From positions 2,356,001 through 2,420,000 of the forward strand of contig NZ_CP048814.1 of NCBI RefSeq assembly GCF_014217785.1: a stretch of 64,000 nucleotides of DNA. Direction: 5' to 3'. A model generated the notes under the pieces. The model was given only the letters and a program-made list of their open reading frames with translations, was not told the origin of the DNA and did not search any database. The position numbers were made by a program, and so were the translations under genes. Position 1 is the stretch's first letter, and every line of letters starts with the position of its first letter. Below are positions 1-64,000 of the stretch, in pieces. This DNA is from Rhodococcus triatomae. GTDB taxonomy: Bacteria; Actinomycetota; Actinomycetes; Mycobacteriales; Mycobacteriaceae.

Positions 1-269
1 GTTCCGACCCCGATTCGGCGATACCGGAGATTCCTCAGTGCCGGGTGCACGAACGTCGCGGCGGCGACCGCCACGGCAGCGAGTTCGAAGGCCGTTCCCA
101 CCAGGCCTGCTTCCGCCCGCCCCAGGCCCCATCCGACGACCAGTAGGACGGCTGCTGCTGCCGCGCAATGCAATTCGCGTACCTGCTACAGCCGCCCCGG
201 ACCCTGGTCGGGGACCCCCGCGGTGGTTGTCGTCTCCGTGGTCGCCGGACTACAGCAGGCATCAGACAC
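1..269 (-). pseudogene. ctpG: CtpG/CadA-type heavy-metal P-type ATPase, N-terminal part, interrupted by amber codon
   Basis: Reading from a GTG at 269, which overlaps the stop of the upstream arsR gene, gives MSDACCSPATTETTTTAGVP and then, after an in-frame TAG at 188-186 (codon 28), QVRELHCAAAAAVLLVVGWG and an open frame to the window edge ending LRYRRIGVG. The SDACC start, the (W)QVREL block and the RRIGVG stretch before the first core helices are typical of actinobacterial CtpG-type cadmium/zinc efflux ATPases. The TAG stands where Trp (TGG) is expected, so this looks like a single-base nonsense change or a sequencing error. The bulk of the ATPase lies beyond the window. The CadC-like regulator next door supports a metal-efflux role. 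An internal start after the stop is possible but I see no good ribosome site. Confidence 0.6.
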
Positions 270-657
270 TGTTGGCCTCGACGGGGGTGTGAGCCTCGAC
301 GGGCCGAGGGACACCGACGACGGCGTCGACGAGCGCCCGGCCGCGCTCGGTCAGCGAGTACATCACCAGTCGGCCGCTACGGCGGGAGGTGACCAGGCCG
401 GCGATCTTGAGCTGACGCAGATGGTGGGACACGAGATTCTGCGCCTGTCCGACCACCCACGCCATATCGCAGACGCACAGTTCGTCACCGGCCTGCAGGG
501 CCGTGGCGATCGTCAGGCGAGTGGGGTCGCCGAGTGCCCGGGAGGCTGCGGCCGCGGGCTCGACACTCTGCCGCGGTGGCAAGCCGGCCCGAATCCGCTC
601 CGCGTGGGGGAGGTCGAGGCAGAGCAGGTCGCAGGCGTCCGCTTTCTCCTCATTCAT
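262..657 (-). CDS. ArsR/SmtB-family metal-responsive repressor (CadC-like)
   Basis: A 131-residue winged-helix repressor. The recognition region is LVSHHLRQLKIAGLV followed by the wing RRSGRLVMYSL. Cysteines C9 and C13 in the N-terminal arm and C61/C63 in the ELCVCD motif match the layout of the alpha3N cadmium/lead/zinc site of CadC-type sensors, so metal binding would release DNA. It is the first gene of a two-gene unit with the ctpG-like ATPase, whose GTG start overlaps its stop. The divergent intergenic region holds a perfect 12-bp inverted repeat overlapping its own start codon, consistent with autorepression. The exact metal is inferred, not shown. Confidence 0.88.
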   Translation of the reverse strand: MNEEKADACDLLCLDLPHAERIRAGLPPRQSVEPAAAASRALGDPTRLTIATALQAGDELCVCDMAWVVGQAQNLVSHHLRQLKIAGLVTSRRSGRLVMYSLTERGRALVDAVVGVPRPVEAHTPVEANSV

Positions 658-732
658 ATCAACACACTAACGAGTATTGATATGAATGGGAACCGGAGTC
701 GTATGCCGATATCAACATCCGTTAGCGTGTTG
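651..732. promoter_or_regulatory. Nested inverted repeats, probable ArsR operator region
   Basis: CATTCATATCAA at 651-662 is perfectly repeated in inverse at 677-688. A second pair, CAACACACTAACG at 660-672 and CGTTAGCGTGTTG at 720-732, matches at 12 of 13 positions, and ATATCAACA recurs directly at 656-664 and 709-717. The site covers the arsR start and lies upstream of the DsbA/VKOR pair, so one repressor could govern both directions. Confidence 0.65.
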
Positions 733-788
733 CCCGTGACTTCCTCGTCCTGTTCGCCCCGTTTCCCGGACGCGACCGCGGTGGACCT

Positions 789-1439
789 ATGAGTAGGGGA
801 GCCCGGATCTCCGTAGCGCTGGTGGCCGTCTTCGTCGTCGGTGTGGTCGCGATCTTCCTGGTCGACCGGTCAGGTGCCGACGCTCCCGACGACGCCGGCG
901 CGAATCCGTCGTCGATCGTGGTGCGCCAGGACAGCCACCGGATCTCCCCGGCCCCGGCGGGCAGCCCGACGTTCGTCGAGTTCCTCGATTTCGAGTGCGA
1001 GGCCTGCCTGTCGGTGTACCCGGCGATCGAGGAACTGCGCGCCGAGTACGGTGACCGGATCAGTTTCGTCGTGCGCTACTTCCCGATGCCCGGGCACTTC
1101 AATGCCGAGCGGGCGGCGCGAGCGGTGGAAGCCGCGGCGCAGCAGGGCAAGTTCGAGCAGATGTATCAGCGGATGTATGAAACCCAATCCGAGTGGGGTG
1201 AACAGCGAATCCCGAAGGACGACGTGTTCCGTGGCCTTGCCGCCGACCTCGGACTCGACATGGCTGCCTTCGAGGCCGCCTACACGGACCCCGCCACCGC
1301 CGAGCGAGTGGCCGCGGATGTCGCTGACGGCCACGTACTCGGGGTGCGGGGTACTCCGACATTCTTCCTCGACGGCCGGCGGATCGAACCCATCACGTAC
1401 GGGGATCTGATCGATGAACTCGATTCCGTCCTCCGCTGA
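789..1439 (+). CDS. DsbA-like thioredoxin-fold thiol:disulfide oxidoreductase, membrane-anchored
   Basis: The 216-residue protein has an N-terminal membrane anchor (about residues 8-26), then a DsbA/DSBA-family thioredoxin domain. The active-site motif reads FECEAC, a CxxC with the unusual inner pair Glu-Ala, and the cis-proline loop is GTPTFF near the C-terminus. It should act outside the membrane, oxidising or isomerising cysteines of secreted proteins. The next gene, a VKOR-family protein overlapping by 26 bp, is the expected partner that reoxidises it with quinone. Location beside a metal-sensing repressor suggests the pair responds to thiol-reactive metal stress; that link is inferred from the shared intergenic region. 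Confidence 0.85.
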   Translation: MSRGARISVALVAVFVVGVVAIFLVDRSGADAPDDAGANPSSIVVRQDSHRISPAPAGSPTFVEFLDFECEACLSVYPAIEELRAEYGDRISFVVRYFPMPGHFNAERAARAVEAAAQQGKFEQMYQRMYETQSEWGEQRIPKDDVFRGLAADLGLDMAAFEAAYTDPATAERVAADVADGHVLGVRGTPTFFLDGRRIEPITYGDLIDELDSVLR

Positions 1440-2058
1440 CACGGGCGTCCCGCGGAGCACTCGGAGCATCATCGGTGAGCCGATCGACGGGATCCTGCAC
1501 ACTCTGCTGCTGATCGGAGGCCTCGTCGGTCTGACGGCCTCGACCGTGCTCACCATCGAGAAATTCTCGCTGGCCACCGATTCCGACTACATCCCGTCGT
1601 GCAGCCTCAATCCGATTCTCGACTGTGGGTCGGTGATGTCCACTGCGCAGGCATCGGTGTTCGGTTTCCCCAACTCGCTGCTCGGCATCGCCGGGTTCGC
1701 GATCGTCGTCACCACAGGGGCCGGATTACTCGCCGGTGCCCGGTTCGCCCGCTGGTACTGGATCGGGATGCAATTCGGCGTCACCGCCGCGGTGGTGTTC
1801 GTGCACTGGTTGATCGTCCAGAGCCTCTACGTCGTCGGTGCGCTGTGCCCGTACTGCATGGTGGTGTGGGCTGTGACCGTCCCGATCTTCTGGTACGTCA
1901 CCCTCCGCAACGTGCGGCAGGGTGCGTTCGGCGCATCGACCCGCGCCGACGCGCTGGCCGCGGCCGGGAACCACCTGATTCCCGTCACGGCGTGGTTCCT
2001 CCTCGTGGCCGGGTTGGTGATCCACCGCTTCTACGCCTACTGGTCCACCCTGCTCTGA
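1414..2058 (+). CDS. Vitamin K epoxide reductase (VKOR) family disulfide-generating membrane protein
   Basis: A 214-residue protein with four to five predicted membrane segments. VKOR hallmarks are visible: the loop cysteines SCSLNPILDCGSV near residues 62-74 and the CPYC redox pair around residue 145, preceded by the quinone-side helix. It transfers electrons from a DsbA-like partner to quinone. The ATG at 1414 lies inside the end of the upstream gene, giving a 26-bp overlap and tight coupling. A later start would remove only N-terminal cytoplasmic residues. Confidence 0.87.
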   Translation: MNSIPSSADTGVPRSTRSIIGEPIDGILHTLLLIGGLVGLTASTVLTIEKFSLATDSDYIPSCSLNPILDCGSVMSTAQASVFGFPNSLLGIAGFAIVVTTGAGLLAGARFARWYWIGMQFGVTAAVVFVHWLIVQSLYVVGALCPYCMVVWAVTVPIFWYVTLRNVRQGAFGASTRADALAAAGNHLIPVTAWFLLVAGLVIHRFYAYWSTLL

Positions 2059-2092
2059 CGGCACGCGCGAGGGGCGGTTCCGGGCCCCGGAG

Positions 2093-2515
2093 TCAAGGCC
2101 AGGGAAGCACGGTGAGGGTCGGCCATTGATGTTTCCACCGCGCGGTCTTGGCGTCGTAGACGGTGCGTGGAGCGAGCACCGGGGCGGACAGATCGGCGAA
2201 CACGGTTCGACCGGCGCGGATTCTGGCGTCCTCGGCACTCCAGGAAGTGTCGGTGTCGTCGAAGTAGAAGAGGTCGTAGTCGCGGATGCCTTCATCGGGT
2301 GGGCGGTTGGTGACGACGTTCCACACGGTCTGGAACAGGCAGCCGCCCGCGAGGTACCAGTGCGGTAGGTCGAGTGTGGTGCAGCGGTCGAGCACATCGA
2401 CGAGCGTGGTGTTGCGGCAGAGTGCCTCGCGGAAGGCATCGAGTTGCTCGTCGCCGGGCAGTCGGCCGAGCACGTCGGGCCGCTGTGCCGTTGCGCGGTA
2501 GCCGGTCACGGTCAC
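2093..2515 (-). CDS. Nucleotidyltransferase-family protein, C-terminally truncated
   Basis: The sequence WYLAGGCLFQTVWN followed by GIRDYDLFYFDDTDTSW is the hallmark of a nucleotidyltransferase-fold family (formerly DUF925), whose members usually run to about 180-190 residues. Here the frame ends after about 140 residues with KTARWKHQWPTLTVLPWP, which does not resemble the usual family C-terminus (a conserved RVHLWY block). The GTG at 2515 has a good ribosome site (GGAGGGG) and is preferred over longer upstream extensions of arginine-rich sequence. It is probably a remnant of a longer gene; whether it still folds is unclear. Confidence 0.6.
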   Translation of the reverse strand: MTVTGYRATAQRPDVLGRLPGDEQLDAFREALCRNTTLVDVLDRCTTLDLPHWYLAGGCLFQTVWNVVTNRPPDEGIRDYDLFYFDDTDTSWSAEDARIRAGRTVFADLSAPVLAPRTVYDAKTARWKHQWPTLTVLPWP

Positions 2516-2602
2516 GTCCCCTCCGATTCCATGCGAGCCTCCTCGTGCGACGGTCCCGGAGCCCTTCCCGCGTGACCCTAGGACAGACCGCCGACAGATC
2601 CC

Positions 2603-2633
2603 TTGACCTTCGCGTCCACTCGAAGGTTTAGCG
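2603..2633 (+). promoter_or_regulatory. MerR-type promoter/operator
   Basis: TTGACC (-35, 2603-2608) is followed by a long spacer of about 19 bp and a weak -10 (TTAGCG). The spacer carries the inverted repeat ACCTTCG (2606-2612) and CGAAGGT (2621-2627). A stretched spacer with a central dyad is the signature of promoters untwisted by MerR-family activators. It reads into the merR remnant and the permease gene. Confidence 0.72.
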
Positions 2634-2640
2634 TGGTCGA

Positions 2641-2892
2641 GTGGAGACCATGCGGATATCCCAGGTTGCTGCCCGTAGCGGGGTGCCGGCCACGACGCTG
2701 CGCTACGACGAGGGCCCCGAGCTGTTGCGGCCGCAGCGGGCGCCCAACGGGTACCGGACATTCGCCATCGCCCTGCGAGGATCGCAGTTCACGCTGACGA
2801 CCACCGTCCCACCCGAGGGCATGTCCCTGCTCGACGAGCTGGTCCCCGACGGCAGCGACCGGCGGGCAGGCGGCAACCCCGATGAGTCGTGA
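2641..2892 (+). pseudogene. MerR-family regulator remnant
   Basis: The first 38 residues (MRISQVAARSGVPATTLRY onward to PNGYRTF) are a clear MerR DNA-binding start, though the family motif TLRYYE reads TLRYDE and GLL is replaced by ELL. Immediately after GYRTF the sequence stops resembling the family: helix 3-4, the dimerisation helix and any metal site are missing, leaving 83 residues in all against about 130. The reading frame continues to overlap the start of the permease gene by 11 bp. An internal deletion is the simplest explanation. The upstream MerR-type promoter is intact. Confidence 0.65.
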
Positions 2893-3871
2893 CACCCTCG
2901 AGCGCCGTCAGGTCTGGTTCTATCTCGCCGCCGTCGCGCTCGGACTACTCCTGGGGACCGTTGCGCCGCAAGCCGGCCACACCGCCGAAGCGCTGGTCTG
3001 GCCCGTGCTCGCACTGCTCCTCTTCGCGACCTTCACCCAGATGCCGCTGGCATCGATCCCTGCCGCGTTCAAGGACGGGCGATTCCTCGCCACCGCGCTG
3101 GTCGGCAACTTCGTCGTCGTTCCGGCGCTGGTGTGGGTTCTCGTGCGGTTCGTTCCCGACGATCAAGGCCTGCGTCTCGGGTTGCTCCTGGTCCTGCTCG
3201 TGCCCTGCACCGACTGGTTCATCACGTTCACCCAACTCGGGCGCGGAGACGCGGCACGGGCGACCGCGCTCACTCCGATCACCCTGCTACTCCAACTCCT
3301 GCTCCTGCCGCTGTACCTGTGGCTGATGGCGGGTGTGGACGTCTCGTCCGTGTTCGCTCCCGCCGACGTCTGGCCGGCACTGCTCGTCGTCCTTGCGCCG
3401 CTGGGGGCGGCCGCGCTCACCGAGGCCTGGGCCGCCGAGAAGCCCGATCGTCACCGTGTGGTGCAGCGCCTGGGGTGGTGGCCCGTGCCGCTGCTGGCGA
3501 TCGTGATCCTGCTCGTCGCCACCGCCCACGTCGGCGCCGTCGGCGACACCGTGCATCTGCTCCCGATCGTCATCGCCGTCGCCGTCGCGTTCCTGGCCGC
3601 GAATCTGGTGATCGCCAAGCTGCTCGGCCTCGCGGCTCGGCTGCCCGTTGCTCAGGGCCGGACCCTCGCGTTCTCCCTGGGCACTCGCAACTCCTTCATC
3701 GTCCTGCCCTTCGCCCTGTCCTTGCCCGCCGGGTGGGAGATCGCCGCGATCGTCGTCGTGATGCAGTCGCTGGTCGAGTTGTTCGGCATGGTCTTCTACC
3801 TGTGGTTCGTTCCACGCGTCCTGTTCCGGGACCCGGAAGCCGGGAGCTTCAGCGGTCGGCGAGTCCGCTGA
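2882..3871 (+). CDS. ACR3/bile acid:sodium symporter superfamily permease, probable arsenite-type efflux
   Basis: A 329-residue protein with about ten membrane segments and the BASS/ACR3 fold. The segment VPCTDWFITFTQLGRGD resembles the conserved region with the essential Cys of ACR3 arsenite exporters, and the later LGTRNSFIVLPFAL matches the second unwound repeat. The gene follows a MerR-type promoter and the remains of a MerR gene, which fits a metal(loid) efflux role. Its end overlaps the convergent helR gene by 23 bp. Substrate is uncertain: organic anion transport cannot be excluded by sequence alone. Confidence 0.75.
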   Translation: MSRDTLERRQVWFYLAAVALGLLLGTVAPQAGHTAEALVWPVLALLLFATFTQMPLASIPAAFKDGRFLATALVGNFVVVPALVWVLVRFVPDDQGLRLGLLLVLLVPCTDWFITFTQLGRGDAARATALTPITLLLQLLLLPLYLWLMAGVDVSSVFAPADVWPALLVVLAPLGAAALTEAWAAEKPDRHRVVQRLGWWPVPLLAIVILLVATAHVGAVGDTVHLLPIVIAVAVAFLAANLVIAKLLGLAARLPVAQGRTLAFSLGTRNSFIVLPFALSLPAGWEIAAIVVVMQSLVELFGMVFYLWFVPRVLFRDPEAGSFSGRRVR

Positions 3872-6068
3872 GGGCCTGCGGCAGCGGACCTCGGTGCAGG
3901 ACGCCGAGACGCTGCGTCGCCCGGGTGAGTGCGACGTAGAGTTCGGCCGCACCCCGGGGCCCGTCGGCGAGGATGCGCTCCGGTTCGACCACGAGGACGG
4001 CATCGAACTCGAGGCCCTTGGTCTCCGATGCCGTCACTGTGCCGGGTACGCCGGGAGGGCCGATGGCGACACTGGTGCCTGCGCGTCCGGACTCTTCGTG
4101 GACGAAGTCGTCTATGGCAGAAGGTAGTTCGTCTTCGGTAACCTGCCTCGACCACGGAGCCACGCCGCAGCTCCGGACCGACTCCGGCGGCGCGGCACCG
4201 GGTGCGAACTCGGCGAGCACCGCCGCGGCGACGGACATGATCTCTGCCGGGGTCCGGTAGTTGACCGACAGTGAGCGGTACACCCAACGTCCGGGAACGT
4301 ACGGCTCGAACACCGCGTCCCACGAGGTCGCGCCTGCAGCCGATCGGCGCTGCGCGAGATCGCCCACCACCGTGAAAGACCTGTTCGGGCACCGCCTCAT
4401 GAGTACTCGCCAGTCCATCTCGGAAAGCTCCTGGGCCTCGTCGACGACGACGTGCCGGTAGGTCCAGTCCCGATCCGCCGCCGCACGTTCGGCGAGCTCG
4501 CGGGTGTCGCGTTCGAGGAATCGCTCCGCCAGGTCGTCGGCATGGAGGAGGTCCGTGGCGAACAGGTGGTCCTCGTCGTCCATGCTGTCCTCTCGACTGA
4601 CGAGGGTGTCCAACACTCCTGCCGCGTACTCGATTCGGGATCTGTTCTCGCGCTCGGCCGCCTTGTCGGATTCCTTCTCGGCGGACGGGTCCCGTCCCAG
4701 CAAGTCGACCAGTTCGTCGAGCAGCGGCACGTCCGACACCGTCCAGGCATCGCCCGTGGCGCGCCACAGGGCATCACCGGCACCGGCCGTGCGCAGACGA
4801 TCGTGAGACGTGTACAGCTGTGCCAGAACTGTTTCCGGGGTGAGGATCGGCCACAGCGCGTCGAGAGCGGCGGTGAACCCCGCGTGATCTGCGAGCTCGT
4901 CGACCAGGTCCGTGCGCAGCTGTTCCCAGGCGTCGCGGTCCGATCGGGACAACCACCCCCGGCCGATCCGGGAAATCGCCCGTTCGGTGAGCACCCAGGT
5001 GACGATCTCGCGGAACACCGAGCGCGCCTCGTTGTGCGGGAGGCCGCTGCCGCGAGCTTCCTCCCTGGCCCACTCCGCGGTCTCGGCGTCGATCCGGGCC
5101 GTGACGTCCGTCAACTCGATCGAGATCGGCTCCTCCGGAAGGCGCTGGTAGTCGGCGACCGCGGCCGCGAGGACACTCAGGATCGTCAGCGCCCCCTTGG
5201 CCCGTGCGGCGTCCGGTGCGTCCTCGGTGGTGGTGCGTATGCCCGGCACGAGGTCGCCGGTGGTGGTGAACACCACGTCGGACTCGCCGAGCGAGGGCAG
5301 CACACGAGCGATGTGGTCGAGGAACGCCGGGTGAGGGCCGACCACGAGCACCCCGTGGCGCCGGATCTGCTCGCGCTGCGTGTAGAGCAGGTACGCCACG
5401 CGGTGCAGCGCGACCACTGTCTTTCCCGTACCCGGGCCACCCTCGATGACCACGACGCCCGAGTGGTCGAGCCGGATGATCCGGTCCTGCTCCGCCTGGA
5501 TCGTCGCCACGATGTCGCGCATCCCGTGGCCACGTGGCGCGTCGAGAGCGGCGATCAGAGCCGAGTCCCCGCGCCCACCTCGTACCGCCTGGTCGGGACG
5601 GCCGAGGATTTCGTCGGTGAAGTCGACCACCCGCCGGCCACGGGTGTGGAACTGTCGTCGTCGCCGCATGTTCTCCGGGTGTGCGGCTGTGGCGACGTAG
5701 AACGCCCGCGCTGCCGGCGCCCGCCAATCGAGCAACAGCGGTTCGTACTCGTTCTTCTCGTCGAACAGGCCGATCCGGCCGACGTAGGTGCGCTCCCCCG
5801 AGATGCTGTCCAGTCGGCCGAAACACAGACCGCTGTCCGCCACGTCGAGACGCCTGGCTTCCTCGGCCAGCGCACGCACTTCGGCGTCGCGTTCCACCAG
5901 CGTTCCACCGTTCGCGAGGTCGACGGGTGCGCGCAGAGCCGTGCGGTACCGCTCCTTCACCCGTGCGCGTTCGGCGTCGAGCCGCGCGTAGAGCTCGGTC
6001 ACGTATTCCTGCTCCGAGCACAATGCGTCCCGATGTTCCTGATCGTTCCGGTGTTCCCGAGTGGCCAT
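3849..6068 (-). CDS. helR: HelR, HelD-family RNA polymerase recycling ATPase (rifamycin tolerance)
   Basis: The 739-residue protein has a long N-terminal coiled coil (about residues 10-75), a 1A-type ATPase lobe with Walker A GGPGTGKT at about 210-217, a Walker B HVVVDEAQELS, the helicase motif VNYRTPAEI and a C-terminal ALTRATQRLGV motif. HelD-family proteins wedge into RNA polymerase channels and eject stalled or rifamycin-bound enzyme; actinobacterial HelR confers rifamycin tolerance in this way. The family identity is supported by length and by a near-consensus rifamycin-associated element upstream. ATG 6068 is chosen because GAAGGGGAT sits just before it; upstream in-frame codons translate the leader. 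Confidence 0.88.
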   Translation of the reverse strand: MATREHRNDQEHRDALCSEQEYVTELYARLDAERARVKERYRTALRAPVDLANGGTLVERDAEVRALAEEARRLDVADSGLCFGRLDSISGERTYVGRIGLFDEKNEYEPLLLDWRAPAARAFYVATAAHPENMRRRRQFHTRGRRVVDFTDEILGRPDQAVRGGRGDSALIAALDAPRGHGMRDIVATIQAEQDRIIRLDHSGVVVIEGGPGTGKTVVALHRVAYLLYTQREQIRRHGVLVVGPHPAFLDHIARVLPSLGESDVVFTTTGDLVPGIRTTTEDAPDAARAKGALTILSVLAAAVADYQRLPEEPISIELTDVTARIDAETAEWAREEARGSGLPHNEARSVFREIVTWVLTERAISRIGRGWLSRSDRDAWEQLRTDLVDELADHAGFTAALDALWPILTPETVLAQLYTSHDRLRTAGAGDALWRATGDAWTVSDVPLLDELVDLLGRDPSAEKESDKAAERENRSRIEYAAGVLDTLVSREDSMDDEDHLFATDLLHADDLAERFLERDTRELAERAAADRDWTYRHVVVDEAQELSEMDWRVLMRRCPNRSFTVVGDLAQRRSAAGATSWDAVFEPYVPGRWVYRSLSVNYRTPAEIMSVAAAVLAEFAPGAAPPESVRSCGVAPWSRQVTEDELPSAIDDFVHEESGRAGTSVAIGPPGVPGTVTASETKGLEFDAVLVVEPERILADGPRGAAELYVALTRATQRLGVLHRGPLPQALSGLADR

Positions 6069-6150
6069 GATCCCCTTCGATGTCGTCCGCGCGTCCTGCA
6101 TGGTCGTGCCGCAGATTTCCGCTACGGCCAGCGATTCTGCGGCACGACCC

Positions 6151-6169
6151 CGCCCTTGCCGCAAGCCCC
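6151..6169 (-). promoter_or_regulatory. Rifamycin-associated element (RAE) upstream of helR
   Basis: On the minus strand the sequence is GGGGCTTGCGGCAAGGGCG, identical over its first 16 bases to the RAE consensus GGGGCTTGCGGCAAGGCCC found before rifamycin-inducible genes (arr, rgt, rph, rox, helR) in actinobacteria. It lies about 80 bp before the helR start, just downstream of a TATAGC that could be the -10. Confidence 0.85.
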
Positions 6170-6229
6170 GGGGTGCGCTATACATTGAAGGTGGAAGGAA
6201 GCGGAAGCGCCCTTCTGTTCACGGACTCC

Positions 6230-6880
6230 TCAGACCCCACGTTCCGGGTCGCCCTCACCATGATCCGCAGCACCACGGGTCTCTCCTGCACCGGCAGGGA
6301 TCAGTTCCAGGGACAGCGCAGACCAGACGACGGCGTGGTTCGGGGGTAACGAGCCACCGTGGTGGACTCGGAGCGGGCCGTCGTGGCTGACCGAGAACCA
6401 TCCGGGAGAGCGAGTCGGATCCCGAATGGCATGTTGTATCAACCAATTACGTTCGAGGACCCGGCCGCTGCCGGTCGGTCGCGTTCGATAGTCGGCCCAG
6501 AGGTGACGGTCCCGGACCAGGCACCCGGTCAGGGACGTGCGGCCCGCCGTGTCAGGGAAGGCCTCCACCGCGTCCGGGAGCATCGTGGTGAACCCCTCGC
6601 CGAGGTGCGCGACCCGTTCACGGTGCCCGTCGACATGCACCTCCTCGATTCTGGCCTCGACCCGGCACCACAGCTCGGCGGGCAGTCCCAGCATGTCGGG
6701 TGCCGCCCAGTACGTCGTCGGCTCACACCGATCGCCCACGGCGGGATCGTCCGGGAACGGCTCGAGATCCTCGAGCATCCAGATCGTGGTCGAGGTCCGG
6801 GGCAGACGCCCTTCGTCAGCGCGGGTGGGCACGGTCCGGGCCGGTCGCAGCGCACATGAGTTCAGGATATCGGCGAACAT
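6230..6880 (-). CDS. Conserved-looking hypothetical protein
   Basis: A 216-residue soluble protein that I do not recognise. No signal peptide or membrane segment is visible. It is rich in Trp, Arg and acidic residues, with segments such as DRHLWADYRTRPTGSGRVLERNW, here split by turns, and HAIRDPTRSPGWFSVSHDG. GC-rich third positions and coding-strand bias over the full length support it being real. The start is uncertain: MLEDLEPFPDD, about 34 residues in, is an alternative. It sits upstream of helR on the same strand but the helR promoter lies between them. Confidence 0.55.
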   Translation of the reverse strand: MFADILNSCALRPARTVPTRADEGRLPRTSTTIWMLEDLEPFPDDPAVGDRCEPTTYWAAPDMLGLPAELWCRVEARIEEVHVDGHRERVAHLGEGFTTMLPDAVEAFPDTAGRTSLTGCLVRDRHLWADYRTRPTGSGRVLERNWLIQHAIRDPTRSPGWFSVSHDGPLRVHHGGSLPPNHAVVWSALSLELIPAGAGETRGAADHGEGDPERGV

Positions 6881-6974
6881 TTCACCCCGGCGGACGAATC
6901 ACGGGCCTCTCGCCCACGTTGCGGTGAGTACCGTGGAGTTCGCCCGCGCGTTCACCTCGCCGAAGGAGTTGCTG

Positions 6975-7736
6975 GTGTCCATTTCTCTCGCCACCCATGC
7001 CGATACGCTGCTGGAACTGCATCAACCGGGCAATCCGGTCGTTCTCCCCACCGTCTGGGATGCATGGTCGGCGAAGCTGGCGGTCGACGCGGGTTTCGCT
7101 GCGCTCACCGTCGGGAGCCACCCCGTCGCCGATTCGATCGGGAAGCAGGACGGTGAGGGCATGGAGTTCTCCGACCTCCTCACTCGCGTCCGCCAGATCA
7201 CCGATGCCGTCGACGTGCCGGTGTCGGTGGACATCGAGTCCGGTTACGGGCTCCCCGCCGAGGACCTCGTCGCGGGACTGCTCGATTCACGGGCCGTGGG
7301 CCTGAACATCGAGGACACGGTGCACCGCGAAGGAGGCCGGTTCAGGAGTGCCGAGGAGCATGCCGAACTGGTGGCCCGGCTCCGTGCCGCCGCGGACCGG
7401 CAGGGCGTGCACGTGGTCGTCAACGCTCGCACCGATCTGTTCAAGAACCAGGTGGGTGACGAGTCCGACCGGGTCGAACGTGCCGTTGCCCGAATGACTC
7501 TCGCTGCCGAGGCCGGTGCCGACTGCCTGTATCCGGTGGGGTTCCATCCCCTGGACGTCCTGGCGCGTCTGGCGGACGAACTCCCGCTACCGGTCAATGC
7601 GCTGGGGCGGCCCGGTGAGGACGACCTGTCGGAGATCGCCGCCGCCGGTGCCGGTCGTGTCAGTTTCGGACCCCTGTGGCAGATGGAACTCGGCAAGGTG
7701 TCGAACGAGTTGCTCGCGCGGTGGCGCCGGTCCTGA
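6975..7736 (+). CDS. Isocitrate lyase/PEP mutase superfamily protein
   Basis: The 253-residue protein is a TIM barrel of the ICL/PEPM superfamily. Seen are WDAWSAKLAVDAGFAALTVGS at the first strands, the metal-binding DIESGYG (PEP mutase superfamily DxDxGYG position), NIEDTVH and VNARTD. The lyase-specific Cys loop of isocitrate and methylisocitrate lyases (KKCGH) is missing, so it is more likely a carboxyvinyl-phosphonate mutase-like or oxaloacetate-hydrolase-like member; the reaction is not predictable from sequence alone. The GTG at 6975 has GAAGGAG upstream at 6962-6968. It appears to be a single-gene unit. Confidence 0.82.
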   Translation: MSISLATHADTLLELHQPGNPVVLPTVWDAWSAKLAVDAGFAALTVGSHPVADSIGKQDGEGMEFSDLLTRVRQITDAVDVPVSVDIESGYGLPAEDLVAGLLDSRAVGLNIEDTVHREGGRFRSAEEHAELVARLRAAADRQGVHVVVNARTDLFKNQVGDESDRVERAVARMTLAAEAGADCLYPVGFHPLDVLARLADELPLPVNALGRPGEDDLSEIAAAGAGRVSFGPLWQMELGKVSNELLARWRRS

Positions 7737-7746
7737 GCGACCGGGC

Positions 7747-8181
7747 TCAGCGATCAGTTGTGGCAACGTCTTTCGAGTTGCCACGCCACCACCAGGCGTC
7801 GGTGGCGGCGACGCGGATCCGGTGCGCGACTCGGCAGCCCCAGGCATGGTGGCGGCCGCGAGTGCATCGGGACAACCACCCGGCCATCGCGCGGTCGTGA
7901 CCGGGCGTCGGGGAGACGACGCTCGTGAGTGCACGATCCCACGAGGCACTCCCCAGATCGGGGAACGCCTCGATCACGGCCTGTGCGACCGTCGTGTCCG
8001 CCACGATCACGTCGCCGAGCACGCCGTCCGTGCCCACCAACGCCAGGCGAACTCCGCTCACCCCCACGGGCTCGACGACCACCTCGGCCGAACCGCCGTG
8101 TGCGGAGAGGAATCGCTCGACAGCCACGGACACTGCCCGGGGGATCGGCACCCGCGCGTCCGTCACGTCAGGGTTGGTCAT
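7747..8181 (-). CDS. Hypothetical protein
   Basis: A 144-residue soluble protein of unknown family starting MTNPDVTDARVPIPRAVSVA. The C-terminal half is rich in Trp, His and Arg (WLSRCTRGRHHAWG, TDAWWWRGNS), which could suit nucleic acid or metal binding, but no motif is recognised. It is divergent from the PucR-type regulator, so it may be that regulator's target. The ATG at 8181 is chosen because upstream extension enters the divergent promoter. Confidence 0.5.
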   Translation of the reverse strand: MTNPDVTDARVPIPRAVSVAVERFLSAHGGSAEVVVEPVGVSGVRLALVGTDGVLGDVIVADTTVAQAVIEAFPDLGSASWDRALTSVVSPTPGHDRAMAGWLSRCTRGRHHAWGCRVAHRIRVAATDAWWWRGNSKDVATTDR

Positions 8182-8316
8182 GACGCTCACGCTACCGACA
8201 CGGACGGTCGCCGCCGATAATTCCGGCCTGCCCCGGGGCCGTCCCGTGTCGCTACAGTGGTTTCGAGGCGATGGCCGCTCGCCATACGCCTGCGATTCGC
8301 AGACGCTGGAGGGTGA

Positions 8317-9522
8317 GTGACCGACACGGAGATGGCCGACCTGGTGCGGTGGGCCGAGGCCAAGTTGCCCGTTCTGGTCGACACCGCATATGCCGCGATC
8401 GTCGACCGCATCCCGATGTACCACACGGAAGAGTTGGTCCCGAGCCGTGATCTGCGACGCTCCATCGCCGAGAACCTGAGCTTTCTCGTCGGCGCGATCG
8501 CCCGGGGAGGAGCGTCGACGGAACTCGGAGCCCCGCAGGAAACCGGTCGTCGTCGTGCACGGCAGGGTGCGCCGCTACCCGAGGTGCTCCGCGCGTACCG
8601 CATCAGCTTCTGGACGCTGTGGGACGCGCTGGTCGAGCGGGGTCGGAGTGCTCGCCAGCCCGCCGGGGCGGAAGCTCTGCTGGCCGCCGCCACCACGATC
8701 TGGCATCTGACCGACGAGCATGCCGTGGCGCTGACCGAGTCCTACCGGGCCGCAACCGCCGAGATGCTTCTCGCCCAGCAACAGCGCCGTTCGGCATTGG
8801 TCGAGGCACTGCTGACCGGGCATCCGAGTCCGGACGCCGGACCGTCGGAGGCGGCTGCGCTGCTGGGCTTTCCGCCCGACGCGCAATTCGTCGTCGTCGC
8901 GGCAGACACCCGTGGTCTGGCCGAGGAGAGCCTGCCCGGAATCGAGCGCCGCCTCGCCGACCAGGGGATCGTGTCGGGCTGGCGACTGACCCCGGCGCTC
9001 CAGCTCGGTGTGATTTCGTTGCGAGCGGACCAGTACGCGACCGCGCTCGGCATCCTCCGCGACGCGGCGAGCGCCCGAACCGGTGTGAGTCCCGAATTCC
9101 CGGCGCTCGCGGACACACCCCGCGCCCTCGAGCTGGCGCGATCCGCGCTGGCCACATCGAAGCAGGGTGAAGCCGGGGTCGCCGTGTTCAGCTCGAGCCC
9201 GCTCGAGGCGCTCATGGCCCGGACGCCGGGTGAGGGCCGGCGGCTCGCGGAACAGGTACTCGGACCCGTGCTGCGGTTGCCTGCGGAAGATCGCGCCGTG
9301 TTGCTCGACACCCTCACCGCCTACCTCGAACACGGTGGGTCCGCCGAGTCGGCGGCGAAGGTACTGCATTGCCACGCGAACACGGTGCGGTATCGGCTCC
9401 GCCGCCTCAACGAGCTCACCGGCCGGTCTCTGGTCGATCCACAGGACATCGCGGAACTGGCGACGGCGGCATACGCGCTGCGCCTGGACCCGCACGCCGG
9501 TACGTCGCCGCGGCGGCGGTAG
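8317..9522 (+). CDS. PucR/CdaR-family transcriptional regulator
   Basis: A 401-residue protein with an N-terminal RsbRD/PucR-type helical region, a central GGDEF-like domain and a C-terminal helix-turn-helix of the PucR class: LLDTLTAYLEHGGSAESAAK, then LHCHANTVRYRLRRLNELTG. The HANTVRYRL helix is the recognition element shared by these regulators, which often control purine, amino acid or aromatic catabolism through unknown small ligands. It starts with GTG after GGAGGG. Possible targets are the divergent gene at 7747-8181 and the downstream peroxidase, but neither is shown. Confidence 0.85.
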   Translation: MTDTEMADLVRWAEAKLPVLVDTAYAAIVDRIPMYHTEELVPSRDLRRSIAENLSFLVGAIARGGASTELGAPQETGRRRARQGAPLPEVLRAYRISFWTLWDALVERGRSARQPAGAEALLAAATTIWHLTDEHAVALTESYRAATAEMLLAQQQRRSALVEALLTGHPSPDAGPSEAAALLGFPPDAQFVVVAADTRGLAEESLPGIERRLADQGIVSGWRLTPALQLGVISLRADQYATALGILRDAASARTGVSPEFPALADTPRALELARSALATSKQGEAGVAVFSSSPLEALMARTPGEGRRLAEQVLGPVLRLPAEDRAVLLDTLTAYLEHGGSAESAAKVLHCHANTVRYRLRRLNELTGRSLVDPQDIAELATAAYALRLDPHAGTSPRRR

Positions 9523-9679
9523 CGAGCTCGACCACGCCCCGGTCTGGTAGCCGGAACAACTCGAATTGTCGCCCGCAACAGCCTCGAGCGTCCGGCTGCG
9601 CATCGGAAGCCACCTTGGCTACGCTGGTCGAGTCCGGTAGGTGTCCGCTTCGAGGTGCGCAGGGAACGGAGGGTGATCG

Positions 9680-10738
9680 GTGACCCGCCCGACCAGAAGT
9701 CAGACCGTCCTGGCCCCGCCTGCGAAGGCTGCCATTTTCCTGGTGGTGACGGTTCGTCCCAGCGCCGAGAACGACATTCGCGAACTGCTGGGCGACGTGA
9801 GCGGATTGGTCCGTGCTGTCGGGTTCCGGGTTCCCGACGCCGATCTGAACTGTGTGGTCGGGATCGGTGCACAGCTGTGGGAGCGGTTGTACGGAAGCCC
9901 GCGGCCCGCGGGTCTGCACCCGTTCCGAGCTCTCGAAGGCGAACGCCACACGGCGGTGTCGACGCCGGGTGACGTCCTCTTCCACCTGCGCGGCACACAG
10001 CTGGACGTGTGCTTCGAACTTGCGTACCAGATCTCCCGTCGGCTGTCCGGATGGGCCGACATCGTCGACGAGGTCCACGGCTTCAAGTTCTTCGACGAAC
10101 GAGACCTGCTCGGCTTCGTCGACGGCACGGAGAACCCGGAGGGAATCGCCGCCGTCGATGCGGTGACCATCGGTGACGAGGACGCGGAGTTCGCCGGCGG
10201 CAGCTACGTCCTCGTCCAGAAGTACCTCCACGACCTCGACGCCTGGAACACGCTGTCGGTCGAGGAACAGGAACGGGCGATCGGGCGCGAGAAGCTCACC
10301 GACATCGAGATTCCCGACGAGCTCAAGGCGCCCAATTCGCATGTTTCCGTGAACACCATCACCGACCCGGACGGAACCCAGCTGCAGATCGTCCGCGACA
10401 ACATGCCGTTCGGCTCGGTGAGCGCGGGCGAATTCGGCACCTATTACATCGGATACGCCGCCACACCCGACGTCATCGAACGCATGCTGCAGCGCATGTT
10501 CATCGGTGAGCCGCCGGGAAACTACGACCGCATCCTCGACTTCTCGACGGCAGTCACCGGTTCCCTGTTCTACGTACCCACCGCGGGTTTCCTGGACGAC
10601 CAGCCGCCCCACAGCTCCGGGGACCAGCCCGACAGCGGCGAGCCACCCGAGCCCGACCGCTCCCCGAACACTTCGTCGGACAACCCGTCCGACGGATCAC
10701 TGGCCATCGGCAGTCTGAGAAGGACCGGCACATCATGA
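9680..10738 (+). CDS. dypB: Dye-decolorising peroxidase, encapsulin cargo (DypB)
   Basis: The 352-residue haem peroxidase carries the DyP signature GFVDGTENP (residues 145-153, with the catalytic Asp148 of GxxDG) and a later NSHVSV segment with the likely proximal His. After a Pro/Ser/Asp-rich linker, the last residues DGSLAIGSLRR match the encapsulation signal that docks DypB inside the encapsulin shell. The family oxidises dyes, Mn2+ and lignin-related phenols with hydrogen peroxide. It begins with GTG after GGAGGGTGAT, and its stop overlaps the encapsulin start by 4 bp, so cargo and shell are coupled. Confidence 0.93.
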   Translation: MTRPTRSQTVLAPPAKAAIFLVVTVRPSAENDIRELLGDVSGLVRAVGFRVPDADLNCVVGIGAQLWERLYGSPRPAGLHPFRALEGERHTAVSTPGDVLFHLRGTQLDVCFELAYQISRRLSGWADIVDEVHGFKFFDERDLLGFVDGTENPEGIAAVDAVTIGDEDAEFAGGSYVLVQKYLHDLDAWNTLSVEEQERAIGREKLTDIEIPDELKAPNSHVSVNTITDPDGTQLQIVRDNMPFGSVSAGEFGTYYIGYAATPDVIERMLQRMFIGEPPGNYDRILDFSTAVTGSLFYVPTAGFLDDQPPHSSGDQPDSGEPPEPDRSPNTSSDNPSDGSLAIGSLRRTGTS

Positions 10739-11565
10739 ACAATCTCCATCGCGAACTCGCGCCGATCTCGGACCCCGCCTGGGCTCAGATCGAGGACGAG
10801 GCCCGTCGTACCTTCACCAGGAACCTGGCCGGACGCCGCGTCGTGGACGTCGTCGGCCCGGCAGGGCCGACATTGTCCGCCGTGGGAACCGGTCATGTGC
10901 GGGTACTCGATGCCCCGATCGGCGACGTCGTCGTCCGTCAGCGCGAGGTGCTCCCCCTCATCGAACTGCGTGCGCCCTTCACGGTCACCCGAGACGCGGT
11001 CGAGGATGTCGAACGTGGTGCGCAGGACTCCGATTGGCAGCCGGTCAAGGACGCGGCGAAGCAGATCGCGTTCGCCGAGGACCACTCGATCTTCCACGGT
11101 TCGTCGGCGGCGGGGATCGGCGGCATCGCGCCCGGCAGTTCCAATACGCCGGTGTCGCTGCCGTCCGATGTACGCGATCTTCCCGACGCGGTGGCCCGGG
11201 CGGCGAGCGCGCTCCGGCTTGCCGGAGTCGACGGACCCTACGACCTGCTGTTGTCGGCAGACCTGTACACCGCGGTGGCGGAGACCACCGACCACGGCTA
11301 TCCGATCCGCGACCACCTTGCCCGGATGTTGCACGACGGACACGCCATCTGGGCGCCGGCGCTGGACGGCGCGCTGCTGATCTCCACCCGTGGCGGCGAC
11401 TACCAGTTGCAACTGGGCCAGGACCTCTCGATCGGGTACCTCTCCCACGACGCCGACAGCATTCAGCTGTACCTGCAGGAGTCGCTGGCGTTCCTCGCCT
11501 TCACCGCCGAGGCGAGTGTTCCGCTGATCGGTCAGGACGTCGAGAACGAAGGGAGTGCGGCATGA
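10735..11565 (+). CDS. Encapsulin shell protein (family 1)
   Basis: The 276-residue HK97-fold protein starts MNNLHRELAPISDPAWAQIE, the conserved N-terminal helix that forms the cargo-binding pocket, and continues with the typical TFTRNLAGRRVVDVVGP. Length matches T=1 encapsulins of 60 subunits. Located directly after dypB with an ATGA overlap, it should self-assemble into a nanocompartment loaded by the peroxidase tail. Its own stop overlaps the start of a 34-residue charged protein. Confidence 0.94.
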   Translation: MNNLHRELAPISDPAWAQIEDEARRTFTRNLAGRRVVDVVGPAGPTLSAVGTGHVRVLDAPIGDVVVRQREVLPLIELRAPFTVTRDAVEDVERGAQDSDWQPVKDAAKQIAFAEDHSIFHGSSAAGIGGIAPGSSNTPVSLPSDVRDLPDAVARAASALRLAGVDGPYDLLLSADLYTAVAETTDHGYPIRDHLARMLHDGHAIWAPALDGALLISTRGGDYQLQLGQDLSIGYLSHDADSIQLYLQESLAFLAFTAEASVPLIGQDVENEGSAA

Positions 11566-11666
11566 GTGACAAGACGCCGCGTGAAGAGCAGATCAGGAAG
11601 GAAGAGGAGCGCCGCGAGGAAGAGCGCAAGCGTCTCGAGGAGGAAGAAGAGCGTCGCCTGCGTTGA
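11562..11666 (+). CDS. Small highly charged protein coupled to encapsulin
   Basis: A 34-residue reading frame, starting MSDKTPREEQIRKEEERR, begins in an ATGA overlap with the encapsulin stop. More than two thirds of the residues are Glu, Arg or Lys, predicting one long charged helix. Position and overlap argue for translation, but the bias towards GAG/CGC codons could also arise by chance in such DNA. Function is unknown; a chaperone, a shell-exterior ligand or a second cargo element are speculations. Confidence 0.55.
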   Translation: MSDKTPREEQIRKEEERREEERKRLEEEEERRLR

Positions 11667-11681
11667 GAGTTCCTCGCGCGC

Positions 11682-12578
11682 TCAGCCGTCGTGGTGTGCC
11701 GCCGAGCCGTCGAGCAGAGTCTGCCGTAACGGAGACCGGGTGTATCGGAGCCACATGGCCTGTATCGGAGCCAGCGGGCGATCGTCGAGGCCGAGCACGC
11801 GTACCTGCCCGTGGTGGTAGATCCCCGGTTCCGCGGTGACGAAGGCGAAGGACGGGGTGTCGATCACCGCGGTCGTCGGCGCTGCACCCTGGATGTGCGT
11901 GACGGTGGTCGTGGGCTCGAATCCTGCGCGTCTGCACACCGACAGCAGGAAGTCGGCGTAGAAGGAGTCTCCGGGCGGTCCCCAGAGGATCAGCTGCTCG
12001 CCCGCCAGGTCGGTCAGTGCCGCCGAGGGCCGGGTCGCCAGACGATGAGTGGCCGACACTGCCAGGTGCAGGGGCGTGTATCCGACCACGGTGGCGGCGA
12101 GGCCCTCGGGTGTGGCGGCACCGCGGCGCAACCCGACGTCGACGGCACCTGTGCGTAGCGCCTCCGTGATCTCGTCCGGAAAGCTCTGCCGCACGGTGAT
12201 CGACGCTGCCGGATGGGCGCTGCGCACCGGAGCGGTGAGGTCGTACACCTCGTCGGCGGAGATCGCGGGCGTGTGCGCGATCGTCAGGTGCTCACCGCCA
12301 CCGCGCGCCGCCGCGCGGGTCGCGCGGAGCAGGGCCGCGGACGCATCCAGTACCGGCACCGCACCCCGTCGCAACTCCTCTCCCGCGGCGGTGAGTTCGA
12401 TCCGTCGACCGGACCGCCTCAGCAGCTCGACGCCGAGGTCCCGTTCGAGGGACTTGATCGTGCTGCTGACGGCCTGCTGCGTCAGATGAAGCTCGGCCGC
12501 GGCGCGAGTGATGTTCAAATGTTGTGCGACGGCGATGAACTGACGTAGTCGGTGGGGGTCCGGGAGATCGTCGGGCAC
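11682..12578 (-). CDS. LysR-family transcriptional regulator
   Basis: A 298-residue LysR regulator with N-terminal winged helix (LRQFIAVAQHLNITRAAAEL, then LTQQAVSSTIKSLERDLGVE) and a two-lobed periplasmic-binding-type effector domain. GTG 12578 gives the expected distance to the helix-turn-helix. It is divergent from an acyl-CoA ligase gene, the classic arrangement for its target. The intergenic region holds an 18-bp direct repeat that could be a binding site. The convergent encapsulin operon ends only 15 bp away. Confidence 0.88.
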   Translation of the reverse strand: MPDDLPDPHRLRQFIAVAQHLNITRAAAELHLTQQAVSSTIKSLERDLGVELLRRSGRRIELTAAGEELRRGAVPVLDASAALLRATRAAARGGGEHLTIAHTPAISADEVYDLTAPVRSAHPAASITVRQSFPDEITEALRTGAVDVGLRRGAATPEGLAATVVGYTPLHLAVSATHRLATRPSAALTDLAGEQLILWGPPGDSFYADFLLSVCRRAGFEPTTTVTHIQGAAPTTAVIDTPSFAFVTAEPGIYHHGQVRVLGLDDRPLAPIQAMWLRYTRSPLRQTLLDGSAAHHDG

Positions 12579-12630
12579 CGGTAGAGGGTAGCCCGGTCTC
12601 CCGGCGTGCCGCCGCAACCTGGCCGACGCG

Positions 12631-12666
12631 GTGGCTCGACACGGGAACAGTGGCTCGACATAGGAA
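12631..12666. repeat. Tandem 18-bp direct repeat in LysR/CoA-ligase intergenic region
   Basis: GTGGCTCGACACGGGAAC (12631-12648) is repeated as GTGGCTCGACATAGGAAC (12650-12667), two mismatches, offset 19 bp, nearly two helical turns. It could be bound by the adjacent LysR protein, although LysR sites more often have T-N11-A dyads. Confidence 0.5.
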
Positions 12667-12792
12667 CTGCCTATCGGTCGGTTCGTCGGGTGCTCTTTGA
12701 CCGGAACGGCACCGACGGCATTGGATGAGCAGCGTGGTGTCCCGGGGTGGCTGCACCGGCCGACGGGCGGAACGACCGAGGAGGTTCGACCC

Positions 12793-14334
12793 ATGACCGT
12801 CGACGCAGATGCTGCCGGACCGCGCGTCACCCACCAGGGACGTACGTCGCTGCAGGCGCGGCTGCGAGAGCTGGCGGAGATCGCCCCGGACCGACCGGCG
12901 ATCACCGACCGTTCCGGCACGATCACCCGGGAGGAGCTGGACCGTCGGACCACGCGATTGGCGAGGAGGTTCGCCGCGCTCGGAGTGACCGCCGGTTCGA
13001 TGGTGTCGATTGCCCTGCCGAACTGCATCCGCCATCTGGAGTCGTCCATCGCGGCGTGGAAGCTGGGCGCCGTCCCGCAGCCGCTGTCGCATCGACTGCC
13101 CGGCACCGAGTTCGAACGGCTGCTCGCGGTGGCTGATCCGGCGCTGGTGGTGGGGCTGGACCCAGGGCAGGGCCGGCCGTGGTTGCGTGGGGACGAGGAC
13201 GTGTCGACCGAGTCCGATACGCACCTGCCGGATATCGTCGCTCCCGCGTGGAAGGCGCCGACGTCCGGAGGGAGCACCGGTAGCCCGAAGCTCATCGTCG
13301 CCGGACAGGAGGCCACGGCCGAGGCGGTTCTCGCTCGTGCCGGGGCACTCCGGATCGCACCGGACGGGGTCATGCTCACCACGGCGCCGATGTATCACAA
13401 TGCGCCCAACATGTTTTCGCTGATGGCCTTGGCGCAGGGAAATCACGTGGTGGTGATGGATCGCTTCGATCCCGAGCACACTCTCGATCTCATCGGCGAG
13501 TACGGCGTCACCTGGCTCTACGTGGTCCCGACGATGATGGGCCGCATGCTGCGCCTTTCGGACGAGATCCGCAGTGCGGCAGACATGTCCAGCCTGCGTA
13601 CCGTGCTCCACGTCGGTGCTCCCTGCCCGCCGAAGGTCAAGCGCGGATGGCTGGAGTGGACCGGACCGGAGACGGTGGTCGAGTTGTACTCGGGGACGGA
13701 AGCGCAGGCCAGTTGCATGATCGACGGCGTCGAGTGGCTGTCCCACCCCGGATCGGTGGGTCGGGTCACGTCGGGTGTGATGACGATTCGGGACGACGGG
13801 TTCCGTGAGGTTCCCGCCGGAACCGTCGGCGAGGTGTGGATGCGACGAGCGGACGGCGCGCCGGAAACCTATCGCTACGTGGGTGCGCAGGCCCGGTGTC
13901 GGGGCGGATGGGAATCCTTGGGAGACCTGGGGCATGTCGATCGAGACGGCTATCTGTACCTCACCGACCGGACCAGCGACATGATTCTCGTGGGCGGGGC
14001 GAATGTCTATCCCGCCGAGGTCGAGGCGGCGCTCGCGGAACACCCGGCGGTACTCACCTGTGCGGTGATCGGGCTTCCCGACGACGACCTCGGCAACACC
14101 GTGCACGCCATCGTGCAGGTCGCCGAGCCGGTCACCGAGGTGGACCTGCGCGAACACCTGCGGGGCCGCCTCGTGTCGTACAAGGTTCCGCGCACGGTCG
14201 AGTTCAGCGACACCCCGTTGCGGGACGACGCCGGCAAGATGAGACGCGGAGCGCTGCGTGCGGCCCGGATCGCCGCGCGGGACCTGAGCGGCGCGGCGGC
14301 GTCTTCCGTCACGGCAGCGAAGTCAGCACCCTGA
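12793..14334 (+). CDS. AMP-forming acyl/aryl-CoA ligase
   Basis: The 513-residue adenylating enzyme has the P-loop TSGGSTGSPKLI, the YSGTEA motif, the ATPase motif LGDLGHVDRDGYLYLTDR and a C-terminal small domain containing NVYPAEVEAAL, with the acceptor-lysine region near RDDAGKMRRG. It activates a carboxylate as adenylate, then thioester. The sequence style (GGSTG, PNMFSLMALAQG) resembles bile-acid or short aromatic acid CoA ligases of actinobacteria, but substrate is unknown. ATG 12793 follows GAGGAGG. It is divergent from a LysR gene and overlaps the convergent tetR by 26 bp. Confidence 0.87.
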   Translation: MTVDADAAGPRVTHQGRTSLQARLRELAEIAPDRPAITDRSGTITREELDRRTTRLARRFAALGVTAGSMVSIALPNCIRHLESSIAAWKLGAVPQPLSHRLPGTEFERLLAVADPALVVGLDPGQGRPWLRGDEDVSTESDTHLPDIVAPAWKAPTSGGSTGSPKLIVAGQEATAEAVLARAGALRIAPDGVMLTTAPMYHNAPNMFSLMALAQGNHVVVMDRFDPEHTLDLIGEYGVTWLYVVPTMMGRMLRLSDEIRSAADMSSLRTVLHVGAPCPPKVKRGWLEWTGPETVVELYSGTEAQASCMIDGVEWLSHPGSVGRVTSGVMTIRDDGFREVPAGTVGEVWMRRADGAPETYRYVGAQARCRGGWESLGDLGHVDRDGYLYLTDRTSDMILVGGANVYPAEVEAALAEHPAVLTCAVIGLPDDDLGNTVHAIVQVAEPVTEVDLREHLRGRLVSYKVPRTVEFSDTPLRDDAGKMRRGALRAARIAARDLSGAAASSVTAAKSAP

Positions 14335-14878
14335 GCATCGTGTCGAGGTAGGCGGGCGAGAGATCCGCCTCGCCGGGCGTCGCGTGGGCGAGCTGGGCGG
14401 CCCCGAGGTAGCCGGTGTAGGCGAGCTGGGCGCGCCGTGCGGCCTCGCCCGGTGGAAACCCGAGTTCGGTGAACTGTTCGGACAGGTAGTCGAGACGCCT
14501 CCGGGTCACTCGTGCCAGCACGGGTGCGACCAGCGGGTGCCGTGCCGTGGCCTGCAGCGCCAGCTCTGCGCGGGCTCCCTGGTCATCGCGGCTCGTGATC
14601 GCGCCGACGATCAGGGCACGCAGCCGGGGTACGCCGGCGGGCTCGGCGTGGATCTCGGCGATGACGTCCTCGGTGTCCTGACGCTCCCACAGCTCCAACG
14701 CGGCCGTGATCAGCGCCTCTCGGCCCGAGAAGTGCCAGTAGAAACTACCTTTCGTCGCGCCGAGGCGGGCCGCGATCGGTTCGACGGCGACGGCCGCGAG
14801 ACCGCCGTCGGCGAGAGCTCCGAGGGCGGCCTCGGTCCAGTCCGATGCGGAGAGACGCTTTCGCGGGGGCACTCCCAT
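14309..14878 (-). CDS. TetR-family transcriptional repressor
   Basis: A 189-residue TetR protein. The DNA-binding domain includes ASDWTEAALGALADGG, then LGATKGSFYWHFSGREALI, with the recognition helix TKGSFYWHF. The C-terminal region is a TetR_C-type helical ligand domain. Its start codon lies inside a perfect palindrome that is repeated before the divergent SRPBCC-DUF2867 gene, so it should repress both itself and that gene. The stop lies within the end of the convergent CoA-ligase gene. Confidence 0.87.
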   Translation of the reverse strand: MGVPPRKRLSASDWTEAALGALADGGLAAVAVEPIAARLGATKGSFYWHFSGREALITAALELWERQDTEDVIAEIHAEPAGVPRLRALIVGAITSRDDQGARAELALQATARHPLVAPVLARVTRRRLDYLSEQFTELGFPPGEAARRAQLAYTGYLGAAQLAHATPGEADLSPAYLDTMLRVLTSLP

Positions 14879-14911
14879 ACGGTACCGTATGTTAAACCGT
14901 ACGGTACCGTA
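14877..14911. promoter_or_regulatory. Twin palindromic TetR operators
   Basis: ATACGGTACCGTAT (14877-14890) is a perfect 14-bp palindrome overlapping the tetR start, and TACGGTACCGTA (14900-14911) is a second copy 22 bp away, just before the divergent gene. Two equal dyads on nearby turns are typical of cooperative TetR binding. Confidence 0.8.
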
Positions 14912-14925
14912 TGGAAGGAGTCGGA

Positions 14926-15915
14926 ATGCGCATCCGCAACATCCACGAGCGAGTGGTCGACGCCGACGCGGAGGACATCGCGCCGCTGCTGGCCACGATC
15001 GGCCAGCCCGACGACGTTCTCTATCCGCCACTGTGGGAACCCATGTGGTTCGACGGGCCGGTGGCTGTCGGTGCGAGCGGCACCCACGGCACGATCACCG
15101 CCTACGAACCGGGCCGCCTGATCGAGATCGCGTTCCCGGACGGAATCGGGGTCACCGGGACACACACGTTCACCGTGACCACCCTCGGCCCGCGGCGCTC
15201 GCTGGTCCGCCACGACGTCGATGCCGATGCCACCCTGGTGGGCTGGCTCGGCTGGCAGGCACTGATCCGCCCGGCCCACGACGCCGTCCTCGAACAGGTT
15301 CTGGATCGACTACAGGCCGGCGTGGGTTGCCCGCCGTCCCGTCCACACGACCCGCCGCCCTACGCCCGGCTGCTGCGCTGGTTCGAGCGGCCCCGCGCCC
15401 GTGCGGTCCCGGTGACGCAGACGGACCTGCTCGCCGGTGCACTCGGCCGGGTCGATCACAGTGACGCCTACGCGACCCCGCGCCGGCGCGAGACCCCCGA
15501 CGACCCTCGGCCCTGGGCGGAGGCGATCTTCGGTGACCTGCCGGCGTGGGTCGCCGCGCTCATGGCCGTGCGCGAACGCCTCGTCGGACTCGTGGGTATC
15601 GACCGGGGCAGTGCGGATACATTCGCCGTTCTCGCAGAGGGAGACGACGAGGTGCTTCTCGGCGCCGACGCGGGCCACCTGGACTTCCGGGCCTCGGTGC
15701 GTCGCGAGCCCGGACGGATCGTGCTGACCACCCTCGTGCGGACGCACAATCGCCGGGGTCGCGCGTACTTCGCGGCGATCCGGCCCCTGCACGCGCTGGT
15801 CGTGCGCGCGATGCTCCGGCGCGCGGCCGCACGGTTGGCGCGATCAGCCCCACCGCGACGACCCGGCTCAGCCCCACCGCGACGACCCGTCGACACACTC
15901 GAAGACGGCGAGTAG
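14926..15915 (+). CDS. SRPBCC-domain/DUF2867-like fusion protein
   Basis: A 329-residue soluble protein. Residues about 1-135 look like an SRPBCC (START-like) ligand pocket: YPPLWEPMWFDGPVAVGASG, then TFTVTTLGPRRSLVRHDVD. Residues about 165-305 resemble DUF2867 (DAYATPRRR, then the domain ending THNRRGRAYFAAIRPLHALV). The two domains are usually separate genes. ATG 14926 has GGAAGGAG ahead; an earlier ATG at 14911 falls in the operator. Regulated by the divergent TetR through twin palindromes. The C-terminus repeats SAPPRRP owing to a 22-bp direct repeat (15844-15865, 15868-15889). Function unknown; lipid or aromatic ligand binding is a guess. Confidence 0.75.
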   Translation: MRIRNIHERVVDADAEDIAPLLATIGQPDDVLYPPLWEPMWFDGPVAVGASGTHGTITAYEPGRLIEIAFPDGIGVTGTHTFTVTTLGPRRSLVRHDVDADATLVGWLGWQALIRPAHDAVLEQVLDRLQAGVGCPPSRPHDPPPYARLLRWFERPRARAVPVTQTDLLAGALGRVDHSDAYATPRRRETPDDPRPWAEAIFGDLPAWVAALMAVRERLVGLVGIDRGSADTFAVLAEGDDEVLLGADAGHLDFRASVRREPGRIVLTTLVRTHNRRGRAYFAAIRPLHALVVRAMLRRAAARLARSAPPRRPGSAPPRRPVDTLEDGE

Positions 15916-16692
15916 CGAACCGATCGACTCCAGGTCCAGCAGACGGGTGGCAGGCGGCGCCGCCGAGCGTCCGGAGCGCACCGCGGGGTCGCACCCGGGT
16001 ACCCGGTCCGTCAGCCAGGCCTGCGCGCGCCGAGTGGCCCCGTCGACCACCGCCATCGCGGTGCCGTGGTGATCGCAGGAGAACTCCAGGGCCGAACGAG
16101 GGAGCAACTCGGCGTGGCCGGCAGGGAGCGCCTCCGGTAGCTCGACCGACACTCCGACGAGCCGGGGCCCGTCGAAGGTGGCGACGGAACGGAGCGCATA
16201 GCGGTGTACGACCCCGTCGACGCGGACCCATTCTCCGGCGAACCGGTCACCGAGTTCGGCACGGCGAACGTCGGTGAGAGTGCACAGGACGTCACCGATC
16301 CGGGCGCATCCGGAGAGCCAGTCCGTCATGGTGCGTCCCTCCGGATCGTCGACGAGAATCGGAGACACCCGATCGGCGAGGTCCCACGCCCAGGAATGCA
16401 CGCGGGGCGCGGGCGGGGGCAGCACGGTGGAGTCACCGATCCACATCAGAATCGCGTGAACCTGCCTGGCGGGCCCCAGGACCGGGTGCGCGAGCGCCAG
16501 CCGCGGACCTTCCAGCAACACCTGGGACTGCTTGAGGTTGTTCATCACGGTCTCGACCAGTTGCTGCACCACCGAGTACACGGATCCGCGAAACACGTTC
16601 GACACCGGCCGCCACTGTTTCGTCCGTGATCCGACCATGAGAACGGTGGGCGCGTCACCGGACGTCTCGATGAGAAACCACCCTTCGTGCAC
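15868..16692 (-). CDS. Rv3651-like (DUF5593/GAF-like) protein
   Basis: A 274-residue protein beginning VHEGWFLIETSGDAPTVLMV, the N-terminal pattern of Rv3651-like proteins of mycobacteria and rhodococci, followed by HAILMWIGDSTVLPPPAP and RVHSWAWDLADRVSPIL, where the domain contacts a PAS-like part. The role of this family is unknown; it may sense a ligand. GTG 16692 is chosen because upstream sequence is arginine-rich antisense. Its last 48 bp overlap the convergent SRPBCC-DUF2867 gene. Confidence 0.75.
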   Translation of the reverse strand: MHEGWFLIETSGDAPTVLMVGSRTKQWRPVSNVFRGSVYSVVQQLVETVMNNLKQSQVLLEGPRLALAHPVLGPARQVHAILMWIGDSTVLPPPAPRVHSWAWDLADRVSPILVDDPEGRTMTDWLSGCARIGDVLCTLTDVRRAELGDRFAGEWVRVDGVVHRYALRSVATFDGPRLVGVSVELPEALPAGHAELLPRSALEFSCDHHGTAMAVVDGATRRAQAWLTDRVPGCDPAVRSGRSAAPPATRLLDLESIGSLLAVFECVDGSSRWG

Positions 16693-16763
16693 GCGACTGC
16701 TCCTCCCCGGATCCGGCTGCCCGTGGCAAGGATACCGGCGGCGGACCGTTCGTTCGCGTGCGG

Positions 16764-18248
16764 TCAGAGCTGGATCCGGAGCGCGAAGTATCTCTCCAGC
16801 ACCTTCAGCATCTGGGTGAGCTCGTCGGCTCCACCGGACCACGCGACGTACCCGTCGGGCCGAACGGCCAGGACCGGCGGATAGTCGGTCGGCAGGCCCT
16901 GCGCGACGACCACGTCGGTGAAGGGAACGGTGCCGAGATCGGCGACGGCGGAGGCTGTCTCCGGATCGGCGACGAGTACGAGAATGCGGCCCCTGCCGAC
17001 CAGTTCCGCCACCGATGTCTGTTCGGATCCCACCACGAGGGCATGGTCGGGGAGGAATGTCCCGTCCAGTTCGTTCTCGGCATCGGGCATCTCGTAGTGC
17101 AGGGAACTGCCGTTGACCTTGTCGGCCAGCCAGTCGTGGACTTCCCGGTGACACAGCATTTCCGACACCATCCGCCGGAGCGGGCCACCTGCGGGTGACG
17201 GGTTCATGATGGTCGACTGCACCCGGGTGTTGTCGATGATCCACTTCCCCACGGGCTGCCGCTCGTGCGAGTAGGTGTCGAGGAGGCTCTCGTCGGCGGC
17301 TCCGGTGGCGACGGCGGCGAGCTTCCAGCCGAGGTTCACGGCGTCGGAGATGCCGGTGTTGAGGCCCTGCCCGCCGAGCGGGTAGTGGATGTGCGCCGAG
17401 TCTCCGGCGAGGAGTAGCCGTCCGTCGCGGTAGTGGTGCACGATTCGGCTGAAATCGCTGAATCTGTTCAGGTAGTACGGAGATTCGAGCTCCACGTGGC
17501 TGCCCACCACCCGGTCGATCGCCGCGCCGTACTCCTCCACCGTCACCGGTGCGTGCCGGTCGGGAGCCGGTCCGTCGAACTCGAAGACGATGATGCGGCT
17601 GAACCCGAATCTGTTGAGGTTCAACAGGGTCCACCCTCTGTCGGTGTGGCTCCAGCCGACCCTCATCTGCTCGGGGTGGGGCAGGCGGGCGAGGCCGAGG
17701 ATCGCGCGCATCGTCGGCGGATACTCGGTGGCTCCGAACTGCCCGTCCCGGCGGACGACACTGCGCCCGCCGTCCGCGCCGACGACGTACTTCGCCTCGA
17801 AGGTCCGGGGCCGGCCCGCCTCGTCGACCGTCTCCACCGCGACGTGGTCGTCGTGTGGGACGACCGACGTCACGGTGGTTCCCCGAACGACCTGTGCCCC
17901 GGCCGCTTCGGCCCGCGTCCCGATCGCGCGTTCGAGATCGGCCTGGGCGATCCCCAGCATCACCGGGCCGTCGATGGTGGGAGCCCGGAGCGTCAGCCAC
18001 GGGTACCCGGCGAACTGGAAGGGCTCCGACGAGATCATCGTGTGGTCGTTGGTACGTCGAGGGAACGAGACGATCCCCCGGCGAGCCAGCGTGGCGATGG
18101 CCCGGGCGTGGTAGGTGCCGGCCTTCGGATGTTCGCTGACGGCGCCCCGGCTCTCGAGGACGACGGCCGAGACGTCGTGCAGCGCCAACTCGTTGGCCAC
18201 CAGCATCCCGACCGGGCCGCCGCCCACCACGATCACGTCGTGACTCAC
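16764..18248 (-). CDS. FAD-dependent aromatic/polyketide-type monooxygenase
   Basis: The 494-residue flavoprotein of the PheA/TfdB class has the FAD dinucleotide motif VIVVGGGPVGMLVANELAL, the DG motif YVVGADGGRSVVRR and the GD motif LLLAGDSAHIHYPLGGQGLN. These enzymes use NAD(P)H and O2 to hydroxylate or cleave aromatic, polyketide or ketone substrates; rifamycin monooxygenase Rox belongs here too, but no RAE is near. It is the last gene of the five-gene afsA operon, starting in an ATGA overlap with the P450 stop, so its substrate is likely the signalling molecule or its product. Confidence 0.87.
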   Translation of the reverse strand: MSHDVIVVGGGPVGMLVANELALHDVSAVVLESRGAVSEHPKAGTYHARAIATLARRGIVSFPRRTNDHTMISSEPFQFAGYPWLTLRAPTIDGPVMLGIAQADLERAIGTRAEAAGAQVVRGTTVTSVVPHDDHVAVETVDEAGRPRTFEAKYVVGADGGRSVVRRDGQFGATEYPPTMRAILGLARLPHPEQMRVGWSHTDRGWTLLNLNRFGFSRIIVFEFDGPAPDRHAPVTVEEYGAAIDRVVGSHVELESPYYLNRFSDFSRIVHHYRDGRLLLAGDSAHIHYPLGGQGLNTGISDAVNLGWKLAAVATGAADESLLDTYSHERQPVGKWIIDNTRVQSTIMNPSPAGGPLRRMVSEMLCHREVHDWLADKVNGSSLHYEMPDAENELDGTFLPDHALVVGSEQTSVAELVGRGRILVLVADPETASAVADLGTVPFTDVVVAQGLPTDYPPVLAVRPDGYVAWSGGADELTQMLKVLERYFALRIQL

Positions 18249-19483
18249 GCCTCACCTCCGTTTCCGAGCGTCACGGGTAGGGCTGCCGGCCGCCGCAGGC
18301 CGGTACCGAAGTCCCACGGTACGTTGGCCGGAGCGCCCCGCAGTGCCAGATGCGGGTAGCGCGCCACGACCGCGCCGATCACCGTGGTCAACTCGATCTG
18401 CGCCAGCGCGGACCCCATGCACCGGTGCATTCCGTAGCCGTACTGCAGGTGCCGTCCGCGCGGCCGGTCCAGGCGGATCTCCAGCGGCTCCGGGAACACG
18501 GACGGATCCCGGTTGGCCGCGTTGATGTGGGGGTAGACGATCTCGCCCGTGGGCAGGACGCCGCTGCTCGTGGTGAGCGGACGGGTGAGCTCGCGGGGAA
18601 AGCTGCCCGGGGTCCCCAGCGGCATGAGACGGAGAATCTCCTCCACCAGATCGGGGATCAGGCCGGGGTCCGCGACGACGGCCTCGTAGAGGCGCCGATC
18701 GGCGAGCGCCGCGTACAGCGTCTTGCTCAGCATGGTGGCGACGTTGTTGTCCCCGCCGAGCACGATCCCCATCACCGTCCCGTCGATGAGTGTCGAGTCG
18801 ACGGCCTCGAAACCGGGCTCGGTGGCCCGCCGCTTGTACACCGCCAGCAGCCCGGAGTCGTCGTGATCGGTGTCCTCGGCCACGAGGCGCTGGACCCACC
18901 CGTAGAGCTCCTGCCAGGCCTCCACGATGAGGTCGACCTCGTCGCGCCTGGCCAGCTGGATTCGGCGGCCGAGCTCGTTCATCGTGCGCGCATGGTCGGT
19001 CGAGATGCCCAGCAGACGGCAGACCACCTGCGCCGGGACCAGCCGGAAGACGTCGCGGACGAGGTCCGGGTCGTCCGACCGTTCCAGGTCGTCGAGGGCC
19101 TGTCCGGTGAGTTCGAGGATCGTCGGTTCCAGGTCCCGCATCGCCCGTGCGCTGAACTCGTGGGAGACGAACTCGCGGACGACTCCGTGAACCGGAGCAT
19201 CCAGATTGATGAGTACTTCCGGCGCCCAGTTGGTGGGCATGAACGACGGTCCCCCGTCGACGTTGCAGCTCTCCCTGCTGGCCGTGCGATCGAGCAGCAG
19301 GCTCTTCGCGTCCTCGTAGGAGGTCAGGCAGACGGCGGTGTGCCCGCTGGGGAGTTCGACGCGCAGGTGCCCGTCCGTGCTCGGCACCTCGCGCACGTAG
19401 GGGGCCGGAGTGTCCAGGTGCGGGATGTCCGTCACCCGGGGGTGCGGTCCTGCTGTGGTCGTGGGTGTGAGTGTGCGTGTCAT
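18245..19483 (-). CDS. Cytochrome P450
   Basis: The 412-residue bacterial class I P450 has the ExxR motif EEILR (281-285) and the haem loop YGYGMHRCMG (348-357, Cys355). The usual Phe of the haem loop is Tyr. The I-helix oxygen-activation motif, normally AGxDT, reads LGGDNN (242-247), replacing the acid-Thr pair by Asp-Asn. It needs ferredoxin partners encoded elsewhere. Fourth in the afsA operon, overlapping both neighbours by 4 bp. In Streptomyces rochei a P450 acts on an AfsA-made butenolide precursor, which suggests a similar tailoring role. Confidence 0.9.
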   Translation of the reverse strand: MTRTLTPTTTAGPHPRVTDIPHLDTPAPYVREVPSTDGHLRVELPSGHTAVCLTSYEDAKSLLLDRTASRESCNVDGGPSFMPTNWAPEVLINLDAPVHGVVREFVSHEFSARAMRDLEPTILELTGQALDDLERSDDPDLVRDVFRLVPAQVVCRLLGISTDHARTMNELGRRIQLARRDEVDLIVEAWQELYGWVQRLVAEDTDHDDSGLLAVYKRRATEPGFEAVDSTLIDGTVMGIVLGGDNNVATMLSKTLYAALADRRLYEAVVADPGLIPDLVEEILRLMPLGTPGSFPRELTRPLTTSSGVLPTGEIVYPHINAANRDPSVFPEPLEIRLDRPRGRHLQYGYGMHRCMGSALAQIELTTVIGAVVARYPHLALRGAPANVPWDFGTGLRRPAALPVTLGNGGEA

Positions 19484-21096
19484 CGTCGTATCTCCTCGGT
19501 GCTCGCAGCGGGAAGGGGTGCAATGGGTTCGACGGGATCGAGGTTCGGCTCGGCGGGGACGTCGGCCGATCCCTGCGGTGCCGACGGTGCGGTGGCGGCC
19601 GGGCGGCGGAGTAGCACCGTGATCGCCACCGCGAGCACGAGGCTGATGACTGCCAGGGCCCACAGCAGCGGGATCAGGCCGTCGGAGAAGCTGTTTCGTA
19701 GCAGTTCGGCGTTCAGGGACGGGTCCACGCTTCCGATCTCGCCCGTGACGACCTGGTCGACGACGGTGTCCCTGGCCGCGGGATCCAGAGAATCCGGAAG
19801 CTGACTGCGGACCTGAGCGCCGACGCCGGTCGTCAACGCGCTGGCGAAGGCCGCGACCACGAGGGCTTCGCTGCCGAGTCGGACGGTGGAGACCAGGCCC
19901 GAGACCATGCCGGACCTCTCCGGCGGAACCGACCCGATCGCCTGGCCGTCGACGAGTCCGACACCGAGTCCGAACCCGGTTCCCAGCAACAGGAACGGCA
20001 CGACAAGCGCGAGAATGTCGCGGTCGGTTCCTGCCGTGGTGAGCAGTGCCGCGCCCGCCACGAAGAACAGGGCGCTGCCACCGAGGATGATCCACACCGG
20101 GACACCCCGTGTGTGCAGCGCTCCCGCGACGAGTGGAGCGAGGATGACCGGGACCGTCATCAGCAGCATGACCAGTCCCGTTTCGCCCGCACTCAATTGC
20201 CATACGGTGTTGAGGAATGTCGGGTAGTACGTCAGCAGGGTGACGAACCCGACTGCACCGGCGACCGGGACGAGCAGCAGCCCGACGAGTCGGGGCGAAC
20301 GCAGCAGTCCGATGTCGAGCAGTGGATGGTCACCGGTCCACTGGATCCGGATGAACACGGCGAACAACGCGATCCCGGCGGCGAGTGTGCCGAGGGTGGC
20401 GGCAGAACCCCAGCCCCAGGAATCCGCCTGCACGACAGCAGCGATCACGAGGGTCAGCGACACGGCGAAGGCGATCGCACCCCGGTAGTCCAGCTTCCCG
20501 GCGTCGTGCGCCGGGGTGTCGTGCACCCCGGAGAGGACGACCAGAAGTCCGGACGCCGCGATGGCAGCGGCGTTGAACCAGAAGATGCCGGGCCAGCCGA
20601 CCAGTGAGATGGCGGTCGACGAGATGGTGGGTCCGAGCCCCAGGCCCACGCCTGCGGCGGTACCGAACAGCGCGAACGCGCGGGCCGCGGCGGCGCCGTC
20701 GAAGGTGATCGCCAGCAGCGCGCCGGAGCAGGCGAAGATGATCGCGGCCCCGATACCGGCCAGCGCGCGACCGATGTCCAGGATCAGCAGGGTGGGTGCG
20801 AGGGCACTGAGCACGGCGGAGCCGAAGAACAGGAGGGCGCCGACGATCAGGCCGCGCCGCCGACCCAGATGGTCGGCGACGGATCCTGCCACCAGGCTGA
20901 ACACCGCGAAAGTGAGGTTGAATCCGTTGACGACCCACTGCAACATCGCCGGTGAGGAACTGAGATCGGCGGCGATGTGGGGCAGGGCGACACCGGTGCC
21001 CGAGACTCCGGTGGGGACCACGACGACGGCGAGGAGGATGCCGGCGAGCAGCACCTTCGGCCGTGCCGTGGTCCGGGATACGTCGGTGACCGTCAT
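19480..21096 (-). CDS. MFS exporter, DHA2 (14-TM) type
   Basis: A 538-residue major facilitator with about 14 membrane segments. DHA2 features include LPHIAADLSSSPAMLQWVVN in the first helices, the A-loop GSVADHLGRRRGL and the C-motif region GPTISSTAI. The C-terminal cytosolic tail (about 45 residues) is Pro/Ala-rich. It is the third gene of the afsA operon with 4-bp overlaps on both sides, so export of the small molecule made by the operon is the likely role. Confidence 0.9.
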   Translation of the reverse strand: MTVTDVSRTTARPKVLLAGILLAVVVVPTGVSGTGVALPHIAADLSSSPAMLQWVVNGFNLTFAVFSLVAGSVADHLGRRRGLIVGALLFFGSAVLSALAPTLLILDIGRALAGIGAAIIFACSGALLAITFDGAAAARAFALFGTAAGVGLGLGPTISSTAISLVGWPGIFWFNAAAIAASGLLVVLSGVHDTPAHDAGKLDYRGAIAFAVSLTLVIAAVVQADSWGWGSAATLGTLAAGIALFAVFIRIQWTGDHPLLDIGLLRSPRLVGLLLVPVAGAVGFVTLLTYYPTFLNTVWQLSAGETGLVMLLMTVPVILAPLVAGALHTRGVPVWIILGGSALFFVAGAALLTTAGTDRDILALVVPFLLLGTGFGLGVGLVDGQAIGSVPPERSGMVSGLVSTVRLGSEALVVAAFASALTTGVGAQVRSQLPDSLDPAARDTVVDQVVTGEIGSVDPSLNAELLRNSFSDGLIPLLWALAVISLVLAVAITVLLRRPAATAPSAPQGSADVPAEPNLDPVEPIAPLPAASTEEIRR

Positions 21097-21821
21097 CGCT
21101 GCGTCACCTCGACCTGGAGTGCACCCGGAGCCTGCGCCGGGACCGACAGCAGTTCCCGGAGGTCGGCCACCGCCTGATCGGTGTCGCCGAAGCGGACCGC
21201 CCCCCAGCCGGCGGATCGTGCGGCCTCGCAGTTGACGCCCAGATCGTCGACGAGAATCGATGTTCCCGGTGCGGCACCGATCCGCTCCTCGGCGATGCGG
21301 AAGATCTCCGGATCGGGCTTGCGGACCCCGACCGCGTAGGAATCGACGATGACGTCGACGTGGTCGTCCAGATCGACCATCCGCCGCCAGTACGGTTCCC
21401 ACTCACGGACGTTGTTGGTCAGGATCCCGACGCGGTAGCCCTTCCCGGACAGATCGATCACCAGGTCGCGGACGGCGGTGTTCACCTGGTGGCCGGCGAA
21501 CCACTGTGCGCCGAAGTCCGGTTCGGAACGGGACACGTCGACGCCGCGCGGGACGAGCCAGCGGTGCATCCGTTCGACCCATTCGACCTCGGAGATCAGA
21601 CCGAGTTCGACCGGGGCGAGGACGTCGACGCCGAGTCCGTTCGCGACACTGGCCATGGCCGCTTTCAGTTGTGCCGGAGAGATTCCGGTCTTGCGCTCGT
21701 AGTCGAGGAAGAGATCCTCGATCGGTGGGGACAGGACCCCGCCGAAGTCCACGAAGACCGTGCCGTACCGGCCTCGGCCGGTGTGGTGCGGGAACGTGCG
21801 GGCAGTGAGTATCCGGCTCAT
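21093..21821 (-). CDS. HAD-superfamily phosphatase
   Basis: A 242-residue HAD-like hydrolase. Motif I reads VFVDFGGVL (the second Asp is replaced by Gly, as in several HAD-IA members), motif II is ILTNN, the conserved Lys is in VRKPDPEIF and motif IV is ILVDDLGVNCEAA. It sits directly after the AfsA-type gene with an ATGA overlap. In butyrolactone pathways the AfsA product is a phosphorylated butenolide that must be dephosphorylated, and S. rochei encodes a phosphatase (SrrP) for it. That role is inferred from position. Confidence 0.85.
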   Translation of the reverse strand: MSRILTARTFPHHTGRGRYGTVFVDFGGVLSPPIEDLFLDYERKTGISPAQLKAAMASVANGLGVDVLAPVELGLISEVEWVERMHRWLVPRGVDVSRSEPDFGAQWFAGHQVNTAVRDLVIDLSGKGYRVGILTNNVREWEPYWRRMVDLDDHVDVIVDSYAVGVRKPDPEIFRIAEERIGAAPGTSILVDDLGVNCEAARSAGWGAVRFGDTDQAVADLRELLSVPAQAPGALQVEVTQR

Positions 21822-22864
21822 CGGACCACCTCGTGTGCCGGAGTCGCGTGTGCCGGAAGTGCGCGTCCCGATCGGGCGAACGTCACCTGGCATTCGGCGA
21901 TGGGTACTCGCTCCTGCGCGATGACCACTGTGAACAGCACCGTCCCCGAGGTGCTTTCGCTCGGCAGTGACACCGTTGCCGTCGTCGGCAGATCCAGCTC
22001 ACCGAATCGGGTGAAGTTCGCGGCGAGCTCGGTGACCTCGAGTCGGCGGGCGCTGAGCCCGAAGAACTCGTCGGCCGCCACCAGCCCGGACTGCCGGACC
22101 GCTTCGAAGATCACCGCCCCGGGGATGTGGTCGAGGGGATGGTCGAACAGGCTCGGGTGGCCTTCGTCGACCACGACGTCCAGTTCGACATGGCCCTCGT
22201 GGGTGTGGCGGGGTGCACCGACGACGACGTTGCGGGTCAGGGTGCGGCCCACGGACGCGGCAGGTAGGACGATGGCGGGCGAGTGCGGCTCGCGCCCTGG
22301 CTGCGGTGCGATGCCCGGTCGGTACGGTTCGAGCCCCAGCTTCGACCGCCCGGAATCCCGGATGCGCTTCCACACCGGTCGGGGCATCCACTGGATGACC
22401 ATCGACATGGACACGGCCAGGTCTCCGTCCAGCGAGATCGCCATCTCGAGTGTGATCCCCACGGTGCTGCCGTCCCGCTTCTTCTCGTCGACGATGCGGG
22501 CGGCCAGCTCTCCGTTCCCCGGGCCGACCCGCAGGGAGGCCGCGCCGGTCGAGACGACCTCGAGATCGCCCGAGTTGAAGATGAACGACTGGTCGTATCC
22601 CGCGTCGACATGGCGGTGCGCGATCAGGATGGACGCCTGGCGGAAGCACTCCAGGAACAGGAGCGTGTCGTACCGACCCGCCGCGACGCCCAGATGGTCG
22701 CTGTAGTAGCTGTGTGATTTCGGAAGGTGTACGCCGATACGAAAATTCGGGTACCGGTCGCAGATGATGTCGGTGAGGTAGACCTCGGACAATGCCTCGC
22801 GGTGGACGTGTTCACGCGGGACGAGTGTCGAATGGGAAACCTGTGGTGCGATCGTGGATGTCAC
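21818..22864 (-). CDS. AfsA-type gamma-butyrolactone/butenolide synthase
   Basis: The 348-residue protein contains two AfsA hot-dog repeats. The first (about 20-150) has REHVHREALSEVYLTD and SHSYYSDHLG followed by DTLLFLECFRQA. The second (about 195-330) has HPSLFDHPLDHIPGAVIFEA followed by VRQSGL, the most conserved AfsA signature. AfsA enzymes condense a beta-ketoacyl thioester with dihydroxyacetone phosphate to make the precursor of A-factor-like hormones. GTG 22864 with GAGGGG upstream is chosen. It leads five genes that all overlap by 4 bp. No butyrolactone receptor (ArpA-type TetR) or ketoreductase lies in the window. Confidence 0.9.
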   Translation of the reverse strand: MTSTIAPQVSHSTLVPREHVHREALSEVYLTDIICDRYPNFRIGVHLPKSHSYYSDHLGVAAGRYDTLLFLECFRQASILIAHRHVDAGYDQSFIFNSGDLEVVSTGAASLRVGPGNGELAARIVDEKKRDGSTVGITLEMAISLDGDLAVSMSMVIQWMPRPVWKRIRDSGRSKLGLEPYRPGIAPQPGREPHSPAIVLPAASVGRTLTRNVVVGAPRHTHEGHVELDVVVDEGHPSLFDHPLDHIPGAVIFEAVRQSGLVAADEFFGLSARRLEVTELAANFTRFGELDLPTTATVSLPSESTSGTVLFTVVIAQERVPIAECQVTFARSGRALPAHATPAHEVVR

Positions 22865-23556
22865 GGCGAGCCCCTCGGAGTCGGTTTTCGGTCGGCAGCG
22901 TCCACGGCGGTTCCGCGCAGGCAGCGACCGGCGGGGCCGGCAGCGCAGGCGGAGTGGAGGCTGTGCAAGCGAAGGCGAAACGAGTCCGGCGCGTCTCGGG
23001 CTTGTAAGCAAGGGGCTCGCAAGCGACTGTCACTCGGACAAGATCGACTGTACTCGAGCGGCGCGGCGCTGTCGCGGCAAAGAATCACCGTGCGTGAAAG
23101 CGTCCCGTTCGCCCGATTCGCGAGGCCTGACTCGAATGAGTAAAGATCAAGACCCGCAACGTGATACGGGTCACTCTCTTGTTCGGCGTCCTTGGATCCG
23201 TGGGCGATTCGGGATTTCCTTCGACGCGATCGGCAACCGCCCCGATCCGGATGCCTCGCGCTCGCCCAGGGGTCTCGACCGGAAGTACCGAGCCAGGCTC
23301 CGGGCAGAACGTGAGGAAGTGTGGACGTACTGGTTCCGGATCCACGCACGGGCGACTGCCCCGAAATGACTGCACGGGAAATGTGTGGATCATGGGCCCC
23401 GACATCTCGCGGAGAGCTCCGCAGGTGAGCAACACATCCAACCGGCACGGACCCACTGTGTAACGGCGAGCGTCCGTCCGCCGACGAGTGAGGTGACGTG
23501 ACGCACGGCACCGGGGTCGTGCCGTGTGCGGGAGAATCGGGATTGGGGATCGGGAC
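22865..23556. other. Non-coding interval between the afsA operon and cutinase-family gene
   Basis: 692 bp with no convincing gene; short frames on both strands are arginine/proline-rich and lack family resemblance. It must hold the divergent promoters. A perfect 6-bp-arm dyad GACCCG/CGGGTC lies at 23151-23172, a TACAGT possible -10 for afsA at 23052-23047, and a dyad CACGGCAC/GTGCCGTG at 23504-23526 about 30 bp before the cutinase start. A small RNA here cannot be excluded. Confidence 0.5.
23151..23172. promoter_or_regulatory. Candidate operator upstream of the afsA operon
   Basis: GACCCG (23151-23156) and CGGGTC (23167-23172) form a perfect dyad with a 10-bp spacer, a spacing compatible with TetR-family binding. 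It does not resemble the Streptomyces autoregulatory element closely, and it is about 290 bp from the afsA start, so the assignment is weak. Confidence 0.3.
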
Positions 23557-25254
23557 ATGGCTCTTGGTGGCTTCTTCGCGCGGCATCGCCTCGCTGCGGG
23601 CGTGGCGGCGCCGGCGATCCTGGGGGTCGCCGCGGTCGCGGCCGTCGGTCTGGCCGTGTCCCCCGGCCCGCGGGCCATCGACACGCAGCTGACGACCTCG
23701 GTGACCGAGTGTCGCGACATGGTGACCATCTCGGTCGCCGGCCGTGGAGACACACCGGTCGAGGGCACCACCAAGCTGCTCGTCGGGCCGAACGGCGAGC
23801 CGCTCCCTGCGGCCCTGTCCAGCGATTACGCCAGCGAATGGGTCGATCCCGTGGTCAACGCTCCTGGCGGTGCCGTCGGTGCGGATTCGTACGCCGCGGT
23901 GTACATCGCCTATCCCGCCAACATGGCGACCTACGAGGACGCCGTCGCCGCCGGGGTGGAGAACTCCGAGCGGGTGATGCGGGAAATCCGCTCGGCCTGC
24001 CCGGACACCCGGTTCGCGATCGTCGGATACAGCGAGGGCGCCGACGTGGTGCGCCGCGTCGCCATGAACATCGGGCACCAGGAAGCCGACGAGAACGGCG
24101 GGTACGGCATCGTCGACCCGGCCAATGTCGTCGGCGTGGTGATCCTCGCCGACGCCGGCCGCGCGCCGGGAGACGGCCCGTTCCCCGGCGCGAAGAATCC
24201 GTTCGGGAACCCGGACAACTTCGACCAGAACTATTCGAACGGAACGGCACCTACCCCGGGCCAGGGCGCGATGCCGGACACCGGTGGCGACTTCGGTGCT
24301 CTCGACGGCAAGATCGCGTCTTTCTGCTCCGAGGGCGACCTCACCTGCGCGGCACCCGAGAGCATCTCCCTGCTGCAACTCGCGGTCAACGTGGGCAGGC
24401 AGCTGAACGTCGATGCGCTCGAGGACGAGGGGCTCACCCCGGCCACCGGCCAGGACGTTGCCGTCGTGCTCAGTGGTATCGCGTTCGCCGCGTTCGCCGA
24501 CATCCAGTCGCAGGGCAACTGGATGCAGAGCGACGAGACGTTCCTCGAGGTGCTGCTCAAGGTGTCGGACCCCTCGTACCAGCCGGGCGAACCCGCCCAG
24601 AAGCCCGCGAAGGCGGACTCCATCTCCGGTGAGGAACTGTCGCCGCTGGCGTACCTCCCGCAGAAGGTGTTCAACGAGATCGTCGGACTGATCGTGACGA
24701 ACCAGAACACCATCCCCGTGGTGATGAGCGATCCGTACCAGCTCACCCTGGGCCCGAATGCCACCGGCCACCACTTCGACTACTGGAAGGACGCGGATCC
24801 GGCGAACGGCAAGCCGCTGACATCCGCCGAGTACGCGGCGGCCTGGCTCACCCACCTGGCGAAGCAGGCGCAGGCGGGCGAACCGATCGACACGTCGGCC
24901 ACGCCCGACGCCGCCGACATCGCCGCGGCATTCGACGCGGCCGCGGCCACCGAGGCCGCGCGCGAGGCACTCCCCGCAGTGGCGGCGGACGAGAAGGCCC
25001 AGGCGACGACCGGTGGTCCCTCCGCGCCCACGACCACGTCATCGGAGTCCGCCACCGCACCGGCCACCGACGACGGGACGGATGGGCCGGACTCCGCTGG
25101 GCCCGAATCGACTGGGCCCGAATCCGCTGGGTCCGAGGTCACGCCGACTTCGGCCGCACCGTCCACCCGGGACACGACGCGCAGCGCGCCGACCACGACG
25201 ACGACCACCACGACGACGACCACCCCTCCGCCGGCTCCTCGCCCCGGCGGCTGA
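23557..25254 (+). CDS. Cutinase-family secreted serine hydrolase with Thr/Pro-rich tail
   Basis: A 565-residue protein with an N-terminal signal or anchor (residues about 10-34), then an alpha/beta cutinase-like domain: VAGRGDTPVEG, the nucleophile elbow VGYSEGADVV (Ser159), an acid near FCSEGDLTC and a His in GHHFDYW. Mycobacterial relatives (Culp family) hydrolyse lipids, esters or mycolates at the envelope. After residue about 440 the sequence becomes Ala-rich and then a Ser/Thr/Pro/Gly-rich linker with DSAGPESTGPESAG repeats and eleven consecutive Thr, ending in PPPAPRPGG. The tail probably spans or sticks to the cell wall. ATG 23557 gives a short N-terminus before the hydrophobic stretch. 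Confidence 0.85.
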   Translation: MALGGFFARHRLAAGVAAPAILGVAAVAAVGLAVSPGPRAIDTQLTTSVTECRDMVTISVAGRGDTPVEGTTKLLVGPNGEPLPAALSSDYASEWVDPVVNAPGGAVGADSYAAVYIAYPANMATYEDAVAAGVENSERVMREIRSACPDTRFAIVGYSEGADVVRRVAMNIGHQEADENGGYGIVDPANVVGVVILADAGRAPGDGPFPGAKNPFGNPDNFDQNYSNGTAPTPGQGAMPDTGGDFGALDGKIASFCSEGDLTCAAPESISLLQLAVNVGRQLNVDALEDEGLTPATGQDVAVVLSGIAFAAFADIQSQGNWMQSDETFLEVLLKVSDPSYQPGEPAQKPAKADSISGEELSPLAYLPQKVFNEIVGLIVTNQNTIPVVMSDPYQLTLGPNATGHHFDYWKDADPANGKPLTSAEYAAAWLTHLAKQAQAGEPIDTSATPDAADIAAAFDAAAATEAAREALPAVAADEKAQATTGGPSAPTTTSSESATAPATDDGTDGPDSAGPESTGPESAGSEVTPTSAAPSTRDTTRSAPTTTTTTTTTTTPPPAPRPGG

Positions 25255-25261
25255 CGCGGGG

Positions 25262-25843
25262 TCACCCGCCGGCAGATGCCCCGATCGCGTCGATGATCGC
25301 CGCGGAGAAGGCGGGCAGATCGTCGGGATTGCGTGAGGTGATGAGGGCGAAACCGTGAGCGTCGTCCACGACGACCTCCCGGTCCACCCAGTCGCCACCC
25401 GAGTTCGTGATGTCGGTACGCAGGGACGGGTAGGACGTCAGGGTCCTGCCCGCGGACAGCGCGGTCTCGACCAGCAGCCACGGACCGTGGCACACCGCGG
25501 CCACCGGCTTGCCGGCGTCGGCGAACTCACGGACCAGGCGCTGAGCGTCCTCGTTCAGGCGGAGAGTGTCCGCGTTGAGCGTGCCGCCCGGGACGATCAC
25601 GACGTCGTGGTCCCGCGCGTCCACCGCGGCGAGTGTCGTGTCCGGGCTGACGTCCGGGCCCGGATCGGCATCGCCGACGAGGGTACGGATCGGGCCGTCC
25701 TCGACGGCGGCGACGGTGACGGCGACTCCGGCGTCACGCAGGGCGCGGACCGGCTGCTCGATCTCGGCGTGCTCGGTGCCGTAGTTGGTGGAGATGACGA
25801 GAGCCGTGCGGCTTCGTGCCGCGATATCGGTCGTGTCGGTCAT
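25262..25843 (-). CDS. DJ-1/PfpI-family (class I glutamine amidotransferase-like) protein
   Basis: The 193-residue protein has the PfpI/DJ-1 flavodoxin-like fold. The nucleophile elbow AVCHGPWLL carries the reactive Cys and a following His, and DVVIVPGGT forms the upstream loop. Relatives are proteases, chaperones or glyoxalase/deglycase-type enzymes that handle electrophile stress; the HGPWLL context is typical of general stress protein 18-like members. It converges on the cutinase gene with an 8-bp gap and is 18 bp downstream of the DHA2 exporter gene, likely cotranscribed. Confidence 0.88.
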   Translation of the reverse strand: MTDTTDIAARSRTALVISTNYGTEHAEIEQPVRALRDAGVAVTVAAVEDGPIRTLVGDADPGPDVSPDTTLAAVDARDHDVVIVPGGTLNADTLRLNEDAQRLVREFADAGKPVAAVCHGPWLLVETALSAGRTLTSYPSLRTDITNSGGDWVDREVVVDDAHGFALITSRNPDDLPAFSAAIIDAIGASAGG

Positions 25844-25861
25844 GGTGCTCCTTCCGTTCCG

Positions 25862-27601
25862 CTATCGCGGTACCCGGTCCTCCGGGGTCTCAACCACGGC
25901 ACCGTCGTCGGACTGTCCGGGCGGGACCTCGTCGGAACCGGGCGTGGCCTCGTCCGCACTCGCACCGGATGTGGGCGAGGCGTCGGGTGCGGAGGAATCC
26001 TCCGTCGCTGCGTCGACGAGCGACGTGCCGCGGCTCCACGGCATGAAGATCGCGAACACGATCGCGGTGACGACGACGCTGACGACCATCACCATCGCCG
26101 AGATCTTCCATCCCTGCATGGCGGCGTCCTGCATGGCGTAGACGAGGCTGTTCGGATCGTCGAGGTCGTTGACCGACGCGGGAAGGCCCGGGCGGCCGAG
26201 GATTTCGAGCACCGACACCGGTGAATTGACGATGAGATCGCGCTCACGATCGGAGAGGAAGGTCGAGACGATCGGGCCGTAGGAGTCGAGCTTCTCGGAG
26301 ACGATCTCGTGGTACCGCCCGAACAGGACCGATCCGAGCACCGCGATTCCCAGCGCTCCGCCCACCTCACGCGTGGTGTCGTTGACCGCCGACCCGGCGC
26401 CCGCCTCGTCGGCGGGCACGGACGACATGATCGAGTCGGTCACCGGGCCGGTGACGATGCCGAGCCCTCCGCCCATGAGGATCATCGAGCCGAACGGGAT
26501 CTCCCAGTAGGTGGTGTCGATCGTCGCCTGACCGGCCCAGTACAGACCGGCGGCGAGCACCGCCATCCCCACCACCACGACGACCGTGTGGCCGTATCGG
26601 TAGCCGAACCAGGTGGCGACCGGGGCACCGATACCGATGGCGGCGGCGAACGGGAGGGAGTGGATACCGAAGGTGAGTGGATCCATCAGCAGCACCGCCT
26701 GGAAGTACTGGCTGACGATGAAGAGGAAGCCGAACATGGCGAAGTAGGAGACGGCGAGAGCCATTGCCGGGAAGGCGAATCGGGGAATCCGGAACAGCCT
26801 CACATCGAGCACCGGGTACGGGGCCCGCAACTCCCACCACGCGAACAGGGCCAGGAGCGCGAGGGCACCCGCGACCCCGCCGAAGGTCGCGGCCGAGATC
26901 CACCCGTGCCGGGGAGCTTCGATGAAGCTCCACACCAGCAGGAAGATGGCCGCGATCGACAGCGCGATGCCGACCGCGTCGATGGGGCCGTGCTTCTCCG
27001 AGCGGGACTCACCGATGAAGACGAGGGTCAGCGCAACAGCGACCGCCGCGACCGGGAGATTCATCCAGAAGATGGAATGCCAGGTGAAATGGTTCAGCAG
27101 CCAGCCACCGATGGTGGGCCCGATGGCGACGGCGAATCCCGCCATCGCCGTCCACGCGGCGATACCGAGGGCCCGAGCACGCGGCTTCCGGAACACCGTG
27201 GTGATGATCGCCAGGGTCGCCGGGAACACCGCTGCCGCGGCGATTCCCATTCCGGCTCGTGCCACGAGTACCTGCGTCACGGATTCGGCGACCGCTCCGA
27301 CCACGGACATCACGGCGATACCGACGAGTCCGGCGATCATGACCCGGCGCCGGCCGTAGCGGTCTCCCAGGTGGCCGAACATCAGCAGCAGCCCTGCGAA
27401 GGGAAGGGTGTAGGAGTCGACAACCCATTGCAGCGCACTGAAACCCGCGTCCAGCTCGTTGGCCAGCGTCGGTAGCGCCACGACGACGACCGTGTTGTCG
27501 AGCAGGACGAGAAGCACGGCGAGGCACGAGGTCACGAGTGCGCCGAGCGCGAGCCATTTCTCGCGGGGCGATACCTCCGGTTCGGCGGTGACGGTCGACA
27601 T
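25862..27601 (-). CDS. MFS multidrug exporter, DHA2/EmrB type
   Basis: A 579-residue protein with 14 predicted membrane helices; DHA2 features include LDNTVVVVALPTLANELDAG, the FSALQWVVDSYTL motif and LGDRYGRRRV in the first cytoplasmic loop. The C-terminal tail is acidic and Ser/Pro-rich. The divergent TetR at 28417 and the SRPBCC gene just upstream suggest a TetR-controlled efflux unit for a hydrophobic compound. A hairpin with 7-bp arms (27633-27651) lies in the 149-bp gap before the start. Confidence 0.9.
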   Translation of the reverse strand: MSTVTAEPEVSPREKWLALGALVTSCLAVLLVLLDNTVVVVALPTLANELDAGFSALQWVVDSYTLPFAGLLLMFGHLGDRYGRRRVMIAGLVGIAVMSVVGAVAESVTQVLVARAGMGIAAAAVFPATLAIITTVFRKPRARALGIAAWTAMAGFAVAIGPTIGGWLLNHFTWHSIFWMNLPVAAVAVALTLVFIGESRSEKHGPIDAVGIALSIAAIFLLVWSFIEAPRHGWISAATFGGVAGALALLALFAWWELRAPYPVLDVRLFRIPRFAFPAMALAVSYFAMFGFLFIVSQYFQAVLLMDPLTFGIHSLPFAAAIGIGAPVATWFGYRYGHTVVVVVGMAVLAAGLYWAGQATIDTTYWEIPFGSMILMGGGLGIVTGPVTDSIMSSVPADEAGAGSAVNDTTREVGGALGIAVLGSVLFGRYHEIVSEKLDSYGPIVSTFLSDRERDLIVNSPVSVLEILGRPGLPASVNDLDDPNSLVYAMQDAAMQGWKISAMVMVVSVVVTAIVFAIFMPWSRGTSLVDAATEDSSAPDASPTSGASADEATPGSDEVPPGQSDDGAVVETPEDRVPR

Positions 27602-27632
27602 TGCTCAGCTCACTTTCACGAATGGCGGGGCC

Positions 27633-27651
27633 CGCGAACGGCGTGTTCGCG
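27633..27651. repeat. Short inverted repeat before the DHA2 exporter gene
   Basis: CGCGAAC (27633-27639) and GTTCGCG (27645-27651) pair across a 5-base loop, about 30 bp upstream of the exporter start in the 27602-27750 gap. It may be an operator or a leader hairpin; no T-run follows. Confidence 0.4.
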
Positions 27652-27750
27652 AACGAATCGGACGACGGGGGTGCTTCCCGGATCAGAGGAGAGGGACGCG
27701 GCGGTAGAGCTGTTTCGCCGGCCCGGTGACGAGTCCGGCCGTCGAGTGCG

Positions 27751-28278
27751 TCACGGGTAGCTCCTCGTCTGGTCGCCGGCACCCTTCGGGGTGCCGAAAT
27801 GTGTTCTCGTGTCACGAACGAAGGTGGTGAACACGAACTTGTTCACCGGGGAGCCGAGCCGGGCGGCCACGCCGAATCCGCGGCGTGGCGCCAGCGCGAA
27901 CGTCCAGACCAGACGACTTCCGGTCGGTGTGCTCTGGATCAGGTAGTCCTCGGCGAACGCCGAGAACAGCGGAACATTCGAGCCGGTCACGAAGAACGAG
28001 TGCCGGGTGTTCTCCTCGTCCCAGCGGAAGAACTGCTCGTTCATCCGCATGGCGCCGTGGGCGAGAACGGCCGTCCGGGTGGTTCCGATGCCGTACGGAC
28101 CGCTCGTCGTGTATTCGACGTCGGTGAGCAGCCGGCACCAGGAGAGTGGTCGTTGCGTCGTGAGGCCCGCCCAGACGCTCTCGGCGGGGGCCGCGACGTC
28201 GATCGAGTACCGCCACCGCATCGGCGCCGAGTCGAAGAAGTCGCTGCCCACCGGTGTCATGTCGAACTCGAGTGCCAT
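27751..28278 (-). CDS. SRPBCC-family (START-like) protein
   Basis: A 175-residue protein with the SRPBCC pattern: RWRYSIDVAAPAESVWAGLT at the start, GPYGIGTTRTAVL, and a C-terminal helix region ending FTTFVRDTRTHF. Family members bind hydrophobic ligands in a deep pocket. ATG 28278 follows AAGGAGAG. It is divergent from a TetR gene, and a promoter with TTGACT and TAGTCT boxes lies 45-75 bp upstream. Ligand binding in support of the exporter downstream is a guess. Confidence 0.8.
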   Translation of the reverse strand: MALEFDMTPVGSDFFDSAPMRWRYSIDVAAPAESVWAGLTTQRPLSWCRLLTDVEYTTSGPYGIGTTRTAVLAHGAMRMNEQFFRWDEENTRHSFFVTGSNVPLFSAFAEDYLIQSTPTGSRLVWTFALAPRRGFGVAARLGSPVNKFVFTTFVRDTRTHFGTPKGAGDQTRSYP

Positions 28279-28322
28279 GGCCCTCTCCTTGGTCGACCGG
28301 GTGTTGTCCGGGAGTGGAGGAA

Positions 28323-28352
28323 AGACTATGTGCAACTACGAGTAACAGTCAA
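28323..28352 (-). promoter_or_regulatory. Probable promoter for the SRPBCC/exporter unit
   Basis: On the minus strand TTGACT (28352-28347) is followed after 18 bp by TAGTCT (28328-28323), a good vegetative-type promoter 45 bp before the start codon and close to the divergent tetR start. Confidence 0.5.
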
Positions 28353-28416
28353 TGGTCCGGGGTGGGAGGAGGGCACGCTGCTATGCTCGCGGCCAGAGAA
28401 TCGGGAGGTAGACGAC

Positions 28417-29004
28417 GTGGCACCGCGGAGTACGGCACGCGAGGACATGGTGCTCAGCGCGATTGCGCTGTTCCGTGAGAACGGGATCGAGGCGACCAAA
28501 CTCACCGACGTCACCACTCACGCGGGCGCGGCCCGCGGCTCCATCTATCACTACTTCCCCGGCGGCAAACAGCAACTGGTGGAGGAGGCGACACGGCTCG
28601 CGGGCGGCGCGATGACGGCGCTGCTCGAGGCCGGACTGCCGGAGCGAGGCCCGGCCGCGACGCTGGCTGCGGTAGTCGACGGATTCCGCACGCAACTGAT
28701 CGCCAGTGGGTTCGCGTCGGGCTGCCCCGTCGCCGCCGCGTCATTGGACGGAACCAATTGGCCGGCCGGGCGGGACGTGGCCGGGGAATCGTTCACCGCG
28801 TGGGAGGACGCGGTCGCCGAGTCGCTGGCACAGCACGGTGTCGCACGCGATCGGGCGAACTCGCTGGCGACCACGGCGGTGGCGATGCTCGAGGGCGCTC
28901 TCCTACTGGCCAAGGCTCAGCGTGACCTCCGGGCCCTCGACCGGGTCGAGTCCGAACTCGGCCTTCTCCTCGACAGCGTCCTGGGTGAACAGCGTCCTGG
29001 GTGA
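28417..29004 (+). CDS. TetR-family repressor, LmrA/YxaF type
   Basis: A 195-residue TetR protein. The DNA-binding domain has LFRENGIEATKLTDVTTHAG and RGSIYHYFPGGKQQLV. The ligand domain shows FASGCPVAAASLD, characteristic of the LmrA/YxaF subgroup that represses efflux pumps. GTG 28417 is preceded by GGGAGGT. It is divergent from the SRPBCC gene and DHA2 exporter, its probable targets. Confidence 0.88.
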   Translation: MAPRSTAREDMVLSAIALFRENGIEATKLTDVTTHAGAARGSIYHYFPGGKQQLVEEATRLAGGAMTALLEAGLPERGPAATLAAVVDGFRTQLIASGFASGCPVAAASLDGTNWPAGRDVAGESFTAWEDAVAESLAQHGVARDRANSLATTAVAMLEGALLLAKAQRDLRALDRVESELGLLLDSVLGEQRPG

Positions 29005-29045
29005 GACGTGACCCGTGCGGTCCGGGGACCGCACGGGGGTGTCCG

Positions 29046-29288
29046 TCAGCTGACCACGCCCACTGCGCGGAGGGCGACGAATACCAGAGTCACGATCATC
29101 AGCGCGTAGACGCTGACCATCACGACCTTGGCCGCTGCTTCGCTGGTGGACGGAAAGACCTGGACGTTCGGATGCTCGGCGAGGTACATCGACAGAGGCA
29201 CCGGGGTGCCGTCCGACGACGATCGGGACGAGAGTGGACGCGCGTGGGATTCGCGGCGGTGTCGGTGTTTCTCGGAATGTGACGCCAT
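29046..29288 (-). CDS. Small single-pass membrane protein
   Basis: An 80-residue protein: a basic, Ser/His/Arg-rich N-terminal half (MASHSEKHRHRRESHARPLS), then MYLAEHPNVQVFPS and one membrane helix of about 22 residues (AAKVVMVSVYALMIVTLVFVAL). No family recognised. The start at ATG 29288 is preferred over an upstream extension lacking a ribosome site. It is flanked by unrelated genes, so its role is unknown. Confidence 0.6.
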   Translation of the reverse strand: MASHSEKHRHRRESHARPLSSRSSSDGTPVPLSMYLAEHPNVQVFPSTSEAAAKVVMVSVYALMIVTLVFVALRAVGVVS

Positions 29289-29497
29289 GACACTGATCCT
29301 CTCGACTCGACATTTCCTTGCTACCTGCAACGACACGGGTACCGGGGTCAAGGTCGACTCGATTCCACGGTAACCTGCCGAAACGGTCTTTCGTAGGGGT
29401 GAGTCCCGGCCGATACCACCCTGTTTCCGTTTCGATCTCCCGGGTTTCGACGCGGTCACGAGCGGCATCGGGTGCCGACAGGCGATAGTTTCTTCCC

Positions 29498-30454
29498 GTG
29501 GCCTCCGTTCTCGCCGTCGTGTTCGGACTCGTCGCGCTGATCGGCGGGGCCGAGTTGCTCACGCGCGGCGGCTCACGCCTCGCGGCAGCCCTCGGGATCT
29601 CCCCGATGATCATCGGCCTGACGATCGTCTCCATCGGAACCAGCACGCCGGAACTCGCCGTCGGTATCGACGCGGCGCTCAACGACCATGCCGGGCTCGC
29701 GGTCGGCAACATCGTGGGGACGAACCTGGTCAACCTGTTGCTCATCCTCGGGGCGAGCGCCCTCATCCGGGCCATCGCTCTCGACACCCAGACCTTGCGC
29801 CTCGATCTCCCGGTGATGACCGCTGCAGCCCTGCTGCTGTGGGTGATGAGCCTGGACGGCGTGCTGACCGCGCTGGAGGGCGCGTTGCTCGTCGCCGCCG
29901 GGCTCGTCTACACGGTGGTGGTGGTCCGGGCGAGCCGACGGGAGTCGGCCGCGGTCCGGGAGGAATACGCGCTCGAATACCGGCCGGAACGCCGCCGGGT
30001 CGCCCTCGACCTCGGGTTGCTCCTGGCCGGTCTGGTCGTGATCGTCCTCGGAGCGGAACTCCTCGTGGACGGTGCGGTCGACATCGCGCGGGCGTTGGAC
30101 GTCTCCGATGTGGTCATCGGCCTCACCGTCGTCGCGATCGGGACGTCCGCGCCGGAGCTGGTGACGACTCTCGTCTCGACGCTCCGCGGGAACCGGGACA
30201 TCGCCCTGGGCAACCTGCTCGGGTCGAGTATCTACAACATCGTGTTCATCCTCGGTGTGACCCTGATGGTCGCACCGGGTGGTGTCGCCGTCCCCGACGA
30301 CGTGCTCTACATCCACCTGCCGCTCATGGCCGCGGTCGCGCTCGTGTGTGTCCCCACCTTCCTCACCGGGCGGCGGATCTCCCGGGTGGAGGGCGGCATG
30401 TTCGTCGTCGCCTACTGCGTGTATCTGACCCTGCTGCTGTGGGCCCAGACGTAG
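29498..30454 (+). CDS. Calcium/sodium antiporter (CaCA family, YrbG-like)
   Basis: The 318-residue protein has about ten membrane helices in two inverted halves. The signature alpha repeats are visible: SIGTSTPELAVGIDAALNDH in the first half and AIGTSAPELVTTLVSTLRGN in the second, each carrying the conserved ion-binding Glu. A cytoplasmic Arg-rich loop separates the halves. It exchanges Na+ or H+ for Ca2+. GTG start at 29498; monocistronic. Confidence 0.9.
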   Translation: MASVLAVVFGLVALIGGAELLTRGGSRLAAALGISPMIIGLTIVSIGTSTPELAVGIDAALNDHAGLAVGNIVGTNLVNLLLILGASALIRAIALDTQTLRLDLPVMTAAALLLWVMSLDGVLTALEGALLVAAGLVYTVVVVRASRRESAAVREEYALEYRPERRRVALDLGLLLAGLVVIVLGAELLVDGAVDIARALDVSDVVIGLTVVAIGTSAPELVTTLVSTLRGNRDIALGNLLGSSIYNIVFILGVTLMVAPGGVAVPDDVLYIHLPLMAAVALVCVPTFLTGRRISRVEGGMFVVAYCVYLTLLLWAQT

Positions 30455-30672
30455 GCGCGCAGTCTGTCGCCCGCCCCGGCCTCCGCGGCACGATGTGACA
30501 TCGGATCGATCTGAGCGAACCCGTGTGACGCCGTGCCAGGCATACCAGTGGGGAGATACTGGCACCGGATGTGGATGCCCCCTTGTCGGAGCGGGCGAAC
30601 CTGGCAAGACTCGGTCCGGGGATGCCCGCAACGGGGTCCCGACGAGGTGCAGTTCGTGACGGAGGAGTAGTG

Positions 30673-31524
30673 GTGTCGGTGAAGGCATTTCCGTTCTCGC
30701 AGGTCGACGTGTTCGCCGAGGCGCCGGGCATCGGTAACCCGGTCGCGGTCGTCCATGACGCCGACGAGTTGACGACGCAGCAGATGCAGGCGTTCGCGAA
30801 CTGGACGAACCTGTCGGAGACGACGTTCCTGCTACGACCGACCATCGACGAGGCCGACTATCGGCTGCGCATCTTCACCCCGCACTCCGAGTTGCCGTTC
30901 GCCGGACACCCGACGCTCGGATCGGCACACGCGTGGTTACAGAACCTGTCGGAGACCCCCGATCGGTCCGGGATCGTGCAGGAATGCGGCGCCGGACTCG
31001 TCGAGATCCGCCGCACGAGAGACGGTGAACTCGCCTTCGCGGCACCGGAACTCCGCCGATCCGGCCCGGTGGACGCGCCGGTCCTCGACCAGGCGATCAC
31101 GAGCCTCGGAGTGGACCGGGCACGCGTTCTCGGGGCGAACTGGATCGTCAACGGCCCCCAGTGGCTCGGGGTCCGGCTCGACTCCGCGGACACGGTGCTG
31201 TCGCTGCGTCCGGATTTCGCGGCGATGGGGCAACTCGAAGTCGCGGTGATCGGGGCCTATCCGCCCGGCGGGCCGGTGGACTTCGAGGTTCGCGCTTTCG
31301 CGCCGGGCGACGGGGTTCCCGAGGATCCGGTGACCGGAAGCGCCAATGCCGGACTCGCGCAATGGCTCATCGGCGAAGGTCTGGTACCTGCAGCCGGGTA
31401 TCGCGCCCAGCAGGGCACGGTACTGGGGCGGCGTGGCCGCATCGGAATCAGCTCCGACGACGCAGGCGTCGTCTGGGTGTCCGGCTCCGCGAGAACGGTG
31501 ATCGACGGGCACGTGCGTCCGTGA
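30673..31524 (+). CDS. PhzF-family isomerase-like protein
   Basis: A 283-residue protein of the diaminopimelate epimerase-like PhzF fold with VDVFAEAPGIGNPVAVV, then NLSETTFLL (the catalytic Glu of PhzF lies in this motif), LPFAGHPTLGSA and the C-terminal EDPVTGSANAGLA. PhzF isomerises a phenazine precursor, but most homologues outside phenazine clusters have unknown substrates, and no phenazine genes are nearby. GTG 30673 lies 6 bp after GGAGGA. The end overlaps the convergent oxidoreductase gene by 77 bp. A nested dyad (GTGCCAG/CTGGCAC, 30533-30565) lies upstream. Confidence 0.87.
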   Translation: MSVKAFPFSQVDVFAEAPGIGNPVAVVHDADELTTQQMQAFANWTNLSETTFLLRPTIDEADYRLRIFTPHSELPFAGHPTLGSAHAWLQNLSETPDRSGIVQECGAGLVEIRRTRDGELAFAAPELRRSGPVDAPVLDQAITSLGVDRARVLGANWIVNGPQWLGVRLDSADTVLSLRPDFAAMGQLEVAVIGAYPPGGPVDFEVRAFAPGDGVPEDPVTGSANAGLAQWLIGEGLVPAAGYRAQQGTVLGRRGRIGISSDDAGVVWVSGSARTVIDGHVRP

Positions 31525-34500
31525 CCGTCAGTGCGCGGATCGCGCCCGTATCCACTCCCAGGGAGTCGAGGCGGTCCAGGTAGATCGCGACGTTGCGCAT
31601 CTTGACCTCCTCGTAGCCCCGGACGAGTCCGGCTGCCTCGGCCACGGCCACGGCGGTGTCGTAGTTGTCCGCGCCGAGCCCGGCCGCATGTGCCTGGACC
31701 GTCGCCGAGTAGTGGGCGGCGAGTGCGCGTTCGATCCGGCGTATCCGGGTGTGTCCGAACGGATCGAGAGCGGTCCCACGCAGCCTTCTCCCGTGTGCGA
31801 GGAGTGTCAACGCCCAGTGGGTACGTGGCCCGAGACGAATCTTCTTCCGCCGGCCCAGCGCCTTCAGGACCGGTGGGTGCAGCAGGTACGTCGGTGCGCC
31901 GGAGCCGGGGACCTCCCGGGCTACGTGCGCGGTGAAGTCGGGGTCGGTGAGCAGCCGGGCCACCTCGTACTCGTCCTTGTAGGCGGTGAGCGTGAACAGC
32001 CCGGTCGCCACCGCCTCACTGAACGCCGTGTTCGTACCCAGTGCCCGCTCCGCGTGCCAGGCGGTGTCGACGACGTCGATGTAGTCGGTGGCAATCCGAG
32101 TGCCCTGGTAGGCAACGAGTTCGGCGGCGCGCCGTTCGACGAGTTCGCGAGTGGGCCCGGTGAACGACCGGCGCTCGAGCAGGGCCGTGACGTCGGAACG
32201 CGGGGTGGCCGGCGCGCCGTCCGTGCGGGTGGCGGCATCGAACGTCCGTGGATGAGCCACGCCGGCCCGGCCCCACCGGAACGCAGCCAGATTCTCGTCC
32301 ACCGCGACCCCGTTCAGTGCGATGGCCTCCTCGATCGCGGAGGCCGCGAAGGGGAGGGCGCCGCACTGGTAGGCCGCCCCGACGAGGAGGAAGTTCACAC
32401 TCGCAGTGCCCCCGAACAGTTTTCGTGCTGCCGCGGCCGCGTCGAAGGATCGCACCTGCCGAGCCACGCTGCGCAGCCGATCGAGCAGGGCATCCATATC
32501 CGGATGCTCGACGGAGGGATCGCGCACCATGTCACCCGTCGGTGTCCGGCTCGTCGAGGCGACGACGAGTGTGCGGCTCGCGGACCCGTAGCCGACGAAG
32601 CGGGAGTCCGCGGCGGTGAGCAGGTCGAAGGCGAGGATACAGTCGGCGGAGCCCGGGGTGAGCCGGTTGGAGGTGTCCTCGGAGTCGGGCGTGATCCGGA
32701 GATGTGAGGTGACCGGGCCCGCCTTCTGGCTCAACCCGGTCTGATCCAGGCCCTCGACATGCAGCCCACAGTGCAGCGCTGCCGTGCCGAGTACCTGGTT
32801 GACGGTGACGATGCCGGTGCCGCCCACGCCGGCGAGAAACAGGGTGACGCCGTCGGCCGGCATCACCGCTCGCGGCTCGGGCGAGACCGGTGGTTCGGGG
32901 AGGGTGTTCCCCGGAGCTGCTCCGTCCGGATCCACCTCGACGGTGACGAACGAAGGACAGTTGCCGTCGAGGCACGAGTAGTCGGTGTTGCACCCGGTCT
33001 GGTCGATGTGGGTCTTGCGGCCGAACTCGGTGTCGACCGGCTGGACCGACAGGCAGTTGCTCTTCGCGCCGCAGTCGCCGCAGCCCTCGCACACCGCCTC
33101 GTTGATCACGACGCGCGTGGTGCGGACGGGGAGCGTGCCCCTCTTCCGCTTGCGCCGGGCCTCGGCGGCACACTGCTGGTCGTAGATCAGGACGGTCACC
33201 CCCGGGACGCCACGCAAGATCCGCTGGGCCTCGTCGAGACGATCGCGGTCCCAGACCGTGACTCCACGCGCGAAGTGAGCCCTACGATGCCGTGCCGGAT
33301 CGTCGGCACACACGATGATCTTCGCGACGCCCTCCGCGGCCAGCTGGTGGGTGAGTTCGGGAACGGGCAGTGCGCCCTCGGCGTCCTGCGCGCCGGTCAT
33401 CGCGACGGCCGAGTTGTACAGGATCTTGTAGGTGATGTTCACTCCCGCGGCGAGGCAGGCCTGCACGGCCAACTGCCCGGAATGGAAATACGTACCGTCA
33501 CCGATGTTCTGGAAGATGTGGGGCACGGACGTGAACGGTGACTGCCCGATCCACTGAGCTCCTTCGCCGCCCATCTGGGTCAGCCCGGTCACCCGGGATT
33601 CGGTACGAGCCGACATGGTCACCAGTGTGTGGCAGCCGATTCCGCCTCCGGCGAGGGAACCTTCCGGTACCACCGTCGAGCGGTTGTGCGGGCACCCGGA
33701 ACAGAAGTACGGGGCACGCCGCGCCGGAAGCACGGTGAGTTCGAGTGGCGCCGGAAGTGGAGCTCGCAGGGTCACCCGGCCGTGCAGTACCTCGCGCAGC
33801 GGACGGGCCAGGCGCGCCGCGGTCAGTTCGCCGTCGGCGGGAACGAGCCGGCGGCCGTTGCGGTTCCGTTTCCCCACCACCTCCGGAGCCCCACCGGATC
33901 CGTAGAGGATCTCCTTGACCTGTGACTCGACGAATGCGGTCTTCTCCTCGACGACGAGGATGGTGTCGACTCCCTCCGCCAACTGCCGCACAGTGCCCGA
34001 AGCCAGCGGAAAGGGCATGCCCACCCGCAGTATCCGTACTCCGGCCCGGCCGAGTTCGGAATCGGTGACGCCCAGGTCGCGCAGGGACTGGCGCACCGCG
34101 TCGTACGCCGTGCCGACCGCGACGACACCGATGCGCGCGTCCGTCGAATCGACTTCGATCCGGTCGATCGGGTTGGCCTCGGTGAAGGCCTCGACCATCG
34201 CCCATCGGGGGCCGTGGAGATCGGCCTCGGCGAGCAGACTGTCCGGTGGCGCGGCGAGCACGCGTTGCCGGTACGTCCAGGGCGCTCCCTCCCATTCGAC
34301 GGTGGGCGTGACGATCGGCAGCGCCGCGAAGTCGCGGTCCAAGGTCCACAGTCCGTCGGCGACGTCGGCGACGATCTTCAACGCGGACCAGCAGCCGGAG
34401 GCACGTGAGAGCGCGATCCCGTACATCCCGAAGGCGACCACCTCCTCGGCGTTGCGGGGAAAGAAGACCGGGATCCCGAGCGCGGCGAGCGACTTCTCGC

Positions 34501-34999
34501 TGGCGGCGGGCAGGGTCGACGATTTCGCGGCGGGGTCGTCCCCGACGAGCGCGAGCGCGCCTCCGGACGGGTGTGCGCCGTACATGGTGGCGTGCCGCAG
34601 CGCGTCCCCGGCGCGATCCAGGCCGGGGCCCTTGCCGTACCAGACTCCGACGACGCCGTCGTGGGTGCGCTCGCCTGCCGGAAGTTCGATCTGGCTGCCC
34701 CAGACCGAGGTGGCGGCGAGTTCCTCGTTGACTCCCGGGGTGAGGTGCACGTTGTGGTCGGCCGCGAGCATCGGCAGGGAAGCCAGGAGCCGGTCCAGGC
34801 CGCCGAGCGGGCTTCCTTGGTACCCGGACACGAACGTCGCGGTCCGCGCGCCGGCGCGACGATCGCGTTCATGCTGCTCCACCAGGAGCCGGGCGATGGC
34901 CTGGATCCCGGTGACGAGGACGGGGCCGGAGGTCGTCCGGTACCGGTCGTCGAGATCCACCGTGGCGGGGACCGGCTCGGGCTCACGTAGCTGTGTCAT
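31448..34999 (-). CDS. Fused indolepyruvate ferredoxin oxidoreductase (IorA-IorB type)
   Basis: The 1183-residue protein joins the pyrimidine and thiamine diphosphate-binding domains (TFVSGYQGSPLGGLDRLL, then GGGIGCHTLV and QNIGDGTYFHSG) with the cysteine cluster CEGCGDCGAKSNC and a C-terminal IorB-like gamma domain (LAGVGGTGIVTVNQVLGTAA). It decarboxylates arylpyruvates or branched 2-oxo acids to acyl-CoA with reduction of ferredoxin. The C-terminal tail RARRSPFSRSRTPRRRLRRR lies in the 77-bp overlap with the convergent phzF-like gene and looks like a run-on extension. A divergent Lrp-family regulator is the probable controller. Confidence 0.9.
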   Translation of the reverse strand: MTQLREPEPVPATVDLDDRYRTTSGPVLVTGIQAIARLLVEQHERDRRAGARTATFVSGYQGSPLGGLDRLLASLPMLAADHNVHLTPGVNEELAATSVWGSQIELPAGERTHDGVVGVWYGKGPGLDRAGDALRHATMYGAHPSGGALALVGDDPAAKSSTLPAASEKSLAALGIPVFFPRNAEEVVAFGMYGIALSRASGCWSALKIVADVADGLWTLDRDFAALPIVTPTVEWEGAPWTYRQRVLAAPPDSLLAEADLHGPRWAMVEAFTEANPIDRIEVDSTDARIGVVAVGTAYDAVRQSLRDLGVTDSELGRAGVRILRVGMPFPLASGTVRQLAEGVDTILVVEEKTAFVESQVKEILYGSGGAPEVVGKRNRNGRRLVPADGELTAARLARPLREVLHGRVTLRAPLPAPLELTVLPARRAPYFCSGCPHNRSTVVPEGSLAGGGIGCHTLVTMSARTESRVTGLTQMGGEGAQWIGQSPFTSVPHIFQNIGDGTYFHSGQLAVQACLAAGVNITYKILYNSAVAMTGAQDAEGALPVPELTHQLAAEGVAKIIVCADDPARHRRAHFARGVTVWDRDRLDEAQRILRGVPGVTVLIYDQQCAAEARRKRKRGTLPVRTTRVVINEAVCEGCGDCGAKSNCLSVQPVDTEFGRKTHIDQTGCNTDYSCLDGNCPSFVTVEVDPDGAAPGNTLPEPPVSPEPRAVMPADGVTLFLAGVGGTGIVTVNQVLGTAALHCGLHVEGLDQTGLSQKAGPVTSHLRITPDSEDTSNRLTPGSADCILAFDLLTAADSRFVGYGSASRTLVVASTSRTPTGDMVRDPSVEHPDMDALLDRLRSVARQVRSFDAAAAARKLFGGTASVNFLLVGAAYQCGALPFAASAIEEAIALNGVAVDENLAAFRWGRAGVAHPRTFDAATRTDGAPATPRSDVTALLERRSFTGPTRELVERRAAELVAYQGTRIATDYIDVVDTAWHAERALGTNTAFSEAVATGLFTLTAYKDEYEVARLLTDPDFTAHVAREVPGSGAPTYLLHPPVLKALGRRKKIRLGPRTHWALTLLAHGRRLRGTALDPFGHTRIRRIERALAAHYSATVQAHAAGLGADNYDTAVAVAEAAGLVRGYEEVKMRNVAIYLDRLDSLGVDTGAIRALTVTDARARRSPFSRSRTPRRRLRRRS

Positions 35000-35184
35000 C
35001 CGACATGCACCACCTTCGAGCGGGCCGCGGGGTGTGCGGCCCGATTCGCTGAACTCACCGTGTGCGGCTACTTCATGGTTCGTCATTTCATGGTTCTTCA
35101 CCGGGGAAGTTCGGTCAATTGCCCGGCAGACAACTGATCGAAATGATGTGCTGGTGATCTGGTTCACACCTGGAGGTCTCCGAA

Positions 35185-35697
35185 ATGCTCACTCTCGATC
35201 GACTCGATGCCGAGCTCCTGGGGCGCCTGTCGCTGAACGCCCGCGCGGGAATCGGCGAGCTGGCGGAGGCTCTCGGCGTCGCGCGCAACACCGTGCAGGC
35301 GCGGTTGCGGCGCCTGGAGGAATCCGGGGTACTCCGCGGATACCGTCCCGACCTGGATCTCTCGGCCGCCGGCATCTCGGTGCAGGCCTTCGTCGGGCTC
35401 GAATTGGTGCAGGGTCGGCTCCAGGCCGTCATCGACGAACTCGCCTCGATTCCGGAAGTGCTCGAGATCCACGCGACGACGGGCCGGGAAGATCTGTTGG
35501 CGCGGGTCGCCACCGACACCCACGCCCGGTTGCAGACGCTCATCGAGCGGGTGGTGGGCATCGACGGCGTCACCCATTCGACCACCGCGCTGGCACTGAC
35601 GTCGCCGTTGCCCTACCGGATCGGTCCGCTCCTCACCGAGCTCACCCGCGAGAGCGGCTGGGGACGTTCGACACCGCCGCCCCACCCGCACCGCTGA
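35185..35697 (+). CDS. Lrp/AsnC-family transcriptional regulator
   Basis: A 170-residue regulator: helix-turn-helix LDAELLGRLSLNARAGIGEL followed by LGVARNTVQARLRRLEESGVL, then a RAM-type ligand domain (FVGLELVQGRLQAVIDELAS onward). Divergent from the indolepyruvate oxidoreductase gene, a usual arrangement in which the regulator senses an amino acid and controls the neighbour. The 185-bp gap contains TTGCCCGGCAGACAA at 35117-35131, a possible binding dyad. ATG 35185 follows GGAGG. Confidence 0.88.
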   Translation: MLTLDRLDAELLGRLSLNARAGIGELAEALGVARNTVQARLRRLEESGVLRGYRPDLDLSAAGISVQAFVGLELVQGRLQAVIDELASIPEVLEIHATTGREDLLARVATDTHARLQTLIERVVGIDGVTHSTTALALTSPLPYRIGPLLTELTRESGWGRSTPPPHPHR

Positions 35698-36100
35698 GGA
35701 TGGGCGCCGGCCGGGTGCGCGATCTCGCTGTGACCTTCGCCACCGGCAACGCCCGGGCGCTCGGCGGGGCGCGCGTGCCCCCGGATGTCGGATACGACGG
35801 CCGAGTGCGTTCCGTGGTCCGCGGCTGGGTCCAGGGGAGCGGCACCTTTCGGATCGAAACTCCGAGTCCGTGCGTGAATCGACGCGAGAGCCCCGACGTC
35901 CCCCAGTGCGGTCGTTCGCTCTGCGAAATATTCACTGGTGCACCGGAATATTACGGACGGTGCCGGATTCGACACCGGAATGATCCGGAAGTACGACCCG
36001 GTTCTCAGGGATATCCCTGATGCTTCCCGACGGGCCGAGGCGTCATTCTGAAACGACAAAGCCGTTGCGTGTGCGCGGGTCCGTACCGAAGGAGCGAGCT
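35698..36100. other. Gene-free interval upstream of MMPL transporter, with nested dyad
   Basis: About 400 bp between the Lrp gene and the MMPL gene. Frames on either strand have no family resemblance. A nested inverted repeat lies at 35927-35952: AATATTC and GAATATT arms around GGTGCACC, unusually AT-rich for this DNA and suited to a dimeric repressor. The rest holds the MMPL promoter and leader. Confidence 0.5.
35927..35952. promoter_or_regulatory. Nested palindrome, candidate operator for MMPL gene
   Basis: AATATTC (35927-35933) and GAATATT (35946-35952) are perfectly inverse with a 12-bp spacer that itself contains the palindrome GGTGCACC. The site is about 150 bp before the transporter start. 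MMPL genes in this order are often repressed by TetR proteins, but none is adjacent here. Confidence 0.4.
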
Positions 36101-38410
36101 GTGTCCTTGTATCTGTACCGGCTGGGCAAATTCGCCTTCCGCCGAAAGTGGTTGGTTCTGCCTGTCTGGCTGGTGTTGCTGGTCGCCCTCGGCGCGCTGG
36201 CGAGCACGGTGTCGAAGCCGATGGAAGACGACTTCACCATGCCGAACCTGCCGTCCGAGCGGGCCACCGAGATCATGGACCGTCATTTTCCGGGAATGTC
36301 CGCCGAATTCGACTTCGACGCCGTCACCGGTACGTACGTGATCGCGGCACCGGAGGGCACTCGCCTGACGGACGCCGGGAACGTGGCCGCGATCGATTCG
36401 CTCGTCGCCGAACTCGGTGCGCTCGACATCGTCGATCACTCTGTGCCGCTGGAGAATCCGGTTGCCACTGCGGAATCCATGGGCTGCCTGTCGCCCGAGC
36501 GTGCCACCGACGAGTTCACGGCCACGTGTTCGGGGGCGCCACTCAACGTCCTGGCGACGACGAACGCGGATACCGTGGCGCTGCTGGACGTTCCGTTCAC
36601 CATCGATTCCTGGCAGGACATCACGCCCGAGGACCGCGCGGCCGCGTTCGACGCAGCCGACGGCGCCCGTGACGCCGGACTGGCGGTCGAACTCAGCGGT
36701 TCCATCGCGATGGAAGAGGAAATGCCGGGTGGTACGGCCGAGCTGATCGGTATGGGCGTCGCACTGATCGTCATGATCATCGCGTTCGGCGCGATCGTGG
36801 CGGCGTTCGTCCCGATCATCACCGCGATCGTGGGGCTCGGTGCCGCCACGATGGTGATTCTCGCCGGTACGGCCGTGACGACGATCCCCACCTTCACCAC
36901 CTTCCTCGCGTCGATGATCGGTATCGCCCTGTCCATCGACTACGCGCTGTTCATCGTCTCTCGGTACAAACACGAACTCGTCGTGTCGGATTCACCCGAG
37001 GAAGCTGCCGGACGCGCAGTCGGCACCGCCGGATCCGCCGTCGTGTTCGCGGGCCTCACCGTCATCATCGCGCTCAGCGGGCTGAGCATCGTCGGAGTCG
37101 ACTTCCTCACCTACATGGGGTTGGGCGGTGCGCTCGCCGCGGCTTTCGCGGTCATCGTCGCACTCACCCTGATGCCGGCTCTCCTGGGAGCATTCGGCCG
37201 GTTCCTGTTCACCCCGAAGATCCCGTTCGTGGCCAAGCACGATCCTGAGGACGATCGCTACGTCACCAACGGTCAGCGGATCGCTCGCCTGATCGGGCGG
37301 TTCCCCGCCGTCACCCTCGTCGCGGGCATCGTCCTGCTCGGTGTACTCGCCGCGCCGGCGATCAACCTGAACCTCGGCCTGCCCGGGGACGAGAGCGCGC
37401 CCACCGAGTCCACCATCCGGCAGGCGTACGAGCTGCGCACGGAGGGATTCGGGGAGGGCAGCAACGGGGTGCTGCAGATCGCGGTCGATCTCGAGGACGT
37501 GCCGGACGAACGCCGGGACGAGGCGCTCGACTCGCTGCGCGCCGAGCTCGAGTCCTACGGCGACATGGACTACGTCGTCGGGCCGACGCCGAGCGAGGAC
37601 GGCGCCGGGGCGCTGTTCCAGGCCGTGCCGATGTCCGGGCCGAACAACCAGGCCACGAAGGACCTGGTCAAGGAGGCGCGTGGTGCCGAGGCGAGTTTCG
37701 CCGACGAGTACGGGATGGAATACGGCGTCACCGGAACGACCGCGATCTTCGCCGACGTCGACGACAAGCTGCTCGGGTCTATCGCGCCGTACATGTCGAT
37801 CGTGGCGGGAGCGGCCTTCCTGCTGCTGATCCTGGTGTTCCGGTCCATCCTGGTACCGCTCACCGCGGCTCTCGGGTTCCTGTTGTCGATGGCGGCCACC
37901 TTCGGCGCGACCGTCCTGATCTTCCAGGAAGGCGCGCTGGGGCTGATCTCCGATCCGCAGCCGATCGTCAGCTTCCTGCCGATCATGCTCATCGGGCTCG
38001 TGTTCGGCCTCGCCATGGATTACCAGGTCTTCCTCGTGACGCGAATGCGGGAGGAGTACGTCCACGGCGCCTCACCCAAGGAAGCGATGGTGAACGGCTA
38101 TCACCACGGGGCCCGGGTCGTGACCGCGGCGGCGATCATCATGATCTCGGTGTTCAGCGCATTCATGCTCGAGGACGACGTGGCTGCCAAGTCGATGGGC
38201 TTCGCACTCGCCGCGGGCGTGCTGTTCGATGCGTTCATCGTGCGCATGGTCATCATCCCGTCGCTCCTGGCGCTCATGGGTGACTCCGCGTGGTGGATTC
38301 CGAAGTGGCTGGATCGCATCCTTCCGAACATCGACGTGGAGGGACAGAAGCTCGCCGGGCTCGGCAGCGGTACCAAGGAGGCGAAGCCGCAGCCACAGTT
38401 CGTGGACTGA
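36101..38410 (+). CDS. MMPL/RND-superfamily transporter
   Basis: A 769-residue protein with about 12 membrane segments arranged as helix 1, a large external domain, helices 2-6, and a repeat of that pattern. MMPL features include FRRKWLVLPVWLVLLVALGA at the start, the proton-relay region IALSIDYALFIVSRYKHEL and the equivalent second-half GLVFGLAMDYQVFLVTRMRE. Relatives export lipids, siderophores or drugs across the mycolate envelope; the substrate here is unknown. GTG 36101 has GAAGGAG upstream at 36088-36094. A strong hairpin terminator follows. Confidence 0.9.
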   Translation: MSLYLYRLGKFAFRRKWLVLPVWLVLLVALGALASTVSKPMEDDFTMPNLPSERATEIMDRHFPGMSAEFDFDAVTGTYVIAAPEGTRLTDAGNVAAIDSLVAELGALDIVDHSVPLENPVATAESMGCLSPERATDEFTATCSGAPLNVLATTNADTVALLDVPFTIDSWQDITPEDRAAAFDAADGARDAGLAVELSGSIAMEEEMPGGTAELIGMGVALIVMIIAFGAIVAAFVPIITAIVGLGAATMVILAGTAVTTIPTFTTFLASMIGIALSIDYALFIVSRYKHELVVSDSPEEAAGRAVGTAGSAVVFAGLTVIIALSGLSIVGVDFLTYMGLGGALAAAFAVIVALTLMPALLGAFGRFLFTPKIPFVAKHDPEDDRYVTNGQRIARLIGRFPAVTLVAGIVLLGVLAAPAINLNLGLPGDESAPTESTIRQAYELRTEGFGEGSNGVLQIAVDLEDVPDERRDEALDSLRAELESYGDMDYVVGPTPSEDGAGALFQAVPMSGPNNQATKDLVKEARGAEASFADEYGMEYGVTGTTAIFADVDDKLLGSIAPYMSIVAGAAFLLLILVFRSILVPLTAALGFLLSMAATFGATVLIFQEGALGLISDPQPIVSFLPIMLIGLVFGLAMDYQVFLVTRMREEYVHGASPKEAMVNGYHHGARVVTAAAIIMISVFSAFMLEDDVAAKSMGFALAAGVLFDAFIVRMVIIPSLLALMGDSAWWIPKWLDRILPNIDVEGQKLAGLGSGTKEAKPQPQFVD

Positions 38411-38474
38411 TCCGTCCGAATCTCCAGTCTCCCGACCCGTGATATGTGCATAATCACGAAAGAGAGGCTTCGAT

Positions 38475-38511
38475 GCCCGGGGAGGGCCGCGAAGTGCGGC
38501 CCTCCCCGGGC
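38475..38511 (+). terminator. Strong hairpin terminator after MMPL gene
   Basis: GCCCGGGGAGGGCCGC (38475-38490) pairs perfectly with GCGGCCCTCCCCGGGC (38496-38511) across a 5-base loop, flanked by the extra complementary GAGGCTT/AAGCCTTC. There is no T-run, as is common in high-GC actinobacteria. Confidence 0.8.
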
Positions 38512-38536
38512 AAGCCTTCGGATGCGCGAGGGGGCG

Positions 38537-39976
38537 ATGACGACGACCGGTTGCAGCGACGGGCCGGACGACCCCGCGCCGTGGAACGCGGGCGCGGTCG
38601 TCGGCTCCCGCTATCGCCTGATCGAGCGGTTCGACGGACCGCGCGGTTCCCAGTTCTGGCTGGCCCACGACATCCGGCTCCGCCGGGACGTGTCGGTGGA
38701 CGTCATCGAACCACGCACGATCGCTCCGGCGGGTGCAGAGGCACTCCGCCGATACTCCCGGGACACCTCGGGCACCGGCGACGGGCGGGAATCCCACGTC
38801 GCCCGGGTGTACGACATCATCGAAATTCTCGGAAGCGAGGGCGGTGACCGCGTCGCGGTGATCGCGGAGTGGATTCCCGGACGCACCCTCGCCGAGGTGG
38901 CGGCGGCGGGCCCGGCGGCCCGGGAGGCCGCTCGGGCGGTCCGGGCACTCGCCGCCGACACGTCGGCCTCGCACCGGCACGGCCACCATCTGCCGCTCGA
39001 TCACCCGGGCCGGGTCCGGGTCGCTCTCGATCGGAGCCTGGTCCTCGCCTACCCGTCGACGCCGGCGACCGCGACCGACGAGGCCGACGTCGTCGGGCTC
39101 GGCGCGATCCTCTACGCGTTGCTCACCGGCGCCTGGCCGCTCGACGGCTCGGAGTCCTCGTATGCGGGCCTGCCGCCCGCAGCGAGAGACCGGGAAGGTC
39201 AGGTGCTCGCGCCGGCGCTGGTGCGGCCGGACATCGATCCGGAGCTGTCCGCGCTGACCGTGTCGGCTCTCGGTCCCCGCGGGTCGGGAATGTCCGCCGA
39301 CACTCTCGTCGCGGCCCTGGACGGCTGGCTGGCCGCCCATCCGCACGAACAGCAGTCGCCGGCGACCCCGGACGCCCCCGGGCCCGTAGGTGCCGTGGCC
39401 GTCGGTGCTGCGCTGGTGGTGGGTCTCGGCGTGGCGGGGTGGGGGGTCGGCGCGTGGGCGGTGTCCTCCGACGCACCTCTCGTCGCGGTCGGGGAACCGG
39501 CATCGATCGCCGAACCGTTCCCGTCCGCCACGGTGCCCCAGGACGACGCGTTCGCGCCCACCGGCGCCACTGTCGTCGTGCTCGGCAGGGGGGACGGCGC
39601 CGGCGAGGATGCCGGCGCGGCGGTGGACGGGGATCCGTCCACCGCGTGGTCCACCGATCGTCGCCCGAGTCCGTACCCGGACGAGGACATCGGCCTGGTG
39701 GTCACGCTTCCCGTGCTCGCGGAAGTCGGCGACGTGTGGATCGACTCGCTCTCGCCCGGCGCCACGGTGGAGATCCGAACGGTCCCGGACCGGAGCGGCC
39801 GGCTCGACTCGACCCGGATACTGGGAACCGGGACGATCGAGGCAGGCGTCACCCGGATCGCGGTGGCGACGCCCGACCCCACCGATCGCCTCCTGGTCCG
39901 GCTCACCGGGCTGGCGCCCGTCGACGGCGGGTACCAGACGTCGCTGTCCGAGATCGGGTTCACCGGGAAGCGGTGA
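38537..39976 (+). CDS. Pseudokinase with membrane helix and extracytoplasmic discoidin-like domain
   Basis: A 479-residue protein. Residues 20-265 follow the Ser/Thr kinase fold (VVGSRYRLIERFDGPRGSQF, IAEWIPGRTLAEV, DVVGLGAILYALLTGAWPLD) but catalytic parts are missing: the VAxK Lys position reads VSVDVI, and no HRD or DFG is visible. A membrane helix (about 284-306) leads to an outer domain (about 340-479) resembling F5/8 type C discoidin folds (AAVDGDPSTAWSTDRRPSPY). The MviN/MurJ C-terminal region of mycobacteria has a similar arrangement, where the pseudokinase binds a phospho-recognition partner. It is free-standing here, with no flippase domain. Confidence 0.78.
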   Translation: MTTTGCSDGPDDPAPWNAGAVVGSRYRLIERFDGPRGSQFWLAHDIRLRRDVSVDVIEPRTIAPAGAEALRRYSRDTSGTGDGRESHVARVYDIIEILGSEGGDRVAVIAEWIPGRTLAEVAAAGPAAREAARAVRALAADTSASHRHGHHLPLDHPGRVRVALDRSLVLAYPSTPATATDEADVVGLGAILYALLTGAWPLDGSESSYAGLPPAARDREGQVLAPALVRPDIDPELSALTVSALGPRGSGMSADTLVAALDGWLAAHPHEQQSPATPDAPGPVGAVAVGAALVVGLGVAGWGVGAWAVSSDAPLVAVGEPASIAEPFPSATVPQDDAFAPTGATVVVLGRGDGAGEDAGAAVDGDPSTAWSTDRRPSPYPDEDIGLVVTLPVLAEVGDVWIDSLSPGATVEIRTVPDRSGRLDSTRILGTGTIEAGVTRIAVATPDPTDRLLVRLTGLAPVDGGYQTSLSEIGFTGKR

Positions 39977-40012
39977 CGGCCCGGGCACGTCTCGAACGGC
40001 ACGCGTCGAACG

Positions 40013-41209
40013 GTGCACAATGAGTCCGTGACCCACTTCCGCTCGGTGGACGCAGGTGAACGACGCTCCCGGCTGGCCCGCCGTCATCGTCTCGCCCCCG
40101 GCTCGCGTGCCCGCGACGTCGTCGACGCCGCCGACAGCCTGGTGGCGCTGCACGCCACGGACCAGGCGACGATCCACCTGTCCGCGTGGGCGCGGGTGGA
40201 CGGGCTGACCGTCGCGGACGTCGATCATGCTCTCCACGAGGAGCGTTCACTCGTCAAGCATCTGGCGATGCGGCGCACGCTGTTCGTCTTCCCGCGTCAT
40301 CGTCTCGCGCATGCGCAGGCGGGCGCGAGCGACCGGGTGGCCGCCGCCGAGCGGCGCAGGCTCGCCCGCGAGGTGGAGGACGCGGGGCTGCACCCGGACG
40401 GGGAGCGGTGGATCCGCGACGCCGAGGCGGCGGTACTCGACGCGCTGCGGGGTGACCGGAGTGCGTCCTGGACCGAACTGCGCGACGAGCTCCCGATCCT
40501 GACGGGCTCGATCGAGTACGGCGAGGGCAAGGCCTGGGCCGGGCGCGCCGCGATCGGCCCACGCATCCTCACCGTGCTGTCGGCGCAGGGGCGGTTGGTA
40601 CGTGCCGGCAACGGCGGCGGCTGGAACGTCTCCCGGAATCGCTGGGCTGTCACCGAATCATGGCTGGGTGCACCGATTGTCGGCTGTACTGCGGAGGACG
40701 GTACCCGCGAACTGGTGCGATCCTGGCTCCGTTCGTTCGGGCCGGGCACCGAGGCCGATCTGAAATGGTGGCTCGGATCCACACTCACCGCGGTCCGTCG
40801 CGCGCTCGCGGAACTCGACGTCGTCGAGGTCGAGCTGGACGGGCACACCGGCTACCTGCTCGCCGACGACGTGGAACCGGAACCCGAGATCGAACCGTGG
40901 GGCGCACTGCTGCCCACACTGGATCCGACGACGATGGGCTGGCAGGAGCGGGAGTGGTACCTCGGTCCGCACCGCGAGCAGTTGTTCGACAGTGTCGGGA
41001 ATGCCGGACCGACGGCATGGTGGGAGGGCCGCATCGTCGGTGGGTGGTGGCAGGACCCGGACGGCGCCGTCGTCGTGCACCTGCTCGAGGACGTGGGCGC
41101 GGATGCCCGTGCCGTGCTGGATCGCGAGGCCGAGCGGTTGACCGAGTGGATCGACGGGGCCCGAGTCACTCTCAGATATCCGTCGCCGCTCGCGAAACGG
41201 TTCGCCTGA
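40013..41209 (+). CDS. Winged-helix DNA glycosylase-like protein (YcaQ/AlkZ family)
   Basis: A 398-residue protein of the HTH_42 family, which contains crosslink-repair glycosylases AlkZ and YcaQ. Seen are ADSLVALHATDQATIHLSAW near the start, SLVKHLAMRRTLFVFP, and the C-terminal LDPTTMGWQEREWYLG. The glycosylase QxQ-type catalytic motif is not clearly recognisable, so activity is uncertain. The start is ambiguous: GTG 40013 or GTG 40028 five codons later; both lack a strong ribosome site. It follows the pseudokinase gene by 36 bp and may share its transcript. Confidence 0.78.
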   Translation: MHNESVTHFRSVDAGERRSRLARRHRLAPGSRARDVVDAADSLVALHATDQATIHLSAWARVDGLTVADVDHALHEERSLVKHLAMRRTLFVFPRHRLAHAQAGASDRVAAAERRRLAREVEDAGLHPDGERWIRDAEAAVLDALRGDRSASWTELRDELPILTGSIEYGEGKAWAGRAAIGPRILTVLSAQGRLVRAGNGGGWNVSRNRWAVTESWLGAPIVGCTAEDGTRELVRSWLRSFGPGTEADLKWWLGSTLTAVRRALAELDVVEVELDGHTGYLLADDVEPEPEIEPWGALLPTLDPTTMGWQEREWYLGPHREQLFDSVGNAGPTAWWEGRIVGGWWQDPDGAVVVHLLEDVGADARAVLDREAERLTEWIDGARVTLRYPSPLAKRFA

Positions 41210-41303
41210 GGTCACCCGGAGCGGCGATATCCGCGCCTCGGCTCGCCGGGAATGTCGGGTATGCTGCCCGGGACCTGCCGCGTCATCGTCGTCGATCGAA
41301 CGC

Positions 41304-42650
41304 GTGCCCGCGCGCTCGAAGGAGTCCCTCATCCCGCCAGTCGATCGGACCCCGCCGCTGCGCCGCCTCCGCCGGGTGGCGGGTGATGCGGGATTGCGCA
41401 CCCTGCTCGGGCCGGGCCTGGCGCGGCATCCGTCCGAGCGTCCGTCGATCTACCTCGTCGCCCCCAGCGGTCACCCGAACTACGGAGACGAACTGATCCT
41501 GCGGGGATGGCTCCGGCACCTCGAGCGCGTACAGCCCGATGCCGACGTCGTCGTCGACTGCCACACGCCGGGACAGGCCGCGGTCCTGCACGGGCGCGAG
41601 CATCCGCGAGTGACGTTCGTGGACACCCTGTGGCGGATCTGCGCGGAATCCGAGCACCTGGACGAGGCCGAGGCGGCCGACTTCGCGCACCGCGTGATCC
41701 ACGACCCGGGGATCCTGTGCCGCATCGTCTCGGGCATCGAGATGCTCGCCCGTGCCGACGTGATCCATCTCGTCGGTGGCGGGTACGTCAATGCGGTGTG
41801 GCCTCATCACCTTGCCCTGCTCGCCGCCGCATCCGCTGCCGTCGAGCGTTCCGGAGGAAGTCTCGTGGCGACCGGCCAGGGGCTCACACCGGTGGGCGGC
41901 GGACGCCGCCTCGAACTGCTGCGGCGATACGTCGAACGGTTCGACGTGTTCGACGTGCGCGACACCCCGTCGTGGGAGGTGATCGGTGACTGTGCGGGTG
42001 TGTCACTCACCGGAGACGACGCGTGGCTGGCGATCCGCGACGACGGCATCTACGACACCGACAGCGAGGCGTCACGCCGAAAGTACGTGTTCTGCTTGCA
42101 GATCGACCTCATGGACGGGTTCGACGGCGGCCGCGGTGTGGACGGTCTGACGAGCGCGGTGAGCGACATCGTGGACCGCTGGGGTATCGACGGCACGGAC
42201 ACGGCGTTCGTCGAGGGTATCCCCGGCGCCGATCGGGTCGTGTACGACAGGGTGGTCGACCTCCTTCCGGGAGCCGAATTCGTTCCCTTCACCGATGTGT
42301 GGTGGCGAGGCCTGCCGGCCCGCCGGGACCAGGTGTGGGTCAGTACGCGCTTCCACCCACACCTCGTCGCTGCCGCGGCGGGAGCGCGCGGTATCGCGCT
42401 GTCCGCGGGCGGGGACTACTACCCGGTCAAGCACCGGTCCCTCGTCGAGGCCGGGTCGCACTGGGCGGTGGCGGAGACGTCGACACTGCCCGACGCCCCT
42501 GCGGACGGGGGCTTCGGGCACGAGACGGTGGCCCGGTTGCGGGGCGAGAAGACCGCACTCGCCGGCCGCATCTATCCGGACGTGCCGTTCCCGGTTCGTC
42601 ACGTGCGCAGCGCCCGTCGCCGATTCGCCGCTCGGTCCGCCTCGCGCTGA
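41304..42650 (+). CDS. Polysaccharide pyruvyl transferase family protein
   Basis: A 448-residue protein of the PS_pyruv_trans family: YLVAPSGHPNYGDELILRGW at the nucleotide-binding start, DVIHLVGGGYVNAVWP and the late VSTRFHPHLVAAAAGARGIA with its conserved Arg-His pair. These enzymes transfer pyruvate from phosphoenolpyruvate to a glycan sugar as a ketal, or belong to GT-B-like relatives. No glycan cluster is adjacent, which is unusual. GTG start at 41304. The last 52 bp overlap the convergent hydrolase gene. Confidence 0.83.
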   Translation: MPARSKESLIPPVDRTPPLRRLRRVAGDAGLRTLLGPGLARHPSERPSIYLVAPSGHPNYGDELILRGWLRHLERVQPDADVVVDCHTPGQAAVLHGREHPRVTFVDTLWRICAESEHLDEAEAADFAHRVIHDPGILCRIVSGIEMLARADVIHLVGGGYVNAVWPHHLALLAAASAAVERSGGSLVATGQGLTPVGGGRRLELLRRYVERFDVFDVRDTPSWEVIGDCAGVSLTGDDAWLAIRDDGIYDTDSEASRRKYVFCLQIDLMDGFDGGRGVDGLTSAVSDIVDRWGIDGTDTAFVEGIPGADRVVYDRVVDLLPGAEFVPFTDVWWRGLPARRDQVWVSTRFHPHLVAAAAGARGIALSAGGDYYPVKHRSLVEAGSHWAVAETSTLPDAPADGGFGHETVARLRGEKTALAGRIYPDVPFPVRHVRSARRRFAARSASR

Positions 42651-43399
42651 CCTCGTTCCGGCTCGGCGCCCAGCGTGAACCGCACCAGCGCCTCGACCAG
42701 CGCGGAGGTGGCGGACAGTTGCGGCGCGTGGTCGCAGGCGAGGCTGACCACCTGTGCGCCGGGTACCCGCTGCTGCATCTCCCGCTGGGCCGCGAGCGGA
42801 AGAGTTCTGTCCTCGGTCGCCTCGATGTACAGGCGGGGCAGCCGGCCGAACCGTCCCGGGCTCCAGACGGGTGCGATGAGCCGGGCCGTCTCGAGTTGCG
42901 GCACCAGGCGCCGGGCAGCACCGATCGCATCCTCGGCACCGGCGCCGTGGAAGAAGACAGCCGCCCCGGCCTCCACCGGCACCGTCGTCCCCCGCCCGTC
43001 TGCCGTGGGCCGCAACCACTTCGAGATCCCGACAGGTGGGTGCAGGCCGATCTCCTCGCACAGATCACCGAACGTCCGGCCGGATTCGAGCATCATCCCG
43101 GCCACGTAGGCGACCCCGGCGATCCGCTCGTGCAGTCGCTCGGCGACGGCGGTGACGACGCCGCCACCGCCCGAGTGCCCGACCAGGAACACCGGGCCGT
43201 CGAGGGAGGCGACGAGTGCGGACACGGTGTCGGCGACGGTGTCGAGGGTGATCTCCTCGTCGGCGGCCCAGGTGCCGACCCCGGGAAGTGCCGGTGTGTG
43301 CGGAATGGCCCCCGCTGCGCGGAGTGGCCCGACGACGTTGTCCCACACCCACGGTCCCGCCCATGCCCCGTGGACGAGCACGACGTGCGGGGCGGTCAT
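42599..43399 (-). CDS. Alpha/beta hydrolase
   Basis: A 266-residue alpha/beta hydrolase with the oxyanion loop VLVHGAWAGPWVWDNVV, nucleophile elbow FLVGHSGGGGVVTAVAE (Ser in GHSGG), and late acid/His regions (IEATEDRTLP, ACDHAPQLS). The HGAW and GHSGGG style is that of small esterases and hydroxynitrile lyase-like proteins. It starts in an ATGA overlap with the upstream 2OG oxygenase gene, so they work together, perhaps in opening or hydrolysing an oxidised product. Confidence 0.87.
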   Translation of the reverse strand: MTAPHVVLVHGAWAGPWVWDNVVGPLRAAGAIPHTPALPGVGTWAADEEITLDTVADTVSALVASLDGPVFLVGHSGGGGVVTAVAERLHERIAGVAYVAGMMLESGRTFGDLCEEIGLHPPVGISKWLRPTADGRGTTVPVEAGAAVFFHGAGAEDAIGAARRLVPQLETARLIAPVWSPGRFGRLPRLYIEATEDRTLPLAAQREMQQRVPGAQVVSLACDHAPQLSATSALVEALVRFTLGAEPERGQREADRAANRRRALRT

Positions 43400-44520
43400 C
43401 GGCCCGTGCCGCCGTCGTTGGTGGCGCCGTGCGCCGCGAGCACGCGTGCGGCCTCACGGACCGCCGCCGTGTTCGCCTTGCCCTGGCGACTGCCGGCCAG
43501 CTTGGCCGCGATGTGGTCACGGACCGTGATCGGCTCGTACGCCAGGCCGCCGTCGGCGTCGAGATGGCTCGGCAGGGTGGAGATCACGGCGTCGGCATTG
43601 CCGTCGTGGAAGAACGCCACCGAACGTCGACGCATGATGGTGCCGTCGACGACGGGCGGCTTGACCCGGTGCAGCGTGGACATCCACCGGTCGTTCGTCA
43701 GCCGGGCGGTGAGATCTCCGAGGTTGATCAACAGGGCGTTCTCGGCCGGTGCGACGTCGTGCCACACACCGTCGGTGCCGAGTACCTGCAGACCGGCGAC
43801 GCGGTCCGCCCACAGCACCGTCACGATGCCGAAGTCCGTGTGCTCACCCATCCCGGTGAGGTCGCCGTCCAGGGTGACCGGGCCCTCCGGAAGGGCGTAG
43901 TTGTTCATCCGGAGCACGTCGATCGAATGGTCGGTGAGGGGGTCGAAGTAGTCGTCGCTCTCGCCGAGTGCGTCGGCGAAGATCGTCGTCAGTGTCCGGG
44001 CGACGCGGGCCGCGTGAGCGAAGTATCGCTCGACCCGGGGCCGGAAGTCCGCGACGTCGGGCCAGACGTTGACGCCGTAGTCGCGCTCGTGCAGGTCGAG
44101 GGCGGTGAAGGACCTCGCCTCGACCCCGACGTTGAATGCCTCGAAGAAGTCGTTCATCCGCCCGGACGATTCGACGCCGAGACTCAGGCTCAGCGACTCG
44201 CTCTTCGGCGGGCTGTACCCGCGGTTGGCACCCTCGACGCGATAGGCCTTCTTCTCGGCGAGGGGGAGGCCGAAGAACGAGTCCACCGCACCGGCCAGCC
44301 CGTCGAGGACGTCGTCGGGTATGCCGTGCCCGAGGATCTGGATGAAGCCCACCTGTTCGCAGGCGCGGTCGATCTCCCACGCCACCCGGTCGCGATCGGT
44401 ACGCGAACCCCCGTCGATGTAGGGACGGATGTCGATCACCGGAACCTCGAACGGTTCGTCCTGTCGGCTGGGTGTGTCGGTCACGGCCACTCCTTCGGCG
44501 TCGGCATGGGCATCGCTCAC
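43396..44520 (-). CDS. Isopenicillin N synthase-family Fe(II)/2-oxoglutarate oxygenase
   Basis: The 374-residue DSBH oxygenase has the iron site HTD in GMGEHTDFGIVTVLW, the distal His in STLHRVKPP and the 2-oxoglutarate-binding RRRSVAFF (RxS). The N-terminal DIOX_N region VPVIDIRPYIDGG precedes FIQILGHGIPDDVLD. Family members oxidise diverse small molecules. Its stop is coupled to the hydrolase start. The divergent XRE-cupin gene and the AT-rich palindrome between them suggest substrate-induced control. Confidence 0.87.
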   Translation of the reverse strand: MSDAHADAEGVAVTDTPSRQDEPFEVPVIDIRPYIDGGSRTDRDRVAWEIDRACEQVGFIQILGHGIPDDVLDGLAGAVDSFFGLPLAEKKAYRVEGANRGYSPPKSESLSLSLGVESSGRMNDFFEAFNVGVEARSFTALDLHERDYGVNVWPDVADFRPRVERYFAHAARVARTLTTIFADALGESDDYFDPLTDHSIDVLRMNNYALPEGPVTLDGDLTGMGEHTDFGIVTVLWADRVAGLQVLGTDGVWHDVAPAENALLINLGDLTARLTNDRWMSTLHRVKPPVVDGTIMRRRSVAFFHDGNADAVISTLPSHLDADGGLAYEPITVRDHIAAKLAGSRQGKANTAAVREAARVLAAHGATNDGGTGR

Positions 44521-44522
44521 GC

Positions 44523-44545
44523 AAATATTGTCTCGGTCAATATTT
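44523..44545. promoter_or_regulatory. AT-rich palindrome between oxygenase and XRE-cupin genes
   Basis: AAATATTG (44523-44530) and CAATATTT (44538-44545) are perfect inverse arms with a 7-bp spacer, directly before the oxygenase start. This is the likely operator of the divergent XRE-cupin regulator. Confidence 0.6.
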
Positions 44546-44631
44546 CCGAGCTCTTTTCAATGACGTTTCGGGCGCGTGACGGAGTCGGGCGGGGCGTGCG
44601 GTCCGCCGTGCGGCCTTGATAGCGTGCGCGG

Positions 44632-45195
44632 ATGGACGACGACCAGCGTGAACTCGCCTCCGCGGTCGGGACGACGCTGAGGACCGCACGGCTGGATGCC
44701 GACCTCACCCTCAACGAGCTGGCGAAGCGGACGGGCCTGTCGCAGCCGTTTCTCAGCCAGGCCGAGAACGGCAGGTCCCTCCCCAGCCTGATCAATCTCC
44801 ATCGAGTGGCCCAGGCGCTGGGAACCACCGCGCACGCGATTCTCGAACGCAGTGCCCGGATCCCGACCACGCTGGTCGAAGCCCGGGTGAGTCGCAGTTT
44901 CGAGGTCTCGCCCGGAGCAACCGTGCGGTTCTGCGCTCCCGGTGGCCGCACGATGCAACCGAACGAGGTGACCGCGGCGGCCCGCACCTGCGCCGACTCG
45001 TCGACCGTGCATCCAGGTGAGGAGTTCGTCTACGTCGTCGAGGGGCAGGTGCGTATCGAGGTCGACGGGGAGGAGCCGTACCTGCTCGCAGCCGGGGACA
45101 CCCTCTACTATCCGGCGACCGTGCCACACCGGTGGTTCAACGATTCCGACGAGCAGGCCCGGTTCCTCATGGTCAGCTCGCCGCCCGGGTTCTGA
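44632..45195 (+). CDS. XRE-family regulator with cupin sensor domain
   Basis: A 187-residue two-domain regulator: N-terminal helix-turn-helix (LNELAKRTGLSQPFLSQAEN, GRSLPSLINLHRVAQALG) and C-terminal cupin (STVHPGEEFVYVVEGQVRIE, YYPATVPHRWFND). The cupin His/Glu set (HPGEE, VPHRW) could hold metal or a small ligand. These proteins commonly regulate catabolic genes. Target is probably the divergent oxygenase-hydrolase pair. Confidence 0.88.
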   Translation: MDDDQRELASAVGTTLRTARLDADLTLNELAKRTGLSQPFLSQAENGRSLPSLINLHRVAQALGTTAHAILERSARIPTTLVEARVSRSFEVSPGATVRFCAPGGRTMQPNEVTAAARTCADSSTVHPGEEFVYVVEGQVRIEVDGEEPYLLAAGDTLYYPATVPHRWFNDSDEQARFLMVSSPPGF

Positions 45196-45217
45196 GGTCC
45201 GCTCGGCCCCACTGTAC

Positions 45218-45234
45218 TTTGCCGGTTCGGCAAA
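45218..45234. repeat. Inverted repeat before methyltransferase gene
   Basis: TTTGCCG (45218-45224) and CGGCAAA (45228-45234) are perfectly inverse across GTT, 23 bp after the XRE-cupin stop and 42 bp before the methyltransferase start. It could be a weak terminator or an operator. Confidence 0.45.
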
Positions 45235-45275
45235 CTTTCTGGCGCTTTCGGGCAATGCTGTGGATCCTCGACGGC

Positions 45276-45941
45276 ATGGACCACACGCACACCACCGAAG
45301 TCGACGCCCCCGCGAGCGAACTCTGGGACGCGAAGTATCTCGAGCGGGAACGGATCTGGAGCGGCGCGCCCAACCTCGTGCTCGTGGAGGAGACCGCGGA
45401 CCTGCAGCCCGGAACCGCGCTCGAATTGGGAGCGGGCGAAGGCGCGGATGCGATCTGGCTCGCGAAGAAGGGCTGGCAGGTCACCGCGGTGGACGTCTCC
45501 GCGGTGGCGCTCGGTCGTGCGGCGCAGCATGCGACGGACGAAGGGGTGGCCGACCGGATCGGATGGGAACAGATGGATCTGGCGGCCGAGTTCCCGGAGG
45601 GCGAGTTCGATCTGGTCTCCGCCCACTACTTCCACTCGCACGGCGAGCTACCCCGCGAGCAGATCCTCGGATCGGCGGCCGACGCCGTGGCCGTCGGCGG
45701 CGTGTTGCTGGTCGTCGGGCACGCCGGCCCACCCTCGTGGGTGACCGACCACGACCACGGGGATCTGCCCACCCCGACCGAGGTGTACGAGGGGCTCCGG
45801 CCACGCGACGGCGAATGGGAGATCCTGAGCTGCAGGGAGCTTCAGGTGCCGATGACGGCTCCGGACGGCAGTGCCGGGGCGCGTTCCGACAACGTCCTGA
45901 AGATCCGCAGGCTGGTGCCCGCGGAACAGAAGCGGACGTGA
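45276..45941 (+). CDS. Class I SAM-dependent methyltransferase
   Basis: A 221-residue Rossmann-fold methyltransferase. Motif I is ALELGAGEGADAIWLAKKGW, followed by VTAVDVSAVALGRA (acidic loop) and the motif IV region MDLAAEFPEGEFDLVSAHYF. The style resembles TehB-type or thiol/small-molecule methyltransferases; the substrate is unknown. Start uncertain: ATG 45276, or ATG 45255 adding seven residues; neither has a strong ribosome site. Confidence 0.82.
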   Translation: MDHTHTTEVDAPASELWDAKYLERERIWSGAPNLVLVEETADLQPGTALELGAGEGADAIWLAKKGWQVTAVDVSAVALGRAAQHATDEGVADRIGWEQMDLAAEFPEGEFDLVSAHYFHSHGELPREQILGSAADAVAVGGVLLVVGHAGPPSWVTDHDHGDLPTPTEVYEGLRPRDGEWEILSCRELQVPMTAPDGSAGARSDNVLKIRRLVPAEQKRT

Positions 45942-45946
45942 CGAAC

Positions 45947-46993
45947 TCAGCGCGGGCGGGTGCGTGCGGCGGACGAGGACGCACGTTCGACGAGTTCCAC
46001 GGGGAGAACGGCTGATTCGACATCACGCCCGGCGACGAGGTCGAGCAGGAGGTGGACCCCGGTGGCCCCGATGAGCCGTGCGGGCGAGCGGATCGTGGTC
46101 AGCGGAACCGGCAACTGGGCCGCCACCGGGATGTCGTTGTAGCCGACCAGCCCGAGGTCGTCCGGGATCGTCAGCCCCAGATCGCGCGCGACCCCGATGA
46201 CGCCGATCGCGACGGTGTCGCTGACCGCGAAGATCGCCCGGGGGCGGTCCGGGCGGTCGAGTAGTGAGGTGGCTGCCGCGACACCGCCCGCGACGTCGAA
46301 GCCCGTCCGTCGCACCCGGTCGTCGGGGAGGTCGATTCCATACTCGGACAATCCGTTCCGAAAGCCGAACAGTCGTTCCTGGGCCGTCGTCGCGTGCGCG
46401 GGGCCCGCGATGACCGCGAGATCGGTGTACCCGCGTTCGACGAGGTGACGAGCCGCGAGACGGCCGCCCTGTGCGTCGTCTCCGGCCACATAGGGCAGCG
46501 TCGGGTCCGGGTGCCGGTTGAGCTGCAGCATCGGCAGTGATCGGGTCGACAGCGAGGCGAGGAAGTCCTCGCTCGGGCTGTGCAGACTGCTCAGCAGCAG
46601 CCCGTCCACCTGACGGCCGGACAGGAAGTCGACGGCGTCGCGCTGGGCGCCGAGGTCGTCCGGCGGGCTGGAGAGCAGGACGGAGTATCCCGCCGCGGTG
46701 GCGGTCTCCTCGATGCCCTGGAACATCGTCGCCACCACTCCGTCGGTGAGCCGTGGCATGACCACGCCGAGGGTCGTCGTCCGCCGGGTGCGCAGGCTCG
46801 CCGCCCACAGGTTGGGCTGGTACCCCAGCTCCGCGGCGGTGCGGCGGACCCGTTGGGCGGCGTCGGACCACCCGTCGGCGGGTTCCGGCTGGCGGAGTAC
46901 GCGCGAGGCGGTGGAGACGTGGACCCCGGCCCGGTCCGCGATCTCCCGCAGGGTGGGCGGGCGCCCGGGCACGCGGGCAAGGCGATCGGTCAC
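45947..46993 (-). CDS. LacI-family transcriptional repressor
   Basis: A 348-residue LacI-type repressor: N-terminal PTLREIADRAGVHVSTASRV with the hinge region LWAASLRTRRTTTLG, followed by a periplasmic-binding-type ligand domain (VDGLLLSSLHSPSEDF, IFAVSDTVAIGVIGVARDLG). GTG 46993 follows GAGGAGAT. The divergent promoter holds a perfect LacI-type site TGCAATCGTTTGCA. The usual LacI ligand is a sugar, but its divergent target here is a glutaryl-CoA dehydrogenase/CoA-transferase unit, which suggests an acid or CoA ligand instead. Confidence 0.88.
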   Translation of the reverse strand: MTDRLARVPGRPPTLREIADRAGVHVSTASRVLRQPEPADGWSDAAQRVRRTAAELGYQPNLWAASLRTRRTTTLGVVMPRLTDGVVATMFQGIEETATAAGYSVLLSSPPDDLGAQRDAVDFLSGRQVDGLLLSSLHSPSEDFLASLSTRSLPMLQLNRHPDPTLPYVAGDDAQGGRLAARHLVERGYTDLAVIAGPAHATTAQERLFGFRNGLSEYGIDLPDDRVRRTGFDVAGGVAAATSLLDRPDRPRAIFAVSDTVAIGVIGVARDLGLTIPDDLGLVGYNDIPVAAQLPVPLTTIRSPARLIGATGVHLLLDLVAGRDVESAVLPVELVERASSSAARTRPR

Positions 46994-47045
46994 GGATCTC
47001 CTCGGTGGTCGGGTCGGCGTGTTTCGTGCCCTGTGCCGGTCGTGG

Positions 47046-47106
47046 TTGACGGCCGGATCGGCGGGCTCTACTGTACGTGACGCAAACGTTCGTGCAATCG
47101 TTTGCA
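47046..47106 (+). promoter_or_regulatory. Promoter and LacI operator of the glutarate unit
   Basis: TTGACG (47046-47051) and TACTGT (47069-47074) are 17 bp apart. Downstream, TGCAATCGTTTGCA (47093-47106) matches the LacI-type core TGCAAnCGnTTGCA exactly, and GCAAACG at 47082-47088 may be part of a second half-site. Binding there would block transcription of the dehydrogenase gene. Confidence 0.78.
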
Positions 47107-47166
47107 TGCCTTGCTCGAAGAGCCCGCACTGCCGAACACCGCACTCGCCGACCCGGAGGCCCCGAC

Positions 47167-48339
47167 ATGTCAGACGCCCAGACCCTCGCCGAACTGTTCG
47201 CCCTCGACACCCTGCTCGATCCCGAGGAGATCGCGATCCGCGACACGGTGCGGAAGTTCGCGAGCGAGCGGATCCGCCCCCACATCGCCGAGTGGTTCGA
47301 GGCAGGGGCGCTGCCGGTACGGGATCTCGCCCGGGAACTGGGGGGCCTCGGACTCCTCGGTATGCACCTCGAGGGTTACGGCTGCGCGGGCACCAGTGCG
47401 ACGTCCTACGGGCTGGCCTGCCTCGAAGTCGAGGCCGTCGACTCGGGGATCCGTAGCCTCGTCTCGGTGCAGGGATCGCTCGCGATGTTCGCGATCCATC
47501 ACTACGGCAGCGAGGAGCAGAAGCAGCAGTGGCTGCCGGGGATGGCGGCCGGAACGACGATCGGATGCTTCGGTCTCACCGAGCCCGACTTCGGATCCAA
47601 CCCGGGCGGCATGCGCACCCACGCGAAGCGTGACGGCGACGACTGGGTGCTCAACGGCACGAAGATGTGGATCACCAACGGATCGGTCGCCGATGTCGCG
47701 GTGGTCTGGGCTCGGACCGAGGACGGCATCCGCGGATTCGTCGTCCCGACCGACAGCCCGGGCTTCTCCGCGCCCGAGATCACCGCCAAGATGTCGCTGC
47801 GTGCGTCCGTCACCTCGGAACTGGTGCTCGAGGACGTCCGGCTCCCGGCCGAGGCGATGCTCCCCGAGGCGAAGGGGCTCTCCGGGCCGCTCGGCTGCCT
47901 GAACGAGGCCCGGTTCGGGATCGTCTTCGGTGCGCTCGGTGCTGCGCGCGACTGCCTGGAGACGGCCATCGAGTACGCCACGCAGCGCACCGTCTTCGAC
48001 AAGTCGCTCGCCGCGTACCAGATCACCCAGGTCAAGATCGCAGACATGGCGCTCGAACTGGGCAAGGGGCATCTGCTCGCGTACCACCTCGGTCGCCGCA
48101 AGGACGCCGGTACGCTCCGGCCGGAGCAGGTCAGCACCGGCAAGCTCAACAACGTGCGCGAGGCCATCGCCATCGCCCGCGAATGCCGAACCATCCTCGG
48201 CGCCAATGGAATCACCCTCGAGTACCCGGTCATCCGGCACGCGAACAACCTCGAGTCCGTTCTCACCTACGAGGGCACCTCGGAGGTGCACCAGCTCACG
48301 ATCGGCCGCGCACTCACCGGCGAAGCCGCGTTCCGGTGA
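47167..48339 (+). CDS. gcdH: Acyl-CoA dehydrogenase, glutaryl-CoA dehydrogenase type
   Basis: A 390-residue flavoenzyme of the acyl-CoA dehydrogenase fold: GCFGLTEPDFGSNPGGMRTH at the FAD site, KMWITNGSVADV, and the catalytic Glu in LTYEGTSEVHQLTIGRALTG. The GLTEPDFGSNPGGM wording and the SVQGSLAMFAIHHYG segment are closest to glutaryl-CoA dehydrogenase, which oxidises and decarboxylates glutaryl-CoA to crotonyl-CoA. The next gene, a class III CoA-transferase overlapping by 4 bp, would activate glutarate. ATG 47167 is preferred; no strong ribosome site is visible. Confidence 0.85.
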   Translation: MSDAQTLAELFALDTLLDPEEIAIRDTVRKFASERIRPHIAEWFEAGALPVRDLARELGGLGLLGMHLEGYGCAGTSATSYGLACLEVEAVDSGIRSLVSVQGSLAMFAIHHYGSEEQKQQWLPGMAAGTTIGCFGLTEPDFGSNPGGMRTHAKRDGDDWVLNGTKMWITNGSVADVAVVWARTEDGIRGFVVPTDSPGFSAPEITAKMSLRASVTSELVLEDVRLPAEAMLPEAKGLSGPLGCLNEARFGIVFGALGAARDCLETAIEYATQRTVFDKSLAAYQITQVKIADMALELGKGHLLAYHLGRRKDAGTLRPEQVSTGKLNNVREAIAIARECRTILGANGITLEYPVIRHANNLESVLTYEGTSEVHQLTIGRALTGEAAFR

Positions 48340-49502
48340 CCGGCGCCGGCGCGCTCGACGGGGTGCTGATCGCCGACTTCGGACGCGTCCTCGCAGCTCC
48401 CTACGCGACGATGCTGCTCGCCGATCTCGGTGCTGAAGTGGTGAAGATCGAACGGCCCGGGCACGGAGACGACACGCGTCACTGGGGCCCGCCGTGGTCC
48501 GCGGAGCAGTCGACGTACTTCCAGTCGGTCAACCGCAACAAGCAGTCGGCCGCGTGGGACCTGCGCGATCCACGTGACCTCGCGTCGGCCCGTGCACTCG
48601 TGGCCCGCGCCGACGTGGTGGTGGAGAACCTGCTTCCCGGCACGATGGAAGGCTTCGGACTGGGGTACGACGCGGTGCGGCAGGACAATCCGGGCATCGT
48701 GTACTGCTCGGTGACCGGGTTCGGTGGAGCGAATCTCCTCCCGGGTTACGACCTGCTGGTCCAGGCGGTGGGTGGGCTGATGAGTGTCACCGGGCCGGAC
48801 GAGCACACCCCGACCAAGGTCGGTGTCGCGATGGTGGATGTCGTGACCGGGTTGCATGCGGCGGTCGGTATTCTTGCCGCGCTGCGCCACCGGGAGCGCA
48901 CCGGGCAGGGGCAGCGGGTCGAGGTGAACCTGCTGTCGTCGCTGCTGGCCGCGCTCACGAACCAGTCCTCGTCCTACGTCGCGGCCGGGGTCGTGCCGGC
49001 GGCGATGGGAAACCGACATCCCAGTATCACGCCGTACGAGTTGTACGAGACCGCCGATCGGCCGTTGGTGCTCGCCGTCGGAAACGATCGCCAGTTCCGC
49101 TCGCTCGCTGAGGTTCTCGGCCTCGGGTATCTGGCCGACGACCCCCGGTTCGAGACCAACGCTCGGCGCGTGGAGCACCGGGACGAGTTGCGGGACCAAC
49201 TCGTCGTCGCCCTGTCCGCGCACTCGGCGGATCACTGGTTCGAGGCGCTGACCCGGGCCGGTGTTCCCTGTGGTCCCGTCAACGACATCGCCGGGGCCGT
49301 CGCGCTCGCCGAACGGCTGGGCCTCGCACCGGTGGTGGAGGTCGGCGGACGCGAGGGCGAGGACTCGGTTCGTCAGGTGGCCAACCCGATTCGACTGGGA
49401 TCGACCCCGGTTCGATACCGGACTCCCCCGCCTCGTCTCGGCGAGCACACCGAGGCGGTTCACCGATCACTGTGTGCCGGGCGCGACGGGTCGTCGCCGT
49501 AG
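48336..49502 (+). CDS. Class III CoA-transferase (CaiB/BaiF), probable succinyl-CoA:glutarate CoA-transferase
   Basis: A 388-residue family III CoA-transferase with VLIADFGRVLAAPYATMLLA, LGAEVVKIERPGHGDDTRHW and the catalytic-Asp region LLPGYDLLVQAVGG. In mammals SUGCT has this role and the same gene pairing with glutaryl-CoA dehydrogenase occurs in many bacteria. It starts with GTG overlapping the gcdH stop by 4 bp. The two genes would convert glutarate to crotonyl-CoA, an end product of lysine breakdown. The last 43 bp overlap the convergent membrane-protein gene. Confidence 0.83.
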   Translation: MTGAGALDGVLIADFGRVLAAPYATMLLADLGAEVVKIERPGHGDDTRHWGPPWSAEQSTYFQSVNRNKQSAAWDLRDPRDLASARALVARADVVVENLLPGTMEGFGLGYDAVRQDNPGIVYCSVTGFGGANLLPGYDLLVQAVGGLMSVTGPDEHTPTKVGVAMVDVVTGLHAAVGILAALRHRERTGQGQRVEVNLLSSLLAALTNQSSSYVAAGVVPAAMGNRHPSITPYELYETADRPLVLAVGNDRQFRSLAEVLGLGYLADDPRFETNARRVEHRDELRDQLVVALSAHSADHWFEALTRAGVPCGPVNDIAGAVALAERLGLAPVVEVGGREGEDSVRQVANPIRLGSTPVRYRTPPPRLGEHTEAVHRSLCAGRDGSSP

Positions 49503-49909
49503 CCGGTGTGCCGGCGTCGGCGGGCGATCGCGAGGATCAATCCCGCTGCGACCGCGATCTGCCCGAACATCAGCGATGCGGGCAGTGCCAGCAATTCCCA
49601 TCCGGTCGAGCGGTGGGTCTGCGACCACACGACGATGACGACTGCCAGCGTGACCGTCGAGATCTGGCCGAACGTCATCACGATCCTCGGCGCGCTGCGA
49701 GCATCGGAGCGACGGACCAGTCCCGGCGCTCCGGCGAGGACCCCTACCAGTGCGCAGACCAACCCCACCAGGGTCGGGAGCACGACCATCAACTCCACGG
49801 GCGCCCGAAGCTCGATCACGCCGCCGATCAGCAGCTGTGGCGCTACGAACAGCCAGATCGACACCGCACACAGCACCGAGATCACCGACACGTTCGAGAG
49901 CGTCTTCAC
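49460..49909 (-). CDS. Four-helix integral membrane protein of unknown function
   Basis: A 149-residue protein with four predicted helices: NVSVISVLCAVSIWLFVAPQ, LMVVLPTLVGLVCALVGVLA, VMTFGQISTVTLAVVIVVWS and LLALPASLMFGQIAVAAGLI. A short basic-acidic C-tail follows. No family recognised. The GTG at 49909 is chosen by helix boundaries; a longer N-terminus is possible. It converges on the CoA-transferase gene. Confidence 0.65.
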   Translation of the reverse strand: MKTLSNVSVISVLCAVSIWLFVAPQLLIGGVIELRAPVELMVVLPTLVGLVCALVGVLAGAPGLVRRSDARSAPRIVMTFGQISTVTLAVVIVVWSQTHRSTGWELLALPASLMFGQIAVAAGLILAIARRRRHTGYGDDPSRPAHSDR

Positions 49910-50006
49910 AACGACAGCGTAGTGACGCCGGAGGAGGCCGTATTCGCCCTCCCGTCGGAGGATCGAGTCGATGACCTCGAGATATGGGCGATGGTGCTGC
50001 CTCGGT

Positions 50007-50032
50007 GTTTCGGTGCGCTCGATCGCGGGTAG
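50007..50032 (+). promoter_or_regulatory. SigB/SigF-like promoter before csbD
   Basis: GTTT (50007-50010) and GGGTAG (50027-50032) are separated by 16 bp, matching the GTTT-N14-16-GGGTAT pattern of alternative stress sigma factors. It is 65 bp upstream of a CsbD-family gene, a typical stress-sigma target. Confidence 0.65.
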
Positions 50033-50096
50033 TCGAGAGGCGTGCCACGCGCACGACAGACTGTCCGACCGAACCAGACCGAGGAGGTGTCGCTCT

Positions 50097-50336
50097 GTGC
50101 CGGAGGAAAATTCGGGTCCCACCGAGGGAGTCAAGGGCGTCGTGGAAGGCGTCAAGGGTAAGGCGAAAGAGGTCGCGGGTGCCGTCGCGGGTGACGACGA
50201 GCTGACACGGGAAGGCCGGGCTCAACAGGACAAGGCCGACGCGCAGCGGGAAGTCGCCGAGAAGGAGGCCGCTGCGGAGAAGGCGCGCGCCGAGGCAGCT
50301 GTTCAAGAAGAACGGCAGCGCGCCGAGCAGGAGTAG
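50097..50336 (+). CDS. CsbD-family stress protein
   Basis: A 79-residue hydrophilic protein: EGVKGVVEGVKGKAKEVAGA followed by VAGDDELTREGRAQQDKADA is the CsbD core, which predicts a short helical bundle; the tail is Ala/Glu/Arg-rich. CsbD proteins are abundant under stress and their molecular role is unknown. GTG 50097 has GAGGAGG upstream at 50080. A SigB-like promoter precedes it. Confidence 0.85.
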   Translation: MPEENSGPTEGVKGVVEGVKGKAKEVAGAVAGDDELTREGRAQQDKADAQREVAEKEAAAEKARAEAAVQEERQRAEQE

Positions 50337-50395
50337 TCGCGGCAGTAGTAGTCGCGACCGACGTCTCCAGGCCGAATGGGTGTCCGGCTCCCGGT

Positions 50396-50496
50396 TCAGA
50401 GGTACTTCTCGAACGGATGCGGGCCGATCTCCTCGGCCGGGCGGTCGGGTCGTCCTGCCACACGAAACGCACCTGTAGTCGCTCGGTTCCGGTCAT
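50396..50496 (-). pseudogene. Short fragment downstream of the SAM-riboswitch operon, apparently frameshifted
   Basis: Seven bases after the substrate-binding-protein stop, an ATG at 50496 starts MTGTERLQVRFVWQDDPTARP. A different frame then continues PAEEIGPHPFEKYL and a stop at 50396; joining them needs one extra base in the GACCGCCCGGCC region. The joined peptide would be about 34 residues with a natural-looking C-terminus. I do not recognise a family. It may be a small operon gene with an indel or simply non-coding sequence. Confidence 0.3.
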
Positions 50497-50502
50497 GTCG
50501 AA

Positions 50503-51510
50503 CTACTGCTTCGGAAGCCCCGGCGGGTTGATCACCGAAACCTCGACGGCCTCGTTGGAGATGCCCCACCTGTCGAGAACCTCTGCGTAGGTGCCGTTGT
50601 CGATCAGATGGTTGATCGCCTCGTTGATCGCTTCGATCAGACCATTGTCCTTCTTGGTCAGCACCGCGATCTCACCCTGGAGGTCCTCGCCTGCGCCGGA
50701 GAAGGTCCCCGCGATCTCCGATTCACCGGACTGGGCGACATGGAAGGCGGACGCCGGGTTCGGCCCGAAGTACCCGTCGATGCGTCCCGATCCCAGCGCC
50801 AGGTAGTAGTCGGAAGCGTTCTGGTAGTAGAGGATCTCGGCCGGCTCGAGACCTGCGGCCACGTTCCGCTCGTTCCAGGCGACCAGAATGGCCTCCTGGT
50901 TCGTTCCCGAGCTCACGCCCACTTTCAGGCCCGCGACGTCTTCGGGGCCCTCGACGACGATGCCGCTGTCCTTCTTCACCTCGAAAGCGAGGTTGTCGAG
51001 GCGGTACGTCGAGAAGTCGTACTTCTCCTTGCGTTCCTCGGTGACCGTGACGTTGGAGATGAACACGTCGGCGGCCCCCGAGTCGATGCGGACGAAGTTC
51101 TGTGCCCAATCCGCGGCGGTGAGCTCGACCTCGAGGCCGAGGACGTCCGCGATGAGGTACGCGAAGTCGGTCTCGGAGCCGATGATGGTCTTGTCGTCCT
51201 CTGCGTAGAAGCGAAGCGGGGGAACGGATCCTGCTGCCCCGGTGACCGCGAGGGTGCCCTTGTCGCGGATGGCCTGCGGCACCTTGGCCGCGATCTCGGG
51301 GACCTCGTCCGTCGTGATCCGATCCTGGTCCGCGGTGAGGTTGTATCCTTCGGCAGCCGTATCGGAAGCAGCCGAACCGGCCTCTGCGTCGGAGCCGCAC
51401 GCGGCCACGGCCAGGAGCGCGGTGGTGGAGAGCGCGGCGATCAGTGCCCTGGCGTGTCGGGGCGGTGACGTCGGCCGGCGGAACGTGATGGGGCGGTGCA
51501 GTAGGGACAT
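50503..51510 (-). CDS. Substrate-binding lipoprotein of a polar amino acid ABC importer
   Basis: A 335-residue family 3 solute-binding lipoprotein. The leader ends in the lipobox LLAVAAC, followed by GSDAEAGS. The binding domain shows RDKGTLAVTGAAGSVPPLRF, DWAQNFVRIDSGAADVFISN and VTVTEERKEKYDFS, typical of amino acid binders. It is the third gene of a permease-ATPase-SBP operon preceded by a SAM-I riboswitch, so a sulfur amino acid such as methionine, cystine or a derivative is the likely ligand. Binding specificity is inferred from regulation, not from residues. Confidence 0.88.
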   Translation of the reverse strand: MSLLHRPITFRRPTSPPRHARALIAALSTTALLAVAACGSDAEAGSAASDTAAEGYNLTADQDRITTDEVPEIAAKVPQAIRDKGTLAVTGAAGSVPPLRFYAEDDKTIIGSETDFAYLIADVLGLEVELTAADWAQNFVRIDSGAADVFISNVTVTEERKEKYDFSTYRLDNLAFEVKKDSGIVVEGPEDVAGLKVGVSSGTNQEAILVAWNERNVAAGLEPAEILYYQNASDYYLALGSGRIDGYFGPNPASAFHVAQSGESEIAGTFSGAGEDLQGEIAVLTKKDNGLIEAINEAINHLIDNGTYAEVLDRWGISNEAVEVSVINPPGLPKQ

Positions 51511-51554
51511 CGTGACCTTCTCGTGGTGGGGTGTGGGCGGGGTGATCGACCAGG

Positions 51555-52358
51555 TCACAGGACGCTGGCCAGGAAGGCGCGGGTACGTGCGTGTTGCGGA
51601 TCGTCGAGCACGTCTTCGGCAGTCCCGCGTTCGACGATCACGCCGTGATCCATGAAGATCACCGTGTCGGCGACCTCGCGGGCGAACCCGATCTCGTGGG
51701 TGACGATCACGAGCGTCGTGCCGTCCTCGGCGAGCCCCCGGATCACGGCGAGGACTTCGCCCACGAGTTCCGGGTCGAGTGCCGACGTCGGTTCGTCGAA
51801 CAGGATCACCGTGGGCCGTAGGGCGAGAGCCCGCGCGATGGCGACTCGTTGCTGCTGTCCGCCGGAGAGCTGGCGTGGATAGTCGTGTGCCTTGTCGGCA
51901 ACGCCGACTCGCTCGAGGAGGGCGATCGCCTCGCGCTCGACATGGTCGCGCGGCCGACGCTGTGCGGATACGGGTGCCTCGACGACATTCTCGAGAACGG
52001 TCAGGTGTGGAAAGAGATTGAAGTTCTGGAAGACGAACCCGATCCGTGACCGTTGGCGGAGGATCTCCGTCTCGCGCAGTTCGTGGAGCTTGTTGCCTCG
52101 CCTGCGGTACCCGATCAGGTCGCCGCCCACGCGGATCGTGCCCCGGTCCACCTTCTCGAGGTGGTTGAGCGTGCGCAGGAGAGTGGATTTCCCCGATCCC
52201 GAGGGCCCGAGAATGACCGTGACCTCTCCGGTTCCCACCTGGAGGTCGACGCCGTCGAGAACCTTCAGGGAACCGAAGGACTTGTGTACCCCGCGCACGT
52301 CGACAGCGAGCGCCGGGGCGGCGGCAGTGGAAGGGGCGGTGCTCTTCTCGTCCGTCAT
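51555..52358 (-). CDS. ABC transporter ATPase, polar amino acid type
   Basis: A 267-residue ATPase: Walker [11 protein letters not shown], the Q-loop [16 protein letters not shown], signature [17 protein letters not shown], Walker [14 protein letters not shown] and the H-loop [13 protein letters not shown]. The FQNFNLFPH stretch is characteristic of GlnQ/HisP-type ATPases. The ATG at 52358 overlaps the permease stop by 4 bp. It powers the uptake system with the genes on either side. Confidence 0.92.
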
Positions 52359-53323
52359 CGCGTGCCACCTCCCCGCGGGAGGGCGGGGCCGCGCTCGGCG
52401 ATCTCGGCGAACCGTGCCCGGATCTTCTGTAGCGGGGTCATCGGGAGAGCCCGCGCCGAGCCCCGGGCGTAGTGGCGCTCGACGTAGTACTGGACGACGG
52501 AGAGTGCGGTGGTGAGGATGATGTACCAGACGGTCGCCACCATGAGGAGGGGGACGACGCGCCCGTTTCGTCCGAAGATCACCTGGACCTGATAGAACAA
52601 CTCGGCGATGGCCATCGTGGACACGATCGACGTGCCCTTGAACAGGCTGATCACTTCGTTGGCTGCGTTCGGGAGGATGGACCGCATCGCCTGGGGAAGC
52701 ACGATTTTCAGGAACTGCCTGCGGCGCGGAATGCCGAGTGCCTTGGCTGCTTCCACCTGCCCGGGATCGACGGAGATGATCCCGCCGCGAATGATCTCCG
52801 CGGAGTAGGCGGCCTGATGCAGGGCGAGACCGATCACTGCGGCGGTGAACCCGGAGATCACTCCGCCCACCTCGAACTCGAAGAATGCCGGTCCGAAAGG
52901 TATACCTACCGAGAGTGTTTGGTACAGGTAGGCGATGTTGAACCAGAACAGCAACTGGACGATCAGCGGGATCGATCGGAAGGCCCAGATGTAGAGCCAG
53001 GAAATCGTCTGCAGGACAATGCTGCTCGACAGGCGCCCGAGGGCGACGAGCACGCCGAGACCGAATCCGAGAAGCGTTCCCCACACCGTGAGCTTGACCG
53101 TCATCCACAGTGCGCGCAGCACGGAATCGGCGGTGAAGTACTCCGCGAACGTGGGCCAGTCCCATCCCGGGTTGGTGGCGAGACCGTGGACGAACTGCGC
53201 CCCGAGCACCAGGACCAGCGCGCTGAGCGCCCAGCGCCAGGGGTGCCGGGTCCGGGCGACGACGAGGTCCGCGTCGCCTCGAGTGACACCGTGATCCGCG
53301 CGGGTCTCGGTCGGGGCGCTCAT
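52355..53323 (-). CDS. ABC transporter permease, polar amino acid (HisM/GlnP) type
   Basis: A 322-residue permease with about six membrane helices and the EAA-loop [20 protein letters not shown] followed by [20 protein letters not shown]. The N-terminal 40 residues are cytosolic. It is the first gene of the operon, 66 bp after a SAM-I riboswitch. A single permease gene implies a homodimer. The start at ATG 53323 lacks a strong ribosome site, consistent with regulation by the leader. Confidence 0.9.
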
Positions 53324-53388
53324 GTCGGAACACCAGAGTGGGCAGGCATCGATCCAGGCCTTTCGGGGTCAGACGATCGCGAGTCGTT

Positions 53389-53476
53389 CCATCGGTCCCG
53401 GCGGTAGCACCCGCACCCGAGAACGGGAGGGTTGCTGCGGCGTCGACGAGCCAGGTCTCTCGGCCGCTCTGGATGG
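53389..53476 (-). promoter_or_regulatory. SAM-I riboswitch
   Basis: The minus strand reads CCATCC-AGAGCGGCCGAGAGACC, with the conserved AGAG and GAG kink-turn side, then GACGCCGCAGCAACC and, after the hairpin CCCG-TTCT-CGGG, GGGTGCTACC, closing with GATGG that pairs with the first CCATC (P1). The P2 arms CGGC/GCCG and the CAACC and GGTGCTA joints match the class I SAM aptamer. It sits 66 bp before the permease start, so high SAM should switch the operon off. The expression platform is not resolved. Confidence 0.85.
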
Positions 53477-53560
53477 CGTTCCGAACGCTAGACCAGCATC
53501 GGGTGGCACGTCGACAATTTGAATCAGCCTGGTGTCCAAACCGAAGCCGCACGTCGCATG

Positions 53561-53599
53561 CGAAACGACCCCGACCCGGTGGGGGTCGAGGTCGTTTCG
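53561..53599. terminator. Long hairpin between riboswitch leader and secreted-protein gene
   Basis: CGAAACGACCCCGACCC (53561-53577) pairs with GGGTCGAGGTCGTTTCG (53583-53599), with one C-A-type mismatch position. It lies 18 bp after the stop of the secreted-protein gene and likely ends its transcript. No T-run. Confidence 0.7.
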
Positions 53600-53617
53600 G
53601 TTGGGGTGGAGCGGGTG

Positions 53618-54334
53618 TCAGCTCCCGTTTCTGATCACCTGGGTGATGATGTCGGCGATGAATCCACTCGGGTCGTTGATGATCGACGATCCGGACGACC
53701 CGTTGGCGATGGGTCCGGACGAGCCGAATCCGGCGCCCTCGACACTGCCGACGACGGCCTCGCCGGCATTCTTGCCGCGAATCGTCGTGCAGACTCCGAT
53801 CGGATTCCAGGTCTGTTCGCCCCAGAGATCCGGTGTCATGGCGGCGCCGCTGTCGTGCACGGTGCCGACCTGTGCGTTGGCCGGAACCCGGTAGGTGATC
53901 TCGAAGACCGCCCGGTTGCTGCCATTGATGAGCCAGCCCAGCCCGGAGCTCACCGACGCCTTGCGGGTGTCCACGTTCACCGCCGGTGTGACGGCGGATC
54001 CGTTGACCGTGGCGGATTCGACGACGAATCCGGGCGGCGAATAGTCGGCGATTCCGCGCAGCAGCGGTGGGACACCCCTGGCCGTGGACACCGTCGTCCG
54101 GTAGGTGACGGTGCCGCCCGGCGCGACCGTGCCGTCGCCGAGGACCTCCTTGGTCAGCTGGATCCCGACCAGTCCTGCCGCCCCGTTCTGTACCCGGGTG
54201 GCGGAGGTTCCGCACGCCGTGTCGGCGGCGGCGACACCGCTTCCGACGGCGAGACCGCCGGTGAGAAGGGCCGCGACGGACAACGCCGCGGCACCCCGGC
54301 GGAGGGGTGAGAGGGCGCGTTGAGCTGAGGACAT
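53618..54334 (-). CDS. Secreted protein with Ig-like beta-sandwich (DUF11-like)
   Basis: A 238-residue protein with a signal peptide ([20 protein letters not shown], then cleavage near VAAADTA) and a domain with alternating strands such as [20 protein letters not shown], the beta-sandwich style of DUF11 or adhesin-like repeats, with [15 protein letters not shown]. The C-terminal part is Gly/Ser-rich. Two cysteines flank the domain. Surface exposed; function unknown. Confidence 0.75.
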
Positions 54335-54407
54335 GAACGACTCCGTTCGATGAGCGAGATCACCCCCGGCCCCGCGCCGGAAGTGAGGTGTGTCACATCA
54401 CAGAGTA

Positions 54408-54436
54408 TTTATACGGACACTTGTTCAACTGCACAA
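54408..54436 (-). promoter_or_regulatory. Promoter of the secreted-protein gene
   Basis: On the minus strand TTGTGC (54436-54431) and TATAAA (54413-54408) are 17 bp apart, about 75 bp before the start codon. ACTTGT and ACAAGT form a dyad over the -35 region, suggesting a regulator. Confidence 0.6.
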
Positions 54437-54531
54437 GTCCTGGCTCCGCAAGGTGTGCCTGCTGCGGGTTGCCGGTCTCCTGCCTGGGGAAATGCAGGGG
54501 GTCTTCGCGTGGAGGTACGGAAGGGGCCGGC

Positions 54532-55164
54532 TCAGTAGCCGGGTACGCGGAGAATCCGGAGCACCAGATCGGCGTTGATGTTGCCGAGTTCGTCGGGAGT
54601 GAACTCGCCGTCCGGCCGATACCAGCGGCAGATGTCGGCACACAGCGACATGATCGCCAGGCCTGCGACTCGCGGATCGTCCACCAGGAAGTCGCCACGA
54701 TCGATTCCCGCCTGCAACTCGCGCAGTGTCACGAGGCGGATCTGCCGTCGGATCTCCGATACCGCCTCGCGGTGCTCGGGGGTGAGATGCCGGCGTTCGT
54801 ACTGCGCGATCCGGGCCCGCTGGTACTTCGTGGCGTGTACCTTGCTGAACTCCCTGACCAGCGCCCGGATCCGATCGACCGGCTCGGTGTGGGCCTCGAC
54901 CGCGTCCGTGACGATCGCGAGTGAGCGTTCGGTGGATCGAAGGATGAGCCGGAACAGCAACTCTTCCTTCGATGGGAAGTGCACGTAGAGCGCCGCCGGA
55001 CTCATGCCCGCGCGGGTGGAGATGTCGCGGGTACGGGTGGCCTCGTATCCCACATCGGAGAACAGGTCGGTGGCCGCCCGCAGTAGCCGGTCCTCGGAGC
55101 TCGCCTCCTCGGAGGTCTCCGGTGCCGATCCCGTGGAGGTGGTGTCGGCAGGTGTTGCTCCCAT
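54532..55164 (-). CDS. TetR-family regulator, KstR2-like group
   Basis: A 210-residue TetR repressor: DLFSDVGYEATRTRDISTRA followed by GMSPAALYVHFPSKEELLFR, and a ligand domain with LAIMSLCADICRWYRPDGEF, a signature of actinobacterial TetR proteins that sense acyl-CoAs (KstR2 type). It is divergent from the Liv-type ABC importer, whose promoter carries an AGCAAGCGCT half-site of the KstR2-type motif. The likely role is inducible repression of that importer. Confidence 0.86.
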   Translation of the reverse strand: MGATPADTTSTGSAPETSEEASSEDRLLRAATDLFSDVGYEATRTRDISTRAGMSPAALYVHFPSKEELLFRLILRSTERSLAIVTDAVEAHTEPVDRIRALVREFSKVHATKYQRARIAQYERRHLTPEHREAVSEIRRQIRLVTLRELQAGIDRGDFLVDDPRVAGLAIMSLCADICRWYRPDGEFTPDELGNINADLVLRILRVPGY

Positions 55165-55244
55165 CGTGATCCTCTCCCCGCGTACGTAGGTCGCCGCACC
55201 GCCGCCGATGCACCTCGCACACTACCTGCGGTGTCGATTCGTGA

Positions 55245-55290
55245 TTGACATCACAACCTACGTCGAGCACACTAAGCAAGCGCTCACCCA
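55245..55290 (+). promoter_or_regulatory. Promoter and TetR operator of the Liv-type ABC operon
   Basis: TTGACA (55245-55250) and CACACT (55268-55273) are 17 bp apart. AGCAAGCGCTCACC overlaps the downstream side and matches most of the KstR2-type motif AnCAAGnnCTTGnT, with the 3' half degenerate. The site fits repression by the divergent TetR. Confidence 0.55.
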
Positions 55291-55341
55291 CCTGAGGCGA
55301 GTGTCAACTCTCTGTATGCGGAGCGTGTCCCGAGACGAGGA

Positions 55342-56142
55342 GTGACCCCATGTCCGAACCCGAACCGGACTCGAGCGAATCGGTTTTTCGCGTTGTCTTC
55401 GATCACCGTGGCCTTCGGCGGCATCGTCGCCCTGTCCGACGTCAGCGTGTCCGTACGGCCCGGCGAGGTCCTGGGCGTGATCGGTCCGAACGGCGCGGGC
55501 AAGACCACCCTGTTCAACGTCGCGTGCGGATTCGTGACCCCGAAATCCGGGACGGTCACCCGGTTCGGACGGGCGATTCCCCGGCACCGCCCGCACGGGC
55601 TGGCCGCGCTGGGAATGGGGCGCACACTGCAGGGGCTCGGACTCTTCGATCGGATGACCGTGCTGGACAACGTGATGATCGGTGCGGACCGCCTCGCCAG
55701 GGCCGGGTTCTTCACCGGCCTCCTCGGCCTGCCCGCCGGTGCGGCGGACGACCGCGCGGTGCGTGAACGGGCGATGGAGGTGCTCACCGAGCTGCGGGTG
55801 GACGCCTACGCGGACCGACTGCCTCCGAGCCTGCCCTACGCGGTGCGCAAGCGCGTCGCCCTCGCGCGGGCGCTGGTGGGCCGCCCCAGCCTGTTGCTGC
55901 TGGACGAGCCTGCGTCCGGACTGTCGGGTGACGAGATGGACGAGCTCGGTGAGCTCATCCGCGGTCTCACCGAGTCGATGTCGGTGATGCTGGTCGAGCA
56001 CCACATGGATCTCGTGATGAGTGTGTGCGACCGCCTCGTCGTACTCGATTTCGGCAAGGTGATCGCTTCCGGGGCACCGGACGACGTACGCGAGGATCCG
56101 GCCGTGCTGGCCGCCTACCTCGGAAACGAGGTGACCGCATGA
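55342..56142 (+). CDS. livG: Branched-chain amino acid-type ABC ATPase (LivG), with probable N-terminal frameshift
   Basis: From FALSSITVAFGGIVALSDVS on this is a standard LivG-like ATPase: Walker A IGPNGAGKTT, signature-region LPYAVRKRVALARAL, Walker B LLLLDEPASGL, H-loop VEHHMD. The signature LSGGQ is degenerate (LPYAVRK). The best ribosome site (GAGGAG) belongs to ATG 55350, which reads MSEPEPDSSESVFR in a different frame; losing one base from the T5 run at 55384-55388 would join MSEPEPDSSESV to FALSSIT. As sequenced, a GTG at 55342 opens the long frame but is badly spaced. About 265 residues either way. Confidence 0.83.
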   Translation: MTPCPNPNRTRANRFFALSSITVAFGGIVALSDVSVSVRPGEVLGVIGPNGAGKTTLFNVACGFVTPKSGTVTRFGRAIPRHRPHGLAALGMGRTLQGLGLFDRMTVLDNVMIGADRLARAGFFTGLLGLPAGAADDRAVRERAMEVLTELRVDAYADRLPPSLPYAVRKRVALARALVGRPSLLLLDEPASGLSGDEMDELGELIRGLTESMSVMLVEHHMDLVMSVCDRLVVLDFGKVIASGAPDDVREDPAVLAAYLGNEVTA

Positions 56143-56870
56143 CCGCCACCACTGGTACCCGGGCCGCTCTCGAGATCGAAGGGCTGACGGTGCGGTACGG
56201 GCCGATCACCGCTCTCGGTGACGTCCGGATGAGTGTTCCCGAGGGAGCTGTCACGGCGATTCTCGGGGCCAACGGGGCCGGAAAGACCACCCTGCTGCGC
56301 ACGATCTCCGGTCTGCTGACACCGGTTGCCGGCAGTATCCGGATGGGGGGACGCGAACTGGTCGGTGTCCCTGCCGAGCGGATGTCGAGGCGGGGGATGT
56401 CGCACGTCCCCGAGGGACGCGGCGTCATCGCCGAGATGACCGTCGAGGAGAATCTCCGACTGGGCGCGCTGGGGCGCTACCCGGCGGCACCGCCGGTGAG
56501 TCTCGACGACGTGTACACTATGTTCCCCTCTCTGGATCAGCGTCGAAAGGCCGAGGCGCACACACTGTCCGGTGGAGAACGGCAGATGCTGGTGATCGGG
56601 CGGGCCCTGATGGCGACGCCGTCGCTACTCCTTCTCGACGAACCGTCGTTGGGTCTGGCGCCGCTGATCGTCGAGCAGATCTTCGATGCCCTGCGCCGCC
56701 TCGTCGAGAGCCGCGGTCTGACCGTCGTCCTCGTCGAACAGAACGCCCGAAGCGCATTGTCGATCGCCGAGCACGCGGTGGTGCTCGAACTCGGGAAGGT
56801 GGCGCTCCAGGGCACCGGATCCGAACTCGTCGACGACGAACAACTCCGCCACGCCTACCTCGGATTCTGA
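56139..56870 (+). CDS. livF: Branched-chain amino acid-type ABC ATPase (LivF)
   Basis: A 243-residue ATPase: Walker A LGANGAGKTT, Q-loop region HVPEGRGVIAEMTVEENLRL (typical of LivF), signature LSGGERQMLVIGRALM, Walker B LLLLDEPSLGLAP. It starts in an ATGA overlap with the livG stop. Together with livG it energises the two permeases. Confidence 0.93.
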   Translation: MTATTGTRAALEIEGLTVRYGPITALGDVRMSVPEGAVTAILGANGAGKTTLLRTISGLLTPVAGSIRMGGRELVGVPAERMSRRGMSHVPEGRGVIAEMTVEENLRLGALGRYPAAPPVSLDDVYTMFPSLDQRRKAEAHTLSGGERQMLVIGRALMATPSLLLLDEPSLGLAPLIVEQIFDALRRLVESRGLTVVLVEQNARSALSIAEHAVVLELGKVALQGTGSELVDDEQLRHAYLGF

Positions 56871-56945
56871 CGACTCCCTCGAGTTCGAGCCGTCACGAAT
56901 ATCTCGGAACCACAGCGAATTCGGACACCGAAAGGACGAATCTCG

Positions 56946-57824
56946 GTGCAACAACTACTCACCATTCTCATCAACGGCGTGACGTCGGGGATGATCTACG
57001 CGGCGTTCGCGCTCGCGCTCGTACTGATCTGGCGATCGACGCGGATAGTCAACTTCGCTCAGGCGCCGATGGCGATGGTCACCACCTACATCGCGCTCGT
57101 GGTCATCGACGCCGGATACTCGTACTGGGTCGGCTTCGGTGCCGCGCTGGTGTGCGGCTTCGTGCTCGGCGCGGCCGTCGAGCGCCTGGTCGTCCGGTAC
57201 GTCGACAACTCCCGGCCGATGAACCCGGTGATCCTCACCCTCGGCCTGTTCATCATCCTCCACGCGCTGGCGGCCCTCGTCTTCGGGAACCAGTTCCGGT
57301 CCTTCCCTGCACCGTTCGGGCTGACCGGGCAACAGATCGGAGGAATGGACGTCGCGATCACCGGCTTCGACCTCTTCAAGATCGTTGCGGTACTGGTGGT
57401 CCTGGGGCTGCTCGTGCTCCTGTTCCGCTTCACGGATCTGGGACTGAAGATGAGGGCGAGCGCTTTCCAGCCCGAGGTGGCCAGGCTCCTGGGCGTCCGG
57501 GTGGGTCGCATGCTCACGCTCGGATGGGCCCTCGCCGCGGTCGTCGGATCCGTCGCCGGCCTCCTCATCGCAGGCGGGTCGCTCGTGCACCCCGGTTACA
57601 TGGACTCCATCGTCGTGTTCGGTTTCGTCGCTGCGGTTCTCGGAGGGCTGGAAAGCCCGGGAGGTGCCGTCGTCGGGGGACTCGTGATGGGACTCGGGCT
57701 CAGCGCGGTGAGCGGCTACCTCGGGCAGAGCCTGGTGGCCTTCGCGGCCCTGGTGATCCTGATCCTGGTGTTGCTGCTCCGGCCCAGCGGACTGTTTGCA
57801 CAGACGGCGGCGAGGAAGGTCTGA
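56946..57824 (+). CDS. livH: Branched-chain amino acid-type ABC permease (LivH)
   Basis: A 292-residue permease with about eight helices; LLTILINGVTSGMIYAAFAL at the start, VNFAQAPMAMVTTYIAL and the coupling loop LGLKMRASAFQPEVARLLGV are LivH features. The final helices end in LLLRPSGLFAQ. GTG 56946 follows GGACGAATC with a 75-bp gap from livF. A 1-bp spacing separates it from livM. Confidence 0.92.
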   Translation: MQQLLTILINGVTSGMIYAAFALALVLIWRSTRIVNFAQAPMAMVTTYIALVVIDAGYSYWVGFGAALVCGFVLGAAVERLVVRYVDNSRPMNPVILTLGLFIILHALAALVFGNQFRSFPAPFGLTGQQIGGMDVAITGFDLFKIVAVLVVLGLLVLLFRFTDLGLKMRASAFQPEVARLLGVRVGRMLTLGWALAAVVGSVAGLLIAGGSLVHPGYMDSIVVFGFVAAVLGGLESPGGAVVGGLVMGLGLSAVSGYLGQSLVAFAALVILILVLLLRPSGLFAQTAARKV

Positions 57825-57825
57825 C

Positions 57826-58965
57826 ATGAGTACGAGATCCGATACGGTTGCCGGCTCCGACCCGAGACCGGCGGAGAATCCGGAGCCGGCCGGCGGTGTC
57901 CCCGTGCCGAAGCCGGGCCGTTGGGCGACGGCCGTCTCCACACCGATCCGCAGGCACCTGCTGCTCGCTGCGGCCGCACTGGTGGTGATCGCCCTCGTCC
58001 TGGAGAACACCAGCACGTTCCGGCAGAGTCAATTGACCTCCGTCGCCTATCTGGCCATCGCGGCGGCCGGCCTCACCGTGCTCACCGGCCTCAGTGGTCA
58101 GCTTTCGCTCGGGCACGGCGCATTCATGGCGGTCGGCGCCTACACCGCGGCTCTTCTGCTGCGGGGCAACGATTCCGCGTGGTCACTCCCATTCGCGGTC
58201 CTCGTCGCCGTACTGGTCAGCAGCCTCGTCGGTGTGGTGGTCGGCATGGCTGCGGCCCGGCTGCACGGCCCCTATCTGGCCGGCGCGACGCTCGCCCTCG
58301 CGGTGGCCGTCCCCGGCCTGGCGCTGTACTTCTCGGACCAACTGGGCGGCGAGCAGGGCATGATCGTCCCGTCTCCCAGCGTCCCGCCGGTGATCGATGA
58401 CGTGATGTACTTCCTCACCGGTAACGACCTGGGCTCCACCAAGTACCTCGCGTACTGGAGCTGGGCGGTGCTGCTCGTGGTGTTCGTCCTGCTCGCGAAC
58501 CTGTCGGCCGGCCGGATCGGCCGGCGTTGGCGAGCGGTGCGCGACGACGAGGTGGCCGCCGAGATCGCGGGTATCGACCTCGGCCGCGCCCGCATCCTGG
58601 CCTTCGTGATCAGCGCCGCGTGTGCCGGCGCCGGTGGTGCACTCATGGCGATGGCGTCCAGGATCGTCGCGCCGAGCGGGTTCACCCTGACGCTGTCGCT
58701 GACATTGTTGTCGGCGATCGTGATCGGAGGTCTGGGCACGTTGTCCGGTGCGCTGATCGGAGCTGCACTGCTCACCTACATACCTCCGGTGGTGACCAAT
58801 CTCGGATTGAACGCCGGGCTCAGCAGCCTTCAGGCCGCCGAACTCGCGCCGCTCGTCACCGGTGTCTTCACCGTGGTGGTGATTCTCTTCGCCCCACTGG
58901 GACTGATCGGTTCCTATCGCAGCTGGAGCGCCTCACGACGTCTCCGTGACAAAGGAGTGAAATGA
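57826..58965 (+). CDS. livM: Branched-chain amino acid-type ABC permease (LivM)
   Basis: A 379-residue permease with a longer cytosolic N-terminus (about 40 residues) and about nine helices. LivM features: LSGQLSLGHGAFMAVGAYTA and the coupling loop IGRRWRAVRDDEVAAEIAGI. Its stop overlaps the substrate-binding protein start by 4 bp. Confidence 0.92.
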   Translation: MSTRSDTVAGSDPRPAENPEPAGGVPVPKPGRWATAVSTPIRRHLLLAAAALVVIALVLENTSTFRQSQLTSVAYLAIAAAGLTVLTGLSGQLSLGHGAFMAVGAYTAALLLRGNDSAWSLPFAVLVAVLVSSLVGVVVGMAAARLHGPYLAGATLALAVAVPGLALYFSDQLGGEQGMIVPSPSVPPVIDDVMYFLTGNDLGSTKYLAYWSWAVLLVVFVLLANLSAGRIGRRWRAVRDDEVAAEIAGIDLGRARILAFVISAACAGAGGALMAMASRIVAPSGFTLTLSLTLLSAIVIGGLGTLSGALIGAALLTYIPPVVTNLGLNAGLSSLQAAELAPLVTGVFTVVVILFAPLGLIGSYRSWSASRRLRDKGVK

Positions 58966-60299
58966 CTAGTTGGAGAACGACGGCCGCACGCGGTGTCGCC
59001 GCGGCCGCGACCGCTGCGTTGCTGGTCTCGTGCGGCGCCGGTGGACGTGACGATCGGGAAAGCACGAGCGAGGGGTCGACGACAGGTGTCACCGACACGA
59101 CGGTGAAGGTGGGTGGACACTTCCCACTCACCGGTGTCGCCTCCCCGGGATACAGCGAGATCCCGAGCGGGGCACAGGCATACTTCGACTTCGTCAACGC
59201 TCAGGGCGGTGTCCACGGTCGCACGGTGGAGTACGTCGTCCGTGACGACGCCTACGACCCGACCACGACGTCTCAGGTCGTCAACGAACTGGTGCTCCAG
59301 GACGAGGTGTTCGCGATCCTCGGTGGGCTCGGCACCGCGACGCACAGCGCGGTCGTCGACTTCCTCAACGAGGAAGGGGTTCCGGACCTCTTCGTCTCCT
59401 CCGGCGCCACCATGTGGGGTGACGATCCGGGGAAGTACCCGAACACCTTCGGGTGGATGCCTGACTACGAGGTCGAGGGGAAGATCCTCGCCGACTGGGT
59501 GACCGAGAACCGGCCCGACGCGAAGGTGGGGTTGTTTCTCCAGGACGACGACCTGGGCCGTGACAGCGAGCGGGCGGTACGCGAGATCCTGGGCGACGAC
59601 ACGATCGTCTCGGTGGTGCGGTACACGTCCGGCAACACGGACGTGGCACCCCAGATCGCCCAGCTGAAAGCGGACGGTGCGGACCTGGTCATGGGCTTCA
59701 ACGTGCCCTCCTACACGGCTCTGAGCCAGTTGGTGTCGATGCGACTCAACTACGATCCCGAGTGGCTCTACGCTTCCATCGGCGCCGACATCCACCTCGT
59801 CGGTTCTCTGCTCTCGCGGTTCTCCGAGGGAGCGGTCAGTGGCGGTGGCCAGGTGCTCGACGGCCTGGTGTCACTCGAGTACATTCCCGGCGTCGATTCG
59901 CCGGGCAACGAGTGGACCGAACTCTGGCAGCGGATCTGGGCGGAGCACGGTAGTGATCAGCCGCTGACGAACTATCGAGTGATGGGGATGAGCCACGCGT
60001 ACACGTTCGTCCAGGCGTTGCAGGCTGCCGGGGAGAATCCCACGCGCGAGGGCATCGTCGCCGCCGTCCAGGACGTGGGTGCGGAGTTCGACGGGCCTCA
60101 GCACGCGCCGTTCCGGTACTCGTCCGAAAGCCATCTCGGTATGTCCGGCGCCACGGTGTTCACCGTGCGTGACGGCAGACGCGAGTACCTGACGCCCGTG
60201 TTGACCACCGACATCGGTGACGCCCCGATCGAGGAGTACGGCGAGGACGCCTCGACTCCGCCCGAAGGTGGCGTGCCGACCGAGGTTCCGGCACCGTAG
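58962..60299 (+). CDS. Branched-chain amino acid-type ABC substrate-binding lipoprotein (LivK family)
   Basis: A 445-residue lipoprotein: the leader RGVAAAATAALLVSC gives the lipidated Cys, followed by a linker and a periplasmic-binding type I fold (VGGHFPLTGVASPGYSEIPS, GLGTATHSAVVDFLNEEGVP, GLFLQDDDLGRDSERAVREI). Family 5 binders of this kind in rhodococci take amides, aromatic acids or amino acids; the KstR2-like regulator hints at a carboxylic acid or CoA-pathway compound. A perfect hairpin terminator follows. Confidence 0.9.
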   Translation: MTSWRTTAARGVAAAATAALLVSCGAGGRDDRESTSEGSTTGVTDTTVKVGGHFPLTGVASPGYSEIPSGAQAYFDFVNAQGGVHGRTVEYVVRDDAYDPTTTSQVVNELVLQDEVFAILGGLGTATHSAVVDFLNEEGVPDLFVSSGATMWGDDPGKYPNTFGWMPDYEVEGKILADWVTENRPDAKVGLFLQDDDLGRDSERAVREILGDDTIVSVVRYTSGNTDVAPQIAQLKADGADLVMGFNVPSYTALSQLVSMRLNYDPEWLYASIGADIHLVGSLLSRFSEGAVSGGGQVLDGLVSLEYIPGVDSPGNEWTELWQRIWAEHGSDQPLTNYRVMGMSHAYTFVQALQAAGENPTREGIVAAVQDVGAEFDGPQHAPFRYSSESHLGMSGATVFTVRDGRREYLTPVLTTDIGDAPIEEYGEDASTPPEGGVPTEVPAP

Positions 60300-60321
60300 C
60301 CGCCGCTCCCACCGAGTGGCT

Positions 60322-60364
60322 CCCGGCCGCGTCGGTCCCGATGAGGGGCACCGACGCGGCCGGG
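60322..60364 (+). terminator. Hairpin terminator of the Liv-type operon
   Basis: CCCGGCCGCGTCGGT (60322-60336) pairs perfectly with ACCGACGCGGCCGGG (60350-60364) across a 13-base loop, followed by TTCT. It lies 22 bp after the binding-protein stop. Confidence 0.85.
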
Positions 60365-60384
60365 TTCTGCGGCCGTGCGGTTCG

Positions 60385-60993
60385 ATGGGAGCCATGCTGC
60401 CACGCACCACTGTCGTGTTCTTCGGGGATTCCTTCGTCGCGGGGATCGGGGATCCGTCGGGGCTCGGTTGGACGACGCGTCTGACCGCGGACCGCGCCGG
60501 TGAATCGATCGACCTGACGGCCTACAACCTCGGTATACGGAGAAATACCTCGTCCGACGTGCGAGACCGCTGGGAACGCGAGCTGTCCGCGCGTGAACTC
60601 CCGGGTAGCGCGAGCCGGATCGTCCTGTCGTTCGGCGTGAACGACTGTGTCGCGGAGGACGGATGCGTCCGCGTGCCGGCCGCCACCTCCGTCCGCAACC
60701 TCGAGTCGATTGTCTGTCGGGCCGGAGAATGCGGGCTTCCTGTGATGTTCGTGGGGCCGCCGCCTGTCGCCGATACCGAGATCAACGCCCGGCTCGAGGC
60801 GGCGGACAAGGCTCTCCTCGACGTTGCTCGGGATGCCGGGGCGGCGGCGACTTCGGTGTTCGGCGACCTTCTCCGGGACGAGATCTGGATGGAGGAGGTG
60901 CGCGCGGGCGACGGCGCCCACCCGGGCGCCGAGGGGTACCGGCGCTTTGCCGACCTCGTGCGACCTACGTGGAGCCGGTGGTTGGCCGAGTAG
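60385..60993 (+). CDS. SGNH/GDSL-family hydrolase
   Basis: A 202-residue esterase/lipase fold: block I VFFGDSFVAGIGDPSGLGW with the nucleophile Ser in GDS, block III-like FGVNDC (Asn of the oxyanion hole) and the C-terminal DGAHPGAEGYRRFA with the catalytic Asp-His pair. No signal peptide, so cytosolic. Starts: ATG 60385, or ATG 60394 three codons later with GGGAG close by. Substrate unknown. Confidence 0.85.
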   Translation: MGAMLPRTTVVFFGDSFVAGIGDPSGLGWTTRLTADRAGESIDLTAYNLGIRRNTSSDVRDRWERELSARELPGSASRIVLSFGVNDCVAEDGCVRVPAATSVRNLESIVCRAGECGLPVMFVGPPPVADTEINARLEAADKALLDVARDAGAAATSVFGDLLRDEIWMEEVRAGDGAHPGAEGYRRFADLVRPTWSRWLAE

Positions 60994-61059
60994 GTCGCCG
61001 GGTGGTGCTCGCGTGGCAGGGTGGGCCCGGACAGGCGCGGAATATACTGCGGGAATCGT

Positions 61060-61647
61060 TCATTCGACGGTTCCTTCGGTGTCCAGGAATGCACGGCCAC
61101 GGGGCGAGATCCGGTAGCCCACAGTCAGGCTGTGGGTCAGCCCGAGATTCTTCAGCGATCTGATCCTGCGCTTCATCCTGGCCAGATCCGGCTCGTCGAC
61201 CTGGGCCGCGATATCCGCGGCACGCCGGCCTTCGTGGGCGGCGATGTGCCGCAGTACCGTACGAGTCCACGGTGAGTCGGCGCGGGTGTCGAGACGATCG
61301 AGCGCCGACGAGAGATTCTCGCGGTCGCCCTGTCCGAGGTCCGTGTCGCGGCTCAGATCGTCTCTCGGGTCCGCCCCGGCGTAACTGACCTGGATACGGA
61401 ACAGCGGATCCGTGGCGCTGCCGTGAAAGGACGCCCGCAGCCGCGCCAGCGAGCCCTCGCCCGCGGCGCGGGCCGATTCCTCGGTGAGCTCGTCGGGCTC
61501 GATCTCTTCCACAGCATCGACCCGAATCACGCCCGCCGAGCTGTGAATCGTGGTTCCGGGCGAGACTCGGGCCACCCGCCAGCGCCGGTAGACCGTCGTG
61601 ACGGTTCCGGCTGCGATCGCCCGGGCGACGGCATCGGTGAACAGCAC
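61060..61647 (-). CDS. ASCH-like domain with C-terminal winged helix, hypothetical
   Basis: A 195-residue protein. The N-terminal half (LFTDAVARAIAAGTVTTVYR, TTIHSSAGVIRVDAVEEIEP) resembles ASCH/PUA-like RNA-binding folds, and the C-terminal half (TVLRHIAAHEGRRAADIAAQ followed by DLARMKRRIRSLKNLGLTHS) looks like a winged helix ending in YRISPRGRAFL. The combination suggests nucleic acid binding. GTG 61647 is chosen; an upstream ATG at 61728 adds a low-similarity extension. Divergent from the DUF222-HNH gene. Confidence 0.68.
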   Translation of the reverse strand: MLFTDAVARAIAAGTVTTVYRRWRVARVSPGTTIHSSAGVIRVDAVEEIEPDELTEESARAAGEGSLARLRASFHGSATDPLFRIQVSYAGADPRDDLSRDTDLGQGDRENLSSALDRLDTRADSPWTRTVLRHIAAHEGRRAADIAAQVDEPDLARMKRRIRSLKNLGLTHSLTVGYRISPRGRAFLDTEGTVE

Positions 61648-61750
61648 GTCTGAAACGTACCTCGCGATGACCCAGCGCGTGGGTCGGGAACTCGCCGATG
61701 GGTGTGCACGAGACCTTGTTTCGAACATTCTTTCGAGGTAATGTTCGTGT

Positions 61751-63073
61751 ATGGGGTATCAGGGGGATCGTTTCCGGCAACGGACCAGTCGTGAGTTGTT
61801 GTGTGACGCTGTCGCGTTGAGCGCGAAGATCGCGGTGTGGGAGGCGCAGCGGGTCGCGGTGGTCGCCGAGGTGGAACGCCGGTGTACGCGGGTGGATCAT
61901 GGTTTCGCGTCGACGAAGGGGTGGTTGTCGTCGGTGACGGTGGTGTCGCCGGGTGCGGCGGGGCGGATCGTGGAACTCGGTGCCGGGTTGGCGGAGCATC
62001 CCGCGGTAGCGGAAGCGTTCGATGCGGGGCGGATCGCGTTCGAGCATGCGTTGCTGATCGTCCGGTTCTGCACGAAACCCCCGAAGGGCATGCCCGCCGA
62101 GGCACTGCCCGGGTGTGTGGCGGCGTTGCTGGCGGCGGCGGACGGGCCGTTGGCGCGTACCGACGGAGTACGGACGGTGATTGCGAAGTTGGAGGCGATC
62201 TTCGAAACCGACGACCAGCCCGCCAGTGAGGACACCGACCGTAACGAGCTGTATGTGTCGAAGACGTTGAATGGTCGGGTATCGATTCGTGGTGACGTGG
62301 ACGCGGTGACCGGGGAGATGCTGCTGACCGCCCTGTCGAAATTCTCGGCCCCACAGCCCGCATCTGAGGGAACGCCGGATGCTCGTCCGCCACGGCAGCG
62401 CCGCGCGGACGGACTCACCCAGTTGTTGTCGATGCTGCTCGCGTTCGGCGAGTTGGGGGTCGAGGGTGGGGAACGTCCGCATCTGTCGGTGCACGTGCAT
62501 GCGCGGGATCTGGGCCAGGACCGGCGCGAGGAGTATGCCCGCAGAACACGGCCGGCCGACAACACAGACACACACCCCGCCGATCTTGCCGAGGTGCGGG
62601 GTATCGCGTGGTCGCCGTGGATGGGGCCACTGACCATCAACACCGCACGCCTCCTCGGCTGTGACGCGAACGTCACCGCGATCGTGCTCGATGAGCACGG
62701 TGCCCCGTTGAGTGTGGGACGCACCCACCGCACTGTCACCCGGGCCCAACGCACAGCGCTCGCCGCCCGGGACGGTGGCTGCGCCTTCCCGGGCTGCGGA
62801 GCTACCGCCGCCTGGTGCGAGGGCCACCACATCAGGCATTGGGCGGACGGCGGACCCACCGACCTCGACAACCTCGTGTTGCTCTGCGGCACCCACCACC
62901 GACTACTCCACACCACGGACTGGGAAGTGACGATCGGCAAGACCAGGCACCCGGTGTTCACCCCACCGACGAGCGTCGACCCGGCACGAAAACCGATACC
63001 GTCACAGGGCATGGGCTGTGGGAGTCGGCGACGTAGCTGCATCGGCCACCGGGTGCGAGCGACCGCGGTGTAG
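61751..63073 (+). CDS. DUF222/HNH endonuclease domain protein (13E12-repeat family)
   Basis: A 440-residue protein with N-terminal DUF222 helical domain (VEHR-type region ERRCTRVDHGFASTKGWLSS) and C-terminal HNH nuclease: CAFPGCGATAAWCEGHHIRH, WADGGPTDLDNLVLLCGTHH, RLLHTTDW. The Cys/His pairs match a zinc-supported HNH fold. This family is amplified in actinobacterial genomes and is related to the mycobacterial REP13E12 repeats. The DNA uses more TTG/GTG/CGG-type codons and fewer GTC/CTC than the neighbours, hinting at a different origin. The C-terminal 25 residues after PTSVDP are basic and atypical. Confidence 0.88.
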   Translation: MGYQGDRFRQRTSRELLCDAVALSAKIAVWEAQRVAVVAEVERRCTRVDHGFASTKGWLSSVTVVSPGAAGRIVELGAGLAEHPAVAEAFDAGRIAFEHALLIVRFCTKPPKGMPAEALPGCVAALLAAADGPLARTDGVRTVIAKLEAIFETDDQPASEDTDRNELYVSKTLNGRVSIRGDVDAVTGEMLLTALSKFSAPQPASEGTPDARPPRQRRADGLTQLLSMLLAFGELGVEGGERPHLSVHVHARDLGQDRREEYARRTRPADNTDTHPADLAEVRGIAWSPWMGPLTINTARLLGCDANVTAIVLDEHGAPLSVGRTHRTVTRAQRTALAARDGGCAFPGCGATAAWCEGHHIRHWADGGPTDLDNLVLLCGTHHRLLHTTDWEVTIGKTRHPVFTPPTSVDPARKPIPSQGMGCGSRRRSCIGHRVRATAV

Positions 63074-63311
63074 GTGCTCGCCAGGCGTCTTGACCTGCGA
63101 CGGCGTCCGATCGTGGGCGCTGCTCTGTGCGCTGCTCACGGCTCGCCGTGGTGACAGATCATCACGGGCATGCGGCCGCCCCTGGATTTATCTGCGACTA
63201 CCGGTTACATTCAATGCAGAGACCGTCATCACAGAGGTGGCGGGGAGTTGCAGCCGGAGAAGTCGACGCGGGATGGCCGGCACCCGCCACGATGACACAC
63301 GGGAGATCGCG

Positions 63312-64000
63312 ATGACACTGTCCATGAGCGCCCGCAACGACGCAGGGCAGGACACGTACGAAGACAAGCTCCATGCGTTGTCCGAGGCGTCGGTGCACAA
63401 GCACTTCGATCCCTACGTCGACATCGACTGGGACTCGCCCGAGTTCGCCGTGACTCCGGGAGACCGTCGGTGGATTCTCAATGCCGAGGACGATCCGCTC
63501 GGTGCCCACCCGTGGTACCAGGCCCAGACCGAAGAGCGTCAGATCGAGATCGGGATGTGGCGCCAGGCCAACGTCGCGAAGGTCGGCCTGCAGTTCGAGA
63601 ACATCCTGATCCGCGGGATGATGCTGTACATCTTCTACTTGCCTAACGGCGACCCGGAGTACCGCTACTGCACCCACGAGTGCGTGGAAGAGTGCAACCA
63701 CACCCTGATGTTCCAGGAGATGGTCAACCGGATCGGCGCGGATGCGCCCGGTATGGGTCCGATCATGCGTCGGCTCGCGGCCTTCATCCCGCTCGCAGCC
63801 GGGCCCCTGCCCGAGCTGTTCTTCGTCGGTGTCCTCGCCGGTGAGGAGCCGATCGACCACATCCAGAAGTCGTTTCTGCGGGGCAACAGCGACCTGCACC
63901 CCATCATGAAGAGCGTGATGGCCATTCACGTCGCCGAGGAAGCTCGCCACATTTCCTTCGCGCACCAGTACCTGCGCCGCCGCGTGCCGAAGATGAGCAG
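63312..64000 (+). CDS. AurF-like diiron oxygenase (p-aminobenzoate N-oxygenase family), 3' end outside window
   Basis: 229 residues are visible, starting MTLSMSARNDAGQDTYEDKL. The diiron ligands of the AurF family are seen in order: QFENILIRGMM, CVEECNHTLMFQEM (ExxH), VLAGEEPID and AEEARHISFAH (ExxxH). The known founder oxidises aromatic amines to nitro compounds; most actinobacterial relatives have unknown substrates or act in fatty acid modification. ATG 63312 follows GGGAGAT. The gene continues past the window end. The 238-bp gap upstream contains nothing else that I recognise. Confidence 0.85.
   Translation, partial: MTLSMSARNDAGQDTYEDKLHALSEASVHKHFDPYVDIDWDSPEFAVTPGDRRWILNAEDDPLGAHPWYQAQTEERQIEIGMWRQANVAKVGLQFENILIRGMMLYIFYLPNGDPEYRYCTHECVEECNHTLMFQEMVNRIGADAPGMGPIMRRLAAFIPLAAGPLPELFFVGVLAGEEPIDHIQKSFLRGNSDLHPIMKSVMAIHVAEEARHISFAHQYLRRRVPKMS

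Follow-up and report, generated by a model that had tools for sequence, protein, structure and literature searches.

The window analysed here, a 64,000-nucleotide stretch of the Rhodococcus triatomae genome, carries a run of five minus-strand genes from 22864 to 16764, followed by a probable sixth gene:

22864-21818, minus strand: AfsA-family synthase gene (GTG start, 348 aa), first of the five genes
21821-21093, minus strand: HAD phosphatase gene (242 aa), overlapping afsA by 4 bp
21096-19480, minus strand: MFS exporter gene (538 aa), overlapping the HAD gene by 4 bp
19483-18245, minus strand: cytochrome P450 gene (412 aa), overlapping the MFS gene by 4 bp
18248-16764, minus strand: class-A FAD monooxygenase gene (GTG start, 494 aa), overlapping the P450 gene by 4 bp
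16692-15868, minus strand: Rv3651-like gene (PF18007), probable sixth gene

The initial annotation had described a 4-bp overlap at every junction of the five genes, and this holds for all four, with the overlapping letters being ATGA, ATGA, ATGA and GTGA in order. The Rv3651-like gene lies 71 bp downstream of the FAD gene, so the row of overlaps stops there; in Nocardia australiensis, taking the first ATG of the equivalent gene as its start would give a 4-bp overlap with the FAD gene. Across the window and six loci of the same form (type I, described below), 17 of 28 junctions are 4-bp overlaps when the start nearest to such an overlap is picked, with two of the four Corynebacterium oculi junctions not scorable. 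In the annotation of a 19-kb stretch of R. fascians pFiD188, 6 of 11 same-strand neighbour pairs overlap by 4 bp, a small and favourable sample because this stretch contains a related AfsA operon. A 4-bp overlap alone is thus an ordinary feature and not unusual.

Pfam families could be assigned to all five proteins, bearing out the gene identities first proposed. The AfsA protein matches PF03756 in two stretches and contains two E..RQ motifs, as do 99 of 99 AfsAs compared. The HAD phosphatase (PF00702) has a D-F-G-G nucleophile motif, extended to DFGGV[LF] in 36 of 36 cassette HADs including that of the window. The exporter (PF07690) is of the DHA2 type, with efflux_EmrB as its best NCBIfam match at a score under that model's cut-off. 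The P450 (PF00067) has a non-canonical I-helix, GGDNNV, which conforms to a G[GA]D[NQH]N[VI] pattern found in all 36 cassette P450s and lacks the usual acid-alcohol pair, so that plain hydroxylation is not assured; a rough motif scan found no ferredoxin partner near it. The FAD monooxygenase combines PF01494 with PF21274, has a C-terminal domain and is most related among solved structures to 4k5r (266 bits). Eight neighbours flanking the cluster (12697-29004) encode an AMP-binding protein, two TetR proteins, DUF2867, the Rv3651-like protein, a cutinase-like protein, PfpI and an MFS protein, and among them we found no ketoreductase, as the initial annotation had stated. A single AfsA gene was found in the 4.77-Mb single-contig genome, its two profile matches corresponding to two hotdog halves.

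The same annotation had considered the cluster unlike known ones, and this requires revision, as a comparison of afsA neighbourhoods recovered the AfsA-HAD-MFS-P450-FAD set near afsA in 35 of the 80 AfsA relatives fetched, in five gene orders. The cluster is therefore not a one-off, and this recurrence makes the exporter and monooxygenase fixed parts of a cassette, which we define as all five genes within 10 kb together with an AfsA inside the cassette clade, both of which are found in the window. Literature and database searches turned up no assigned product for this cassette. In the AfsA tree, 34 cassette AfsAs need one label change (support 100/97) and are separate from 18 Rhodococcus GblA-type rows. 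Nine AfsAs inside the clade lack the complete five-gene set, four of them where the contig is short or runs out (L072, L074, L077, L080) and five where this is not so (L049, L051, L054, L061, L062). Pairwise distances between all cassette proteins correlate with r = 0.81–0.96, values that also carry shared species history, and 0 of 500 label permutations were as high. Comparing 14 loci with the window genes outside the cluster gave MFS-family matches, one cutinase-like gene and three matches to distant window genes, and nothing else. We read the window genes as the type I version of a cassette that recurs across actinobacteria.

The forms differ in their regulatory genes. A small ArsR repressor gene is present in 29 of the 35 cassette loci, and these ArsR-bearing cassettes occur in Streptomyces, Kitasatospora, Nocardia, Rhodococcus, Gordonia, Williamsia and Glycomyces. 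Counting by the strict pattern AGGT-N14-ACCT, we observed 22-bp palindromes in 17 of the 29, preceding the exporter in 14 of these 17 and afsA in six; the other 12 have none. An ArsR match in L063 (weak, 43 bits, before an afsA fragment) was not counted, as it adjoins genes that by eye resemble arsenic resistance genes. In the type I form, to which the window belongs and which accounts for the other 6 of the 35 loci, ArsR is absent and an Rv3651-like gene lies downstream. This gene follows the FAD gene in all six type I loci and in three more type I genomes (L169-L171), and is present in 3 of the 29 ArsR-bearing cassettes. The window genome has only distant ArsR proteins, the best match to the cassette ArsR (41 bits) lying away from the cluster, and the window cluster has no AGGT-N14-ACCT palindrome, as in other type I loci.

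Upstream of afsA, type I loci share a conserved leader:

22983-23030, minus strand: conserved leader block, present in two leader alignments and so far seen in type I alone
23009-23020, minus strand: GCGAGCCCCTTG, possible anti-Shine-Dalgarno arm, forming a 12-bp helix with 22866-22877
22866-22877, minus strand: CGAGGGGCTCGC, afsA Shine-Dalgarno region, the other arm, pairing with 23009-23020

A leader model gave one strong match in each of the nine type I genomes to which it was applied, and the block was restricted to type I afsA among the 13 genomes and 39 sources searched, with no occurrence in the 29 ArsR-bearing loci. A second, weak match (C1:510586, E 0.014) sits among unrelated ORFs and was taken as chance, and an Rfam search of 22700-23600 in the window matched no known RNA family apart from one miRNA hit put down to chance. 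Judged by eye, the block follows closely on a likely promoter. The 12-bp helix of the window is formed in the minimum-energy fold and was equalled in 2 of 1000 shuffles. Helices of 9–12 bp between the same arms are possible in eight of ten leaders (a set in which L041 and L138 are near copies, and L043 and L141 close kin), and RNAalifold predicts this helix, and no other, on those eight. In seven of the ten, no more than 4 of 1000 shuffles reach the same pairing; for L140 the figure is 105, a weak result, and L044 and L048 pair no better than shuffles. The block folded alone is no better than shuffles, and the two whole leaders that were folded beat them (z −2.5 and −3.3). We observed changes on both sides of the pairing at offsets −1, −2 and −3; RNAalifold counts no double changes on its own alignment, the anti-Shine-Dalgarno arms are nearly invariant, and 384 of the 5040 permutations that swap Shine-Dalgarno arms among seven leaders attain the pairing observed. 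Covariation is thin because the leader core hardly varies.

This near-invariance could instead reflect a DNA operator or promoter element with an incidental C-rich match to the Shine-Dalgarno region, a reading we regard as a serious possibility, if short of probable. The apparent position of the block just after a promoter would suit such an element, as would its short inverted repeat GCTTG...CAAGC (in the window, L041 and L042) and its retention in L044 and L048 despite their poor Shine-Dalgarno match, but the shuffle results in seven leaders, the two-sided changes and the whole-leader folds all argue for pairing in RNA. The most far-reaching interpretation, which we consider distinctly unlikely in its full form, is that a cis-acting RNA replaced ArsR in type I, with the leader folding onto the afsA ribosome-binding site, possibly as a metabolite-sensing riboswitch, and that the operon makes and exports a butenolide or furan not described before, oxidised by the P450 and the flavin enzyme. 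If true, the type I leader would represent RNA-level control of an AfsA-family synthase.

For the operon as a whole, we hold with moderate confidence that the five genes form one translationally coupled biosynthesis-and-export unit, a type I member of the recurring cassette that would make an oxidised, probably self-protected metabolite. The genes and their junctions, the conserved gene set, the AfsA clade, the palindromes and the conservation and complementarity of the leader are directly visible in the sequences, and from them we infer the reactions, product and regulation. The AfsA enzyme would couple a beta-ketoacyl thioester with dihydroxyacetone phosphate; dephosphorylation by the HAD enzyme would yield a butenolide (or furan), to be oxidised by the P450 and flavin monooxygenase and then exported by the MFS protein. 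In most relatives, the exporter, and sometimes afsA, would be under a small ArsR, a probable sensor of the product or of an intermediate, and in type I, where ArsR is gone, control probably passes to the Rv3651-like protein and an mRNA leader able to cover the ribosome-binding site of afsA. We see in this repressor-versus-leader split a potential case for how one pathway swaps control modes, in a compact cassette of about 6 kb that is present in named strains. The product we favour is a butenolide- or furan-like compound that is oxidised and exported, and for which self-protection is likelier than a role as a classical autoregulator. The ArsR-over-exporter layout of the relatives suits a bioactive compound against which the producer protects itself better than it suits an ArpA/ScbR autoregulator, although an MFS protein can export a signal too.

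Genome annotation usually labels AfsA genes as hormone synthases. That the cluster serves signalling, as the initial annotation had it, is the weakest part of its claim: the AfsA-type synthase, a PF03756 double-hotdog protein as in classical GBL systems, stands, and the receptor was not found, the AfsA falls outside the GblA clade and the relatives have a repressor-plus-exporter layout. The absence of an ArpA-type receptor that it had reported was upheld nearby and genome-wide, where none of the 79 of 115 first-look candidates scored was over the 150-bit cut-off of the ScbR-type receptor profile NF041196 (best E 6.5e-24); 27 of 28 genus genomes have a receptor over this cut-off, the window genome being the sole exception. 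Because the whole AfsA clade is tied to oxidation and export genes, and usually to ArsR, some genome-mining 'butyrolactone' annotations may denote exported bioactive metabolites rather than hormones.

An SRB-type butyrolactone or butenolide autoregulator, with a hormone as product and a receptor of another family or one that was missed, is in our estimate unlikely. In its favour, both E..RQ motifs are kept in the window AfsA; the 184.4 bits of this AfsA against the ScbA/BarX equivalog NF041195 are under the 200-bit cut-off that the R. jostii AfsA clears at 275 bits, yet the cassette AfsAs L044, L050 and L068 and the pFiD188 AfsA pass as well. The SRB genes of Streptomyces rochei, as described in PMC7564063, include srrX, srrP and srrO (AfsA, phosphatase and P450) with srrG and srrH, a likeness to the window by gene kinds, not sequences. 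Genes like srrG (dehydrogenase), srrH (thioesterase) and the ArpA-type receptor are absent among the eight scanned neighbours, and the window adds a class-A FAD enzyme and an MFS protein. Within rhodococci, an AfsA-family synthase also serves R. jostii RHA1, which uses gblA of its gblA-gblR-gblE genes to produce a GBL-like molecule (RJB, 6-dehydro SCB2). A difference from the window is that gblA sits next to genes for a TetR receptor and an epimerase, and a P450, hydrolase or monooxygenase goes unmentioned in the main text of the paper (PMC5735094). In our AfsA tree, this AfsA type (L119) belongs to a different clade from the cassette AfsAs.

The AHFCA and methylenomycin-furan core, mmfL-mmfP-mmfH or ahfaLPH, pairs an AfsA-like protein and a phosphatase with a flavin-dependent enzyme (PMC7037778; PMC12593393), again a match by gene kinds rather than sequences, and AfsA-HAD-FAD triads also occur in Nocardiopsis, Thermobifida and others of our AfsA set. 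That the window enzymes make a 2-alkyl-4-hydroxymethylfuran-3-carboxylic acid which the P450 then decorates is nonetheless improbable, as the triad AfsAs do not group with cassette AfsAs and AhfaH, at 384 aa, compares with a 494-aa window FAD protein carrying a C-terminal domain, the described AHFCA systems having TetR receptors and the window a P450 and an MFS protein (PMC7037778). MmyD is described as AvrD-like (PMC12593393), and a literature search on MmyJ found nothing relevant. A plasmid HAD match in S. anthocyanicus, considered as a stand-in for SCP1 (mmf/mmy), was dropped as no such genes surround it. The mmr exporter of the methylenomycin system is paired with ArsR, a parallel to the cassette that we keep as an analogy only.

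The ArsR-bearing cassettes share the five genes and the AfsA clade with the window but differ in gene order, often carry palindromes with their ArsR, and yielded no leader block. R. fascians pFiD188 bears an AfsA-HAD-MFS-FAD-aldo/keto reductase operon whose shared proteins are 32% (AfsA), 37% (HAD), 31% (MFS) and 28% (FAD) identical to those of the window; its AfsA lies outside the cassette clade and an aldo/keto reductase takes the place of the P450, and all of its junctions are likewise 4-bp overlaps.

The five genes lie where the initial annotation had placed them, all on the minus strand, and the 4-bp overlap that it described at every junction is present at all four (ATGA, ATGA, ATGA and GTGA, in gene order from AfsA). 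A sixth, Rv3651-like gene follows.

Genes of the cluster, with Pfam matches
22864–21818, minus strand, AfsA (PF03756, twice)
21821–21093, minus strand, HAD phosphatase (PF00702)
21096–19480, minus strand, MFS exporter (PF07690)
19483–18245, minus strand, P450 (PF00067)
18248–16764, minus strand, FAD monooxygenase (PF01494 and PF21274)
16692–15868, minus strand, Rv3651-like gene, 71 bp downstream of the FAD gene

This AfsA gene is the only one in the genome, a single 4.77-Mb contig. Divergent from it lies a cutinase-like gene (window 23524–25254) with a 66% relative in a congener (G014, locus L035, 12280–13455), about 3 kb from a TetR gene and an afsA of the Rhodococcus jostii (GblA) type; AfsA loci may share this site.

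We scanned genomes with an alignment of five AfsAs, took the best 80 of 127 relatives and located partner genes by tblastn with the five window proteins (E ≤ 1e-10, best hit per locus). This comparison of afsA neighborhoods, which the initial annotation had proposed, showed that the same five genes recur in 35 of these 80 loci, in several arrangements; we found no description of the combination in the open-access literature, going by how papers are listed.

Arrangements of the cassette
Type I, 6 loci: window order (L041, Williamsia maris; L042, Rhodococcus sp. KRD197; L043, Corynebacterium oculi; L044, Nocardia otitidiscaviarum; L048, N. australiensis; L063, Gordonia polyisoprenivorans)
Type II, 12 loci: AfsA-HAD-P450 facing FAD-MFS
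Type III, 13 loci: reversed FAD gene between HAD and MFS-P450
Type IV, 3 loci: AfsA-HAD-P450, ArsR, MFS-FAD
One more gene order, 1 locus: L059

A second, different MFS-type gene adjoins four of the six type I clusters by similarity (L041 8364–10073 and L048 17212–18534, both also by Pfam; L044 17305–18201; L043 9455–9775). The script-found exporter ORF of C. oculi, in the L043 MFS region, spans only 238 aa, possibly because of a damaged gene or an assembly error. In G. polyisoprenivorans (genome G664, contig C89, L167), AfsA residues 1–111 and 112–332 are encoded about 12 kb apart, which suggests an insertion.

In an AfsA tree of 99 rows (L063 and L099, with short AfsA ORFs, were left out), the 34 cassette AfsAs, including that of the window, are set apart by one label change (support 100/97) within a 43-row clade. 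Its nine other rows are each missing one or more of the five genes; for four of them the contig is short or ends (L072, L074, L077, L080). Within this clade all four partner genes are absent from L049, HAD is the sole partner in L051, L054 and L062, and L061 has just MFS and ArsR; outside it, no locus has more than two of the four partners, except plasmid pFiD188, which has three. The solitary afsA of R. opacus (L049/L031) lies between flanking regions that resemble those around the full cassette in R. tibetensis and R. wratislaviensis, neighbors a weak ArsR similarity (49 bits) and an Rv3651-like gene, and looks like a cassette loss. Eighteen GblA-type rows from Rhodococcus, together with the R. 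jostii orthologue, form a clade apart from the cassette AfsAs that also takes in two Pseudonocardiaceae rows, and the Streptomyces plasmid AfsAs used for comparison (L123, L124) are placed outside this GblA-type clade; on those plasmids AfsA and HAD genes stand together amid ketosynthase genes. The C. oculi AfsA sits among Nocardiaceae rows, a placement that suggests transfer. Pairwise distances for the five proteins and ArsR, over 36 clusters (29 for ArsR), correlate at 0.81–0.96, as high as in none of 500 permutations, with shared species history contributing. A divergent AfsA (24%) in genome G019 adjoins an MFS gene and, by eye from translations, TetR, aldo/keto reductase, SDR and acyltransferase/ketosynthase-like genes; these make up an AfsA cluster of a different kind.

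A small ArsR-type protein is encoded in 29 of the 35 clusters, all but type I; of two scanned, that of L033 lies above the Pfam cut-offs for HTH_5 and HTH_20 and that of L034 below. In types II and IV arsR is divergent from the MFS gene, except in L045, where it lies upstream of afsA. The palindrome AGGT-N14-ACCT (at least 6 of 8 arm positions matched) occurs within 17 of the 29 ArsR-bearing clusters: before the exporter gene in 14, before ArsR in L070 and L073, and solely before afsA in L064. It lies within about 100 bp of afsA in six (L050, L052, L055, L056, L064, L086), and four palindromes fall outside clusters over all 35 loci. None occurs in the six type I clusters or in the window cluster, the window's sole match being at 14138, outside the cluster.

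The Rv3651-like gene follows the FAD gene in all six type I loci and in three more genomes (L169–L171), overlapping it by 4 bp in N. australiensis, provided the first ATG is the start. The N-terminal part of its product resembles PDB 4q6u, titled an uncharacterised protein; Rv3651 has domains of sensory type. Upstream of afsA, ten distinct type I leaders (window, L041, L138, L042, L043, L141, L140, L167, L044, L048; the clusters of L138, L140 and L141 each have all six genes in window order) share a block that begins 117–164 nt before the start codon and reads AGTCG(C/T)T, then CCC.T, then (G/A)CCC, with 18 invariant columns. The block can form 9–12 bp with the Shine-Dalgarno region in eight of the ten leaders; block shuffles pair as well in at most 4/1000 cases for seven leaders and in 105/1000 for L140, and in L044 and L048 pairing is no better than chance. 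The two leaders folded whole contain this helix (window, z −2.5; L042, z −3.3), the block folded by itself as a short stretch shows nothing remarkable, and RNAalifold on eight leaders predicts the helix alone, with no double changes and two of the eight alignment rows out of register. Registered by hand, offset −1 shows G-C/A-U/G-U, offset −2 A-U/G-C (2/8 broken) and offset −3 G-C/A-U (5/8 broken); 384 of 5040 arm swaps among seven leaders reach the observed pairing, so this comparison does not demonstrate covariation specific to species.

A model using only the block's sequence hit each of nine type I genomes once with a strong score (E ≤ 7e-7); in a further four cassette genomes (G021, G025, G026 and G610, whose cassette is ArsR-bearing) no hit had E under 0.07. 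Across 39 sources its hits were the window, five of the six type I loci and one meaningless match (E 3.2); the L063 locus stops short of the leader, and its genome, G664, has the block. Since the model was built from type I leaders themselves, the informative part is the leader's absence elsewhere.

The initial annotation had noted the lack of an ArpA-type receptor, and none in the window genome exceeds the ScbR-type cut-off (NF041196) among 79 of 115 first-look candidates scored (best E 6.5e-24). Such receptors pass it in 27 of 28 genus genomes, and genomes that lack an AfsA match have them too; their mere presence is thus not very informative. The ScbA/BarX equivalog cut-off does not define the clade, because L044, L050 and L068 pass it and the window AfsA, L042, L043 and L064 fall below. 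Of 401 family genomes, with up to five candidates scored in each, 33 contain AfsA relatives at E ≤ 1e-40, some of them not cassettes. Of 397 order genomes, 3 contain P450s like those of the cassette at E ≤ 1e-100, a count from four candidates per genome in the rows listed, in which some may have been missed. Matches at E ≤ 1e-60 in four genera number 2/8, 3/242, 2/59 and 1/37 genomes; G830, one of the 3/242, has 40% identity, begins AfsA-HAD and has a reversed FAD gene. Within the window's genus (28 genomes), type I was seen in the window genome alone.

All 99 AfsAs carry two E..RQ motifs, catalytic from work on ScbA; sequence search found no solved structure related to AfsA. DFGGV[LF] is present in all 36 cassette HADs, and G[GA]D[NQH]N[VI] in helix I of all 36 cassette P450s. 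Aligned with one solved P450 (5uhu), the latter stands at the usual acid-alcohol pair, which has a functional role; because the pair is replaced, the reaction may be atypical. Among solved structures the FAD protein best matches 4k5r, titled an oxygenase, which we take to be the mithramycin Baeyer-Villiger enzyme MtmOIV.

We favor an exported, oxidised butenolide- or furan-like metabolite as the product. In most relatives a product-responsive ArsR circuit would control it, and in type I the leader and the Rv3651-like gene would have replaced that circuit. The first pathway steps would follow AfsA chemistry as set out in two published accounts (PMC7037778, PMC7564063). A hormone system of the Streptomyces rochei SRB type (srr genes) is a less likely reading, and a methylenomycin-furan (AHFCA) type pathway, as from mmf/ahfa genes, is less probable still. 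Four consecutive 4-bp overlaps are not peculiar to the window. On R. fascians pFiD188, an AfsA operon lies near argininosuccinate synthase/lyase and LysR genes; it likewise has four, its order being AfsA-HAD-MFS-FAD-aldo/keto reductase with a 4-bp overlap at every junction.
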